Source: a virus. Taken from it: a DNA stretch of 41,487 nt. Position numbers and translations under genes: made by a program. Positions 1 to 41,487 of this stretch are shown here, in pieces. A model generated the notes under the pieces. The model had not been told where the DNA came from, did no database searches, and was given only the letters and a program-made list of their open reading frames with translations. The stretch is from positions 1-41,487 of the IMG/VR virus record IMGVR_UViG_3300020123_000352. One strand, 5' to 3'. Every line of letters begins with the position of its first letter. The first letter of the stretch is position 1.

Positions 1-77
1 ATTTGGTCAACCACGCTAGGCAAGATTTCTTGGTAGGTGATATCTGCTACGCGGTCAGTGAATATGGTACCAGCCAT
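1..77 (-). CDS. 5' fragment of major capsid protein gene (duplicate of the copy starting at 41437)
   Basis: The start codon complement is at 75-77 and the reading frame runs off the left edge. It encodes the first residues of the capsid protein whose full copy is at 40349-41437. It exists here only because of the 127-bp assembly overlap and should not be counted as a second gene. Confidence 0.95.
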   Translation of the reverse strand, partial: MAGTIFTDRVADITYQEILPSVVDQ

Positions 78-127
78 AGATTGTGCTTCCTTCTCTTATT
101 AAATTAAAACAGCTCAATAGCGCGATG
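1..127. repeat. Left copy of 127-bp terminal direct repeat
   Basis: Bases 1-127 are identical to 41361-41487. The two copies interrupt a coding sequence (the capsid gene start) and its leader, so this is the overlap left when a circular genome is assembled into a linear contig, not a biological terminal repeat. A length of 127 also equals a common assembler k-mer size. The non-redundant genome is about 41,360 bp. Confidence 0.95.
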
Positions 128-138
128 GCTATGAGCTG
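110..138 (-). promoter_or_regulatory. Leader stem-loop upstream of the capsid gene (copy 1 of 4)
   Basis: On the minus strand CAGCTCATAGC (138-128) pairs with GCTATTGAGCTG (121-110), allowing one bulged base, and is followed by a TTTTAATTT tract and then a purine-rich Shine-Dalgarno stretch before the capsid ATG at 77. Near-identical elements lie at 34015-34044 and 28849-28878, and a diverged one at 22933-22960. It sits a few bases downstream of a predicted transcription start, so it would form the 5' end of the capsid mRNA. It could also act as a terminator or attenuator for read-through from upstream genes. Confidence 0.75.
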
Positions 139-150
139 CCTTTGAGTAAA

Positions 151-179
151 ATGCTACAGTCTGATTGTTAAAAAAGCAA
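151..179 (-). promoter_or_regulatory. Probable late promoter for capsid gene
   Basis: Minus strand TTGCTT (-35, 179-174), 17-bp spacer, TAGCAT (-10, 156-151). The match to sigma-70 consensus is only moderate, but position and spacing relative to the leader hairpin copy those at 34059-34087 and 28892-28920, where the -10 is a perfect TATAAT. Confidence 0.5.
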
Positions 180-183
180 TAGC

Positions 184-546
184 TTAATTTTTTGGCTTCT
201 TGGAATCGCCGGTTTTGTCTTCGTCGGCTGGCCTATCTTCACCAGCACTTTCGGCTTCATCAGCCTTGGTGTTTTCGGACTCTTCGCTAGCTTTGGCCTC
301 AGCCTCTTCAGCTGCCTTGGCTTCGTCGGCAGCGCGATTGCGTGCGGCCAATTCTTCTGCTTGCTGTTCGGGGCCGCCGGTTAGTGGTTGCTGGTTCATG
401 GGTAGTAACTCCTTTACTTGGTTAATTACATCAGTCAGTATAGTCGACTGCGGCTTGTCGTGCACGAATTCGGCCACTTTTTCGGCCTCTTCGAGCGTAA
501 CGATGTTCTTCAGTACCAAAATGGCCAGTATGGGGTTGATGTTCAC
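184..546 (-). CDS. Small acidic protein upstream of capsid gene, unknown function
   Basis: 120 residues. The N-terminal 50 are hydrophobic to neutral and probably helical (NPILAILVLKNIVTLEEA). The C-terminal half is low-complexity, rich in Ala, Glu, Asp and Lys, and probably disordered or coiled coil. It lies between the scaffold-like gene and the capsid gene, three bases after the gene at 549-779, in the late operon. Position and composition suggest a capsid-assembly accessory or minor head component. I do not recognise the family. Confidence 0.8.
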   Translation of the reverse strand: MNINPILAILVLKNIVTLEEAEKVAEFVHDKPQSTILTDVINQVKELLPMNQQPLTGGPEQQAEELAARNRAADEAKAAEEAEAKASEESENTKADEAESAGEDRPADEDKTGDSKKPKN

Positions 547-548
547 GG

Positions 549-779
549 CTATTGCTCCTTCACGAGTGTTACGGTTACTTTGGTCACAACGGTCTTTTTT
601 ACGATGGGCTCACCCTTTTCGATGGTATCGTAAGCGTTGCCGTGGTACATGGCCTTCACTTTGGCTTGGGCCTCTTTTTCGCTGGTGGCTTGCACCTCAC
701 CTTGGGCGCCACCGTGCTCGAACTCCGCAGAATATGAGTAGTTTTTTAGGGTGAGGGGCTTTTTAGATACCTTGGCCAT
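549..779 (-). CDS. Small hypothetical protein of head-assembly operon
   Basis: 76 residues, starting on the base that ends the upstream gene (779), a stop/start overlap that implies translational coupling. It is rich in Lys and Val with alternating polar/hydrophobic stretches (KKTVVTKVTVTLVKEQ at the C-terminus), suggesting a small beta-rich fold. The central part, with GEVQATSEKEAQAKVKAM, resembles a short amphipathic helix. No family is recognised. Its location between scaffold and capsid genes suggests a head-related role, by context only. Confidence 0.75.
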   Translation of the reverse strand: MAKVSKKPLTLKNYSYSAEFEHGGAQGEVQATSEKEAQAKVKAMYHGNAYDTIEKGEPIVKKTVVTKVTVTLVKEQ

Positions 780-1873
780 TAGTAGCTGTCATCTGCATCA
801 ATGCGGTTAAGGATATCGCGGGTAGTAGTGCCGGGGCGAATGGTGGGTTTGACAATGTTGCCCGGATTCATGCCACGGTTAGAACTCCCCCGCTCAGCAC
901 CGCGCTCACGGCGCTCTTCGTCTTCGTGCTTCTGGTCTTCGTCTTTCTTGGCAGTAGCGGCAGCCGTGCCGGTCTTGCGCTCCCAAATATCAAAAGCTTC
1001 GGCAAAACCGATGTGCCGGTATGGACGGCCTTGGTTGTACTGCTTAAGGTAGGTTTCATTGCGTTCAGTCATAACACCAAGCACCTCAGCCATTTGCTTG
1101 GCTTCAGCAGTGTCATCAAAACCAGCCTCACCGGGCCGTATGGTGAACTTAGGGAATCGCCCCTCTTTTTGCAGGTCGGCCACATCAGAGCGTATGCCTT
1201 CGTTTTCGCGGCGCTCGAAGTCTTGGGCGGCAGCATTGCTAGCACCTTGCCGGAACTCACCAAGCAACTTGTTTGCCTTCTGCTCGATGTTGTAGAAGCC
1301 AGTTTGGGTAGCGGCCAGTTCACGGTCATTCAAAAACTTAAAGTCATCAGGGATATCGCGCGGGCTAAAGGCTTTGATTTCTACCTGTTTGCGGTCATCA
1401 CCTTCGCCGCGCCAACCGCGAATAACAATAGGCTCACCGATGTTATCGACAATATGCTTCTGCTCAGCCGGTGAAAGCACAATACCAGCGGCATCGGTAG
1501 GTGCGGCAGGCTTGTCATCATCTTTAGGCTTCTCGACCTCTAGGGCATCATCAGCGGTAAATTCACCCTCTTTGGGCTTTTTTTCAACCGGTTTGCCGTC
1601 TTTGTCTAGCTCGGGCTCTTCGTCTTCGTCACCCTTGGCTGGGGCTTCGATGCGCTTACCGTCTTTGTCGTACTTGGGTTTATCATCTGCTGCATCGCCA
1701 GGCTTTGGTTTATCGTCTTCGCCAGATTTTGGCTTGCCATCTTTAGCATCTTCGGCAGGTTTGCCATCTTCGCCCCCCTTGGGTTTTTTATCATCGTCTA
1801 CGACAACACCAGCCTCTTCAGCTTCTTGCTTTGATATGGCCTGCTCGACAATTTGGCTTGTCTGAGTTTGCAT
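779..1873 (-). CDS. Probable capsid scaffolding protein
   Basis: 364 residues. Residues 1-130 are extremely rich in Asp, Lys, Glu, Gly and Pro (repeats such as DKDGK and DDKPK) and must be disordered. The middle, about 130-290, is ordered and helical, and the C-terminus is again charged, with several Arg/Glu-rich turns. It is encoded directly between portal and capsid genes, the usual place of a phage scaffold. Highly charged, elongated, helix-rich proteins in this position are typical of scaffolds, although sequence conservation in that class is very low, so the call rests on composition and position. No protease catalytic motif was seen. Confidence 0.7.
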   Translation of the reverse strand: MQTQTSQIVEQAISKQEAEEAGVVVDDDKKPKGGEDGKPAEDAKDGKPKSGEDDKPKPGDAADDKPKYDKDGKRIEAPAKGDEDEEPELDKDGKPVEKKPKEGEFTADDALEVEKPKDDDKPAAPTDAAGIVLSPAEQKHIVDNIGEPIVIRGWRGEGDDRKQVEIKAFSPRDIPDDFKFLNDRELAATQTGFYNIEQKANKLLGEFRQGASNAAAQDFERRENEGIRSDVADLQKEGRFPKFTIRPGEAGFDDTAEAKQMAEVLGVMTERNETYLKQYNQGRPYRHIGFAEAFDIWERKTGTAAATAKKDEDQKHEDEERRERGAERGSSNRGMNPGNIVKPTIRPGTTTRDILNRIDADDSY

Positions 1874-1902
1874 GGGCTCTACTCCTTTAAATTATGGTTT
1901 AA

Positions 1903-4119
1903 CTATAGCACAGGTGCGCCACCGGGAACGGGCGGCGGCGGGCCACCAGCAAATACACTACTTGGCGTAGGTGCTGGCATAGGCATTGGGCCGGGCCCGG
2001 GCATACCGTTCATCGGGGGCATTGCACCACCAATGGGCGGCTGAGGTGGCATTGCACCAGCTGGGGGCATTTGTGGTGGCATCGCGCCGGGCGGCGGTGG
2101 CATACCGGGCATTGCAGGCATACCAGCACCGGGCGGCGGCACTGCGGGGTTAGGTAGCGGCGTACCGGGCTTTAAACCTTCAGCAGTCGGGCCACCGATA
2201 GCACTGGCCTCTTCAAGTGCCAAGCGCTCTTCGAGTGAATCAATGCACTTAGTAACGTACTTTATGAAGCGGTTTTGGTCAGATTTCTTGGCCTTTAAGA
2301 AGGTGTCGTTAATCATGAGCTTGCGCAGTGACAGTATGTATTCTTTGCTCGGATTCTCTTTTTCTTCGACTGGTTTGCCATTCATGATATCTTCGAAGGC
2401 CACATATGCTTCAGACTCATCAATAACATCGAGAGCATCGCGGGCAAGTGCCATCGGGTCGGCACTCTGCTTGGCCCAGTTGTCGTAAAGCTGCTGCGCG
2501 TTATCCAGTTGCAGAATCTTGTAGGCATCGAGCAAGCTAATTGCCTTCTCTTTAAGCAGTGCCAGTACGATGGCTTCGATGCGGCTGCGGTCAGGGTTGG
2601 CAGGCTTGCTAGCTTTGACTATTAACCCCTGTGGTACTAGGTCGCGCTTCAGAGTAACGGCATCTATTTCACCGTCACCGGCATCGTACAAAAAGCTGTG
2701 GTTTTCGGTGTACCACACTACGGCCATTTGCACCCAATACTGGTAGGCTTGGCCAATCATACGGGTCATGGCCCGCACCATCATGTCTTGGCGCCCGGCG
2801 GCCTGGTTCTTTTTAATCATCACTTCGCCAAGCGTGGGGTCACCATCGTCGGCCTGTGAGCCCGTAAAGTCGGTTGGCGCACCCATGAGGTTGCCAATTT
2901 GCATACGAGCATCGAGCTTGTCGGCCATCACGTACTGCGGCAGCACTTGGGCTTGCAATTGCATCACCAGCTGGTCGAGGTTTTTGCCGTCTTCATTTTC
3001 GACAAACAGCTTTTGGTTCGGGTCACCGGTAATGTTCTGGCCATCGTCTTTAGTGAGCCCTGAACTGGTACCAATCACCAGTATGCCGTTGGCGTGGTCG
3101 GCGTTTTCGGCAATCTGGCGGCCACGGCGCATGAGGTAGAGCTGCATTTCGGCAGCCTGCTCGAGCGGCGTGGTGTTATCGATTACGTGGGTACCGTAGT
3201 TCACGAGGTTACCAAAGATGTACGGCTTCTTGGGGTATTTCAGCAGGTTCAGCTCTTTTTTGGCATACAGATAGTTCGGGTTGCGCATCTTCTCGAGCAC
3301 GATGTTGTCGAAATACCACACTACACCCTCTTGGGGCTTGTTGCTCTTATCGTAGTGGGTGACCGATACCTTGCGCACGGCAATCTCGCGGGTCATCTGT
3401 TTGGGTGTGCGGCGCTGAATGCCAAGCTTGCTCAGTATTTCCTCTTCGCGCTTCGGGAATTCATTAATTAACTCTTCTGGCGTGCGCTTAAGCACATGGC
3501 AGATAAAGCCGGGATTCTTGCCAAGCGCCGCGTTCTTGTCGAGTATGACATGCTCAGGGTCTACGTGCTCGAGCACAATTTCATCTAGCTCTTTATCGTA
3601 ATAAAAGTGGCCGATAGCCACCCGCTTGTTTAGAATGTCACGCGCCCACAGCTCTACCAATGCTTCGAGGTGCACAAAGTCGAGCACATCACCGTTAAAA
3701 TAACACTTTACAGCCTTTTCGACGTTGGTGGCATACACTTTGTCACGCGCTTCTTTGCTCGGGGAAAGCACCAACGGCCCGGCAATCTGGTTGGTGACGT
3801 AGGCTACAATCGACTCTTCGCCAACAAATACTTGGTTTTCTTTGTACTGCTTCTGGTGCTTATAGAGCCCGGTTTCGTCAACTTTGCCAAGGTGCATTCG
3901 GGTGTTCTGAGCCCGCTGGTTCTTGAGGTCGAAACCCTTGGCATCATTCCAGTAGGCCTCACTGTCATTAATCCTGAAATTCAGATTGCGAATAATGTCG
4001 CGGTCTGGCATATCAAGCGACAACGCCGGTAGGCGGTCTATTTCGCCCGGCTGGTCTACGAAGTTATCGACATTGGTATTGTCAAGAATGGGTGCCGCGC
4101 GGTTGTATTCCAGTGCCAT
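1903..4119 (-). CDS. Portal protein
   Basis: 738 residues, in the size range of podovirus portals. The protein forms the dodecameric vertex ring through which DNA enters and leaves. Support: it lies between terminase and the scaffold-like gene, is long with mixed alpha/beta composition, and has a C-terminal helical domain followed by a tail from about residue 650 made almost wholly of Pro, Gly, Met and Ala. The segment around GEVMIKKNQAAGRQDMMVRAM, with a long helix after it, fits a portal stem/wing region. The low-complexity tail is unusual and might protrude inside the capsid. Family assignment is by context and general resemblance. Confidence 0.82.
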   Translation of the reverse strand: MALEYNRAAPILDNTNVDNFVDQPGEIDRLPALSLDMPDRDIIRNLNFRINDSEAYWNDAKGFDLKNQRAQNTRMHLGKVDETGLYKHQKQYKENQVFVGEESIVAYVTNQIAGPLVLSPSKEARDKVYATNVEKAVKCYFNGDVLDFVHLEALVELWARDILNKRVAIGHFYYDKELDEIVLEHVDPEHVILDKNAALGKNPGFICHVLKRTPEELINEFPKREEEILSKLGIQRRTPKQMTREIAVRKVSVTHYDKSNKPQEGVVWYFDNIVLEKMRNPNYLYAKKELNLLKYPKKPYIFGNLVNYGTHVIDNTTPLEQAAEMQLYLMRRGRQIAENADHANGILVIGTSSGLTKDDGQNITGDPNQKLFVENEDGKNLDQLVMQLQAQVLPQYVMADKLDARMQIGNLMGAPTDFTGSQADDGDPTLGEVMIKKNQAAGRQDMMVRAMTRMIGQAYQYWVQMAVVWYTENHSFLYDAGDGEIDAVTLKRDLVPQGLIVKASKPANPDRSRIEAIVLALLKEKAISLLDAYKILQLDNAQQLYDNWAKQSADPMALARDALDVIDESEAYVAFEDIMNGKPVEEKENPSKEYILSLRKLMINDTFLKAKKSDQNRFIKYVTKCIDSLEERLALEEASAIGGPTAEGLKPGTPLPNPAVPPPGAGMPAMPGMPPPPGAMPPQMPPAGAMPPQPPIGGAMPPMNGMPGPGPMPMPAPTPSSVFAGGPPPPVPGGAPVL

Positions 4120-4156
4120 GTTTTACTTATTTAACCCTTTAGAACGATTAATAACA

Positions 4157-4179
4157 AGTGCTTAAGCACTATCATAGCA
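4157..4179 (-). promoter_or_regulatory. Probable extended -10 promoter and 14-bp palindrome before portal gene
   Basis: Minus strand TGCTATGAT (4179-4171) is an extended -10 element, followed at once by the perfect 14-base palindrome AGTGCTTAAGCACT (4170-4157). The palindrome would overlap the transcription start, so it could be an operator or a 5' hairpin. No good -35 box is seen. The portal ATG is at 4119. Confidence 0.45.
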
Positions 4180-4188
4180 CCGCGCAGG

Positions 4189-4443
4189 CTATTTCTGATA
4201 AAGGATTTTGAATATTGACTTGCAGCTGTGGCACTTGTGCTCAGTGAATTGGCTGCCTGGCTCGAGCGCTTGGAAGCTGGCGCCGTAAGCGTTGCTCAGC
4301 AGCATTTGCTTGGAGTTATGCCGGAACACGATACGGCCACAACGCGGGCAGCGGAAGGGCAGCAGCTCAGTGACCGGGCTTTGGCTGGCGTAAATGTACA
4401 CTACGAATTCCATGCTGCCTGTTGTGTTATTCATCGCCTGCAC
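4189..4443 (-). CDS. Com-like zinc-ribbon protein
   Basis: 84 residues with two CxxC pairs, C32/C35 (CPRCGR) and C71/C74 (CHSCK), separated by 35 residues, which together would bind one zinc ion. The pattern CPRC-G-R-hydrophobic-FR resembles the zinc finger of phage Mu Com, a translational activator that binds mRNA, but similarity is confined to the ribbon. The start overlaps the end of the large terminase gene by 17 bases, and Met4 (4434) is an alternative start. It lies between terminase and portal. A role in RNA or DNA binding is inferred. Confidence 0.75.
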   Translation of the reverse strand: MQAMNNTTGSMEFVVYIYASQSPVTELLPFRCPRCGRIVFRHNSKQMLLSNAYGASFQALEPGSQFTEHKCHSCKSIFKILYQK

Positions 4444-6073
4444 TTTCTCTTATTGCTTTTGCTAAGTTTATCGGATTGCCAACTGTTTGGCCATTATCGA
4501 CCATAAACGGTTTATTTGATACCTCACTTGGCCGCAAGGTCTGCACCACTCCGGGGCCAAGCTGCTCATTCGGCACTTTGAAGTTGACGGCCAAGTACTC
4601 GGTCGCGGTACGCGGGTGGCTTGTCCAGTTGTGAATCGGCAAGCTAACCGGCGTAATCGACTGGCTGGTGGCCTCACGCTGCGGAAAGCTAGCTTGGTCA
4701 ATGGCGTCGAGATACCCATTGAGGCCGGTAGTGCCAGGCGTGTCGTTCACCTCAATGCCCTTCTGAAACAGCGTCTTGGTGGCTTGCCATCGGTTGTAGA
4801 AAGCATTGCCCTTCACATTGGTCTGCACATAAATGCCAACCTTCACCAGCTCAGCCCGCACACTGGTCAGCACTTTGCTAGTCATGCTGCGCTTGGCGGC
4901 ATCAGGGTCACCGTAATGCTTGCCGTTCTTGAACCAGTTGACCCGGTAAATAGCTTCGACCTCTTTAGGGTCGTAGCTGAACAGGCTATCTATGTCCATT
5001 GGGCCAGTGCCCTGCTCATTCGGAAAGAAGGGAAAAAACCACTGTATTGGCACATTCTCTTTACATAGGGCATCGACCAGGCGCATCTTGCCGTTATCCA
5101 TGTTGTACTGCCACCACTGCGCCGCGGTACCGTCCAGCCCAAAATCCCACGACACGAATAGCGGCCACTCCGGGTTATATGGAAACTTACCCACTTGGCG
5201 CCGCCGGGCTTCGGGGTAGACCACACCTTTAAGCGAACCTTCCCAGTCAATCATGATTTCGCGAGCAAAGTCTTCTTTGCTGCGGCGCTCCCGCTGGTCG
5301 GCTAACCACTCAGGAGTTTTGCGCGGGTCGAGGTGGTGCGGCAGCTCTATTACCTTAATCTTTTCGCCGTCTTCACCGAAGCGCAGGCGCTTGGCCTTGG
5401 TACCGGGCCGAATGCCGGGCGTGGTGATGACTATGCGGCAGTTGGTGGTGTCGGCCGTACTACCCCACGCGGCATCATCGTTATCCCAGAAAGCAAACTC
5501 ATCGAGCAATATGGCCTTCTGGCGTCCACCACGGCTGAAGTTCGGGTTGCTTGATTCACCACTGATGGCGTTACCAAGCTCAGGATTCAGCAGCTTCATG
5601 CTCGAGCGGTGCACATTGAAGCTGAAGCCCTTGGGTAGCACCAGCGGGTTCAGCCGGGTAAGCATGTAGTCGAGCTTGCCAAAAAGCGACTCTTCTTTGT
5701 TGCTGATTTCGTCGCCACCCTTGCTACCGCCCACGTTGTCTACGTAGTCTTCTTTGCGCGACCCCAGTAAGAAGTTGGAAGCGTCGCGGTATTTCCAGTA
5801 CCACAGCAGCACACCAAGCACAGTGTAGCTCACGCCCATTTCTCGGGTTTTGTCAAAGAAGATGTCGTAGCCCATTTCAATGGCCTGCACTAATTCATTG
5901 ATGATGCGAGTCTCTTGGAATGGGAACAGCTTAAAGGGGAAATGGTACGGCGCCCGCTTGGGGTCTAACGTCCAAAGCATCGTATTAAAAAACAATACCG
6001 GGTCTTGGCTACAATCGTAATCGAGCTTTAGCAGTCTAGCCTTGGCAATCTCTAAATCACTGAAGGTGCTCAC
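4427..6073 (-). CDS. Terminase large subunit (packaging ATPase/nuclease)
   Basis: 548 residues. The motor pumps DNA into the prohead and cuts it. Visible motifs: adenine-binding region FPFQ (about 50-53), atypical Walker A KTREMGVSYT (75-84), Walker B ILLDEF (188-193), coupling motif ITTPG (216-220), and an RNase H-like nuclease domain opening with FVSWDFG (D310) and closing with acidic residues near LDAID about 90 residues from the C-terminus. Length and order are normal for TerL. The start overlaps the preceding small gene by four bases. It is followed by the zinc-ribbon and portal genes, the classic packaging order. Confidence 0.95.
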   Translation of the reverse strand: MSTFSDLEIAKARLLKLDYDCSQDPVLFFNTMLWTLDPKRAPYHFPFKLFPFQETRIINELVQAIEMGYDIFFDKTREMGVSYTVLGVLLWYWKYRDASNFLLGSRKEDYVDNVGGSKGGDEISNKEESLFGKLDYMLTRLNPLVLPKGFSFNVHRSSMKLLNPELGNAISGESSNPNFSRGGRQKAILLDEFAFWDNDDAAWGSTADTTNCRIVITTPGIRPGTKAKRLRFGEDGEKIKVIELPHHLDPRKTPEWLADQRERRSKEDFAREIMIDWEGSLKGVVYPEARRRQVGKFPYNPEWPLFVSWDFGLDGTAAQWWQYNMDNGKMRLVDALCKENVPIQWFFPFFPNEQGTGPMDIDSLFSYDPKEVEAIYRVNWFKNGKHYGDPDAAKRSMTSKVLTSVRAELVKVGIYVQTNVKGNAFYNRWQATKTLFQKGIEVNDTPGTTGLNGYLDAIDQASFPQREATSQSITPVSLPIHNWTSHPRTATEYLAVNFKVPNEQLGPGVVQTLRPSEVSNKPFMVDNGQTVGNPINLAKAIRESAGDE

Positions 6074-6291
6074 CCACGTACCTCACACGGTATGGCGCGG
6101 TGCTCAAGTTTATCAGTAGCATCAAGCTTGTGGTACTCCCGAATGGCCCGGGCTAGCGCTTGGGTGACTACCAAGCGGTCTGGTAGGCCGCCCACGAATA
6201 CAACCGCATTCTGCAAAGCAACGGCATCTATGTGCTTATCGAGCTGCCGCACGTTCACACAACCCCGGCAGTCCAGTACTTTATCGCTCAT
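6070..6291 (-). CDS. Small hypothetical protein between terminase subunits
   Basis: 73 residues, overlapping the terminase large subunit start by four bases (translational coupling). It contains an early CRGC pair (residues 8-11) but no second Cys pair, so zinc binding is doubtful. The middle is amphipathic and helical (RLVVTQALARAIREYH). No family is recognised. Its strict position between the terminase subunits suggests a packaging accessory, by context only. Confidence 0.7.
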   Translation of the reverse strand: MSDKVLDCRGCVNVRQLDKHIDAVALQNAVVFVGGLPDRLVVTQALARAIREYHKLDATDKLEHRAIPCEVRG

Positions 6292-6355
6292 AAAACTCTG
6301 TTTCTATATCATTTATGGTGTTCATAATGTGAATGGGTGTCAAAATTCCCGGCCC

Positions 6356-6370
6356 AGTACGAGCCGTACT
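6356..6370 (-). other. Perfect 6-bp hairpin between terminase small subunit and next gene
   Basis: AGTACG-AGC-CGTACT, lying just after the stop of the small terminase gene in the minus direction. It has no proper T tract, so it is more likely an mRNA-stability or processing hairpin than a terminator. Confidence 0.35.
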
Positions 6371-6377
6371 AAAGAAT

Positions 6378-6992
6378 TTATGCAGTTGATGGTGTTTTTT
6401 CGGCATTCTTGGCTTCTTCGGCCTTTTCAGCCTCAGCACGGGCTAGTATGGCATTGATTTCTTCGATGCTCATACCCCGGCCAATCTCTATTTTTTCACC
6501 GTCGGTGGTCAAGTCCATCTTATCACCGTAAATCTTTGGCTTCATTTTGGCCATCAAGAACTTGCGGGTATCAATCTGTAAACGGCGATGGCCAAGCATA
6601 TCATCTTCGCGCACCTCTGTTACAGTGACTTCATTACCGTCTTTATCCTTGCTGGTGCGCGTGACCGTGACCTTCCCCTTGGTCGGAGTATTCGAAATGT
6701 CCAATATCTCTTCGGCCATTGCATCGGCAGCTTCTTGCTTCGCGCGCGTGTATTGGTGTAAAAAGTCGTCGCGCCACAACTCTTCATTCGATTCGGACAG
6801 CCATAAGAACACAGTTTTAACAGACGGCATACCTTTACGAGCACATGCGGTACGCAAACTTTCACCCATGGCCAGATAGCCACACAGCTCAGTAGCCAAC
6901 TCAAGGCTGTAAATTGTAGGGCGCCCCATTTTTTTAGGGGTCTTTGGAGTCTTGGCTTGCTGGCCTACTACGGGCTCTTTGCTTTTCACCAT
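6378..6992 (-). CDS. Terminase small subunit
   Basis: 204 residues from the ATG at 6992. A longer frame begins with TTG at 7031 but adds an unlikely leader. An N-terminal basic region is followed by a helix-turn-helix of the terminase small subunit type: GRPTIYS, then a helix with LATELCGYLAMGESLRTAC and the recognition segment GMPSVKTVFLWL. A helical middle (QEAADAMAEEILDI) and an acidic Ala/Glu C-terminal tail follow. It recognises the packaging site and hands DNA to TerL. It is located one small gene upstream of TerL, as expected. Confidence 0.9.
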   Translation of the reverse strand: MVKSKEPVVGQQAKTPKTPKKMGRPTIYSLELATELCGYLAMGESLRTACARKGMPSVKTVFLWLSESNEELWRDDFLHQYTRAKQEAADAMAEEILDISNTPTKGKVTVTRTSKDKDGNEVTVTEVREDDMLGHRRLQIDTRKFLMAKMKPKIYGDKMDLTTDGEKIEIGRGMSIEEINAILARAEAEKAEEAKNAEKTPSTA

Positions 6993-7044
6993 ATTGCCTA
7001 AGTTATACCATAACCGTAAGCATGGTGGCAATTTGCCGCCCCCT

Positions 7045-7329
7045 TCAAGAAGCTATACGGTTTTCGCCAGTTTGCTTATTGTGATGGTAGTAGCCTTGAT
7101 GCGGGCCCGTAGGTACGTAGAAGGTCACCTCTTTAGTATTGTTGTCTACAATGATAGCTTCAGTGCCATCAGGTGCCCGTAAGTTTTGCCCGGCTTCTTG
7201 GGCTTGCAGGCGCATAAGCGTACTGGTGATGGCAGCACAATTTTCACATTGCGTCGCGTACATCTGGGGTAAGTTTCGGTGGGGTGTGTGGCGTCCACAG
7301 TTAGAGCAGTACAGCAGAGTGGCTAGCAT
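7045..7329 (-). CDS. Small zinc-ribbon protein
   Basis: 94 residues with C8/C11 (CSNCG) and C28/C31 (CENC), a compact four-Cys zinc ribbon at the N-terminus, then a beta-rich tail (EAIIVDNNTKEVTFYVP). It starts on the base before the stop region of the preceding gene (7330), in a tightly packed run of four small genes upstream of terminase. Probably a nucleic-acid or protein-binding ribbon. No specific family is recognised. Confidence 0.75.
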   Translation of the reverse strand: MLATLLYCSNCGRHTPHRNLPQMYATQCENCAAITSTLMRLQAQEAGQNLRAPDGTEAIIVDNNTKEVTFYVPTGPHQGYYHHNKQTGENRIAS

Positions 7330-7584
7330 CTAGTCAGCAGGCTCAAACGGTTTATTTAAATATTCTCGAGCAAAAGAGTCATCAGCAGGCTTGTGGTCTG
7401 CACGCCACTTTTGTTGCTCGGCCATAAATTGCTTGTTAGTCCTATAGCGCATGTCCAGCCTATCAGGGTTGTTCTTCTGCATGACAATCACACGCATTAT
7501 ACCGGTAAAGCCTTCGCGCTTAACCGGTTTACCCTTGTAATTTATATTTCCGAAGCCTGGTAGTCCTAGCTGTGTCGTGTCCAT
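7330..7584 (-). CDS. Small basic hypothetical protein
   Basis: 84 residues, with a Gly-rich N-terminus (LGLPGFGNINYKGK) followed by a basic, charged helical region ending in DDSFAREYLNKPFEPAD. It lies between two other small genes with spacing of 0-3 bases, so it is part of the same transcript. No motif is recognised. Confidence 0.7.
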   Translation of the reverse strand: MDTTQLGLPGFGNINYKGKPVKREGFTGIMRVIVMQKNNPDRLDMRYRTNKQFMAEQQKWRADHKPADDSFAREYLNKPFEPAD

Positions 7585-7587
7585 AGC

Positions 7588-7845
7588 TTAATCAACGTAG
7601 GGCAAGCGCCCTTGGGTTACGGTTTTACTATAGCCGCGTACCTTCTTGGTAACAGTCAGCGGGTTCTGCTTCAAATAACTATCCGGGGCAGTGTCACGAT
7701 TTAGGTACCATTTGTCGATGGTCTTCACCTTAGCACAGGTTTTAGGTGTACCCTTTCGCTCACCAGTTTTAATAAGCCACAAGAGATTTGCGGTTTCAGC
7801 ATCTACGAATATAGGCCGGTTAGCAGTTGTAATGAGTAGTGCCAT
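7588..7845 (-). CDS. Small basic hypothetical protein
   Basis: 85 residues, Lys/Thr-rich. The N-terminus ALLITTANRPIFVDAETA looks like a beta-hairpin. It is encoded one base from the previous gene and three bases before the next, in the pre-terminase operon. No catalytic or metal-binding motif is visible and the function is unknown. Confidence 0.7.
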   Translation of the reverse strand: MALLITTANRPIFVDAETANLLWLIKTGERKGTPKTCAKVKTIDKWYLNRDTAPDSYLKQNPLTVTKKVRGYSKTVTQGRLPYVD

Positions 7846-7846
7846 T

Positions 7847-8062
7847 TCATGCCTCTTGCTCGATTACTTTCATAACTTCGGTTGGTTTTCCATCAGTCAG
7901 TACGCATATAGCATCTTTGATACCAAGCGCCTGCAAGGCGTGAGTAAGGTTATGGGCGTCTTCTTTAGTAAGGCTACTACGGTCGAAGGCAATCAGATAT
8001 TTAGCTCCCGGCTTCAGTTCGGTAGCGTGAGTGATAACAATTCGTGATTCTAATTTAGCCAT
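7847..8062 (-). CDS. Small alpha/beta hypothetical protein
   Basis: 71 residues with an alternating beta-alpha pattern (SRIVITHATEL, KYLIAFDRSS, a helix EDAHNLTHALQALG, DAICVLTDGK). A strong Shine-Dalgarno (GGGGAG) precedes the ATG. It is the first gene after the tRNA region, heading the run of four small genes leading to terminase. Function unknown. Confidence 0.75.
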   Translation of the reverse strand: MAKLESRIVITHATELKPGAKYLIAFDRSSLTKEDAHNLTHALQALGIKDAICVLTDGKPTEVMKVIEQEA

Positions 8063-8294
8063 ATCTGTTGCTCCCCTGTTATGTTCGCATAAGTTTCTCT
8101 TTTAAGCAAATACCAGTCGCTAGTAGGCTAGTTGGGCCGTTCGGTGTAGTGTACCCCGTCGGTTTGGGCACCGCCTACCAGCTAATCAGTACCAGCACGG
8201 CAGGGGCTTGTGCTCCCCTACTACGTTTTCCCGGCTTACACTGCATCAAATCAAGCAGAGCGCTCACTGATACTGACTGGTGAATGTTCAAATG
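8063..8294. other. Noncoding stretch between tRNA-like element and small-gene operon
   Basis: No convincing gene on either strand. It contains short hairpins, for example GGGG-AGCACAAG-CCCC and a repeated GCTGGTA on the minus strand, and may hold further degenerate tRNA-like sequence, but I could not complete a cloverleaf. The Shine-Dalgarno for the gene starting at 8062 lies at its left end. Confidence 0.5.
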
Positions 8295-8390
8295 TGGAGC
8301 CGGGGGTTGGCAGCGAGCCAACTAGTCAAGCGTGTACTTTGCCTGTCCGTGCTTATGAGGCACGCGCTTTTCTATTTGCATATCCCCAGC
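8295..8390 (-). tRNA. tRNA-like element with CAT anticodon loop and long variable arm, possibly degenerate
   Basis: Minus strand, 5' end 8390. A 7-bp acceptor stem, GCTGGGG (8390-8384) with CCCCGGC (8305-8299), one G-T pair. A perfect 5-bp anticodon stem CGTGC/GCACG around the 7-base loop CTCATAA (T33, anticodon CAT). A perfect 5-bp stem GTTGG/CCAAC around a 7-base loop in T-arm position. Encoded CCA at 8297-8295. Against a normal tRNA: the D-arm does not pair, the T-loop lacks TTCRA, and the variable region is 25 nt (CAGGC/GCTTG can pair), as in class II tRNAs. It begins 6 bases after the neighbouring tRNA-Met, as in a tandem array. Confidence 0.45.
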
Positions 8391-8396
8391 AAGATT

Positions 8397-8474
8397 TGGT
8401 AGCGGGGGCCGGATTTGAACCGGCGTCCGTGAGTTTATGAGGCTCACCATCTAACCAACTGATTGTACCCCGCG
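8397..8474 (-). tRNA. tRNA-Met (CAT), CCA encoded
   Basis: Minus strand, 5' end 8474. Acceptor CGCGGGG pairs with CCCCGCT except at the first pair (C-T mismatch). The D-loop contains GTTGGTTA, the anticodon loop CTCATAA gives anticodon CAT, and the T-arm GCCGG-TTCAAAT-CCGGC is perfect. Discriminator A and CCA are encoded (8400-8397). The mismatch at 1-72 and an A11-T24 pair are initiator-like, but the anticodon stem lacks the three G-C pairs of initiators and has a C-A mismatch at the loop-closing pair. Elongator Met, initiator or Ile (modified CAT) cannot be separated by eye. Confidence 0.85.
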
Positions 8475-8477
8475 TCG

Positions 8478-8538
8478 TGTAGGCTGTTGCCTTTGATGGG
8501 AACAACGATTTATGGCTTCACGTCTAGCCACACCTACA
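8478..8538 (-). ncRNA. Possible small structured RNA immediately before tRNA-Met
   Basis: Ends pair over 7 bp (TGTAGGT 8538-8532 with GCCTACA 8484-8478, one G-T). Inside are a TGGCT/AGCCA hairpin and a GTTG/CAAC hairpin. At 61 nt it has the outline of a reduced tRNA but lacks a T-arm signature. It lies between the stop of the gene at 8544 and the tRNA 5' end, so it might also be a tRNA 5'-leader processing structure. Confidence 0.3.
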
Positions 8539-8543
8539 ATATT

Positions 8544-8750
8544 TTACTCTTCGTCCGATTTCTCTTTTTTGTCGGTCTTCCAGTCTTTTGACAGCTCAAC
8601 CAGCTCGGCTTCTTTGTCTTTGGCAATCAAGTTCAGTACGACCTCTTGGCCATCAGGGGTAAGATTACCATTTTCGTCGTAGATACCCACCTTCTGTAGC
8701 TTGCGCTGGTTTTTATTGAGGCGAATGAGCCCAAGTAGTTTGTTTGCCAT
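8544..8750 (-). CDS. Small hypothetical protein with Asp/Gly turn and acidic tail
   Basis: 68 residues from ATG 8750, preceded by AAGGAG at good spacing. The N-terminal helix (LLGLIRLNKNQRKLQKVG) leads to a turn (YDENGNLTPDGQEV), a second helix and a Lys/Glu/Asp tail. The upstream frame is open without a stop into this ATG (see 8751-9036), so it may also be made as the C-terminal part of a longer product. Function unknown. Confidence 0.7.
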   Translation of the reverse strand: MANKLLGLIRLNKNQRKLQKVGIYDENGNLTPDGQEVVLNLIAKDKEAELVELSKDWKTDKKEKSDEE

Positions 8751-9036
8751 AGTTTGATTCTCCTTGATTAAATTTACGCTATACAGTTCAAAGCGGCCAT
8801 AACTTCTTTCCCACGGGTGACCTTTCCCGTTTTGCCTAATCAGCAATTCTTTAACTGAACTGCCATGGTATGTAAAGCGCACATACAGCCGAGTGTAGAC
8901 GGTGTGGCCAAATACCCACTCTTCCGCTTCCCGAACAATCACACCATCTTTGATTGGGTAGCGCGATTCCCCATAGTAGCCGCGAACCTGCTGGCCATCT
9001 TTGAGATTGGGCCAGTGGTGAAACCTAGTGCCGCTT
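8751..9036 (-). other. Open frame joined to 9132 gene by apparent +1 shift, fused in frame to 8750 gene
   Basis: This frame, with no start of its own that has a good Shine-Dalgarno, reads as protein-like sequence (GQQVRGYYGESRYPIKDG, HTVYTRLYVRFTYHGSS). It connects smoothly with the short gene starting at 9132 if one base is skipped at CCC-A near 9036-9039, and continues without a stop into the gene at 8750. A product of 195 residues (9132-8544) would result. It could be a programmed +1 frameshift, a mutation, or a sequencing error. Confidence 0.5.
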
Positions 9037-9132
9037 GGGTGCCACCGTAGTTGTGATAGGATTCCCGGCATCGTCTAAGCCATACCATTCGTTGTAAAGC
9101 TGTTGCCAGTAAGGAACTTTCTTTTTGGCCAT
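9025..9132 (-). CDS. Short gene, likely 5' part of a frameshifted gene
   Basis: 35 residues in the zero frame from ATG 9132, with GGAAAGG seven bases upstream. It begins MAKKKVPYWQQLYNEWYGLD and ends ...VAPKRH at TAG 9027-9025. The continuation in the +1 frame after VAP looks like the same protein, so this short product is either a truncated form or the pre-shift part. Confidence 0.5.
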   Translation of the reverse strand: MAKKKVPYWQQLYNEWYGLDDAGNPITTTVAPKRH

Positions 9133-9233
9133 AATAAAGCCTTTCCATATTTTTGTTTTATTATTTTTCGTTTTCGAAGCTGCAAGCGCATCGGCTTACG
9201 CGGTATGCCCTTCATGGGCTTAGCGGCGGTCAC
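9075..9233 (-). CDS. Possible small basic protein
   Basis: 52 codons from GTG 9233, which overlaps the TGA of the preceding gene as GTGA, a coupling pattern used elsewhere here. The product is rich in Lys and Arg (RLQLRKRKIIKQK) but overlaps the better supported gene at 9132 by 58 bases. It may be spurious. Confidence 0.25.
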   Translation of the reverse strand: MTAAKPMKGIPRKPMRLQLRKRKIIKQKYGKALLWPKRKFLTGNSFTTNGMA

Positions 9234-9391
9234 AATGCACCCCCGCAATTAAAGCAGACTTCGCGGCCGTCTTCGGTGGTTTCGATGTCTTCGCCATGCT
9301 CCCCATAAGCGATGCACTCACGGATTGCAGCGCGGCGGTATTGCAATTCTTGGGTATCTAGTGTTGGCATGTCAATTAGTATAGTTTGCAT
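9230..9391 (-). CDS. Small Cys-containing protein
   Basis: 53 residues from ATG 9391 with a strong GGAAGGGAA Shine-Dalgarno. The C-terminus holds CFNC (C46/C49) and there is a further Cys at residue 26 and a His at 32, so a small zinc site is possible. Part of the leftward early operon. No family is recognised. Confidence 0.6.
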   Translation of the reverse strand: MQTILIDMPTLDTQELQYRRAAIRECIAYGEHGEDIETTEDGREVCFNCGGAL

Positions 9392-9393
9392 GG

Positions 9394-9504
9394 CTAGTTC
9401 CCTTCCAGCCCTTTTATGTTGTTTAGTATCGCTTCAGCCTCATCGAGCGCGGCATTTGACTGCGCGTTTATAGTGGCCATCAGCTGAATAATCGGGGGCA
9501 GCAT
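9394..9504 (-). CDS. Very small hypothetical protein
   Basis: 36 residues from ATG 9504, beginning two bases after the upstream stop and ending three bases before the next ATG, so it fills the gap in the operon exactly. Met9 is an alternative start. The sequence is one amphipathic helix (SNAALDEAEAILNNIKGL). Function unknown. Confidence 0.45.
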   Translation of the reverse strand: MLPPIIQLMATINAQSNAALDEAEAILNNIKGLEGN

Positions 9505-9506
9505 GG

Positions 9507-9863
9507 CTACTTACCCCGGGCCTCATCTATTTGGCGGTCTGCTTCAGCTTCGGCGGCGTCTTGGGCCGGGTCAGCGTCTTCGATGGTGACGCCGCAGCCG
9601 CCGCATACGTAGACTTGGGTAGTGTAGCCGTCGCTACGGTCAGGGTGGCTATCATCGACTTCGACAGTTTCAGTCTGGTAATCGCTGTGCTCATGGCTGT
9701 CGCTGCTACCAGTAAGCTGGCATTCCCAGATTCCGGCGTAACGGTGGCCGACGCAGAAAAGCGTGGCTTTGTGCTGGCCCGGGTGTTCTGGGCAGTCAAT
9801 AACTTTGGTATAGTGGGCGTCTTCGTAGGCTTGGCGCTGTTCAGTGATTGCTTGTGCTTGCAT
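9507..9863 (-). CDS. Cys/His-rich hypothetical protein (probable zinc binding)
   Basis: 118 residues. Likely metal ligands are C24/H27, C37/H40, C48 and the C-terminal pair C87/C90 (VCGGCG). The last 25 residues are acidic and helical. Second gene of the leftward early operon driven by the promoter at 10267-10295. The fold resembles short treble-clef or ribbon proteins, but no family is assigned. Confidence 0.7.
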   Translation of the reverse strand: MQAQAITEQRQAYEDAHYTKVIDCPEHPGQHKATLFCVGHRYAGIWECQLTGSSDSHEHSDYQTETVEVDDSHPDRSDGYTTQVYVCGGCGVTIEDADPAQDAAEAEADRQIDEARGK

Positions 9864-9880
9864 TGCAGTAATCCCCCGCC

Positions 9881-10237
9881 CTATTTCTTGATTCGCTTAG
9901 CAAACTTGGTGATGGTCTTGGTGCTGACACCGGCGGGCAGTTCGCCCATAAGCTCACGGTAGGCGCGAACCTTCTTAGTGTCAAGCGCAGGCTTGGTAAC
10001 GCCGGGGTCAAGTGCCGCGGCATCGCTGACTACTAGCAGCTCAGCTGGTTCGAAGCTAATCTTGCCCCAAGGGCCTGATACCTCTTTTACGTTGTTATCG
10101 AGCATTTGCTGTTCGACCATGCCCCATGCAGCTTCGAGCTGGCCCTGCACTTCTTTGGCAAGTGCCACGAAGTTTGCGAAAGCAGCCGGTTTGCTGATGT
10201 CGATTGTGTTGATGTTGAGAGTAGTGATTTGATTCAT
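9881..10237 (-). CDS. First gene of leftward early operon, unknown
   Basis: 118 residues from ATG 10237 with AAAGG upstream and a near-consensus promoter 30 bases further. The N-terminal half is helical (FANFVALAKEVQGQLEAAWG), the middle has a short beta segment (GPWGKISFEPAELLVV), and the C-terminus is basic (TITKFAKRIKK). The basic tail suggests nucleic-acid contact. As the first early leftward gene it is a candidate host-takeover or regulatory protein, by position only. Confidence 0.75.
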   Translation of the reverse strand: MNQITTLNINTIDISKPAAFANFVALAKEVQGQLEAAWGMVEQQMLDNNVKEVSGPWGKISFEPAELLVVSDAAALDPGVTKPALDTKKVRAYRELMGELPAGVSTKTITKFAKRIKK

Positions 10238-10266
10238 AGCATTACCTTTATTAGTTGATACTTTCC

Positions 10267-10295
10267 AATATACAGTAAGTTACAAATAGTGTCAA
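10267..10295 (-). promoter_or_regulatory. Leftward early promoter
   Basis: Minus strand TTGACA (10295-10290), 17-bp spacer, TATATT (10272-10267), followed by the gene starting at 10237. The spacer shares TTTGYAACTTAC with the rightward promoter at 12185-12213, so both are probably controlled together. Confidence 0.88.
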
Positions 10296-10324
10296 TACAC
10301 AAAATGCGTTAGTTTAGGTATTAC

Positions 10325-10333
10325 TGTGCATAA
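10325..10333 (-). promoter_or_regulatory. DnaA-box match
   Basis: Minus strand TTATGCACA, an exact match to TTATNCACA. With the box at 10821 it brackets the noncoding region. Confidence 0.5.
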
Positions 10334-10339
10334 CTAAAA

Positions 10340-10362
10340 AAGCACCCCTGTTGATGGTGCTT
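10340..10362 (-). terminator. Leftward rho-independent terminator
   Basis: Minus strand AAGCACC-N9-GGTGCTT followed directly by a run of T (10341-10335). It lies upstream of the leftward promoter at 10267-10295, so it must end a transcript that starts farther right inside the noncoding region. Confidence 0.65.
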
Positions 10363-10404
10363 AAGGCTTGCGCGACGATATTTTTACTGCTACATTGAGC
10401 TTAA

Positions 10405-10443
10405 GTTATTTACTTGGACTTCACAATAACCCTCGTAAATAAC
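10405..10443. repeat. 9-bp perfect inverted repeat
   Basis: GTTATTTAC (10405-10413) and GTAAATAAC (10435-10443), separated by 21 bases. Possible protein-binding site or origin element. Confidence 0.5.
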
Positions 10444-10456
10444 CTAGATATGAAAA

Positions 10457-10481
10457 TGACCCCGTTCGTTAGGTGGGGTCA
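10457..10481 (-). terminator. Second leftward terminator-like hairpin
   Basis: TGACCCC (10457-10463) pairs perfectly with GGGGTCA (10475-10481). On the minus strand it is followed by TTTTC. It may end a minus-strand noncoding transcript. Confidence 0.45.
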
Positions 10482-10820
10482 GGCCTGTTTTACTTGGAAC
10501 TTCACCCCTTTATTATAGGTGATTCCATCTGTAGAAATCAAGCCTTTTTATATCGCCCTTCCCAATTTAGTGCTGACTGGACGTTGTAGTAAACGGACGG
10601 CCCCGGGCACTGACAAATACGGGGCAGATGTGGTGGGAAGCCACGAATTATTACTACTGGGGTGCAGCGCCTCTAAATAGCTGCCTTACGCCGATGTAGC
10701 ACTTTAACAACTAGGGTCTGTGGCTATCTCCTTTCCCCTACGGGGCTTTGGTCTTGGCTAGCGCTTTAAAGGTATTTACTTCTTAAGAAGCAGAAAGCTC
10801 ACCCTGTAATGACTCTGCAC

Positions 10821-10829
10821 TTATCCACA
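10821..10829 (+). promoter_or_regulatory. DnaA-box match
   Basis: TTATCCACA, the strongest form of the bacterial DnaA box. It is also the left arm of a short TTATCC/GGATAA inverted repeat (10821-10837). Confidence 0.55.
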
Positions 10830-10901
10830 TCGGATAAGCTGTAGCACCGACGAGTCGATGTAGCCCCTTCCCCCGGCAGTAGAAAACTACGGGGTTATTT
10901 G

Positions 10902-10927
10902 TGGTACTCTATAGATTCAAAGTACCA
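10902..10927 (+). promoter_or_regulatory. Inverted repeat before the first rightward gene
   Basis: TGGTACT (10902-10908) and AGTACCA (10921-10927) are perfectly complementary around a 12-base AT-rich centre containing TATAGAT. It ends 25 bases before the ATG at 10952. It could be an operator over a -10 box or a 5' hairpin. No clear -35 box is seen. Confidence 0.5.
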
Positions 10928-10951
10928 ACTTAAGTGAAAGGAAAACCAGAG

Positions 10952-11278
10952 ATGGCCGGACACGACGAAGCAGAACTAGAAAAAGAAATTAGTGATAAGG
11001 GGCTGAATGCCCCAAGGCTGAGCCCCGAAGATATTGACGCCACCATTGTCGATGAAGCGTACTACGTCTTTCCCGGCACGACCATGACGGTCTGCCTGCT
11101 CACTCTGAAGAACGGCTACCACGTGACCGGCGAGAGTGCCGCCGTAAGCCTGGCCAACTTCGACGAAGAGATTGGCCGCAAGATTGCCCGCGACAATGCC
11201 CGCAACAAGATTTGGCAGCTCGAAGGCTACCTGCTGCGGCAAAAGCTTTCGGAAACCAAAGAAAGCGCAGAGGCCTAA
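10952..11278 (+). CDS. N4 gp49/Sf6 gene 66 family protein
   Basis: 108 residues. ATG 10952 is chosen over GTG 10934 because GAAAGGA sits at the right distance. The sequence follows the family pattern well: an Ile-rich segment (PEDIDATIVDEAYYVFPGT), TVCLLTLKNGYHVTGES, a central NFDEEIGRKIARDNARNKIW and the ending LEGYLLRQKL. The function of this widespread small phage family is not established. It is the first gene of a three-gene rightward operon with overlapping or abutting genes. Confidence 0.88.
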   Translation: MAGHDEAELEKEISDKGLNAPRLSPEDIDATIVDEAYYVFPGTTMTVCLLTLKNGYHVTGESAAVSLANFDEEIGRKIARDNARNKIWQLEGYLLRQKLSETKESAEA

Positions 11279-11279
11279 T

Positions 11280-11579
11280 ATGTCGGACGATACCGCACAG
11301 CGCGAAATGCCCCGCTACCAGTCGCATAAAAAAGTTTGGGCGCTGAAAATCGCCAAGATTGTAACCGACTTGGAACTGGCCCAAAAAGAAGACCGAGAAA
11401 CTGACGGCAGCGCAACTATCACCCCGGCCGAAGAGGGTTACGGGCCCTTTAAGGTTGACGGTGACTACATGCGCAAGCACCAACCCACCGTGGGCGGTTA
11501 CTACGTTGTCTACGAAGATGGCTATAAATCCTTTTCACCGGCCGAAGCCTTTGAATCTGGCTATACGGAGCTGAAATAA
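11280..11579 (+). CDS. Small phage protein, partner of the gp49-family gene
   Basis: 99 residues from ATG 11280, which overlaps the previous stop region (TAATATG). The N-terminus PRYQSHKKVWALKI and the C-terminus GGYYVVYEDGYKSFSPAEAFE recall small proteins commonly encoded next to gp49/gene 66 family members in other phages. Function unknown. The last base is shared with the next ATG. Confidence 0.82.
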   Translation: MSDDTAQREMPRYQSHKKVWALKIAKIVTDLELAQKEDRETDGSATITPAEEGYGPFKVDGDYMRKHQPTVGGYYVVYEDGYKSFSPAEAFESGYTELK

Positions 11580-11788
11580 TGCAGCCGTCAATCGGGCGCA
11601 TCGTGCACTACAAGCACACCAGCGGCCAAGTATGCCCGGCCCTCATCATTTCAGTTGGCGACAACAACGAATGTGCACTACAAATCTTTCGGGAAACCGA
11701 AAGCTACGTGAACCCGAAGACACCGTACGCCTCTAGTACCGGCAGCGAACCGAGTCCCGGCTATTGGTTTTGGCCACCACGGGTGTAA
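11579..11788 (+). CDS. Small beta-rich phage protein
   Basis: 69 residues starting in TAATG with the previous gene. The N-terminus PSIGRIVHYKHTSGQVCPALII fits a small beta-barrel of the type often found in phage early operons. Third and last gene of the operon, which ends at the hairpin 11797-11856. Function unknown. Confidence 0.8.
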   Translation: MQPSIGRIVHYKHTSGQVCPALIISVGDNNECALQIFRETESYVNPKTPYASSTGSEPSPGYWFWPPRV

Positions 11789-11796
11789 TACTATCT

Positions 11797-11856
11797 AAAA
11801 ATAACCCCTGATTAATCAATTAAATTTGACTAATGTTAGTAACGGGGGTTATTTTT
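11797..11856. terminator. Bidirectional terminator between convergent genes
   Basis: AAAATAACCCC (11797-11808) pairs with GGGGTTATTTT (11845-11855) across an AT-rich loop. T tracts follow in both directions. It ends the rightward operon and overlaps the stop codon of the leftward gene at 11849. Confidence 0.75.
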
Positions 11857-12121
11857 TATTGCCGATAGCGACCAGCCCAATGCTGGCTTCAAAACGCTCA
11901 CGCTTCTGCTGCTCGGCCAAATTATGCCGTATTTGCCTATAATTCGTGCCGTGTAGGGCATCAAAGACTAACATGCGGGTTTCGAGCCGTACGTTGCTTA
12001 CGACGCGCTGTAGGCCTTCTAGTGCAGCCGTGCGTGCCATTTCGATTGCACCGGGCTCGGCATTAAAGACAAATTCGGTGCCTATTTCGTATTCGCGTGA
12101 TGTTTGTATTTCTTGTGACAT
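11849..12121 (-). CDS. Small divergent gene, possible regulator, leaderless
   Basis: 90 residues, mainly helical (AIEMARTAALEGLQRVV, YRQIRHNLAEQQKRERFEA). No classic helix-turn-helix is obvious. It is transcribed against its neighbours from a promoter whose -10 (12133-12128) ends six bases before the ATG, so the mRNA probably has no leader. It faces away from the rightward early promoter at 12185, a layout typical of a phage regulator that controls both promoters. The regulator role is inferred only. Confidence 0.72.
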   Translation of the reverse strand: MSQEIQTSREYEIGTEFVFNAEPGAIEMARTAALEGLQRVVSNVRLETRMLVFDALHGTNYRQIRHNLAEQQKRERFEASIGLVAIGNKK

Positions 12122-12127
12122 GAGTAC

Positions 12128-12156
12128 ATACTAGCAAAGATTCCGTAATTTGTCAA
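12128..12156 (-). promoter_or_regulatory. Promoter of divergent gene 12121 (leaderless)
   Basis: Minus strand TTGACA (12156-12151), 17-bp spacer, TAGTAT (12133-12128). Predicted start at or next to the ATG at 12121. Its -35 is 28 bases from the -35 of the rightward promoter. Confidence 0.68.
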
Positions 12157-12184
12157 TATGTAATAAGTTTCTGTATTTTCTATG

Positions 12185-12213
12185 TTGACATTGGTTTGCA
12201 ACTTACATATATT
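12185..12213 (+). promoter_or_regulatory. Rightward early promoter
   Basis: TTGACA (12185-12190), 17-bp spacer, TATATT (12208-12213), the same boxes and nearly the same spacer as 10267-10295. It drives the operon from 12247 to 16953. Confidence 0.88.
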
Positions 12214-12246
12214 AAAGACATCAAACTAATAAGAGGAATCAATGAA

Positions 12247-12423
12247 GTGACCTATCAAATTACCGCGAGCCCAATTAGAGGCCAGAAAGAAACAAAAACC
12301 GTAGAGGGCGTACACGAACTGCGCATTGCCCTTTCGCATTACCGTGAGCGTGGCTACGAAATCAAGCGTATTGGCCGCCCTAGTAGAGTACTAAACTTTA
12401 TGCGAAAATTGCAGGTAGCGTAA
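12247..12423 (+). CDS. Small basic hypothetical protein
   Basis: 58 residues. The frame is open further upstream, but that part lies inside the promoter, so the GTG at 12247, behind an AAGAGG Shine-Dalgarno, is the only credible start. It is basic and beta-alpha in pattern (GVHELRIALSHYRERGYEIKRIGRPSRV). First gene of the rightward operon, with its stop codon overlapping the next ATG (TAATG). Confidence 0.65.
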   Translation: MTYQITASPIRGQKETKTVEGVHELRIALSHYRERGYEIKRIGRPSRVLNFMRKLQVA

Positions 12424-12509
12424 TGAGTTGGAAAGTAATTCTAACTATCGTTTTTGTGGCAATAATCATCATACTGGCTATATTCGGCAAAGGAAAGCAT
12501 GACCAATAA
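12423..12509 (+). CDS. Single-helix membrane miniprotein
   Basis: 28 residues: a short N-terminus, about 18 hydrophobic residues (VILTIVFVAIIIILAIF) and a basic tail GKGKHDQ. It starts in TAATG with the previous gene. It shares its design with the products at 16873, 25809 and 37252. Predicted inner-membrane protein with the C-terminus inside. Function unknown. Confidence 0.65.
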   Translation: MSWKVILTIVFVAIIIILAIFGKGKHDQ

Positions 12510-12539
12510 CGATTGGCAGAACAGCGAAGAACTTGGAAA

Positions 12540-12797
12540 ATGAGTAGATTTAATCGCAAGGGCTGGAAAACTGTAAGGGGCAAAAAGCCCGATGGCACCA
12601 TTGCCCCCTTCCCCGTCAAAGTCGGTGGCTACCATGACCGCGCAAATAAAAAAGCTGTGGCCAAACTCAAAAAAGAACGCCAGAAATCTTTTAGAGAATA
12701 CAAGCAGAATCTTAAAGAGGCCAAAAAACGTATACCACTTTCTGAACGCTCTAAAATCAAATTGAGCGCAGTGCCCGAAAGGTACTTAGACCAATGA
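12540..12797 (+). CDS. Small Lys-rich protein
   Basis: 85 residues from ATG 12540 (MSRFNRKGWK), very basic, with a long helix (KKAVAKLKKERQKSFREYKQ). It looks able to bind nucleic acid. It overlaps the ATPase gene start by four bases. A 14-codon frame (12499-12543) overlaps its start and may serve translational coupling. Confidence 0.75.
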   Translation: MSRFNRKGWKTVRGKKPDGTIAPFPVKVGGYHDRANKKAVAKLKKERQKSFREYKQNLKEAKKRIPLSERSKIKLSAVPERYLDQ

Positions 12798-14473
12798 GCC
12801 TAAGAATAGCCCCTAATCTCTCATTACCAGATGAAGCCGTGACGCAGACTTTTGCCATTCTAGCAAAACGCGGCGTCGGCAAAACCTACACCGCTAGCGT
12901 CATGGTAGAAGAAATGCTTAAGTCGAACCTGCACGTTATCGTTATCGACCCTATCGGTGTCTGGTGGGGCCTACGCGCCGCCGCTAATGGCAAAGATGCC
13001 GGGCTACAGATTATCATTGCAGGCGGTGACCACGCCGATATACCCCTAGAGCCATCAGCCGGAGAAAAACTAGCTGAGCTCGTAGTAGAAAACCGGCTGT
13101 CCATAGTGCTCGACTTATCCTTATTCCGTAAAAATGAGCAGGTAAAATTCATGACAGATTTTGCCGAAACACTATATCGAAAGAACCGCAACGCAGTACA
13201 TGTGGTACTCGATGAAGCTGACGCCTTCGCGCCGCAGCGCCCCATGCCTAACGAAAACCGTATGCTTGGCGCCATCGAAGATATCGTGCGTCGGGGCCGG
13301 GCACGTGGTATTGGCGTCACCATGATTACACAGCGCCCATCGGTATTAAATAAGAATGTGCTAACCCAAATTGAGGTGTTGGTTGCCCTGCGGCTTACCG
13401 CCCCACTCGACCAAAAGGCTATCGACGAATGGATAAAGACCCATGCCGAAGAAGGCCAGCGCGAACAGTTTATGACTTCGCTTCCCTCTTTGCCAATCGG
13501 TACGGCTTGGTTCTGGTCACCGGGTTGGCTCGATATATTTCGGAAAGTCAAAGTACGCACCCGGGAAACACTAGACTCTTCGAGTACCCCTAAAGTCGGC
13601 CAGCGTATACGTGAGCCGCAAAAACTAGCCGATGTCGATTTGGAAAAAATAAAAAAGCTGATTGCCGATACCGTCGAGCGCGTAGAGGGAAATGACCCAA
13701 AGGCTCTTAAGAAAAAGATTATCGAGCTCGAACGACAGCTAGCCACCAAGAAAACCGATACTATCATTACGCAAGTGGAAGTACTGCCAGCCGAAACCAA
13801 AAGAATAATTGAGGATATACGACTACAAGCAGTCGGTGTGCTCGAGCGGGTCGATAGAGCGCTTGCCTATTTCAACCAATTTTCCGCTGCCAACGATACT
13901 ATTTCCCAATTTAATAAGCCTATAAACTCTCATATAAATAAACCTACCCCTGTAAGCGCACCCAAAAAAGACCCACAAATACAAATAGACGATAATAAGC
14001 GCCTGCCCGCTGGGGCCAGTCGCATCTTGGGAGTACTGGCCGACCATTACCCTATGAGATTCACCCAAAGCCAGCTTGGGCGCCTATCAAAATTCACGCC
14101 TTCGGGCGGTACGTTTAAAAACTACTTCGGCTCTCTTAAGCGATATGGCTACATCGAAGACACAGACGGCGAAATAAGCATCACTGATACCGGTTTCGAA
14201 TATCTTGGCACTACACCCCCACCAGCCCCCAGCAAAGAGCAAATTATTGATATGTGGCGTAATGCCCTACGTGCAGGTGAACAGCGCATATTTGATGAGC
14301 TGCTTGGTGTCTACCCGCATAGCCTCAGTGCCGAAGAGTTGGGTGACCGTACCGGATTTACCGCAACCGGCGGCACCTTCAAAAACTATGTAGGTGCATT
14401 GAAGCGAAATAAACTTGTTGAAAATATCGGTACCAGTATCAAAATAAGCGACAATCTTATGGGAATAGCTTAA
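12794..14473 (+). CDS. HerA/FtsK-type ATPase with two C-terminal winged-helix repeats
   Basis: 559 residues. Walker A AKRGVGKT (24-31), Walker B VVLDEAD (137-143) and a sensor/arginine region RRGRARGIGVTMITQRP (166-182) match the HerA (DUF87) DNA-translocase family. A coiled-coil linker (about 290-350) leads to two similar winged helix-turn-helix domains, about 415-475 and 490-555, sharing GGTFKNY plus G-LKR. Likely a DNA translocase or helicase that binds DNA through its tail. As the only helicase-like gene seen, it may serve replication, but recombination or chromosome handling are equally possible. Confidence 0.85.
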   Translation: MSLRIAPNLSLPDEAVTQTFAILAKRGVGKTYTASVMVEEMLKSNLHVIVIDPIGVWWGLRAAANGKDAGLQIIIAGGDHADIPLEPSAGEKLAELVVENRLSIVLDLSLFRKNEQVKFMTDFAETLYRKNRNAVHVVLDEADAFAPQRPMPNENRMLGAIEDIVRRGRARGIGVTMITQRPSVLNKNVLTQIEVLVALRLTAPLDQKAIDEWIKTHAEEGQREQFMTSLPSLPIGTAWFWSPGWLDIFRKVKVRTRETLDSSSTPKVGQRIREPQKLADVDLEKIKKLIADTVERVEGNDPKALKKKIIELERQLATKKTDTIITQVEVLPAETKRIIEDIRLQAVGVLERVDRALAYFNQFSAANDTISQFNKPINSHINKPTPVSAPKKDPQIQIDDNKRLPAGASRILGVLADHYPMRFTQSQLGRLSKFTPSGGTFKNYFGSLKRYGYIEDTDGEISITDTGFEYLGTTPPPAPSKEQIIDMWRNALRAGEQRIFDELLGVYPHSLSAEELGDRTGFTATGGTFKNYVGALKRNKLVENIGTSIKISDNLMGIA

Positions 14474-14676
14474 TGAATTGGCTCGAAGAGATATTTTTAA
14501 AGTTCGCCGGGCAGTATTATTTTGAAGGTGCGCTCGATGGTAGTTTCGAAGAAAACAAAGACACCATCGACCCTGCGAAAGAAGAAATTAAAACTAAGCT
14601 TCTGGCCCTAATCGAGCAAGCCAAGGAAAAAGACCTGCCGCTTACATGGCTCACCAAGCAGATTGGCGAACTATGA
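14473..14676 (+). CDS. Small hypothetical protein
   Basis: 67 residues starting on the last base of the ATPase gene and overlapping the next gene by four bases. Amphipathic and acidic (EEIKTKLLALIEQAKEKDLP). Tight coupling to the ATPase suggests a partner protein, by position only. Confidence 0.72.
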   Translation: MNWLEEIFLKFAGQYYFEGALDGSFEENKDTIDPAKEEIKTKLLALIEQAKEKDLPLTWLTKQIGEL

Positions 14677-14819
14677 GTGACGAATTTCTAAAAGCAGTCG
14701 AAGAAGCCGACACTCCGTTACAAAACTTTGCCGTCCTAATTGTCTTTTTCCCCTATATCATTTGGATACTCATACGCACATTTTTGATTAGGCTAGGACT
14801 CTACAAATATGGCAAGTAA
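14673..14819 (+). CDS. Small single-pass membrane protein
   Basis: 48 residues from the ATG in an ATGA overlap with the gene before. An acidic N-terminus (MSDEFLKAVEEAD) is followed by a hydrophobic helix (FAVLIVFFPYIIWILI) and a basic C-terminus. It ends 11 bases inside the next gene. Function unknown. Confidence 0.68.
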   Translation: MSDEFLKAVEEADTPLQNFAVLIVFFPYIIWILIRTFLIRLGLYKYGK

Positions 14820-15009
14820 ACGCTACCACCCACCCGAACGGATTGCCGACCACCCGATGATAAAGCAGGCCTTTCGAGTCATGGGTGCCGTGCTCATTGC
14901 CACCAAGGCCAAAGACCTTGAAGCCGATTTTGTCATGAGTGACGAAAGTGGTACTAGCGTTCACCAGTTCCATGTTGAGATAACAGAGGTAGAGGTAAAA
15001 AAATCATGA
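14809..15009 (+). CDS. Small hypothetical protein
   Basis: 66 residues with a basic N-terminus (MASKRYHPPERIADHP), then a helix and beta strands (HQFHVEITEVEVKK). It overlaps both neighbours (11 and 4 bases), which supports it as a real gene. No family is recognised. Confidence 0.7.
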   Translation: MASKRYHPPERIADHPMIKQAFRVMGAVLIATKAKDLEADFVMSDESGTSVHQFHVEITEVEVKKS

Positions 15010-15332
15010 ATTATAGCGACCGTGTATTACAAGTCACCCAAGATGCTATAACACCATATGTAATCGAACAAATCGCCGGTAAGTTTGCCCGACGCAAGCA
15101 TGAGGCTTGGCGCAACTCAAAAGAGTATGCTACCGCACTGCACGAGGCCTTTGCTATGAACTGGCGCAAGACCGGCAAGTTGCCCTTGACTGACAAGCGT
15201 ACCCGTGGCTACAGGCACCTCAATAAAGCCTACGATAAATTTATGGCGATGTACGTAAAGGAAAATCCCGAACGGCCCGAAGAACGCCGGGTTGATATGT
15301 TTGGCAAATTATCAGGTATCAGGCCAGTATAA
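15006..15332 (+). CDS. Basic helical hypothetical protein
   Basis: 108 residues, helical, with many Lys, Arg and aromatic residues (GKFARRKHEAWRNSKEYATALHE) and no recognisable motif. It overlaps the preceding gene by four bases and shares its final base with the glycosyltransferase start. Function unknown. Confidence 0.72.
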   Translation: MNYSDRVLQVTQDAITPYVIEQIAGKFARRKHEAWRNSKEYATALHEAFAMNWRKTGKLPLTDKRTRGYRHLNKAYDKFMAMYVKENPERPEERRVDMFGKLSGIRPV

Positions 15333-16510
15333 TGAGCATCATAGAACCGCTATCAGCTTACGGCATACTGGCCCTTTCTCGTATCGGTATGCAGGTTGCA
15401 ACGTCAGCGGCCGAGCGCAAACGCAAGGTGCCAGAAGCCGCCTACCCCGCCGCCAGTCTGATAGTGCCAACCTATAACGAGCCCATTGATGTGTTCGCGG
15501 TAGCCATTAAGAGCTGGAAAAACATAGATTATCCCGACCTTGAAGTGGTTATTGTCGATGATGGCAGCGCCAACCGTGCCGAACTAAAACGCTACAGTGA
15601 GCACTACGGCTTCACCTATGTTTACCAGCCAAATGCCGGTAAACGTGAGGCTATGTATGCCGGTCTGCAACATATCCGGCCAGAATCAAAAGTAGTGTTC
15701 ATGAGCGATAGCGATACGGTTTGGCATAAGGCAGCTGCAAAACGCCTAGTCGATACCCTTTACGCAGACAACAAGACAGCGGCGGTAACCGGTGAAGTAG
15801 CAATTAAAAATTATGATGTCAATCTGATTACCCGCTTAGTGTCCATGCGCTACCATATGGCCTTTGCCTATGAGCGGGCCAGCCAATCGTACTTTAAAAC
15901 CGTAACGTGCATCAGCGGGCCCCTTGGTGCCTACCGCCGCAAGGTCATTGACCATGTAAAAGAAGATTTTATTAATCAGACGTTTATGGGTAAGAAGTGT
16001 ACTTACGGCGACGACCGGCACCTAACGAATCTGGTACTGGCAACCGGCTATAAAGTGCGTTACTCACCACAGGCCAAGTGCTACACTCAGGCACCTACCG
16101 AATTCAAAGCGCTGCTCAAACAACAGACAAGGTGGGGTAAGTCATACTGGCGGGAACTATTTTGGCAAATTAAGACTATTCCCAAACATGGCCTTTACCT
16201 TGCTTACGACTTTATGATTACCGCCCTACTTCCAATAATCTTGGTCGGCTCAATGGCCCACGATGTATATTTGGCGTTCTTTGGCCACCCAATCTATGCG
16301 CTCAGGCTTCTTACCACTATGGTATTCGTTACCCTGCTACGGATAATCGACCCGATGCTGCGGCAAAAGAATCTGTGGTTTATACTATTCGTAATTTACA
16401 CCCTCATATACTTTTTGGTCTTGTTGCCCGTAAAGATTTATGCCCTGTTCACCATGACGCGCGGCGGTTGGGGCAGCCGCAAAATAGTGGCAGAAACGGC
16501 ACGAAGGTAA
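15332..16510 (+). CDS. Hyaluronan-synthase-like family 2 glycosyltransferase
   Basis: 392 residues. Motifs in order: PTYNE (46-50), DDGS (76-79), DSDT (126-129), SGPLGAYRR (195-203), GDDRHLTN (226-233), QQTRW (264-268) and WGSR (380-383), the full set of processive GT2 enzymes, with spacing and flanking residues closest to bacterial hyaluronan synthases. Three C-terminal membrane segments follow (about 290-318, 321-340, 349-372). The N-terminal membrane segments of standard synthases are missing or reduced, and the length is slightly short. Probably uses UDP-sugars at the membrane to make or alter a surface glycan. The product cannot be told from sequence. Confidence 0.88.
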   Translation: MSIIEPLSAYGILALSRIGMQVATSAAERKRKVPEAAYPAASLIVPTYNEPIDVFAVAIKSWKNIDYPDLEVVIVDDGSANRAELKRYSEHYGFTYVYQPNAGKREAMYAGLQHIRPESKVVFMSDSDTVWHKAAAKRLVDTLYADNKTAAVTGEVAIKNYDVNLITRLVSMRYHMAFAYERASQSYFKTVTCISGPLGAYRRKVIDHVKEDFINQTFMGKKCTYGDDRHLTNLVLATGYKVRYSPQAKCYTQAPTEFKALLKQQTRWGKSYWRELFWQIKTIPKHGLYLAYDFMITALLPIILVGSMAHDVYLAFFGHPIYALRLLTTMVFVTLLRIIDPMLRQKNLWFILFVIYTLIYFLVLLPVKIYALFTMTRGGWGSRKIVAETARR

Positions 16511-16522
16511 TACACTGTGCTT

Positions 16523-16720
16523 ATGTTATTCCGTCGAAAGAAACAATGGCAGCCCGAACTTCCCGAAATCCATGAGTACACGCTAGACCTGCAACGCATC
16601 ACCATGCTACGCGACAAGAGCCAAGACGCCAAAGAAAAACGCGGCTATGATGATTGCATTCACGTAATGCAAGAGGTTCTTATTTTCCTGAACACTGAGC
16701 CCGGCAAGCAAAATACCTAA
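16523..16720 (+). CDS. Small hypothetical protein after the glycosyltransferase
   Basis: 65 residues from ATG 16523 (MLFRRKKQWQPE). An upstream GTG at 16517 would add two residues. It is mainly helical (LQRITMLRDKSQDAKEKRGYDDCI). No motif is recognised. Confidence 0.65.
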   Translation: MLFRRKKQWQPELPEIHEYTLDLQRITMLRDKSQDAKEKRGYDDCIHVMQEVLIFLNTEPGKQNT

Positions 16721-16755
16721 CTGCTTCGCCCGCCAGATGCGGTACCCTGTAGGGT

Positions 16756-16857
16756 ATGACGCACCACCTAAAGGCCGTTATCCAAATATTCTTTGCCGGT
16801 AAGATACCCGGCCCTGATACCTTTTTGTCTGCCGACGAAATACCGGAATGGTGGTAG
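16756..16857 (+). CDS. Possible very small protein
   Basis: 33 residues (MTHHLKAVIQIFFAG...PEWW) in the interval between two likelier genes. The Shine-Dalgarno AGGGT is too close to the ATG, so support is weak. Confidence 0.35.
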   Translation: MTHHLKAVIQIFFAGKIPGPDTFLSADEIPEWW

Positions 16858-16872
16858 TGCTACAATGGCGTT

Positions 16873-16953
16873 ATGACGCTCGAAGGTTTTATACTACTGG
16901 TAATCATGGCATGTGCGGCATTCTGGTTGTGGGCCAACCGACGCAAGCGCTAA
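16873..16953 (+). CDS. Single-helix membrane miniprotein
   Basis: 26 residues: MTLEG, a hydrophobic helix FILLVIMACAAFWLW and a basic end ANRRKR. Same plan as the miniproteins at 12423, 25809 and 37252. Last gene before the terminator at 17081. Function unknown. Confidence 0.6.
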   Translation: MTLEGFILLVIMACAAFWLWANRRKR

Positions 16954-17080
16954 CCCACAATTACCCACCCGCTATCCACTATGCCCTACCCGGCCTTGGT
17001 GCCGCTATATTTTGGCTTGTAAGCCATCTACCCCTGTAAAAATAGCGATATAGGCGGCAGGGAAGGGGTTTTAAACAAAG

Positions 17081-17119
17081 AAATACCCCCTCATTTCTCG
17101 CATTTATGAGGGGGTATTT
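17081..17119. terminator. Strong bidirectional terminator
   Basis: AAATACCCCCTCAT (17081-17094) pairs perfectly over 14 bp with ATGAGGGGGTATTT (17106-17119). It ends the rightward operon from 12247 and can also stop leftward transcripts from the gene at 17247. Confidence 0.85.
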
Positions 17120-17246
17120 ACTAGTGGGGGATTAAAGAGTTTTTGTTTTTTTGTTTTTGGCGTTTTTGTTTTTTGTGTTGGTAGTCTTTGCGAGATTACC
17201 TAAGCGGCAGTATAACGCAAGAGCTTCATTTTGCAAGTGCTATTTA

Positions 17247-17432
17247 TCACGATGCGAAAACAACCGGAATACGCCGCGCCGTTTTACCTTGCCTGAAGAT
17301 GATTTGGGTGCCGACATCGACAAGGTTTTGGGCCGCTTCTTGGAAGCTACTTTTGCGGCGTGCCACAGGCAATACCCCACCTTTGTTTAGGTGCCGCAAG
17401 TCGATGTATGTACCTACCTCTAGCTCATTCAT
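17247..17432 (-). CDS. Small divergent gene, possible regulator, leaderless
   Basis: 61 residues from ATG 17432. The open frame extends to 17612 but that part overlaps a promoter and is unlikely. The product starts NELEVGTYIDLRHLNKGG and ends in a basic region (IIFRQGKTARRIPVVF). It is transcribed against both neighbours from an extended -10 promoter ending six bases before the ATG, the same layout as the gene at 12121. A role in controlling the rightward promoter at 17465 is inferred from position only. Confidence 0.62.
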   Translation of the reverse strand: MNELEVGTYIDLRHLNKGGVLPVARRKSSFQEAAQNLVDVGTQIIFRQGKTARRIPVVFAS

Positions 17433-17438
17433 ACCCCT

Positions 17439-17447
17439 AGTATACCA
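17439..17447 (-). promoter_or_regulatory. Extended -10 promoter of gene 17432
   Basis: Minus strand TGGTATACT: TATACT at 17444-17439 with the TG of an extended -10. No good -35. Predicted start next to the ATG at 17432, so the mRNA would be leaderless. Confidence 0.55.
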
Positions 17448-17464
17448 CCACTTGCAAGAAACCC

Positions 17465-17492
17465 TTGACGTACATTGTAGGTTTGGTATTAT
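17465..17492 (+). promoter_or_regulatory. Rightward promoter of the nuclease/SSB operon
   Basis: TTGACG (17465-17470), 16-bp spacer, TATTAT (17487-17492). The spacer contains GTACATTGTAGG, one arm of an imperfect inverted repeat with 17544-17554. Confidence 0.7.
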
Positions 17493-17554
17493 GTAAAGGT
17501 AGAAATAAATGTAAGTGGCGATAATATCAAAGCTATCATAATTCCTACATGTAC
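17470..17554. promoter_or_regulatory. Possible operator pair
   Basis: GTACATTGTAGG (17470-17481, inside the promoter spacer) and CCTACATGTAC (17544-17554, in the leader) are inverted copies differing by a one-base gap. The distance suits two sites for one repressor. Confidence 0.35.
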
Positions 17555-17583
17555 TTTTCAATAAGGTAAGAGTAAGGGAGCCC

Positions 17584-17700
17584 ATGCAAAAGGCCAAGAA
17601 AAAACCACGCAAGTTGACTGGCGTACGCTACGAAAACTTGGGTCGGCCCCTAAGCAGCGTGTCACTCACGCGCCGATGGCAAGACTTCGTGATTTTCTAA
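17584..17700 (+). CDS. Small basic protein heading the nuclease operon
   Basis: 38 residues from ATG 17584 with AAGGGAG just upstream. Very basic N-terminus (MQKAKKKPRKLTGVRYENL), then Arg/Trp-rich. Probably nucleic-acid binding. Function unknown. Confidence 0.6.
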   Translation: MQKAKKKPRKLTGVRYENLGRPLSSVSLTRRWQDFVIF

Positions 17701-17762
17701 TCCACACCACCTTAAACAAAAAGAACACCAAATTTAGAAACTTAAGAGAGGGAATTGCCTAC

Positions 17763-18638
17763 ATGAATGAAACCAACGAAATGGGAGTGCTGTACGAGCT
17801 ATCGAACTGCGAGATTATGCGGCTCGATGTTGACGATGAGCACTACTATTACGGTGGTCGCAAAGGCGATGAGAAGCAATTTTACCTTTCACTCACCCGG
17901 GTACTAGATATTGGCGGGCCTTTCCCTGAGGGGCTGCGCCAATATCTACGGGTTACATCTTACGAAGAGCAGAAAGACCGGCTACAATTTACCGGTGACC
18001 GTGGTAGTAAACTACACGATGCGCTCGACCAGCTTATGCGCCGCAAAGAGCTGAATCTGAAGCAAGATTTCTTGAGCCTATACGAGAAAGATGCCATCGT
18101 AACCTTTATGCGCATGATGCGGTTTTTGGCCCCGGGCAAGTACCACACCGAACTTATCGTGGCCGACCCCGACCTGCGGGTGGCCGGTACGCTCGACTTT
18201 AAAGGCTACGTCGACGAATGGAAAATAACCTGTTTGCTCGACCCCAATAAGTATTTGGAACTGGATAGCGACAGCGACTTTCAACTAAAAGAGCAGTACG
18301 TAGATGTACCAAAATCGTCTAAGCGCATTCACATTATTATCGACTGGAAGTTTACGGGCCGTAATGCCTACAGCCATAAGGTACAGGTAGCGGCCTACAA
18401 AACCATGAACAACAAGACCCGGAAAGGGCAAAAGGTGTCGCGGGCCTTCACATGGCGCTATTCACCAAAGCACAAATACGGCTTCGACTTCCAAGAAAGC
18501 CACCTCAATTACGAATCATTTAAACGCATCTATACCACCACCATCGAATACTTAGGCGAATTCCCGATGCCGCCCAGCCTAAAAAAATATCCCGAGAGTG
18601 TCCGATTATATGAACCAATTAAAAAAGGAGAGCAATAG
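17763..18638 (+). CDS. PD-(D/E)XK nuclease of the RecB/Cas4-like superfamily
   Basis: 291 residues from ATG 17763. The frame is open to 17676, but there it overlaps the previous gene and lacks a Shine-Dalgarno. The RecB-type motif order is clear: GSKLHDAL (H85), an acidic residue in HTELIVADP (E130), GTLDF (D145), IIDWK (D194, K196) and VQVAAY (Q208). This gives a metal-dependent exonuclease or nickase core. Next to an SSB it is probably the phage recombination or replication-end-processing exonuclease. No CRISPR context is present. Confidence 0.87.
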   Translation: MNETNEMGVLYELSNCEIMRLDVDDEHYYYGGRKGDEKQFYLSLTRVLDIGGPFPEGLRQYLRVTSYEEQKDRLQFTGDRGSKLHDALDQLMRRKELNLKQDFLSLYEKDAIVTFMRMMRFLAPGKYHTELIVADPDLRVAGTLDFKGYVDEWKITCLLDPNKYLELDSDSDFQLKEQYVDVPKSSKRIHIIIDWKFTGRNAYSHKVQVAAYKTMNNKTRKGQKVSRAFTWRYSPKHKYGFDFQESHLNYESFKRIYTTTIEYLGEFPMPPSLKKYPESVRLYEPIKKGEQ

Positions 18639-18639
18639 T

Positions 18640-18900
18640 ATGAGCGCAGTAGACACCCAAGACCAAGCCCCACAAAAAACCGAAACTACCTACGTTATCA
18701 CCGTAACCAAGGTGATTCAAAATTTCCCATTCAGAAACCGGGATTACAAAGAAATCGGCAAAGATGAAGAGGGCGAACCGGAATACGGCTATGTTTACTT
18801 CGACGACAATAAAAAGGTCGAGCAGGCTATTTACGAGCAGACCGTTGAAAATGTCGATATGCCCGCGATTATCAAAGCAGTAAATGGAATGGAGCAATAG
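18640..18900 (+). CDS. Small acidic protein between nuclease and SSB
   Basis: 86 residues from ATG 18640 behind AAAAGGAG. The frame extends upstream inside the nuclease gene but without a ribosome site. Beta-rich (TTYVITVTKVIQNFP, EYGYVYFDDNK) with a helical end. Placed in a probable recombination operon. It is too short for a RecT/Beta annealase, and the function is unknown. Confidence 0.75.
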   Translation: MSAVDTQDQAPQKTETTYVITVTKVIQNFPFRNRDYKEIGKDEEGEPEYGYVYFDDNKKVEQAIYEQTVENVDMPAIIKAVNGMEQ

Positions 18901-18903
18901 TAT

Positions 18904-19536
18904 ATGGCCGAACAAGACAGCCTTAGCGACTTCGACTTTAATAAAGTCAGCAAACCCGGCAAGTACCTTAAGTGGGAAGCGGGCCGACCGATTACCATAC
19001 GTATCTTGACTAAAGACCCGGTGGTGCAGCAGAAAGAATTTACCGATAAGAAAACCGGCGAAATCAATCTGCGCACTAGCTTTTGCTTCATCGTTTGGAA
19101 CTTCACCGATAACAAGGCCCAGATTCTAACCGCCGGGGCAGGCATGGCTAAAAGTTTCCAAACCATCGGCAAAGATGAAGATTTTGGCGCCAACCTGCAA
19201 AAGTGTGACATCAAAATTAGCCCCGAAGGTGAAGGCCTGAACCGCGCTTATGACATCAATGTGCTGCGGCACTCCGGTAACGAAAAGCAACTCACCGCCG
19301 CTATGGTCGATGAGGCAAAGCAAATCAATCTCGATACTGATGTGCAGGATAACCGGGGCCGCCTGAGCATTTGGGAACCCACCGGTGTAAAACCCGGTAC
19401 CCGGGCCGCCGCGCCCGCCGAAGGCACTGATAGCATACCCGAAGACGATGGCAACCAAGACCCACCTGCCAACCCTGATGTGGTCATTGAAGATATTGGT
19501 GACGAACCTATAAATCTCGATGACATTCCATTTTAG
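18904..19536 (+). CDS. Single-stranded DNA-binding protein
   Basis: 210 residues. The C-terminus is acidic and ends LDDIPF, the tip by which SSB proteins recruit partners, preceded by a Pro/Asp/Glu-rich linker from about residue 165. The N-terminal 160 residues are beta-rich, consistent with an OB fold, with aromatic residues (FCFIVWNF) that could stack on bases. The body does not obviously match E. coli SSB, so it may be a T7 gp2.5-type or divergent phage SSB. It follows the nuclease gene. Confidence 0.82.
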   Translation: MAEQDSLSDFDFNKVSKPGKYLKWEAGRPITIRILTKDPVVQQKEFTDKKTGEINLRTSFCFIVWNFTDNKAQILTAGAGMAKSFQTIGKDEDFGANLQKCDIKISPEGEGLNRAYDINVLRHSGNEKQLTAAMVDEAKQINLDTDVQDNRGRLSIWEPTGVKPGTRAAAPAEGTDSIPEDDGNQDPPANPDVVIEDIGDEPINLDDIPF

Positions 19537-19573
19537 TATTTTAATAAAATAAGAAAGGTTATAAACTACCATC

Positions 19574-19819
19574 ATGAAGAAGAAATCTAAAATTGTCGAC
19601 ACCTACACACCTAACAAGCAAGTTATGGTGACCGTTACCAATACCCCGAAGCACGACGAAGAAGATAACTTTATCGACTACGAGCGCACCGTCACCATCA
19701 AAATCAAAGCCGGGCGTGACAAAGACACCCTGCAATTTAAAAAAGAAGATGCCATTGCCAAATTCGTCGAAAAAATCGACTTCGAAGACCCGCAGGTATC
19801 ACTCTTAGGGGAAGGTTAA
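19574..19819 (+). CDS. Small Lys/Asp-rich protein
   Basis: 81 residues, beta-rich (QVMVTVTNTP, ERTVTIKIKAG) with a basic N-terminus. Separated from the SSB gene by 37 bases and two bases before the next gene. No family is recognised. An accessory in DNA metabolism is possible from context. Confidence 0.7.
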   Translation: MKKKSKIVDTYTPNKQVMVTVTNTPKHDEEDNFIDYERTVTIKIKAGRDKDTLQFKKEDAIAKFVEKIDFEDPQVSLLGEG

Positions 19820-19820
19820 T

Positions 19821-20072
19821 ATGGGAAGATACGTACCACCTAGCATAGATAGCTACGGTGGCATTGACCAATTCTTAGATGCCACCAAAGACAAGCACAA
19901 CGGTAATGGCCCGGCTGAGCTTAAAAAGCACTGGAACTATGGGGAAGGCAAGCATATGAACATCACCGCGCTTGCGCTTCTTTTCAATGTTTCTTGGCCC
20001 ACAATGGACGGCTGGCTAGACCGGCTGCACACTGAGGCTAAAAAGCCCCGGCCCGACAAAAAAACCAGCTGA
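19821..20072 (+). CDS. Small protein with possible helix-turn-helix
   Basis: 83 residues. NITALALLFNVSWPTMDGWL has the spacing of a helix-turn-helix (ALALLFNVS then WPTMDGWLDRL). N-terminal residues are Gly/Tyr-rich. The tail is basic (EAKKPRPDKK). Could be a transcriptional regulator or a small DNA-binding accessory. Its last base is shared with the next ATG. Confidence 0.68.
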   Translation: MGRYVPPSIDSYGGIDQFLDATKDKHNGNGPAELKKHWNYGEGKHMNITALALLFNVSWPTMDGWLDRLHTEAKKPRPDKKTS

Positions 20073-20185
20073 TGAATCAATACAATAAATGTTGGTGGCT
20101 GGTGGGCCACAAGCGCTGCCTCTGGCAAAATATTTGCTTATGGCTTCGCATACATATCGGTGAATGGCGCCCACCGAATTTGTGA
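20072..20185 (+). CDS. Possible small Trp/Cys-rich protein
   Basis: 37 residues starting in TGATG with the previous gene. Cys at 7, 16 and 22, and six Trp in all. The start overlap supports translation, but length and composition make it uncertain. Confidence 0.4.
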   Translation: MNQYNKCWWLVGHKRCLWQNICLWLRIHIGEWRPPNL

Positions 20186-20197
20186 TATATTAAGCTT

Positions 20198-20485
20198 ATG
20201 AAAAAGCAATATATCTTTATAGGGGTGCTGCTGGTTCTGGTGGCAACCGTAGTTACTCTGTCAATCTACAAGTACAATGCACAGCCGAAAGGCATTACCA
20301 CCCAGCAAGCCGTCGACCAGCGCAACACCGCGCTTACCGACCTCAAAATACAAAAAGCCCTTAATGCTAACGACCAGACGGCCATTCACAACCTGACCGC
20401 CGACAAAGCTGCACTCACCAGCCAAAAAGTAACTTTGTGCGCTCAAATCAAAGCTGCGAAGCTCGTACAGCCCCTTTGCCAGTAG
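20198..20485 (+). CDS. Single-pass membrane protein with coiled coil
   Basis: 95 residues. The N-terminal membrane segment (residues 5-23, basic before it) is followed by a hydrophilic helical region and a C-terminus with Cys81 and Cys94. The topology resembles an inner-membrane spanin (Rz) but no outer partner is found and it is on the strand opposite to the lysis genes. An unknown membrane protein is the safer call. Confidence 0.7.
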   Translation: MKKQYIFIGVLLVLVATVVTLSIYKYNAQPKGITTQQAVDQRNTALTDLKIQKALNANDQTAIHNLTADKAALTSQKVTLCAQIKAAKLVQPLCQ

Positions 20486-20508
20486 AATAACAAGCCGCGT
20501 TATTCTAC
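20482..20508 (+). terminator. Hairpin after gene 20198
   Basis: GTAGAATAAC (20482-20491) pairs perfectly over 10 bp with GTTATTCTAC (20499-20508). The stop codon lies inside. The T tract is poor, so it may be a terminator or a 3'-stability hairpin. Confidence 0.55.
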
Positions 20509-20535
20509 TTATCAATCGACCAATAAAACAAAACT

Positions 20536-20826
20536 ATGCTCATAAACATCACCCCCGCCAATCTTGCCGAACAGATTATCATGTACGGCGTGGTTCACGG
20601 TGTTTGGGAAACTATTAGCTGGCTACGCCGCCGGGCCAAGAAGGAAATCAGGCATATACGGCACCACCACCGGCGACACCGCAATGCGATTATAAAGAAC
20701 CACGTAAAAGCCGACCACGGGGGTCGGCTAAAACATTGCGTCGATGAGGCCTGTGCTAGCTTACGAACGCCGGGGCAGGGCCCTCAAGCGTTGCCGATGA
20801 CTGAGCAGGTGCACTCTGAGCTTTAG
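20536..20826 (+). CDS. His/Arg-rich hypothetical protein
   Basis: 96 residues. Helical N-terminus, then a very basic centre (RRRAKKEIRHIRHHHRRHRN). The 3' third overlaps the end of the convergent holin gene and its terminator, and no good Shine-Dalgarno is seen, which lowers confidence. Possibly nucleic-acid binding. Confidence 0.5.
   Translation: MLINITPANLAEQIIMYGVVHGVWETISWLRRRAKKEIRHIRHHHRRHRNAIIKNHVKADHGGRLKHCVDEACASLRTPGQGPQALPMTEQVHSEL
20705..20729 (-). terminator. Terminator of the lysis operon
   Basis: AGCCGACC/GGTCGGCT perfect 8-bp stem. On the minus strand it is followed by TTTT. It lies 27 bases after the holin-like gene. Confidence 0.65.
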
Positions 20827-21160
20827 GCTGCGCCTCATACTCACTTAGAAAGGTGAGGTAGGGCAGTATGTACTTGTTGTAGTACGGGCTCACGATGAAC
20901 CGGTGAACAGTCTGTGCGGCGATTACCAGACCGGCGTACGCCCCGATTGCATTGACGTTATCGAGATAGAACGCACTGGCGGCGGCGCCAAGACTCAGTA
21001 GATGAATCAAGCTGTAGGCCAGTTTCTTACTGTCGATACGCAGCTTCACGAGTACGTATTGCAGGCCCACGGACAAACCGGCACCACCGCCCACAAGCGC
21101 CGAGATAGCGGGCCAGTGGGCCACCACATAAGTTATTGCTGTATGAACAAAGTCGAGCAT
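20756..21160 (-). CDS. Holin-like membrane protein
   Basis: 134 residues with about three membrane segments (near 8-35, 45-64 and 70-90) and a hydrophilic Ala/Pro/Ser-rich C-terminus. It is located directly after the endolysin gene in the same operon and followed by a terminator. Size, topology and position fit a holin that opens the membrane for the endolysin. No family signature is recognised. Confidence 0.72.
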   Translation of the reverse strand: MLDFVHTAITYVVAHWPAISALVGGGAGLSVGLQYVLVKLRIDSKKLAYSLIHLLSLGAAASAFYLDNVNAIGAYAGLVIAAQTVHRFIVSPYYNKYILPYLTFLSEYEAQPKAQSAPAQSSATLEGPAPAFVS

Positions 21161-21175
21161 AATAGCTACTCCTTT

Positions 21176-22717
21176 TTATTTTGTTTTTTTGTTTCGTAGG
21201 AACTTAGGTATTATATCATCTAAAAATTTTAGACCATTGATTTCTATGTGCGACTTTGCTAGTACTGCTGCATCTTTGACAACTGTTGCCTTGCTAACAG
21301 GGGTAGTAACCTCACCCGGGGCCACCAGCAGGTTAGGGGTGCGCGTGTTGGCGTCGACCTTCGGTACACAATACCAAAAATCAAAGTTTACATCGGTGGC
21401 AATCTTGAGCCGGTAGTACTCGACACCATCTTTGGTGACTGTACCATAGGCCGCAACCATACCAAGTTTGCTATTGGTACCCGGTATGTAACGGGGAAGC
21501 GGCAAATCGGGTTCTTTACCGTTCAGGTCGTTCACTGTCATGTCGCGGGTGGCGATGTAGTGTATGGCCTTTACGAAGGGCTTGTAGCTGTCGTGCCAGT
21601 CTTCGGGGGAATCGGGTACAGTTGGGGCAGGGGTATCGGCTGGCAGGGCAGGCGGCCTAGTTTCAGACAGGTCGGCAATGCCAAAACCATACTGATTGAC
21701 GACATCACCAGTATTACGGAAGTTGCCAAAATCGGCGTCGACCATTAGGTAGGTAGCGCCGACCGGGGGAATCGGGTGTTTTGCTTGGCCAACAATAAAT
21801 ACTTCGGCCCCGTAGTCGAGATGCTGCACGCTCTTGAAATCACGCCAGTTGGTAATGCCCTTGAATGACCACTTTTCTGCACCACCGACTCTGTTGACAT
21901 ACATAACCTTCGGGGCACCATCTATAGTGCTGAAGGTGATACCGTCAACCTTGTTACTGGTGTAAGTCTTCGTTTCAGGTACGGGCGCGGCAACTGGGGT
22001 AGGGGGTGTAAAGTCATCACAATCTAAGACATTGAAGCCGTCAATCTGCCCTTCGCGCCGGTAGTAGTCCATGCCATCTTCGTGGTGCACCTTATTCGTG
22101 ACCGTCCATATTTCGCCCGCGTTGTGAGTTTCTACCGGGTGGTCGACCATATAGGCAAAAGCATAATTCATACCCCACAGATGCGTTGGCTGCTTGTTTA
22201 GCTTCACCTGTTTGCCATTCGGGTAGGTTTCGACAACGGCATACCGCGCCTGCGCCCTGGCGGTAGTAATCGGCTGCGCGGCAGCATTCGTGTAGCTAGC
22301 GTATGCCACGGGGCCACCGTAGGCATTCCAGCTCTTTGTCACTCCGTCCCAGCTGTCTATGATAGTACCGAGCCCGGCGTTGGCCACTAAACAAAAATGG
22401 GTCTTACCCCCATCATAAACGAACTTGACAATGGAATTATCATCGGTGGGTGAACCGCTGCCCTGAGCGGTGATGCGCACACTGCCGTCGAAAGCCGTGA
22501 TGCTGCTGAATGCTAGCAGGTCTTTGGTACCATCTTTCTCATAGATGTAGGTGTTGTGGTCGATAAAAAACTGATTGAGTGCGGCAGGGTCTTCGGTGAT
22601 ACCGAAGCGCTGAAGCAAGTTACTGAATGAGGTTACGAAACAACCAGCCGCCGCAATACTTACGGCCTTTGGGCCCGTACCCATCTTTTGCGGGTACTTT
22701 GTCTGTGCGTATGGCAT
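21176..22717 (-). CDS. Endolysin with N-terminal C39-like cysteine peptidase domain
   Basis: 513 residues. The N-terminal 130 residues fit a C39-like papain-fold peptidase: AAAGCFVTSFSNLL (catalytic C26), THFCLVAN (H107) and DSWDG (D121 or D124). The remainder consists of beta-rich modules separated by Pro-rich linkers (about 245 and 350-365) that may bind the cell wall. It should cut peptide bonds of peptidoglycan. The start overlaps nothing and has AAGGAA upstream. It lies in a cassette with the holin-like gene. Confidence 0.82.
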   Translation of the reverse strand: MPYAQTKYPQKMGTGPKAVSIAAAGCFVTSFSNLLQRFGITEDPAALNQFFIDHNTYIYEKDGTKDLLAFSSITAFDGSVRITAQGSGSPTDDNSIVKFVYDGGKTHFCLVANAGLGTIIDSWDGVTKSWNAYGGPVAYASYTNAAAQPITTARAQARYAVVETYPNGKQVKLNKQPTHLWGMNYAFAYMVDHPVETHNAGEIWTVTNKVHHEDGMDYYRREGQIDGFNVLDCDDFTPPTPVAAPVPETKTYTSNKVDGITFSTIDGAPKVMYVNRVGGAEKWSFKGITNWRDFKSVQHLDYGAEVFIVGQAKHPIPPVGATYLMVDADFGNFRNTGDVVNQYGFGIADLSETRPPALPADTPAPTVPDSPEDWHDSYKPFVKAIHYIATRDMTVNDLNGKEPDLPLPRYIPGTNSKLGMVAAYGTVTKDGVEYYRLKIATDVNFDFWYCVPKVDANTRTPNLLVAPGEVTTPVSKATVVKDAAVLAKSHIEINGLKFLDDIIPKFLRNKKTK

Positions 22718-22729
22718 AGTGAAGTTTCC

Positions 22730-22906
22730 TTAGCTTTTAGCGGTTGATTTGCATTTAGCAATAAAGTCAAGCATAGCGTTGCCCTTCTTGGCAGCGCCGC
22801 CCTGTTTCTTATCCTTATCGCCGTCTTTGTCTTCTTCGGCTTCAACTTTTTTGGTTTTCGAAAGTATTTTGCTTGGGCTCATACGGTGTTCGTCGGTGAC
22901 GCTCAT
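22730..22906 (-). CDS. Small charged protein heading the lysis operon
   Basis: 58 residues from ATG 22906 behind AGGAG. Low-complexity Lys/Asp/Glu centre (VEAEEDKDGDKDKKQG) and a short helical end with one Cys. First gene after the lysis leader hairpin. Function unknown. Confidence 0.65.
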   Translation of the reverse strand: MSVTDEHRMSPSKILSKTKKVEAEEDKDGDKDKKQGGAAKKGNAMLDFIAKCKSTAKS

Positions 22907-22932
22907 CTGTCGCTACTCCTGTTATTAAAAAC

Positions 22933-22960
22933 GACCTCAATACCACTGTGGGCTGAGGCC
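22933..22960 (-). promoter_or_regulatory. Leader stem-loop of the lysis operon (copy 4, diverged)
   Basis: Minus strand GGCCTCA pairs with TGAGGTC (one G-T) and is followed by TTTTTAAT and AGGAG. Order, spacing and loop sequence (GCCCACA, TATTGAG) match the copy at 34015-34044, so it belongs to the same family. Confidence 0.65.
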
Positions 22961-22973
22961 TCTTACTATTGCG

Positions 22974-23001
22974 ATTATACTGCATAGACGGTACAATTCA
23001 A
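22974..23001 (-). promoter_or_regulatory. Lysis operon promoter
   Basis: Minus strand TTGAAT (23001-22996), 16-bp spacer, perfect TATAAT (22979-22974). The predicted start lies about 7 bases before the leader stem-loop. Confidence 0.7.
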
Positions 23002-23003
23002 AC

Positions 23004-23315
23004 ATGAGTAAACCAGAGCCAGTAATAGGCCTATACCCTCTCAACGATTGCGTATTGGTCGACCTAAAACAATCCAGCAAAAATTTCTCGAGAAAAGAAG
23101 GCAAGTATGATAGCCGCACCGAAGGCATTGTTGTTGCCATAGCCAATTATAAGAACCCCGAGTCCGTCAACATCACTATGGATTTAAAAGTGCAAGACCT
23201 GCTTGGAAAGCGGGTGCACTTCGAAGAGTTTAAAGAAGGTGCCCGCATTAAGCGTGATGGCAAGATATACAGTTTTATAAAAATTGAAGACATACGGGGG
23301 TACGAGAATGAGTAA
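23004..23315 (+). CDS. groES: Co-chaperonin GroES
   Basis: 103 residues. Conserved features: PLNDCVLVDL near the N-terminus, a mobile-loop stretch (KQSSKNFSRKEGKYDSR), EGIVVAI, GKRVHFEEFKEGARIKRDGKIY and the C-terminal IEDIRGYE. It forms the lid of the chaperonin chamber. It overlaps groEL by 8 bases. No strong Shine-Dalgarno is seen before ATG 23004, and the promoter on this strand is unclear (TATACT at 22976-22981 without a -35). Confidence 0.9.
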   Translation: MSKPEPVIGLYPLNDCVLVDLKQSSKNFSRKEGKYDSRTEGIVVAIANYKNPESVNITMDLKVQDLLGKRVHFEEFKEGARIKRDGKIYSFIKIEDIRGYENE

Positions 23316-24858
23316 GCTGACCAAAGACGTTATTTTTGATGATGAGTTGCACGTAAAAATTGCCCGGGGGCTCGACATCGCTTACAACGTCGCCAAGGCC
23401 AGTTTCGGCCCGAACGCCGGTAACGCTATCATCGAATACCCTTACGGTGACCCGCTGATTAGCCGCGACGGCGTGACCAACCTGCGCAAGCTTATACTCG
23501 AAGACGCCATAGAAAATGCCGCGGTGCAGGTCGTGGTGCAGGCTAGCAAGCACAATGACCAGTCGGTTGGTGACGGTACCACCGGCTCAGTTATCCTCGG
23601 CTACCACATGTACAAAGCGGGCCGTAAGCTGATAGCCGCCGGGCAGAACCCGATGGTAGTCAGCCGATTAATTACTGAAGCCGGTAATAAAGCGGTCGAA
23701 CAGATAGACACCCTCAAAAAACCACTCAGCGCCAAAAACATTGGCCTGCGCCTGATAGACGTTGCCACCACTTCGGCCGGTGACGCTGCCATTGGTGCGC
23801 TAGTAGCCGAAACCGTCGAGGCTGTAGGCGCAGATGGTGGCGTGACGCTCGAAGATTTTGCCGGGCGCGGCGTGTGGAATGAAATTGTAGAGGGCTTTTA
23901 CTTCCGCAAGGGGTTGGTAAGCGCCTACCTAGCCAAAGACCCCACCAATCTCGAAAGCAAACACTACAAGGCCCCTATCCTGATTCTCGACAAACAGCTG
24001 AGCGAACAGAATGAAGCCGCCGAGCTTATGGAGCGCATCATCAACGGCGGCCTGAAAGAATTGGTCATTGTGGGTTCAGTGGGCGGCGATGCGCTGGCTT
24101 TTATCGTGCAGCTGCGGCTTAGTAACAAATTGACCGTAAGCATCGTAGACGCGCCGTATGACGCCCGTAGCCTGTTTCTCGAAGACCTAGCCCTAATGAC
24201 CGACGCCACAGTGATTACCGAAGGCTTTGACGTTAATGAATTTTCGGTAGAACAGCTAGGCTTTGCCGAAAAAACGGTTATCACCACCAGCGGCACCACC
24301 ATACTTGGCGCCGATGGCCAAGCCGACAAGATTGCCAAACGGGTAAAAGAGCTGCAAAAACAGCTCGAAGAAGCTAGCAGCCCGGTAGATATCGAAATGA
24401 TACGCCTGCGCTTGTCGCGTCTGACTGGTAAAGTCGCTATAATTCGCGTGGGCGGTGCTACTGAAACCGAGCAAAAAGAAGTCAAACTACGTGTACAAGA
24501 TGCAGTTGGCGCCGCGCAAGCAGCTTTAAAAGAAGGTATTTTGCCCGGGGGCGGTACGACACTGGCCCGGCTAGATGTGGGATTCAAAGAGGCGTTTGAG
24601 GCGCCGTTCTTGCAGCTGGCAGCCAACAGTGGTGTAAACCCTGAGCGGCTACTATTCCAGCTGCAAGACGCGCCCGAAGGCTACGGCTTCGACCTACGCA
24701 ACATCGGTGATAAACCGATAGACCTTATCAAAGCGGGTGTCATCGACCCGGCACTTGTTGTTAAAGAAATCATATTGAATGCCGCTAGCGTTGCAGCTAA
24801 ACTGCTTACCACTAGCTCAGGCATTACTCTTAAAAATCGAGATGAAAAGCATGATTGA
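23308..24858 (+). CDS. groEL: Chaperonin GroEL, full-length
   Basis: 516 residues from ATG 23308 (GGGGG upstream; the frame also opens at 23284). ATP site: FGP (33-35), SRDGVT (52-57), GDGTT (88-92, with D89 equivalent to E. coli D87), D398 in RVQDAV and PGGGTT (413-418). The apical domain is intact, with KGLVSAYL replacing the GYLSPYF segment and PYDARS replacing GFGDRR. The C-terminus GVIDPALVVKEIILNAASVA is typical, but there is no GGM tail. All catalytic residues are present, so it should be an active ATPase. Probably folds virion proteins such as the capsid protein. Confidence 0.95.
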   Translation: MSKLTKDVIFDDELHVKIARGLDIAYNVAKASFGPNAGNAIIEYPYGDPLISRDGVTNLRKLILEDAIENAAVQVVVQASKHNDQSVGDGTTGSVILGYHMYKAGRKLIAAGQNPMVVSRLITEAGNKAVEQIDTLKKPLSAKNIGLRLIDVATTSAGDAAIGALVAETVEAVGADGGVTLEDFAGRGVWNEIVEGFYFRKGLVSAYLAKDPTNLESKHYKAPILILDKQLSEQNEAAELMERIINGGLKELVIVGSVGGDALAFIVQLRLSNKLTVSIVDAPYDARSLFLEDLALMTDATVITEGFDVNEFSVEQLGFAEKTVITTSGTTILGADGQADKIAKRVKELQKQLEEASSPVDIEMIRLRLSRLTGKVAIIRVGGATETEQKEVKLRVQDAVGAAQAALKEGILPGGGTTLARLDVGFKEAFEAPFLQLAANSGVNPERLLFQLQDAPEGYGFDLRNIGDKPIDLIKAGVIDPALVVKEIILNAASVAAKLLTTSSGITLKNRDEKHD

Positions 24859-24958
24859 TAAAGATAGTTTTGCACTACGCTACAAAAAAGATGGTGTTTG
24901 GTATGAAGCAACCGGATATGAACATATTTTGCAAATACTTAAAGACGCCGAAATATGA
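24851..24958 (+). CDS. Very small protein overlapping groEL
   Basis: 35 residues from ATG 24851, overlapping groEL by 8 bases and the next gene by 4 (ATGA). The sequence (ALRYKKDGVWYEATGYEHIL) is compact and aromatic. The double overlap makes translation likely. Function unknown. Confidence 0.6.
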   Translation: MIDKDSFALRYKKDGVWYEATGYEHILQILKDAEI

Positions 24959-25257
24959 ACTATGCACTACTCAGTATTAGCATTATTGGTGTATTGGCGG
25001 CTGGCATCGTGGGTTACTTCTTGGGCCGTTACCAAGCTAACCTACTCGAACAAATACATACTTTACGAAAGAACCAAGCGCAACCAGCGCCCGAGCCTGA
25101 AAAGCCCGTGGTGGTCGGTGGCGCTTATCAGCCGCCAAGAGAAACCAGTAACACTGTCGATACCAAAAGAGCTGCCGGTATAGTCGACACCAAGACACCG
25201 CAGCAACTCGAGTGGGAAAACAAAAACGAACTGGCTAAATTGGAGCACAGCCCGTAA
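24955..25257 (+). CDS. Membrane-anchored hypothetical protein
   Basis: 100 residues. The N-terminal membrane segment (YALLSISIIGVLAAGIVGYF) is followed by a helix and a Pro-rich hydrophilic tail. Starts in an ATGA overlap. Function unknown. Confidence 0.72.
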   Translation: MNYALLSISIIGVLAAGIVGYFLGRYQANLLEQIHTLRKNQAQPAPEPEKPVVVGGAYQPPRETSNTVDTKRAAGIVDTKTPQQLEWENKNELAKLEHSP

Positions 25258-25258
25258 T

Positions 25259-25510
25259 ATGGGGTTCATTGGTGCCGACGGTAATTTTTATACCGGCCAA
25301 CCAAAGATGGCCAGTATTGTACCTGAGAAAACAAGTGTGTGGAAACAGAGCGACCATGACCGGCAACGCGCCGACCACAAAGCAGATTTGGTACGCCCCT
25401 ACCTGCCAACTGGTGAGCCAAACCCCGAATTCATTGAGCTCTATCCCGAAGAGTCAAAACATACGTACCACTTTATTCCAACAGATGAGCAAATAAGTAA
25501 GGAGCAATAA
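25259..25510 (+). CDS. Small hypothetical protein
   Basis: 83 residues, hydrophilic with Asp, His and Pro (GEPNPEFIELYPEESKHTYHF). One base from its upstream neighbour and two from the next. No motif is recognised. Confidence 0.68.
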   Translation: MGFIGADGNFYTGQPKMASIVPEKTSVWKQSDHDRQRADHKADLVRPYLPTGEPNPEFIELYPEESKHTYHFIPTDEQISKEQ

Positions 25511-25512
25511 TT

Positions 25513-25809
25513 ATGGGAAAACTTAAAGACGAAGCAACAGCAACACAAACCGAAGATATCCAAGAACACAAACTTAATGATAATGAGGCGAACTACCTGC
25601 GCCTGTTGAATCTGTCGCTGCAATATCACACGATGGGCCAAAAGATTATGTCGGGTTTTCTCTACTACGTCTGTACCCAGCGCCTTGGCTACAAGCCGGG
25701 TACCAACCTACAATTCGAATTCAATTTTGATACCCCCGACAATATGCTTATCGTAAAGATGCTGCCGCTCGACCCCCGGGCCGCGCAAGCCGCAGTCGAA
25801 GGCCAGTAA
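25513..25809 (+). CDS. Small alpha/beta hypothetical protein
   Basis: 98 residues. Helical N-terminal half (NEANYLRLLNLSLQYHTMGQ), beta C-terminal half (LQFEFNFDTPDNMLIVKMLP). Good AAGGAG upstream. Its stop overlaps the next start (TAATG). Function unknown. Confidence 0.72.
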   Translation: MGKLKDEATATQTEDIQEHKLNDNEANYLRLLNLSLQYHTMGQKIMSGFLYYVCTQRLGYKPGTNLQFEFNFDTPDNMLIVKMLPLDPRAAQAAVEGQ

Positions 25810-25895
25810 TGGGTTGGGTAATCGGCTTCTTTATAGCCGCAATAATTGCCTACTGGATAGAGTTTCGAAAGCAAGAGAAAAAGAATAAACGATAG
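25809..25895 (+). CDS. Single-helix membrane miniprotein
   Basis: 28 residues: a hydrophobic helix (WVIGFFIAAIIAYWI) and a strongly basic tail (EFRKQEKKNKR). Starts in TAATG with the previous gene. One of four miniproteins with the same plan. Function unknown. Confidence 0.62.
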   Translation: MGWVIGFFIAAIIAYWIEFRKQEKKNKR

Positions 25896-25904
25896 CAAAT
25901 GATA

Positions 25905-25928
25905 AGAGCCCCACGGGGCTCTTTTTTT
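25905..25928. terminator. Bidirectional terminator between convergent operons
   Basis: AGAGCCCC-AC-GGGGCTCT followed by seven T on the plus strand. The complement gives a weaker leftward signal. It separates the chaperonin operon from the end of the late operon. Confidence 0.9.
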
Positions 25929-27951
25929 ATAATCCTGCGGCGCTAACCACTGATTGCGGCTGCGACGGGTGGAAGTTCATAAGCGACTGGTATGAGCCAT
26001 TGGTGTTGTTCTGTACGGTAGCTTTGAGGTTTTGCATCAGAGCGGCCACAGCTTCGTCGATGCTAGCACCACCGGCCATGTAGTTGGTGAGCTGCTTTTC
26101 GATAGCACCGGCATCAGCACCCGGTAGCGCGGCGGCCACTTGCTGCGCAGCTGCGGCAGCCTTACGCTGGTATTCACCAGTCGAGCCAATACCAAGCTTA
26201 CCGGCCAGTTGCGACACAATGCCACCAGTAGGAGCCGGGCCAAGGCTACTAAGCGCTTGCTCAGCAGTGTTGGCGGTAGCGACGTTCTGCTGGTTGGCGG
26301 CAGATGGTGCCACCAGAGAGTTAAAGGCGCTTGGGCTGTAAAGTGCAAGCGTAATCAGGTCGTTACGTGTTAGGCCACCTTGGGGCACTGTAGAATCTGC
26401 CATTAGTGTTGGGTCAGTTTGGTTTACAGGTGGCATCATTCCCCCCATTGTATCACCGTTACTTTGTAATTGAGCGTTCGAAGCCCCGATGGCCGCACCA
26501 ACACCGGGGGCAAGCTTTTCACCTAATGCACCGATGCGCGACAGCGTATTTAAGATGGCCGGGTTGTCTTTGGATTGGTAGAGCGCCTTGGCAATCATAG
26601 CAGTAGGGCCACCGTGTACGCCGTGGCTGGCAGCGGCATCGAGCGCGTCGGCAGCAGTCGGTAATACCGGCGCACCAGCGTCGGCCACACCGTCACCATT
26701 TATGTCGGTCTTAGCTCGAGCAAGCGCCCGGGCCGTACCGGTAGCCTTCATGTCGTTCAGGGCTAGGCCAGAGAGGTTATTCATCTGCGCAAATGGCAGT
26801 TTGGCTTTTACGAGGTCGGTGTGCGTCTGCGCTTCGTTTACAGCCTGTTCGATGTGGTCGGCCTGTTTCTGGCCAAACTGTTCGACTAAACTGGTTTTTT
26901 CCTCTGGTGAGATAGTGCGGGCAGCGACAGCGGCATTGACTTCAGGCGTCGATGCGAGTTCTTGCACGGCGTTGTATTTCTGGCTGAGGTCAGATAGGTG
27001 CTGCTTGGCGGCGTTGTATTCGGTGTAGTTACCACTGGCCTTGGCGTTTTCAGCCACGGTCTGCAAATCGCGCACCTGATTATTGAGGTCTTGCGCAAAA
27101 GCGTGGGCTTGCAGTGGCGTGACGGTCTGCGGCATCTTGCCATCGGGCGTAATGATTCCCACCTTCGGTGACATAAGCGCGTTCTGCTCTTCGGGTGAAG
27201 CGGTGGTGATATCGCGGCTACTAATCAGGTCAGTGGTCTTTATGGGCTTCCCTGCCCCTAGTGCTGCTTGGTCAATGTCATTAATGAATAAACCGCCCTT
27301 TGAGGCGTTTTGCATAACTTCAGGGCTGGTGTGGTCGAGCCCCCACTGTTGCAGTAGTGATTGATTGCCTTCCAAATTGTTGGCCGACTGCACACCCGGC
27401 TTAATGCCACCGTAGTTATTGCGAATGGCCTGTGCAGTACTTATTTCGGCATCTTGGGCGGCTTTGGTAGCGGCGGCATCGGTAGCGGTCTTGGTGATGT
27501 TCGAAGCACGGTTAGCTAGAAGCTCAGCGCCCTTGCCGAGTGCCTTCCCTGCTATGCCACCAGCAGCGCCACCGGCTGCACCTTCGACACCGCTAGTCAG
27601 TACATCATCGCCTACGCTCTTGCCCTCTACGGCATTCTCAGCGGCCTTACCACCAGCCGCACCGAGGCCAGACAGCCCGGCTGCGGCCACTAATGATAAC
27701 CCACCGGTTTCGGGCGCCAGAAGCGCACCAAGGGCCGGTATAGCGACGCTACCGATAGTTGGTAGCAAATGTGTGAGCCAGTTGCCGCTTTCCTTCTTTG
27801 GCTGTTGCTGAGCGGGCTGCGCGGCAGGCTGGTTGGGGTCGGCATAAATGTTTGAAACGTCGGGCCCACCAAAACCACCAGTGGCCGATGGTACCACCGA
27901 TGGGCCATTAGAGTAGATATTGCTAACATCAGGGTAAGTGGTCGGTTGCAT
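25927..27951 (-). CDS. Internal virion (ejection) protein, large
   Basis: 674 residues, rich in Ala, Gly, Gln and Asn. Residues about 60-165 contain Gly/Ala-rich hydrophobic stretches (LPTIGSVAIPALGALLAP, GAAGGAAGGIAGKAL) that could insert in membranes. The rest is helical with long Gln/Asn-rich coils. An EF-hand-like loop DINGDGVAD is present at about residue 414. Last gene of the late operon, after a second Ala/Gln-rich protein. Composition and position match podovirus ejection proteins that form a channel during DNA entry. No lytic domain is recognised. Confidence 0.72.
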   Translation of the reverse strand: MQPTTYPDVSNIYSNGPSVVPSATGGFGGPDVSNIYADPNQPAAQPAQQQPKKESGNWLTHLLPTIGSVAIPALGALLAPETGGLSLVAAAGLSGLGAAGGKAAENAVEGKSVGDDVLTSGVEGAAGGAAGGIAGKALGKGAELLANRASNITKTATDAAATKAAQDAEISTAQAIRNNYGGIKPGVQSANNLEGNQSLLQQWGLDHTSPEVMQNASKGGLFINDIDQAALGAGKPIKTTDLISSRDITTASPEEQNALMSPKVGIITPDGKMPQTVTPLQAHAFAQDLNNQVRDLQTVAENAKASGNYTEYNAAKQHLSDLSQKYNAVQELASTPEVNAAVAARTISPEEKTSLVEQFGQKQADHIEQAVNEAQTHTDLVKAKLPFAQMNNLSGLALNDMKATGTARALARAKTDINGDGVADAGAPVLPTAADALDAAASHGVHGGPTAMIAKALYQSKDNPAILNTLSRIGALGEKLAPGVGAAIGASNAQLQSNGDTMGGMMPPVNQTDPTLMADSTVPQGGLTRNDLITLALYSPSAFNSLVAPSAANQQNVATANTAEQALSSLGPAPTGGIVSQLAGKLGIGSTGEYQRKAAAAAQQVAAALPGADAGAIEKQLTNYMAGGASIDEAVAALMQNLKATVQNNTNGSYQSLMNFHPSQPQSVVSAAGL

Positions 27952-28820
27952 TAGAATTGTGCCGTGTAAATCTTCCCGCCGTTTTCAGGGGCATATTGGC
28001 CGTTCCAGCTCATACCTTGGGTTTTGTAGAACTGGTCTTGGTTTTTGGCAGCTTGCGCAGCATCTTGGTTCGCGTACAACTGATTGGTGCGGTCTAGCTT
28101 TTGCTTGTCGAGTGCAGCTGATTGTGCAAGTGCGTTGGCTTGTGCAAGCGCCTGTGTAGCCTGAGCGTACGCCTGCTGAGCCTGCGCGTAGTATTGCTGC
28201 TGCTGAGCGTTCAAACCACCCTGCTTTTGTGCAAGGTCGTTATAGAAGTTCATCATGCTACCGGCACTGTCGCGCTGGTTGGTGGCGTTCGTGAAGACCG
28301 TTTGCAGGCCACCAAGGGTTTCATGCTCACCTTGGATAACTTGACCGGTGAATTGGTTGGCGCCGGTCTGAGCGGTCTTGTAGAGGTCAGACAGGCCATT
28401 TACGACACCTTGGTTGCTGGCGATGTTGTTATTGAGGCCAGACAGTGCCCCGGCGTTGGCGGCAGCGAAGCCCCCGGCATTCATACCCCACTTGCTAGCA
28501 GCGGTGTTGGCAAAGTCGGAGTAGGCCGACAGTGCACCGGTGGCTTGGTTCAGGTTGCCACGGGCTGCGGTCATCTGGTTTTGGTCGTAGCCAAGGTTAC
28601 CCAACTGACTAGTAAGGGCGGTGTTATATTGGTTGCCCGCGCTACCGGCACCCTTCATGTAGTCGGTGTAGTCGGCTACGTTCTTGTTGGCGGCATCGGC
28701 CTGTTGCTGGTACGAGTTGTACTGATTGCTATAATTACCAGCCAGATTGTTGTAATTGGCGAGTTGCGCGTTACCCTGTGCGGCTGCTTGAGCCGCTTGT
28801 GCTGCTAAATCTACTGCCAT
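27951..28820 (-). CDS. Internal virion (ejection) protein, small
   Basis: 289 residues from ATG 28820 (MAVDLAAQAAQ). The frame extends to 28856 but that part overlaps the leader hairpin. Almost wholly Ala, Gln, Asn and Gly in long helical heptads (QQYYAQAQQAYAQATQALAQ). Shares its last base with the start of the next gene. Typical of phage internal coiled-coil proteins. It has its own promoter and leader hairpin. Confidence 0.72.
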   Translation of the reverse strand: MAVDLAAQAAQAAAQGNAQLANYNNLAGNYSNQYNSYQQQADAANKNVADYTDYMKGAGSAGNQYNTALTSQLGNLGYDQNQMTAARGNLNQATGALSAYSDFANTAASKWGMNAGGFAAANAGALSGLNNNIASNQGVVNGLSDLYKTAQTGANQFTGQVIQGEHETLGGLQTVFTNATNQRDSAGSMMNFYNDLAQKQGGLNAQQQQYYAQAQQAYAQATQALAQANALAQSAALDKQKLDRTNQLYANQDAAQAAKNQDQFYKTQGMSWNGQYAPENGGKIYTAQF

Positions 28821-28848
28821 AAATGTGAATGCTCTTCTTAAATTAAAA

Positions 28849-28878
28849 CAGCTCAAAGCCGTGGTTGGCTATGAGCTG
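28849..28878 (-). promoter_or_regulatory. Leader stem-loop before ejection protein gene (copy 3 of 4)
   Basis: CAGCTCA/TGAGCTG 7-bp stem extended by AGCC/GGCT, followed on the minus strand by TTTTAATTTAA and GAAGAG. Nearly identical to the copies at 110-138 and 34015-34044. Confidence 0.78.
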
Positions 28879-28891
28879 CCTATATGACGCA

Positions 28892-28920
28892 ATTATAGCA
28901 CTGCCCTATCTACACACCAA
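28892..28920 (-). promoter_or_regulatory. Late promoter for ejection protein genes
   Basis: Minus strand TTGGTG (28920-28915), 17-bp spacer, TATAAT (28897-28892) with an extended -10 (TGCTATAAT). The start is predicted about 5-7 bases before the leader hairpin. Confidence 0.72.
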
Positions 28921-29401
28921 TATCTTCGACAAAAACGTGGGTCGTTATCTGTACGTTGGTGCCAGTAAGCAGCGTAATACTGCCATCGAAACTGACTTTT
29001 GAACAGATGATATTGACCCATGTGGCATCTGCCACGGCATACAGACTAGCCGACGCCGCAATAGTGGCCGCCCCAAGCTGGCCACTATCCTGAAAATAGG
29101 TTTGGGTACCATTACTGTACGGGCTTGGCGGCGGGCTCGACACGTAAAATAGCGACTCGAGCGACGGTATGTAGGTATAACCATGCTTGAACCTGTAGAG
29201 CAGTGTGTAGTTTGGTACGCCGGTGGGCGGCGGCTCAGGCGGGTCAGTGGTGATTATCAGGGTAATGGTCTTAAAACCGCCATCGTTTTGAGTGTCGATT
29301 TTAATGAACGGATTGCTGGTATTCAGAGAGAATTGCCCGCTAGCCGGGTCAGTAGCACTGATACCGGGCGGGCTGATAATAATGCCAAAATCTTGCGCCA
29401 T
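28910..29401 (-). CDS. Small beta-rich virion protein
   Basis: 163 residues, Ser/Thr/Pro-rich with regular beta-strand periodicity (GSITLLTGTNVQITTHVFV at the C-terminus) and a Pro-rich turn (TDPPEPPPTGVPN). It shares its last base with the upstream gene, forming a run of one-base-overlapping genes after the nozzle-like protein. Probably a tail or fibre component, by context. Confidence 0.68.
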   Translation of the reverse strand: MAQDFGIIISPPGISATDPASGQFSLNTSNPFIKIDTQNDGGFKTITLIITTDPPEPPPTGVPNYTLLYRFKHGYTYIPSLESLFYVSSPPPSPYSNGTQTYFQDSGQLGAATIAASASLYAVADATWVNIICSKVSFDGSITLLTGTNVQITTHVFVEDIGV

Positions 29402-30261
29402 TAGTATTGCACCGTTATAGGGGTTGAACTAAACATCGGGTCACGCAGAATAACCAGCGTGGCGCCTACGTCCGGCTGCGGCGGCCCCGAAGTAGTGTAG
29501 CCGAGATATGCCTTAAAGCCATCGGTAAACGTGCGCGGGTAAGCCTGCGAATAGTACGGCGCCGGTACGTACGTATTGACCGCGACACCTATGTTACCGG
29601 CCAGTGTGCCACCCGCCTTAATGAAGCCGTACACCCATACGGCGTAGTTAAGTTTGCTGGTGTACTGAATGACGTTACCTATACCCGAACCAACATTTGC
29701 AGGCGCTATAGTTTTCTCAGTTTTCACGGCCAAAATAAGTGGGCTTTGGCACCGGGAGTGCAGCGCGAAGTCACGCATATCTTTACTGTCGATGCTCTTA
29801 TTTGGCTTCACCACTTTAATGCCAAAATTAGGGTCGTAGGGTGCTTTGAAGGTGTCACCGGGGGCCAAGGTATAATCAATGTCTTTGCTCAAATCCAATT
29901 GGAAGCAGCGCACCTTATATTTCACCCCATTAACAGTGGACGGAATATATACGTTGGTCGTATTAGACCGCAGAATAACGCGGTAGCCCACGGTACCAAC
30001 ACCCGACGGGTCGGTACCCGGTGACCAAGCCATAGCGAAAGGGGCAAACTTCAGGCCATGCGCAACAGCTAATTGGCTACCGGTTCCGGTAACGATAGTT
30101 TCAAAAGCAATCGGCAGGCTTGGCCATGATGAATTGAAAACGTAGTTGCTACCTGCCGTGCGCGTGGCGTCGTAACCGGGTTTGCTAAGCTTAAAGCCCA
30201 CCGTTGTATTAGGGGCAGGCGTAGTGGAATTATCAGTATATGGGCTCGTAAGGGTCGGCAT
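29401..30261 (-). CDS. Beta-rich virion protein, possible tail fibre or receptor-binding component
   Basis: 286 residues, with many aromatic residues and Gly/Ser/Thr in strands (KLNYAVWVYGFIKAGGTL, TVQY end). No collagen, chaperone or enzymatic motif. Located downstream of the nozzle-like gene where podoviruses often place fibre genes. The assignment is contextual. Confidence 0.6.
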   Translation of the reverse strand: MPTLTSPYTDNSTTPAPNTTVGFKLSKPGYDATRTAGSNYVFNSSWPSLPIAFETIVTGTGSQLAVAHGLKFAPFAMAWSPGTDPSGVGTVGYRVILRSNTTNVYIPSTVNGVKYKVRCFQLDLSKDIDYTLAPGDTFKAPYDPNFGIKVVKPNKSIDSKDMRDFALHSRCQSPLILAVKTEKTIAPANVGSGIGNVIQYTSKLNYAVWVYGFIKAGGTLAGNIGVAVNTYVPAPYYSQAYPRTFTDGFKAYLGYTTSGPPQPDVGATLVILRDPMFSSTPITVQY

Positions 30262-30581
30262 TAGAAGCCCCCGGGCGAATATCCCATGACCATACGCACC
30301 AAACCATTGGCATCAGTAATTGTGGTCTGGCCCTGAATATTCTGCTGGCCCTGCGCTTGGCCCGATTGAATCGTAACCGGCGAGGTCTGCGCTTCGTTAG
30401 CCTGCGCGTAAATAACAGATTCGAGTGAGATATAAGGCACCGTACCAAACGTGTTGCTGACTTCCCCGGTCATGCTTGGCTGTATCATGAAGTTCACGTT
30501 GCCAAAAGTAGCGGTGTACAGTTCCATTTGTGCACCGCTGGTGTTCTGCGCGAGGGTTTGGCTTTGGCTCGATGGTTGCAT
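30261..30581 (-). CDS. Small virion-operon protein
   Basis: 106 residues, Gln/Ser/Thr-rich. One-base overlaps with both neighbours. Beta-strand-like with a Gln-rich stretch (GQAQGQQNIQGQTTI). No recognised family; probably a tail accessory. Confidence 0.68.
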   Translation of the reverse strand: MQPSSQSQTLAQNTSGAQMELYTATFGNVNFMIQPSMTGEVSNTFGTVPYISLESVIYAQANEAQTSPVTIQSGQAQGQQNIQGQTTITDANGLVRMVMGYSPGGF

Positions 30582-32686
30582 TAGTTACCTTCTGCTTGGT
30601 CATCAGTTCGTAAATCAGATTCGCTTTGCAGCGGGTCTATTTCCATTGTAACGCCGGTGATGGTTGGAATCGAGGCCGGGTTGTTGCAAGTGCCGCTAAA
30701 ACCCCATTGGGCCTCATAGAAGCGCTTGTTTATGTCGATGGTAATGCCAGTGTCACCCGTAGCCGGTGAAAACGATGCACTGGTAATCGGGTCGGCAGAA
30801 ACCGGCGTACCGCGGTCTAGGGCATAGTAGACGGTTAGCGTAGCATTGGCAGGCCACGGCAAGAAACTGATTTTGAGCCGTGAGGCCTCTTTCTGCTTGT
30901 AGCGCACCCCACCGTCGTAAATAAGGCTATCCCAGCTGAAGACACCGGCAGGTAATGAACTGTTGTTTACCCTGTCGAGGTAGTAGGTAGTCACCCCGGC
31001 CACGGTCTTGCGAGAGCCCACGTACATCGTGTCGACGAAGTTTTTAATCATGCCAATTTGCAGGTTGTTGGAAGCCGAGTAGTTGTAGGTAGCGTTGCCG
31101 AGCGCGTGACTGTAGCCAAAGCTGTTGGGGTAAATGAGCTCTACCGAGCCCCAAGAGTACACCCCATATTTAATGCTGGTATTCGTGGTACTGCTTGGGT
31201 AGCCCATCATGAGCATATTGAAGCGCGGCGCCATCATATTCGGGTTTACTATCGTACTGTCGACGGCATTAAGGTAATTGGTGTTCTGGTAAGCAATGGG
31301 CCGCACCTTTATCACTTGCTGGCCGCCACCCCAAGCGTAGAGCGCCCCGGCGATAATCATGTAGGTAATGTTGTTGAACGTGTATACGCTGTACGGCGCC
31401 CCCATTGGCAACTGAATTTTAAAGTTGTAGGTCGGATTTTGGCCGTCCCAAAAGTACAAACAGCCCTCTTGGAAATTACGCGTAGCACTACTCGACCTCT
31501 TTTCAGCGGCAATAACGCAGTACTGATTATTCTGGCTTACGCTGGTGCCCTCAAACCCGGCATCGAGTGGAAAGCGCTCACGCTGCCATACGTAGTTGCT
31601 AGGGTTGGCGTCATTGCTGAAGTTGTAAGTGCTCACGTACTGGCCGTTTAGAATGACCATTTGGAAGCCGTTGCCGGTAAACAAACAGGCCGGGTGCCAC
31701 CCGTTGTTTGTCTTCACCATGCGGTAGTTAAACAGAATCATATCAGCGGTGCTAAGGTCGCTAGCGGTGAGCGTACGCACTTTGGTATCGGCCACGGTGC
31801 TGGTAACGTGCCAGTGGTAGGCGGCAGAGAGGCCCGACTGTATGGCGCCGGTAAAGCCGCGAATGCCCGGGCTGGCAAAAACGAATTCATTGTAGCCAGT
31901 GGTCAGGCTGGCATGGTTTATGGTGATGGCTGCCAAGGAGCGGTTGAAACCATCGTGCAGTGTCAGCGTGACGTTGCCGGTACCCACGGTGTCGACGTAA
32001 ATGGCAATCGAGTAAAAAGGTTCGAGGTCGGGCGCGAAGGGGCATTTGCCCGTCAGTACCGTTTCAGCCGGTATACTGGTGGGTGTCGTGTAAGTGAGCG
32101 TCGTGGTGTTGGTAGTTACCTGCGAAGTGGCCGTAACACCTGTCGTGGTGGCCAAAGACTGTAGGTTGTTGCGGGCCGCGCCGTCATAGTTGGTGGTGGT
32201 AGACTGGTACAGATTTACAACACCATTGGCGCTACTAGCGCTCTTACCGAACTGGCCATCTTTGAGTGATGGGCTGCTCTGCAATGGCCCGTACATACTG
32301 ACACTCTGCTGGCCGGTAATATACAGAAAATCCGATAGCTGGTTGTAGACCATGCCGAAGCCGGTGCCGTCAGTGATTGTAGCCGCAAGCGTTAATGTAT
32401 CAGAGGTATCGAGCTTATAAAGGTGGCCTTGGTCACCCAAAATCCAGCGTACGCCAGTAGGGTCTTGCACCATTTCTACCGGCAGGTCAACTAGCACCGC
32501 AGATGCACCGCTGACAGCCGCGAGTGCGGGCAGCACGGTCATTTGGCTGGCCTTGCTGCGGAAGTCTAGCGCCTCTTGCCGCAAGAAAGCATTGGCCACA
32601 CCATTTTTAAAGTCGACACTTTCGCCGCCTACGAAACTGCCGAGATTGATAGTAAGTTTGCCGGTGTCTTTAGGGCCACTAGCCAT
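30581..32686 (-). CDS. Large tail protein, nozzle (T7 gp12-like) candidate
   Basis: 701 residues, nearly all beta with Asn/Thr/Ser/Tyr-rich strands and repeated G-xx-YxW patterns consistent with a propeller (LYFWDGQNPTYNFKIQLP, GALYAWGGGQQVIKV). Directly follows the adaptor-like gene, and no tape measure or tube gene exists. In podoviruses the pair adaptor plus about 700-800-residue beta-propeller protein makes the short tail. The function is inferred from order, size and composition. Confidence 0.65.
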   Translation of the reverse strand: MASGPKDTGKLTINLGSFVGGESVDFKNGVANAFLRQEALDFRSKASQMTVLPALAAVSGASAVLVDLPVEMVQDPTGVRWILGDQGHLYKLDTSDTLTLAATITDGTGFGMVYNQLSDFLYITGQQSVSMYGPLQSSPSLKDGQFGKSASSANGVVNLYQSTTTNYDGAARNNLQSLATTTGVTATSQVTTNTTTLTYTTPTSIPAETVLTGKCPFAPDLEPFYSIAIYVDTVGTGNVTLTLHDGFNRSLAAITINHASLTTGYNEFVFASPGIRGFTGAIQSGLSAAYHWHVTSTVADTKVRTLTASDLSTADMILFNYRMVKTNNGWHPACLFTGNGFQMVILNGQYVSTYNFSNDANPSNYVWQRERFPLDAGFEGTSVSQNNQYCVIAAEKRSSSATRNFQEGCLYFWDGQNPTYNFKIQLPMGAPYSVYTFNNITYMIIAGALYAWGGGQQVIKVRPIAYQNTNYLNAVDSTIVNPNMMAPRFNMLMMGYPSSTTNTSIKYGVYSWGSVELIYPNSFGYSHALGNATYNYSASNNLQIGMIKNFVDTMYVGSRKTVAGVTTYYLDRVNNSSLPAGVFSWDSLIYDGGVRYKQKEASRLKISFLPWPANATLTVYYALDRGTPVSADPITSASFSPATGDTGITIDINKRFYEAQWGFSGTCNNPASIPTITGVTMEIDPLQSESDLRTDDQAEGN

Positions 32687-32687
32687 A

Positions 32688-33590
32688 TTACGCGGTCACA
32701 TTCTGTGGGGGCAGGTTAAAGAGGTTGTAGCTGTATGGGGTCATGTCGTTTTGGGTAAAGCCGGTAGTTTTGGCGGCATAGATTGCTTTGTAGTCGCGCA
32801 GCGATTCGTCGTATAGGCTCTTGTAGCTGGCGGCGGTGTCTTTATCTTTGCGTTTTAAGAAGTAACGGTAGCAAGCGTAGTCGACTAGTGCCATATGGAA
32901 ATCTTCGGGGATATCCGGCGCCGACCCGATAAGACAGGCCACACCGGTTTTGCTTGGGCCTTGGTAATAATTCTCGAGCGTAATATGCGTAGTGTCGGTG
33001 AAACCGGTGATTGGGTACCAGTTACCATCTGAGCCGTCGGTGACCGATAGCCACATGCCGATTTGGTTTTGGTTAAAAGGCGTGCCACTGTTGGCCACGA
33101 TTGCCGTAGAGTTAAGGGTGACATTGATGCTAGGGGTAATGTCATCTAGGCTCATATCGCGCATACGCGACTCGTAGGTAACGATAAGGCCATTGGTGGT
33201 GTTAGTCGAGGGAATCGGGTAGAGCTGAAGCACGTTGCGGCTATCAACAAACCCCTGCGTCGGCATTCCCACCGTCATGGCTGGTACGAGGTTTATGCGG
33301 TTCCAAAGCTCCTCAGAGTCGACCATTGTGACCGGTAACGTAAGACTGCCCGAGGTGACCCGGACAGTAGTAATGCGCACCATGTCAGCCGGGAAGGTGT
33401 ACCCCTGCTGGCTGGCCACCAGATTCGTGGTGACCGTCTTTTTGGTGTAGTAGCGGCGGCTGGCATTTTTGAACTTGCGCAGCGAGTAGTTTATGTGAGC
33501 TTTGATATTGGTGAGCGATTGCGATGAGGTAGCGGCACTAATCCCACAGTTGTCGGCTGCCATTGTATAGAGTTGTGTGAAAGTTTGCAT
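32688..33590 (-). CDS. Head-to-tail adaptor-like protein
   Basis: 300 residues. Helical N-terminus (IKAHINYSLRKFKNASRRYYTKK), beta-rich middle, and a C-terminal helical segment PEDFHMALVDYACYRYFLKR followed by YKSLYDESLRDYKAIY, a pattern common in podovirus adaptor proteins that dock under the portal. Placed immediately before the nozzle-like gene, two bases apart. Confidence 0.68.
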   Translation of the reverse strand: MQTFTQLYTMAADNCGISAATSSQSLTNIKAHINYSLRKFKNASRRYYTKKTVTTNLVASQQGYTFPADMVRITTVRVTSGSLTLPVTMVDSEELWNRINLVPAMTVGMPTQGFVDSRNVLQLYPIPSTNTTNGLIVTYESRMRDMSLDDITPSINVTLNSTAIVANSGTPFNQNQIGMWLSVTDGSDGNWYPITGFTDTTHITLENYYQGPSKTGVACLIGSAPDIPEDFHMALVDYACYRYFLKRKDKDTAASYKSLYDESLRDYKAIYAAKTTGFTQNDMTPYSYNLFNLPPQNVTA

Positions 33591-33610
33591 ATGCTACTAT
33601 CTTAAGCTTT

Positions 33611-33985
33611 TTAAATGACTTTGAACATGAAGCTTACTACGGTGCTCGAGGCTGCCGATAGGTAAATGTTGGCCATATCAGCACAGTCGAAAGTGAGCAC
33701 CTGCGCCGCCGGTAGTGAGAAATAAGCGCTCGAGGTAGAATCTTCGGATATCCTAATTGGGTTAGTAACAGGGGTGATAGTACAAGACACTGCCCCGGGT
33801 GGCACTACAAGTGTCGCGGTAGTGTTCACCGTAAGTGGTGACACAAGCGGCGTGCCGGTGTTGTCGATGGTCTGAATAATGTTACCGGTGGGGCCCATCA
33901 TAGCAACGCGGTTGCCGTCTGTCTTCACACCAGCGAAGTTATTAGGGCTGGTCTTTGCTTTACGAGTAGGGGGCGTGTAGGCCAT
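33611..33985 (-). CDS. Small beta-rich virion protein
   Basis: 124 residues, beta-rich (TATLVVPPGAVSCTITPV, SSTVVSFMFKVI) after a basic N-terminus. It has a good AGGAG and its own promoter-hairpin leader, so it heads a late transcript with the adaptor and nozzle genes. A head-tail or decoration role is possible. Unknown. Confidence 0.7.
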   Translation of the reverse strand: MAYTPPTRKAKTSPNNFAGVKTDGNRVAMMGPTGNIIQTIDNTGTPLVSPLTVNTTATLVVPPGAVSCTITPVTNPIRISEDSTSSAYFSLPAAQVLTFDCADMANIYLSAASSTVVSFMFKVI

Positions 33986-34014
33986 ATACTTATGCTCCTG
34001 ATTTTAAATTAAAA

Positions 34015-34044
34015 CAGCTCAATAGCATTGTGGGCTATGAGCTG
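34015..34044 (-). promoter_or_regulatory. Leader stem-loop before gene 33985 (copy 2 of 4)
   Basis: Minus strand CAGCTCATAGC pairs with GCTATTGAGCTG around CCACAAT, followed by TTTTAATTTAA and AGGAG. Same as 110-138. Confidence 0.78.
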
Positions 34045-34058
34045 CCTGTATATCAGAG

Positions 34059-34087
34059 ATTATACAGTAAGGCAAGAAGTTCACCAG
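34059..34087 (-). promoter_or_regulatory. Late promoter for gene 33985 transcript
   Basis: Minus strand CTGGTG (34087-34082), 17-bp spacer, TATAAT (34064-34059). Same spacing to the leader hairpin as at 28892-28920, and the -35 shares TGGTG. Confidence 0.72.
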
Positions 34088-34091
34088 TATT

Positions 34092-34448
34092 TTACCCGAA
34101 AGCCGGGGCAATACCTATAAAGGTAGTCTGTTTTACAACTGTCAGCTGTATCTCGAGGCGCATTTGCTCTAAATCTTCGTTCAGTAGCACTTTGTCTTGG
34201 GCGGCGGTACGGATATCGGTTTTGATATCCCGCAGCCGTTGGGTAGCCACCAGAATGTCATGATGCAAGCCCATAAGCTGCGTGTTGCCGCTTTCGACCA
34301 ATTCTTTAATCTGAGCTTCTTGCTTGTTGTAGTATGTGCGCCGCTCAGCTATTTCGGCATTTAAGGCCCGTAGCTCTTCTTTGGCGGCAGTGGTTGGGTT
34401 ACCGGTTTTTAGCACTGGTGAGCTCTTTCGCAGGCCGCGCCGGGGCAT
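34092..34448 (-). CDS. Small coiled-coil protein
   Basis: 118 residues. Residues 20-100 form a continuous heptad-patterned helix (EELRALNAEIAERRTYYNKQ, LNEDLEQMRLEI). Its first 50 bases overlap the end of the upstream gene in another frame. A capsid or tail assembly role is possible. Unknown. Confidence 0.72.
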   Translation of the reverse strand: MPRRGLRKSSPVLKTGNPTTAAKEELRALNAEIAERRTYYNKQEAQIKELVESGNTQLMGLHHDILVATQRLRDIKTDIRTAAQDKVLLNEDLEQMRLEIQLTVVKQTTFIGIAPAFG

Positions 34449-35112
34449 CTGGTGCGGCGTATTCTGGTTTCTCGAGCGGGGCGCCTTCGGTGGTCTTAGG
34501 CTTCGGTAGGTTCGGGTCTTCGGTAGGGGCGGGGGCTTCGGCGCTTGCCGGCACTTCAGGGGTCATGCTTGCTTGTGGCTGCGCTGGCTGTTCGATGGTT
34601 GGGGTGGCCATGCCGCTAAAACTTGGGGTGGCTTTGCCTAAGTAGGCCTTTTCAATAAAGTTATCCTGAGCGCCACCATCGGCAAAGTTAAAGTTCTTTG
34701 GCAAGTGCTTACCCTCTGCATTGAATTGTGGCTGCGTTGGGTCGTTGAACTTCTTAAGGGTGGCGGCAGCGGTGTAGTTCTTATACATAACGTCGAGCGC
34801 CCGGTACGCACTAGCACCCACTAGCACTTCGGTTTCGCCCGGCAGAATCACCCACATTTCGGGCTTTTCGCGGGTAATGATACGCTGCATACCGTCTTCG
34901 CTAAAGTTTTCAACTTCGTTATCGGCAGGCATGTACTGCCAGTAGCAGGGCTCATCGGTGATGTTTTTGACGGTCACGAACTCTTGCGGCTTAAAGAGGC
35001 GCATAAGGCGCTCTTGAAACGGTATCGAGTTTTCTTGTTTCTCGGTACCGTATAGTTTTGGTGCACCAGCTTGGCCGGGTACTACCTGTTGACCGGGTTG
35101 TATTTGTGGCAT
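34399..35112 (-). CDS. Hypothetical virion-operon protein with Pro/Ala-rich tail
   Basis: 237 residues. The N-terminal 150 residues look folded (EFVTVKNITDEPCYWQYMPAD, MWVILPGETEVLVG). The C-terminal 80 are Pro, Ala, Glu and Lys-rich and disordered. It has its own likely extended -10 promoter 20 bases upstream. No family is recognised. Confidence 0.7.
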   Translation of the reverse strand: MPQIQPGQQVVPGQAGAPKLYGTEKQENSIPFQERLMRLFKPQEFVTVKNITDEPCYWQYMPADNEVENFSEDGMQRIITREKPEMWVILPGETEVLVGASAYRALDVMYKNYTAAATLKKFNDPTQPQFNAEGKHLPKNFNFADGGAQDNFIEKAYLGKATPSFSGMATPTIEQPAQPQASMTPEVPASAEAPAPTEDPNLPKPKTTEGAPLEKPEYAAPDAPARPAKELTSAKNR

Positions 35113-35131
35113 ATTTTTAGGCTCCTACCTT

Positions 35132-35140
35132 GTTATAGCA
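35132..35140 (-). promoter_or_regulatory. Possible extended -10 promoter for gene 35112
   Basis: Minus strand TGCTATAAC, followed by GGTAGGAG and the ATG at 35112. The same TGC-TATRAY form occurs at 4171 and 28892. No -35 is evident. Confidence 0.45.
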
Positions 35141-35211
35141 GCCCATAAAAGAGTTGATTCGACTTGCCTGATACGGGCTATGCGTGTTCATGTACCAACA
35201 ATATATCACAC

Positions 35212-36525
35212 TTATGATTTGTCACCCCCGATTTGCTTCCATACGGTGTCGGTCTTATCTGTCGGGTTTTGCTGCCACGTAGTCGCATTCTTATTGGCGC
35301 CGTTTTGCCAAGTAGTTGAATTCTTGCTAGCGCCATTTCCCCACAGCGTAGCATTCTTGGCCGCAATGATATACGCCGCCACATTACCCATAAACACTTG
35401 CAACCAGTGGGTTGGTAGCTTGATCGGCCCCGGTAATATGGCACTCAGTATAGAACCAGAGGTACGGTAGGTGGCCGTCAGTAACTTACCAGCCGTGCGC
35501 GTCAACACTCCGGCGGTAGAAAATGTAGCCGTTAATGTCCGGTGCATGATCTTGTTGGCCACAAAGGTACCGGCGGCACTAAAGGTAGCAGTCAGGCGCC
35601 GGGTGGTAGACTTATTCAAATTACCCGATGTCAGGTACGTAGCGCTCAGCTGTCGACCAATACCACGACTGGTAAGATTGCCCGCTGTAGAGAAGGTAGC
35701 GGTAAATGTCTGGGTTTTGCCACCACTCTTTACCCCATTTAATGAACCTGAGCCAGAGAACACACCAGTAAGCAGCCGCGCCAGTGATTTTACAAGGCTA
35801 CCAGCACTCGAGAATGTGGCAGTTAGCGACTTATTTGTTTGCTTGGTCAGCTGGCCACTGGTTGAAAAAGTACCCGATACTGACTTACCCGGCCTGCGCG
35901 TCAGTGCGCCAGAAGCCACCAGCGTTGCGGTAAAGGCTACAATCGAGCTTTTGCGTGATAATGCACCACTGGTACTAAATGTGGCCGTAAAAACGCGCGA
36001 AACAAAGCGTACTAGGCTACCGGTAGTGCTAAATGTGGCCGTGAGCGTACGACCAATGGCGCGATTTGTGAGCTGGCCGGTAGCAATATAGGTGGCCGTC
36101 AGCAATTTGGTGGCACCGTGCGCAGTGGCAAGCACACCACTGGTGCTAAATGTCGCAGTGAAGGGCGTCTTGCTCGTGAACTTATTAAGCAGACCCAAGG
36201 CCGAAAACGTACCACTCAAATTATGACTCGTACTGCGATTGATTGCCCCACTGGTTGAAAAAGTTGCAGTGAGGAGGTGAGCTACCGCGCGGGCGATCAA
36301 CTGCCCGACAGTACTGAATGTTGCGGTAAAGGTACGCTGCTGCTGCTTAAGGAAAGCACCGCTACTAGAAAAGCTGGCACTTAATGGAACAGAGGTGGAT
36401 TTTACTAAAGCACCACTCGTTGAAAAAGTGGCGCTAAAATTCACCATGTAGTTGGTATTCCCGGCCCGTGGGGGGGCTTTGGATATCCAAGGGTGTATTG
36501 GGAACGCGCGGCCAAATCGTGCCAT
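35212..36525 (-). CDS. Repeat virion protein with 18 copies of a TATFSTSG-type motif
   Basis: 437 residues. Residues 29-363 hold 18 consecutive repeats of 18-22 residues with the consensus (L/F)TATFSTSG-x-L-x plus a basic, variable linker. Each could form a beta-strand pair, so a solenoid or a string of beta-hairpins is likely. The C-terminus holds four further repeats of 11-12 residues (pattern NxTxW...K, about residues 390-433) after a hydrophobic stretch. Located in the structural operon. Probably an elongated decoration or fibre protein. No family is recognised. Confidence 0.75.
   Translation of the reverse strand: MARFGRAFPIHPWISKAPPRAGNTNYMVNFSATFSTSGALVKSTSVPLSASFSSSGAFLKQQQRTFTATFSTVGQLIARAVAHLLTATFSTSGAINRSTSHNLSGTFSALGLLNKFTSKTPFTATFSTSGVLATAHGATKLLTATYIATGQLTNRAIGRTLTATFSTTGSLVRFVSRVFTATFSTSGALSRKSSIVAFTATLVASGALTRRPGKSVSGTFSTSGQLTKQTNKSLTATFSSAGSLVKSLARLLTGVFSGSGSLNGVKSGGKTQTFTATFSTAGNLTSRGIGRQLSATYLTSGNLNKSTTRRLTATFSAAGTFVANKIMHRTLTATFSTAGVLTRTAGKLLTATYRTSGSILSAILPGPIKLPTHWLQVFMGNVAAYIIAAKNATLWGNGASKNSTTWQNGANKNATTWQQNPTDKTDTVWKQIGGDKS
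35437..36441 (-). repeat. Coding repeat array, 18 units
   Basis: DNA encoding the 18 TATFSTSG-type repeats of the protein at 35212-36525, about 54-66 bp per unit. Copies have diverged at codon level, so the array is old or under selection at protein level. A second short array (35227-35358) encodes four NxTxW units. Confidence 0.75.
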
Positions 36526-37250
36526 TAGTATCTACTAGCCCTGTTTACTGCCTGTAGTATAGGCGCATTTGCCTTAGCTATGAAAGACCCCGCCGAAGCG
36601 GTTGTTTTTAACCCAGCAGTTAACTGAATATAAGTAACTCCCGTATTGGTCATACCAAACCCAGCAGTCGTACCCCCTGCGGCAGCCAATGCCTTGCTTT
36701 CCATACCACCACTAGTAAAGCTTGAGGCAGCATTCGATAGGTTACTGTAGCCAGTACCGGCCGAATAGGTGTTAGTTTGGCTTTGCAGCATCAAGATCGA
36801 CAATATAAGCTCATTGGTCTGCGTAGTGGTAAGTGTGCCGCTGTTGGTTGGGTTGGCGGTTGAGCCGGTATCAGTGCGCGAAACATCGAGGATTGAGCCA
36901 GAGGTAGCAAAGCCCGACCACTCCTGCGCAAATATTTGGCCGTCGATAAAGGTGGTGGCACCATTTTCTGTGGCCTGAACCTGATACACCGCGCCACTGT
37001 TCGCCGTAATATTCAAAGCGGCATACAGCAATATGGTGAGCGATGATGCGGTATAACTGGCAAGCAAATTGTAGGTATTATGCGGCGTAGCATTGTCAGA
37101 CAGGCTTACGGTGCCGCTGGCAACGTCCATACATATGCCGACTAGTAATGCATTTCCCGCCGTGCAAGCTGAACCAAAATTGCTCGTGAATAAGTTATTG
37201 TTCGAACCCGAAGAGTTGAAACCGGTAGTTGCTTGAACAAATGAAGCCAT
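36525..37250 (-). CDS. Beta-rich virion protein
   Basis: 241 residues, Ser/Thr/Gly/Ala-rich (IFAQEWSGFATSGSILDVSR, TTTQTNELILSILM). Composition suggests a jelly-roll-like decoration or fibre domain. It shares one base with the repeat-protein gene downstream. No family is assigned. Confidence 0.68.
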   Translation of the reverse strand: MASFVQATTGFNSSGSNNNLFTSNFGSACTAGNALLVGICMDVASGTVSLSDNATPHNTYNLLASYTASSLTILLYAALNITANSGAVYQVQATENGATTFIDGQIFAQEWSGFATSGSILDVSRTDTGSTANPTNSGTLTTTQTNELILSILMLQSQTNTYSAGTGYSNLSNAASSFTSGGMESKALAAAGGTTAGFGMTNTGVTYIQLTAGLKTTASAGSFIAKANAPILQAVNRASRY

Positions 37251-37251
37251 A

Positions 37252-37332
37252 TCACTTACGCCACCCCTTATATTCAGGGGCGGCTAAAGCGATAATGATT
37301 AGTATGACCACAGTGATAATTGCAGGAATCAT
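37252..37332 (-). CDS. Single-helix membrane miniprotein
   Basis: 26 residues: M, a hydrophobic helix (IPAIITVVILIIIALAAP) and a basic end EYKGWRK. It fills the gap between two virion genes almost exactly (9 bases after one, 1 before the next). No clear Shine-Dalgarno. The plan matches the miniproteins at 12423, 16873 and 25809. Confidence 0.5.
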   Translation of the reverse strand: MIPAIITVVILIIIALAAPEYKGWRK

Positions 37333-37341
37333 ACAATTATT

Positions 37342-37851
37342 TTATACTTCTACCACCATATAGCAATAGGCGTTTACTGCCGCACCCGCAGTCACACGAA
37401 TACGCGCAAATTTGCTTATCTGTATGATAGGCTCACGACCAAGCGGGAACTGCTTGATGTATTGGTTAGTTGGGGCGATCAACTGTACATCGAAGTTACG
37501 TACCGCCGTAATGGTACCCTCCGCAGTTGCGGTATACCCTGTAGATGTCGTACCCACCGGTATGAGGTTCGTAGTCGGGTCACCACCTGATAGAGCATTA
37601 GCATCAAGCTTGGTAATATCGTTTGCCGTGGAAGCCGTCACGGTAGCTGCTACGTCAGTTTCGATCAGTTCTACCTTAATCGGCGTAGCGGCAGCAGAAC
37701 CATCGAAGGAAATGCCCCACTCGACAATCTTAGCCACGATGGTTGCGCTCGGCTTAACCTGCAATAAGGTTTTAATTGATGTACCAGTAGTCACCGTTGC
37801 AAAAGCAGCGGTGGTCTGCATTGGGCCGTTAGCGATAAGATAGAGGGCCAT
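37342..37851 (-). CDS. Beta-rich structural protein
   Basis: 169 residues, beta-strand-rich with Thr/Ala/Val (TVTASTANDITKL, FARIRVTAGAAVNAYCYMVVEV). Located among the head genes after the capsid gene. Likely a capsid decoration or cement protein by composition and position. Not recognised. Confidence 0.68.
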   Translation of the reverse strand: MALYLIANGPMQTTAAFATVTTGTSIKTLLQVKPSATIVAKIVEWGISFDGSAAATPIKVELIETDVAATVTASTANDITKLDANALSGGDPTTNLIPVGTTSTGYTATAEGTITAVRNFDVQLIAPTNQYIKQFPLGREPIIQISKFARIRVTAGAAVNAYCYMVVEV

Positions 37852-37862
37852 GTGTAGCCCTC

Positions 37863-38792
37863 CTAGTTACCGCTGGCGATAGTCAGCTGATAGGTGAACT
37901 GAATCGTGTCACCACTTACCGTGTTAATAGCTGAGAAAACCTTGTGATCGTACATGACAGGACGCACGGTAAAGGCATCAGTAGAGCCCGGCGTAGTACC
38001 AGCCGTACCATCGGTCGACTTGTACCATGCAGGTACGGTCAATACAGAGGTAGTGTTGCTGGTAATCAAACCCCACACCTTTGGGCTGGCCGTGGTGTCT
38101 TCGACTACGTGCTGGGTCTTACCCTGTACGCTCGAGCTAGAAGCAGTGAATGGTGTACCGGTAGCAGTCAAGCTGGTAGCGCTTGAAGCGGTAGCCGGTG
38201 AACCAGTAGTGCTGGTTAAGGTGCTATCAGAGAACAAACCCCATTCAGTCACGGCTTCAGTACCATACCCCGTAAGGGTGGCAACAGTCTGAAGCTTCTG
38301 ACTGTTGGCGGCGCTAATCAGGCTTTGCGTACCGGCTACGGCTGAAACCGCGTCGGCAGTCTGCAAACCTACGTCGGTAGCGGCTGCGGCAGTCGTACCG
38401 GTGCCCGTGGCGTGCCAGTTGCAAATCTTAAGCGTGTTGATAGCCGTGGTCGGGTTTGGCCAGTTGAAATCATTGGCAGTCGCAAGGGCCGCCATGTTGG
38501 TAGTCAAACCAGAGCCAAGACTAATTTGGGTCTTGTTTCGATAGAGCAACCGGTACCACTCTTTCTGTAGACGGTTGTACACTCTCGCAAACAATGTGCT
38601 ACCAGCCTTACGGGTACCAAAATACTCATGGGGTGCACGTTCGCGCCCGTTCTTGTCGAATACCTTTACTAGCAGCTCAGACTCAAACTGCGCTTCGCCA
38701 TTGACCTGCGCACCAGAGGTAGCAGCACCGTGACGGTCTTGGGTAACGGCTATGGCCGTACCGAATAATGGAAGTCGAAAAATCTTACCCAT
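37863..38792 (-). CDS. Structural protein of head module
   Basis: 309 residues. The N-terminal 90 residues are charged and look globular (LLVKVFDKNGRERAPHEYFG, YNRLQKEWYRLLYRNK). The rest is Thr/Ser/Ala-rich beta sequence (TGSPATASSATSLTATGTPF). Shares a base with the upstream gene. A head-completion or decoration role is inferred from position. Confidence 0.68.
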   Translation of the reverse strand: MGKIFRLPLFGTAIAVTQDRHGAATSGAQVNGEAQFESELLVKVFDKNGRERAPHEYFGTRKAGSTLFARVYNRLQKEWYRLLYRNKTQISLGSGLTTNMAALATANDFNWPNPTTAINTLKICNWHATGTGTTAAAATDVGLQTADAVSAVAGTQSLISAANSQKLQTVATLTGYGTEAVTEWGLFSDSTLTSTTGSPATASSATSLTATGTPFTASSSSVQGKTQHVVEDTTASPKVWGLITSNTTSVLTVPAWYKSTDGTAGTTPGSTDAFTVRPVMYDHKVFSAINTVSGDTIQFTYQLTIASGN

Positions 38793-39055
38793 TACTGCTC
38801 CCCTTTCTGAGTGTCTAAGTTACCACCGGCGCTTGCAGCATCGGTGGTTTCTGGGTGTTTATCATAATCCCGACTCTTGCCATTCTCTTCTTCGTCGATG
38901 ACATCAACCAAGCCGGGGTAGTTTTGCAGGTTCACAGCAGGCGGAAATTCCCCTTGGAATGATATCCGCTGCCCGGCCAAGACAACGCCAAGGCCGGGAA
39001 TGTTGTAATCGCTGTCGCTATCGTTGCGGTAGACTCGAGTTTGCATATTACCCAT
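38792..39055 (-). CDS. Small acidic head-module protein
   Basis: 87 residues. An N-terminal beta region (TRVYRNDSDSDYNIPGLGVV) is followed by a disordered acidic tail. One-base overlap with the downstream gene. Function unknown. Confidence 0.68.
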   Translation of the reverse strand: MGNMQTRVYRNDSDSDYNIPGLGVVLAGQRISFQGEFPPAVNLQNYPGLVDVIDEEENGKSRDYDKHPETTDAASAGGNLDTQKGEQ

Positions 39056-39065
39056 AGTTTACCCC

Positions 39066-39539
39066 TTACGCCGTGCGCTGTAGCACTACGTTGACAGAAC
39101 AGTTTGCAAGGCTGGTCATCGTACCCGCCAAGATGACGTTGATGCGGCAGCCCGCAGTAATGTTCACCAGTGACGCGGCGGCCACTACGGTACCGTTTAC
39201 AGGGGTGTTAGCAGTACCGGCCAGTGAAATGGTGCCGGTAAGCTGGTTGGTACCAGAGCCCGTAGCCTGCGTACCCGTGGCTACTTCGACCTGTAGCGTA
39301 CCAGATGAGCTGGCGGTACCGAATGTTGCCGTAACGCCCGCGATAACGAATGTACCGCTGACGTTATCAGCCACGTAAGCTGTAAATGATGTACTAGAAG
39401 CACCGAGGCCAGAGATATTTACATTCTCGTAAACTGGCAGAATAACCATCTGTCCAGCGGCAGCACCCCCGGCGGGTGCCTTTGAGTCAATTACCGCCCC
39501 TTTGCGAAGAGCGAAGACGTAGCGACTAAGGCGTAACAT
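39066..39539 (-). CDS. Beta-rich decoration-like protein
   Basis: 157 residues, after a basic N-terminus consisting of Gly/Ser/Thr/Val-rich strands (TGTQATGSGTNQLTGTISLA). Second gene after the capsid gene. The composition and a charged N-terminal arm fit a capsid decoration protein. Not proven. Confidence 0.66.
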   Translation of the reverse strand: MLRLSRYVFALRKGAVIDSKAPAGGAAAGQMVILPVYENVNISGLGASSTSFTAYVADNVSGTFVIAGVTATFGTASSSGTLQVEVATGTQATGSGTNQLTGTISLAGTANTPVNGTVVAAASLVNITAGCRINVILAGTMTSLANCSVNVVLQRTA

Positions 39540-39565
39540 ATTGCTGATTCCTTCTTTCGACTTCT

Positions 39566-40318
39566 TTAGTTAATATTCAGCACAACAGAAGCCGTGTTAC
39601 CGGTCGCTGAAGCCTTAGCCCAACCGATATTACCGGTCGTGGCGGCACTGATGATGACGTAACCGGCAGTACCGGCAAGGTCAACAGCAACACCAAGGCC
39701 AATGGTGGCAGTTGTAGCTTTTACAAACGCCTTACCACCACTTTGTACCCAACCGTAGTTAGTCACAGAAGCAGAGTTTGGAATGACGTTAGTGGTGACA
39801 CCCGCAGGGGCGTTACCGGTTAGTGAAGGGGCGCAACCGTTGAATTGCGACAATACCAAGTTGGCAGTGTCGGTACCCGGAATGAGGGTAGTAGCACCCT
39901 GCGGGATTGGGTCAGCCAGTGAAATGGTCACAAAACCAGCGTTACCGGCGCTCGTGTGGCCGTTAATGCGCAGGCTGTACGTAAGGTCAGCCGCACTCAC
40001 AATCTCGAGGAACTGGAACTGGTTAGCCGTAACAGAGGTAGAACCGTTGGTAACTACCAGCGTCTTGCTACCAGCCAAAAGGTTGGCAGATGTTTGGCCA
40101 CCCGTACCGACGGCGGTAATCACCAAACCAGTCGAGTTAGCGGGGGCAGCCGGGCCCGTACAGACCAGACCGGCAGAAATGCTAGATGTACCGCCGAACT
40201 TCACATAGCGAAATACGCGGCCATCTTTGGTCATACCCACGGTACCAAAATCTTCTTGCTGAGTGGTGGTAAACGTGTTGAGGTCTACCGAAGTTAGTTG
40301 TCGTGCACCTGATTCCAT
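39566..40318 (-). CDS. Beta-rich decoration or head-fibre-like protein
   Basis: 250 residues, directly downstream of the capsid gene. The N-terminal 40 residues are polar and contain a strand pair (GRVFRYVKFGG). The remainder is Gly/Ala/Thr/Val-rich beta sequence with repeated TGN and GWAK/GWVQ turns. The position after the capsid gene is the usual place of a capsid-stabilising protein. Family not recognised. Confidence 0.68.
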   Translation of the reverse strand: MESGARQLTSVDLNTFTTTQQEDFGTVGMTKDGRVFRYVKFGGTSSISAGLVCTGPAAPANSTGLVITAVGTGGQTSANLLAGSKTLVVTNGSTSVTANQFQFLEIVSAADLTYSLRINGHTSAGNAGFVTISLADPIPQGATTLIPGTDTANLVLSQFNGCAPSLTGNAPAGVTTNVIPNSASVTNYGWVQSGGKAFVKATTATIGLGVAVDLAGTAGYVIISAATTGNIGWAKASATGNTASVVLNIN

Positions 40319-40348
40319 AGTGTGTAATCCTTTCTCTGGATTGACTTA

Positions 40349-41437
40349 TTAGTTACCAGTAATACCAGTTAATTTGCCATTACGTCGAGGCTGACGGTGT
40401 ATGAGGTTACCCATCAGAATGAGCAAACCAACTTCACCGTAGGCGTTTACCGGGCTCATCAGTTCGCGGAACTGGAAGGCACTAGGCATTGGCACATCTT
40501 TGTAAAAGCCTTCGGTCACTTCGACGGTGCTACCAATTTGGTTTAGGTCACTGTCGATAAGGCGGGCAAACTCGAGGTAGTACTCATTGAGCCAGAAGAA
40601 CGTACCAGAGGTACAGTTGTCATCGGCCACCAGTGGGCGGGCGCGGTAAACCAGCGCGTTAAAGCCACCGAAGCCGGTAGTACCTTCACCGGGCTTGTTG
40701 ACACCACCGGGGGGCGTACCACCGTCAACACGGTCATAGCCACGGATACCGATAGTTTCGTAGCGGCCCTGTACCATTGGCTGCATCAGACCTTCAAAGA
40801 AAGTCCAGTTAGCCTTAGTGGTCAGCCCAATGGTCGGGCTTTCCATTTGTGAACCGGCAGCGCTCACGTTGTCGAATTCGCTAGAAGCGTAGTCGAGTGA
40901 TACCGCACCGTTGGTAACAGGGGTGATGTCACCGTTAATGTAGGCGTTACCCGTGCGGGTGATACCACCATAGCTAGCGGAGTTGCTACCAGCGTCGACA
41001 ATCAGGCCAAGACCATCGAAGTCTTTACCGTTACCGAAGCCGTAGAACACACCACCGTTACGCTGCATAGACGAGATTTTAGCTTCGTCCATACGAGTCG
41101 CAAGCAGGCGAAGCACGGCCTTTTCGCTGTTACCGTTCACCGCCTTTTCGATACCGGGCACAACCACTGACTGTTCATCAGCTGCCACGTACCATGTAAG
41201 CATACGAGTGTTGTTGGTGGCGCCAGTTGGGAACTGGTCCATACCAGCAAAAGACCCACCAGTGTTGCTGTTGGCAACGCTAATGGGCTGGTTCATGGTG
41301 ATACCCTTCCACGTACTTGGCTTGCTCAGAACCTTCGCAAACAAGATATTAGAGTTGTTGATTTGGTCAACCACGCTAGGCAAGATTTCTTGGTAGGTGA
41401 TATCTGCTACGCGGTCAGTGAATATGGTACCAGCCAT
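40349..41437 (-). CDS. Major capsid protein (HK97-fold candidate)
   Basis: 362 residues from ATG 41437 (AAGGAAG upstream). The N-terminus begins with an extended helical arm (YQEILPSVVDQINNSNILFA), followed by the mixed alpha/beta core and a beta-rich C-terminal half (EVTEGFYKDVPMPSAFQFREL). Location after scaffold and two small genes, size, and placement behind a strong leader all fit the capsid subunit. HK97 fold is assumed since all tailed phages use it. The first 77 bases are repeated at the left edge. Confidence 0.85.
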   Translation of the reverse strand: MAGTIFTDRVADITYQEILPSVVDQINNSNILFAKVLSKPSTWKGITMNQPISVANSNTGGSFAGMDQFPTGATNNTRMLTWYVAADEQSVVVPGIEKAVNGNSEKAVLRLLATRMDEAKISSMQRNGGVFYGFGNGKDFDGLGLIVDAGSNSASYGGITRTGNAYINGDITPVTNGAVSLDYASSEFDNVSAAGSQMESPTIGLTTKANWTFFEGLMQPMVQGRYETIGIRGYDRVDGGTPPGGVNKPGEGTTGFGGFNALVYRARPLVADDNCTSGTFFWLNEYYLEFARLIDSDLNQIGSTVEVTEGFYKDVPMPSAFQFRELMSPVNAYGEVGLLILMGNLIHRQPRRNGKLTGITGN

Positions 41438-41487
41438 AGATTGTGCTTCCTTCTCTTATTAAATTAAAACAGCTCAATAGCGCGATG
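41361..41487. repeat. Right copy of 127-bp terminal direct repeat
   Basis: Identical to bases 1-127. Assembly overlap of a circular genome. Confidence 0.95.

Follow-up and report, generated by a model that had tools for sequence, protein, structure and literature searches.

Viral hyaluronan synthesis has so far been a chlorovirus curiosity, and its purpose is debated. The hyaluronan synthase (HAS) of Chlorella virus PBCV-1 (CvHAS, PDB 7SP6-9, 9YQ5) is a class I enzyme with a single GT2 domain, encoded by a virus that, unlike the phage described here, carries its own UDP-glucose dehydrogenase and GFAT, infects algae and is no tailed phage. The chlorovirus HAS is expressed early, and infected algal cells acquire a hyaluronan network (PMC5408694). 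The HAS residues that bind UDP, the metal, the GlcNAc acceptor and GlcA have been named from structures and mutagenesis (PMC11750622, PMC12987647), and R287 of the Xenopus enzyme XlHAS1 (PDB 8SMM/8SMN/8SMP) is reported to adjoin GlcA in the channel (PMC11750622). Patescibacteriota phages have been reported with other surface-modification genes (PMC12911398). In open-licence papers, literature searches for a hyaluronan synthase in phages led only to descriptions or citations of the chlorovirus work and to irrelevant items; the enzyme below is of a known kind, in a setting apparently unreported in that literature.

The gene lies in a viral DNA of 41,487 nucleotides (IMG/VR record IMGVR_UViG_3300020123_000352), the whole of which is called the window. 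That the window is a phage is clear from its major head protein, portal and large and small terminase genes, listed here together with a GroEL gene:

1903-4119, reverse strand: portal protein, 35% to the TM7 phage (protein comparison)
4427-6073, reverse strand: large terminase subunit
6378-7031, reverse strand: small terminase subunit, Sf6-like
23284-24858, forward strand: phage GroEL, 34% to the TM7 phage GroEL (protein comparison)
40349-41437, reverse strand: major head protein, 58% to TM7 phage MG269973 (protein comparison)

The relative in question, DolZOral124_53_65 (MG269973), is the sole record of a TM7 (Saccharibacteria) phage, gives its host as candidate division TM7, and is by far the best match among phage records for head and portal. 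Several further structural genes also match it and the gene layout is similar, which places the window phage in the same lineage as a distant relative; MG269973 differs in having no GT2 of the HAS kind. Judged from this one relative, the host is likely to belong to Saccharibacteria, or at least to Patescibacteria. At the megablast level, the window DNA had no relatives in the phage collection. Elsewhere in the window are two side-by-side tRNA-Met (CAT) genes (8295-8474), a 559-aa HerA/FtsK-like ATPase (12794-14473) that PHROGs also ties to terminase-like proteins and for which the sister phages compared gave no match, and, near GroEL, a 513-aa protein (21176-22717) that matches a surface-layer protein domain (SlpA) below threshold. 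Five reverse-strand ORFs at 35212-39055 (437, 241, 169, 309 and 87 aa), almost matchless in the compared phages, are a possible tail or receptor-binding module.

The synthase gene is embedded among small ORFs:

14809-15009, forward strand: left flanking small ORF, 65% conserved at a site without the synthase in contig G007 (locus comparison)
15006-15332, forward strand: 108-aa ORF with no assigned function, its stop overlapping the synthase start (TAATG)
15332-16510, forward strand: HAS-type processive GT2, 392 aa (profile, structure-sequence, residue, tree and fold comparisons)
16517-16720, forward strand: right flanking small ORF, conserved in contigs G007 and G002 (locus comparison)

The synthase ORF is exact, with ATG at 15332, a stop at 16508-16510 and zero internal stops, and matches Pfam Glyco_tranf_2_3 (E=8.9e-26). 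The TAATG overlap suggests translational coupling to the 108-aa ORF, for which no homologue was found in the compared phages; the two close phage homologues, on contigs G001 and G002, also begin where a small upstream ORF ends. Within the synthase, the following features were located:

15347-15418, forward strand: single N-terminal helix (residues 6-29), equivalent to HAS TMH2, with the GLYG-type motif, here SAYG (AlphaFold model, XlHAS1/CvHAS profile alignment)
15473-15481, forward strand: YNE (48-50), the uracil/metal site, CvHAS Y91 and E93 (residue alignment)
15632-15643, forward strand: NAGK (101-104), K104 being CvHAS K177 (residue alignment)
15707-15715, forward strand: DxD (126-128) (residue alignment)
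15848-15877, forward strand: RYHMAFAYER (173-182), acceptor collar and GlcA-contacting arginines by alignment
15908-15910, forward strand: C193, the switch-loop cysteine, XlHAS1 C307 (residue alignment)
15998-16018, forward strand: priming-loop C223 and GDDR 226-229, in NodC S and GEDR (residue alignment)
16121-16153, forward strand: QQTRW 264-268, S271 and R274 (residue alignment)
16187-16450, forward strand: C-terminal interface and transmembrane helices, about residues 286-373 (hydropathy, AlphaFold model)
16469-16480, forward strand: gating loop WGSR (380-383), WGTR in HAS and WLSR in NodC (alignment; low model confidence)

The original prediction of a complete processive GT2 motif set holds, since all its elements fall in the 392-aa ORF (Y48/E50, K104, D126xD128, GDDR 226-229, Q264xxRW268 with R267 and W268, and W380GSR383), and the single GT2 domain with DxD, GDDR and QxxRW is that of a class I HAS. 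The active-site and channel residues of XlHAS1 (R287, Y288, F292, R296, C307, C337, W382 and S385) all have their counterparts, the first four aligning with R173, Y174, F178 and R182, as do CvHAS K177, R341 and R348. The gating loop reads WGSR in the window and G001 and WGTR in G002, which was scored as agreeing with W-G-T-(x)-R; the T-to-S replacement is a conservative change, although the serine, in a loop of low model confidence, counts as a point against a HAS and may affect gating.

Several lines of evidence place the synthase within the HAS family. Its five best matches among the sequences of solved structures are all hyaluronan synthases at E of about 1e-59, with 1.5e-59 for the Chlorella virus enzyme and 1.6e-57 for Xenopus HAS1. 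At 25 positions picked from HAS structure and mutagenesis papers before the comparison table was made, it agrees with CvHAS at 23 and XlHAS1 at 22, the references for these two being the stretches printed in solved-structure alignments and shorter than the full chains. Agreement is 24/25 with an Enterococcus plasmid enzyme (WP_002334573), 19-20/25 with seven NodC proteins and 11-13/25 with PgaC/IcaA. The profile for NodC (TIGR04242, NCBIfam) gives 226 bits over the whole length of the synthase and misses its equivalog cut-off of 550, that for PgaC (TIGR03937) gives 106 bits against a cut-off of 422, and that for cellulose synthase BcsA/CelA (TIGR03030) gives 36 bits against 699, over residues 11-82 only. 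In a maximum-likelihood tree of 25 rows, some on long branches and with streptococcal HasA left out, the three close phage proteins stand beside CvHAS, XlHAS1 and the viral protein of contig G003 with support of 94/98, slightly under the level at which the program stars a branch; all GDDR-bearing rows as one set received just 67/69.

The predicted fold gives the same order. An AlphaFold model built on a six-sequence alignment (pLDDT 84.4, pTM 0.85) matches solved HAS structures at Z 35.7-39.1, highest for CvHAS (39.1) and 35.7-36.6 for XlHAS1, the best covering 371 residues at an rmsd of 1.9 A; an archaeal mannosyltransferase (29.4), chitin synthase (25.9) and bacterial cellulose synthase BcsA (25.6) follow, and Foldseek agrees. 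The comparison with HAS and cellulose synthase structures proposed in the original prediction thus comes out at 35.7-39.1 versus 25.6, and its term "hyaluronan-synthase-like" is favoured by residues, phylogeny and fold alike, which together indicate a HAS type rather than a NodC, chitin, PgaC or cellulose synthase type. The full-length HAS fold, membrane helices included, is present in the model except for TMH1, which the model and profile alignment both lack; the reduced N-terminal membrane region that had been proposed is therefore seen as one predicted helix (6-29). The chain stops just past the gating loop, which is poorly resolved in the model, whereas the longer CvHAS, with constructs of about 570 residues, has more helices and vertebrate HAS has additional N-terminal and C-terminal transmembrane helices. 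By alignment, plasmid relatives of similar length from Enterococcus and Lactococcus, WP_002334573 among them, appear to have the same layout, with one N-terminal helix and an end at the gating loop, so the one-helix form is not unique to the phage. Among viral predicted structures, the first named tailed-phage entry stands at rank 12 (query TM-score 0.41), below giant-virus, algal-virus or nameless entries, the top one of which (570 residues) is probably CvHAS itself.

The rival that fares best, although we regard it as unlikely, is a NodC or chitin-type synthase that polymerizes GlcNAc only and would produce chito-oligosaccharides or a chitin-like coat. NodC shares the overall length and N-terminal layout of the synthase and about 29-33% identity, and its profile match spans the whole protein. 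UDP-GlcNAc is expected in any peptidoglycan-making host, and the supply of the second sugar also suits this reading: a search that was positive in the plasmid and in 13 of 14 control genomes found no UDP-glucose dehydrogenase family match in the window or in five further HAS-bearing viral contigs, so UDP-GlcA would need a host source. Chloroviruses, moreover, alternate HAS and chitin synthase (PMC5408694). On the other hand, R173, F178, C223, D227 and G381 are of HAS type where all seven NodC proteins have E, C, S, E and L, the modelled fold is nearer to HAS than to chitin synthases, and a clade of the window synthase with NodC was rejected by a tree topology test (p-AU 0.0027). The original prediction had named chitin-type closest relatives as what would overturn it; NodC is rejected as sister, and the nearest retrieved cellular homologues lie in a hasAB-like pair. 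As candidate identities, NodC, chitin, PgaC and cellulose synthases were set aside on the strength of residues, tree and curated cut-offs; for NodC, the GEDR and WLSR residues are missing and the two do not group.

Those nearest among the retrieved cellular homologues (39% identity, WP_002334573) come from Enterococcus and Lactococcus plasmids, where the HAS-type gene lies directly downstream of a nucleotide-sugar dehydrogenase gene, as in streptococcal hasAB, and carries the annotation "glycosyltransferase" only. The plasmid enzyme, known from sequence, thus differs from that of the phage in being bacterial and in having a precursor enzyme adjoining it. Such pairs lie near IS elements on Enterococcus faecium and Lactococcus plasmids (L014:6753-9170; L015:1105-3522; L074:1753-4170). 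A scan of genome contigs for a cellular donor with phage-specific patterns returned just a generic GT2 at 21% in a Heimdallarchaeote. The gene had been called rare in phages, and in a set of 50,697 annotated phage records no match exceeds 27% identity, the best (GX15bay) having 14 of the 25 HAS residues; in GX15bay (L017:5842-9625) the GT2 gene is followed by genes annotated as endoglucanase and mannanase. GDDR-type copies occur on five further IMG/VR contigs, namely G001 (65%), G002 (61%), G005 (37%), G004 (32%) and G003 (28%), and G001, G004 and G005 bear phage head, tail or replication genes. Contig G005 (L059:8947-12041) has additional glycosyltransferase-like genes besides its HAS-type gene. 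Contig G003 may not be a phage and is possibly a eukaryotic virus; its 539-aa HAS-type protein (L062:3576-5192, complement), with extra C-terminal helices, groups with Xenopus HAS1, and the gene lies near CAP and F5/8C domain genes.

The same comparisons bear on a second rival, namely a synthase derived from HAS but altered in specificity, whose product would be a different heteropolymer that is acidic or contains GlcNAc, built for example with some other uronic acid or hexosamine. The synthase shares only 33-39% identity with enzymes that are proven or hasAB-associated, and the three copies from phages group as a clade of their own on a long stem; nevertheless, the reported donor and acceptor sugar residues are nearly all unchanged, and we consider this reading quite unlikely.

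The synthase gene is accessory, being absent from near-complete sister phages. A related head protein occurs on 33 IMG/VR contigs, and a GT2 sought in 32 head-protein relatives, five of these contigs being longer than 34 kb, was found in none except G002. In G007, whose head protein is 93% identical, both flanking ORFs are kept, and a RusA resolvase (L063:1128-1460, complement), for which the window has no match, replaces the 108-aa ORF and the synthase. The G002 synthase lies at another place within the same variable region; the most similar synthase (65%) is that of G001, even though the backbone of G001 is largely different. Absence from sister phages, relocation in G002 and the G001 backbone fit horizontal movement of the gene among phages; no direct repeats of at least 10 bases flank the synthase as insertion marks. 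The large terminase (4427-6073) is 76% identical to that of G007 and has no match in G002, whose head protein is 96% identical, and a terminase swap is possible. Comparison of the three close phage copies gives saturation at synonymous sites (pS 0.80-0.85) and a pN of 0.23-0.24; because the two homologues, at 61-65% identity, retain every motif at this divergence, the gene is under purifying selection. That the synthase is a passenger gene with no function in infection, as its accessory status might allow, is very improbable given these preserved motifs, the overlap of its start with the upstream ORF in 3/3 phages and the close copy on a largely different backbone. The mobile accessory status, the probable Saccharibacteria host and the missing UDP-glucose dehydrogenase had escaped the original prediction.

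We therefore favour, with moderate confidence, a phage class I HAS-type enzyme that gives infected cells a hyaluronan-like surface polymer; for it, we infer the identity of the product, membrane extrusion and expression in infection. The synthase would be anchored in the membrane of the host, its GT-A domain lying in the cytosol, and, by analogy with known HAS enzymes, one active site would add GlcNAc and GlcA alternately from host UDP-sugars while the chain is extruded via the enzyme's own helices, so that infected cells would become coated with the polymer. Speculatively, the coat may hide receptors from competing phages or alter epibiont attachment; the roles raised in the original prediction, a glycan coat that blocks superinfection or a change of receptors, would likewise be speculative. 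Saccharibacteria are very small parasitic bacteria whose cells ride on those of other bacteria. A tentative extension, which we hold as possible but doubtful, is that tailed phages of Saccharibacteria with a mobile HAS gene produce a hyaluronan-coated epibiont whose UDP-GlcA is its own or scavenged from the bearer bacterium, the coat blocking rival phages or changing attachment to the bearer. A search of the open-licence literature turned up no paper on Saccharibacteria that names UDP-glucose 6-dehydrogenase.

That a compact and mobile gene of HAS type occurs on two or more tailed-phage backbones that differ for the most part, and on more distant ones, suggests that viral synthesis of surface polymers is a recurring strategy; the gene also offers a small enzyme for testing. 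If the host is a Saccharibacterium, the gene would additionally give one of the few concrete clues to phage-driven changes at the surface of obligate episymbionts.
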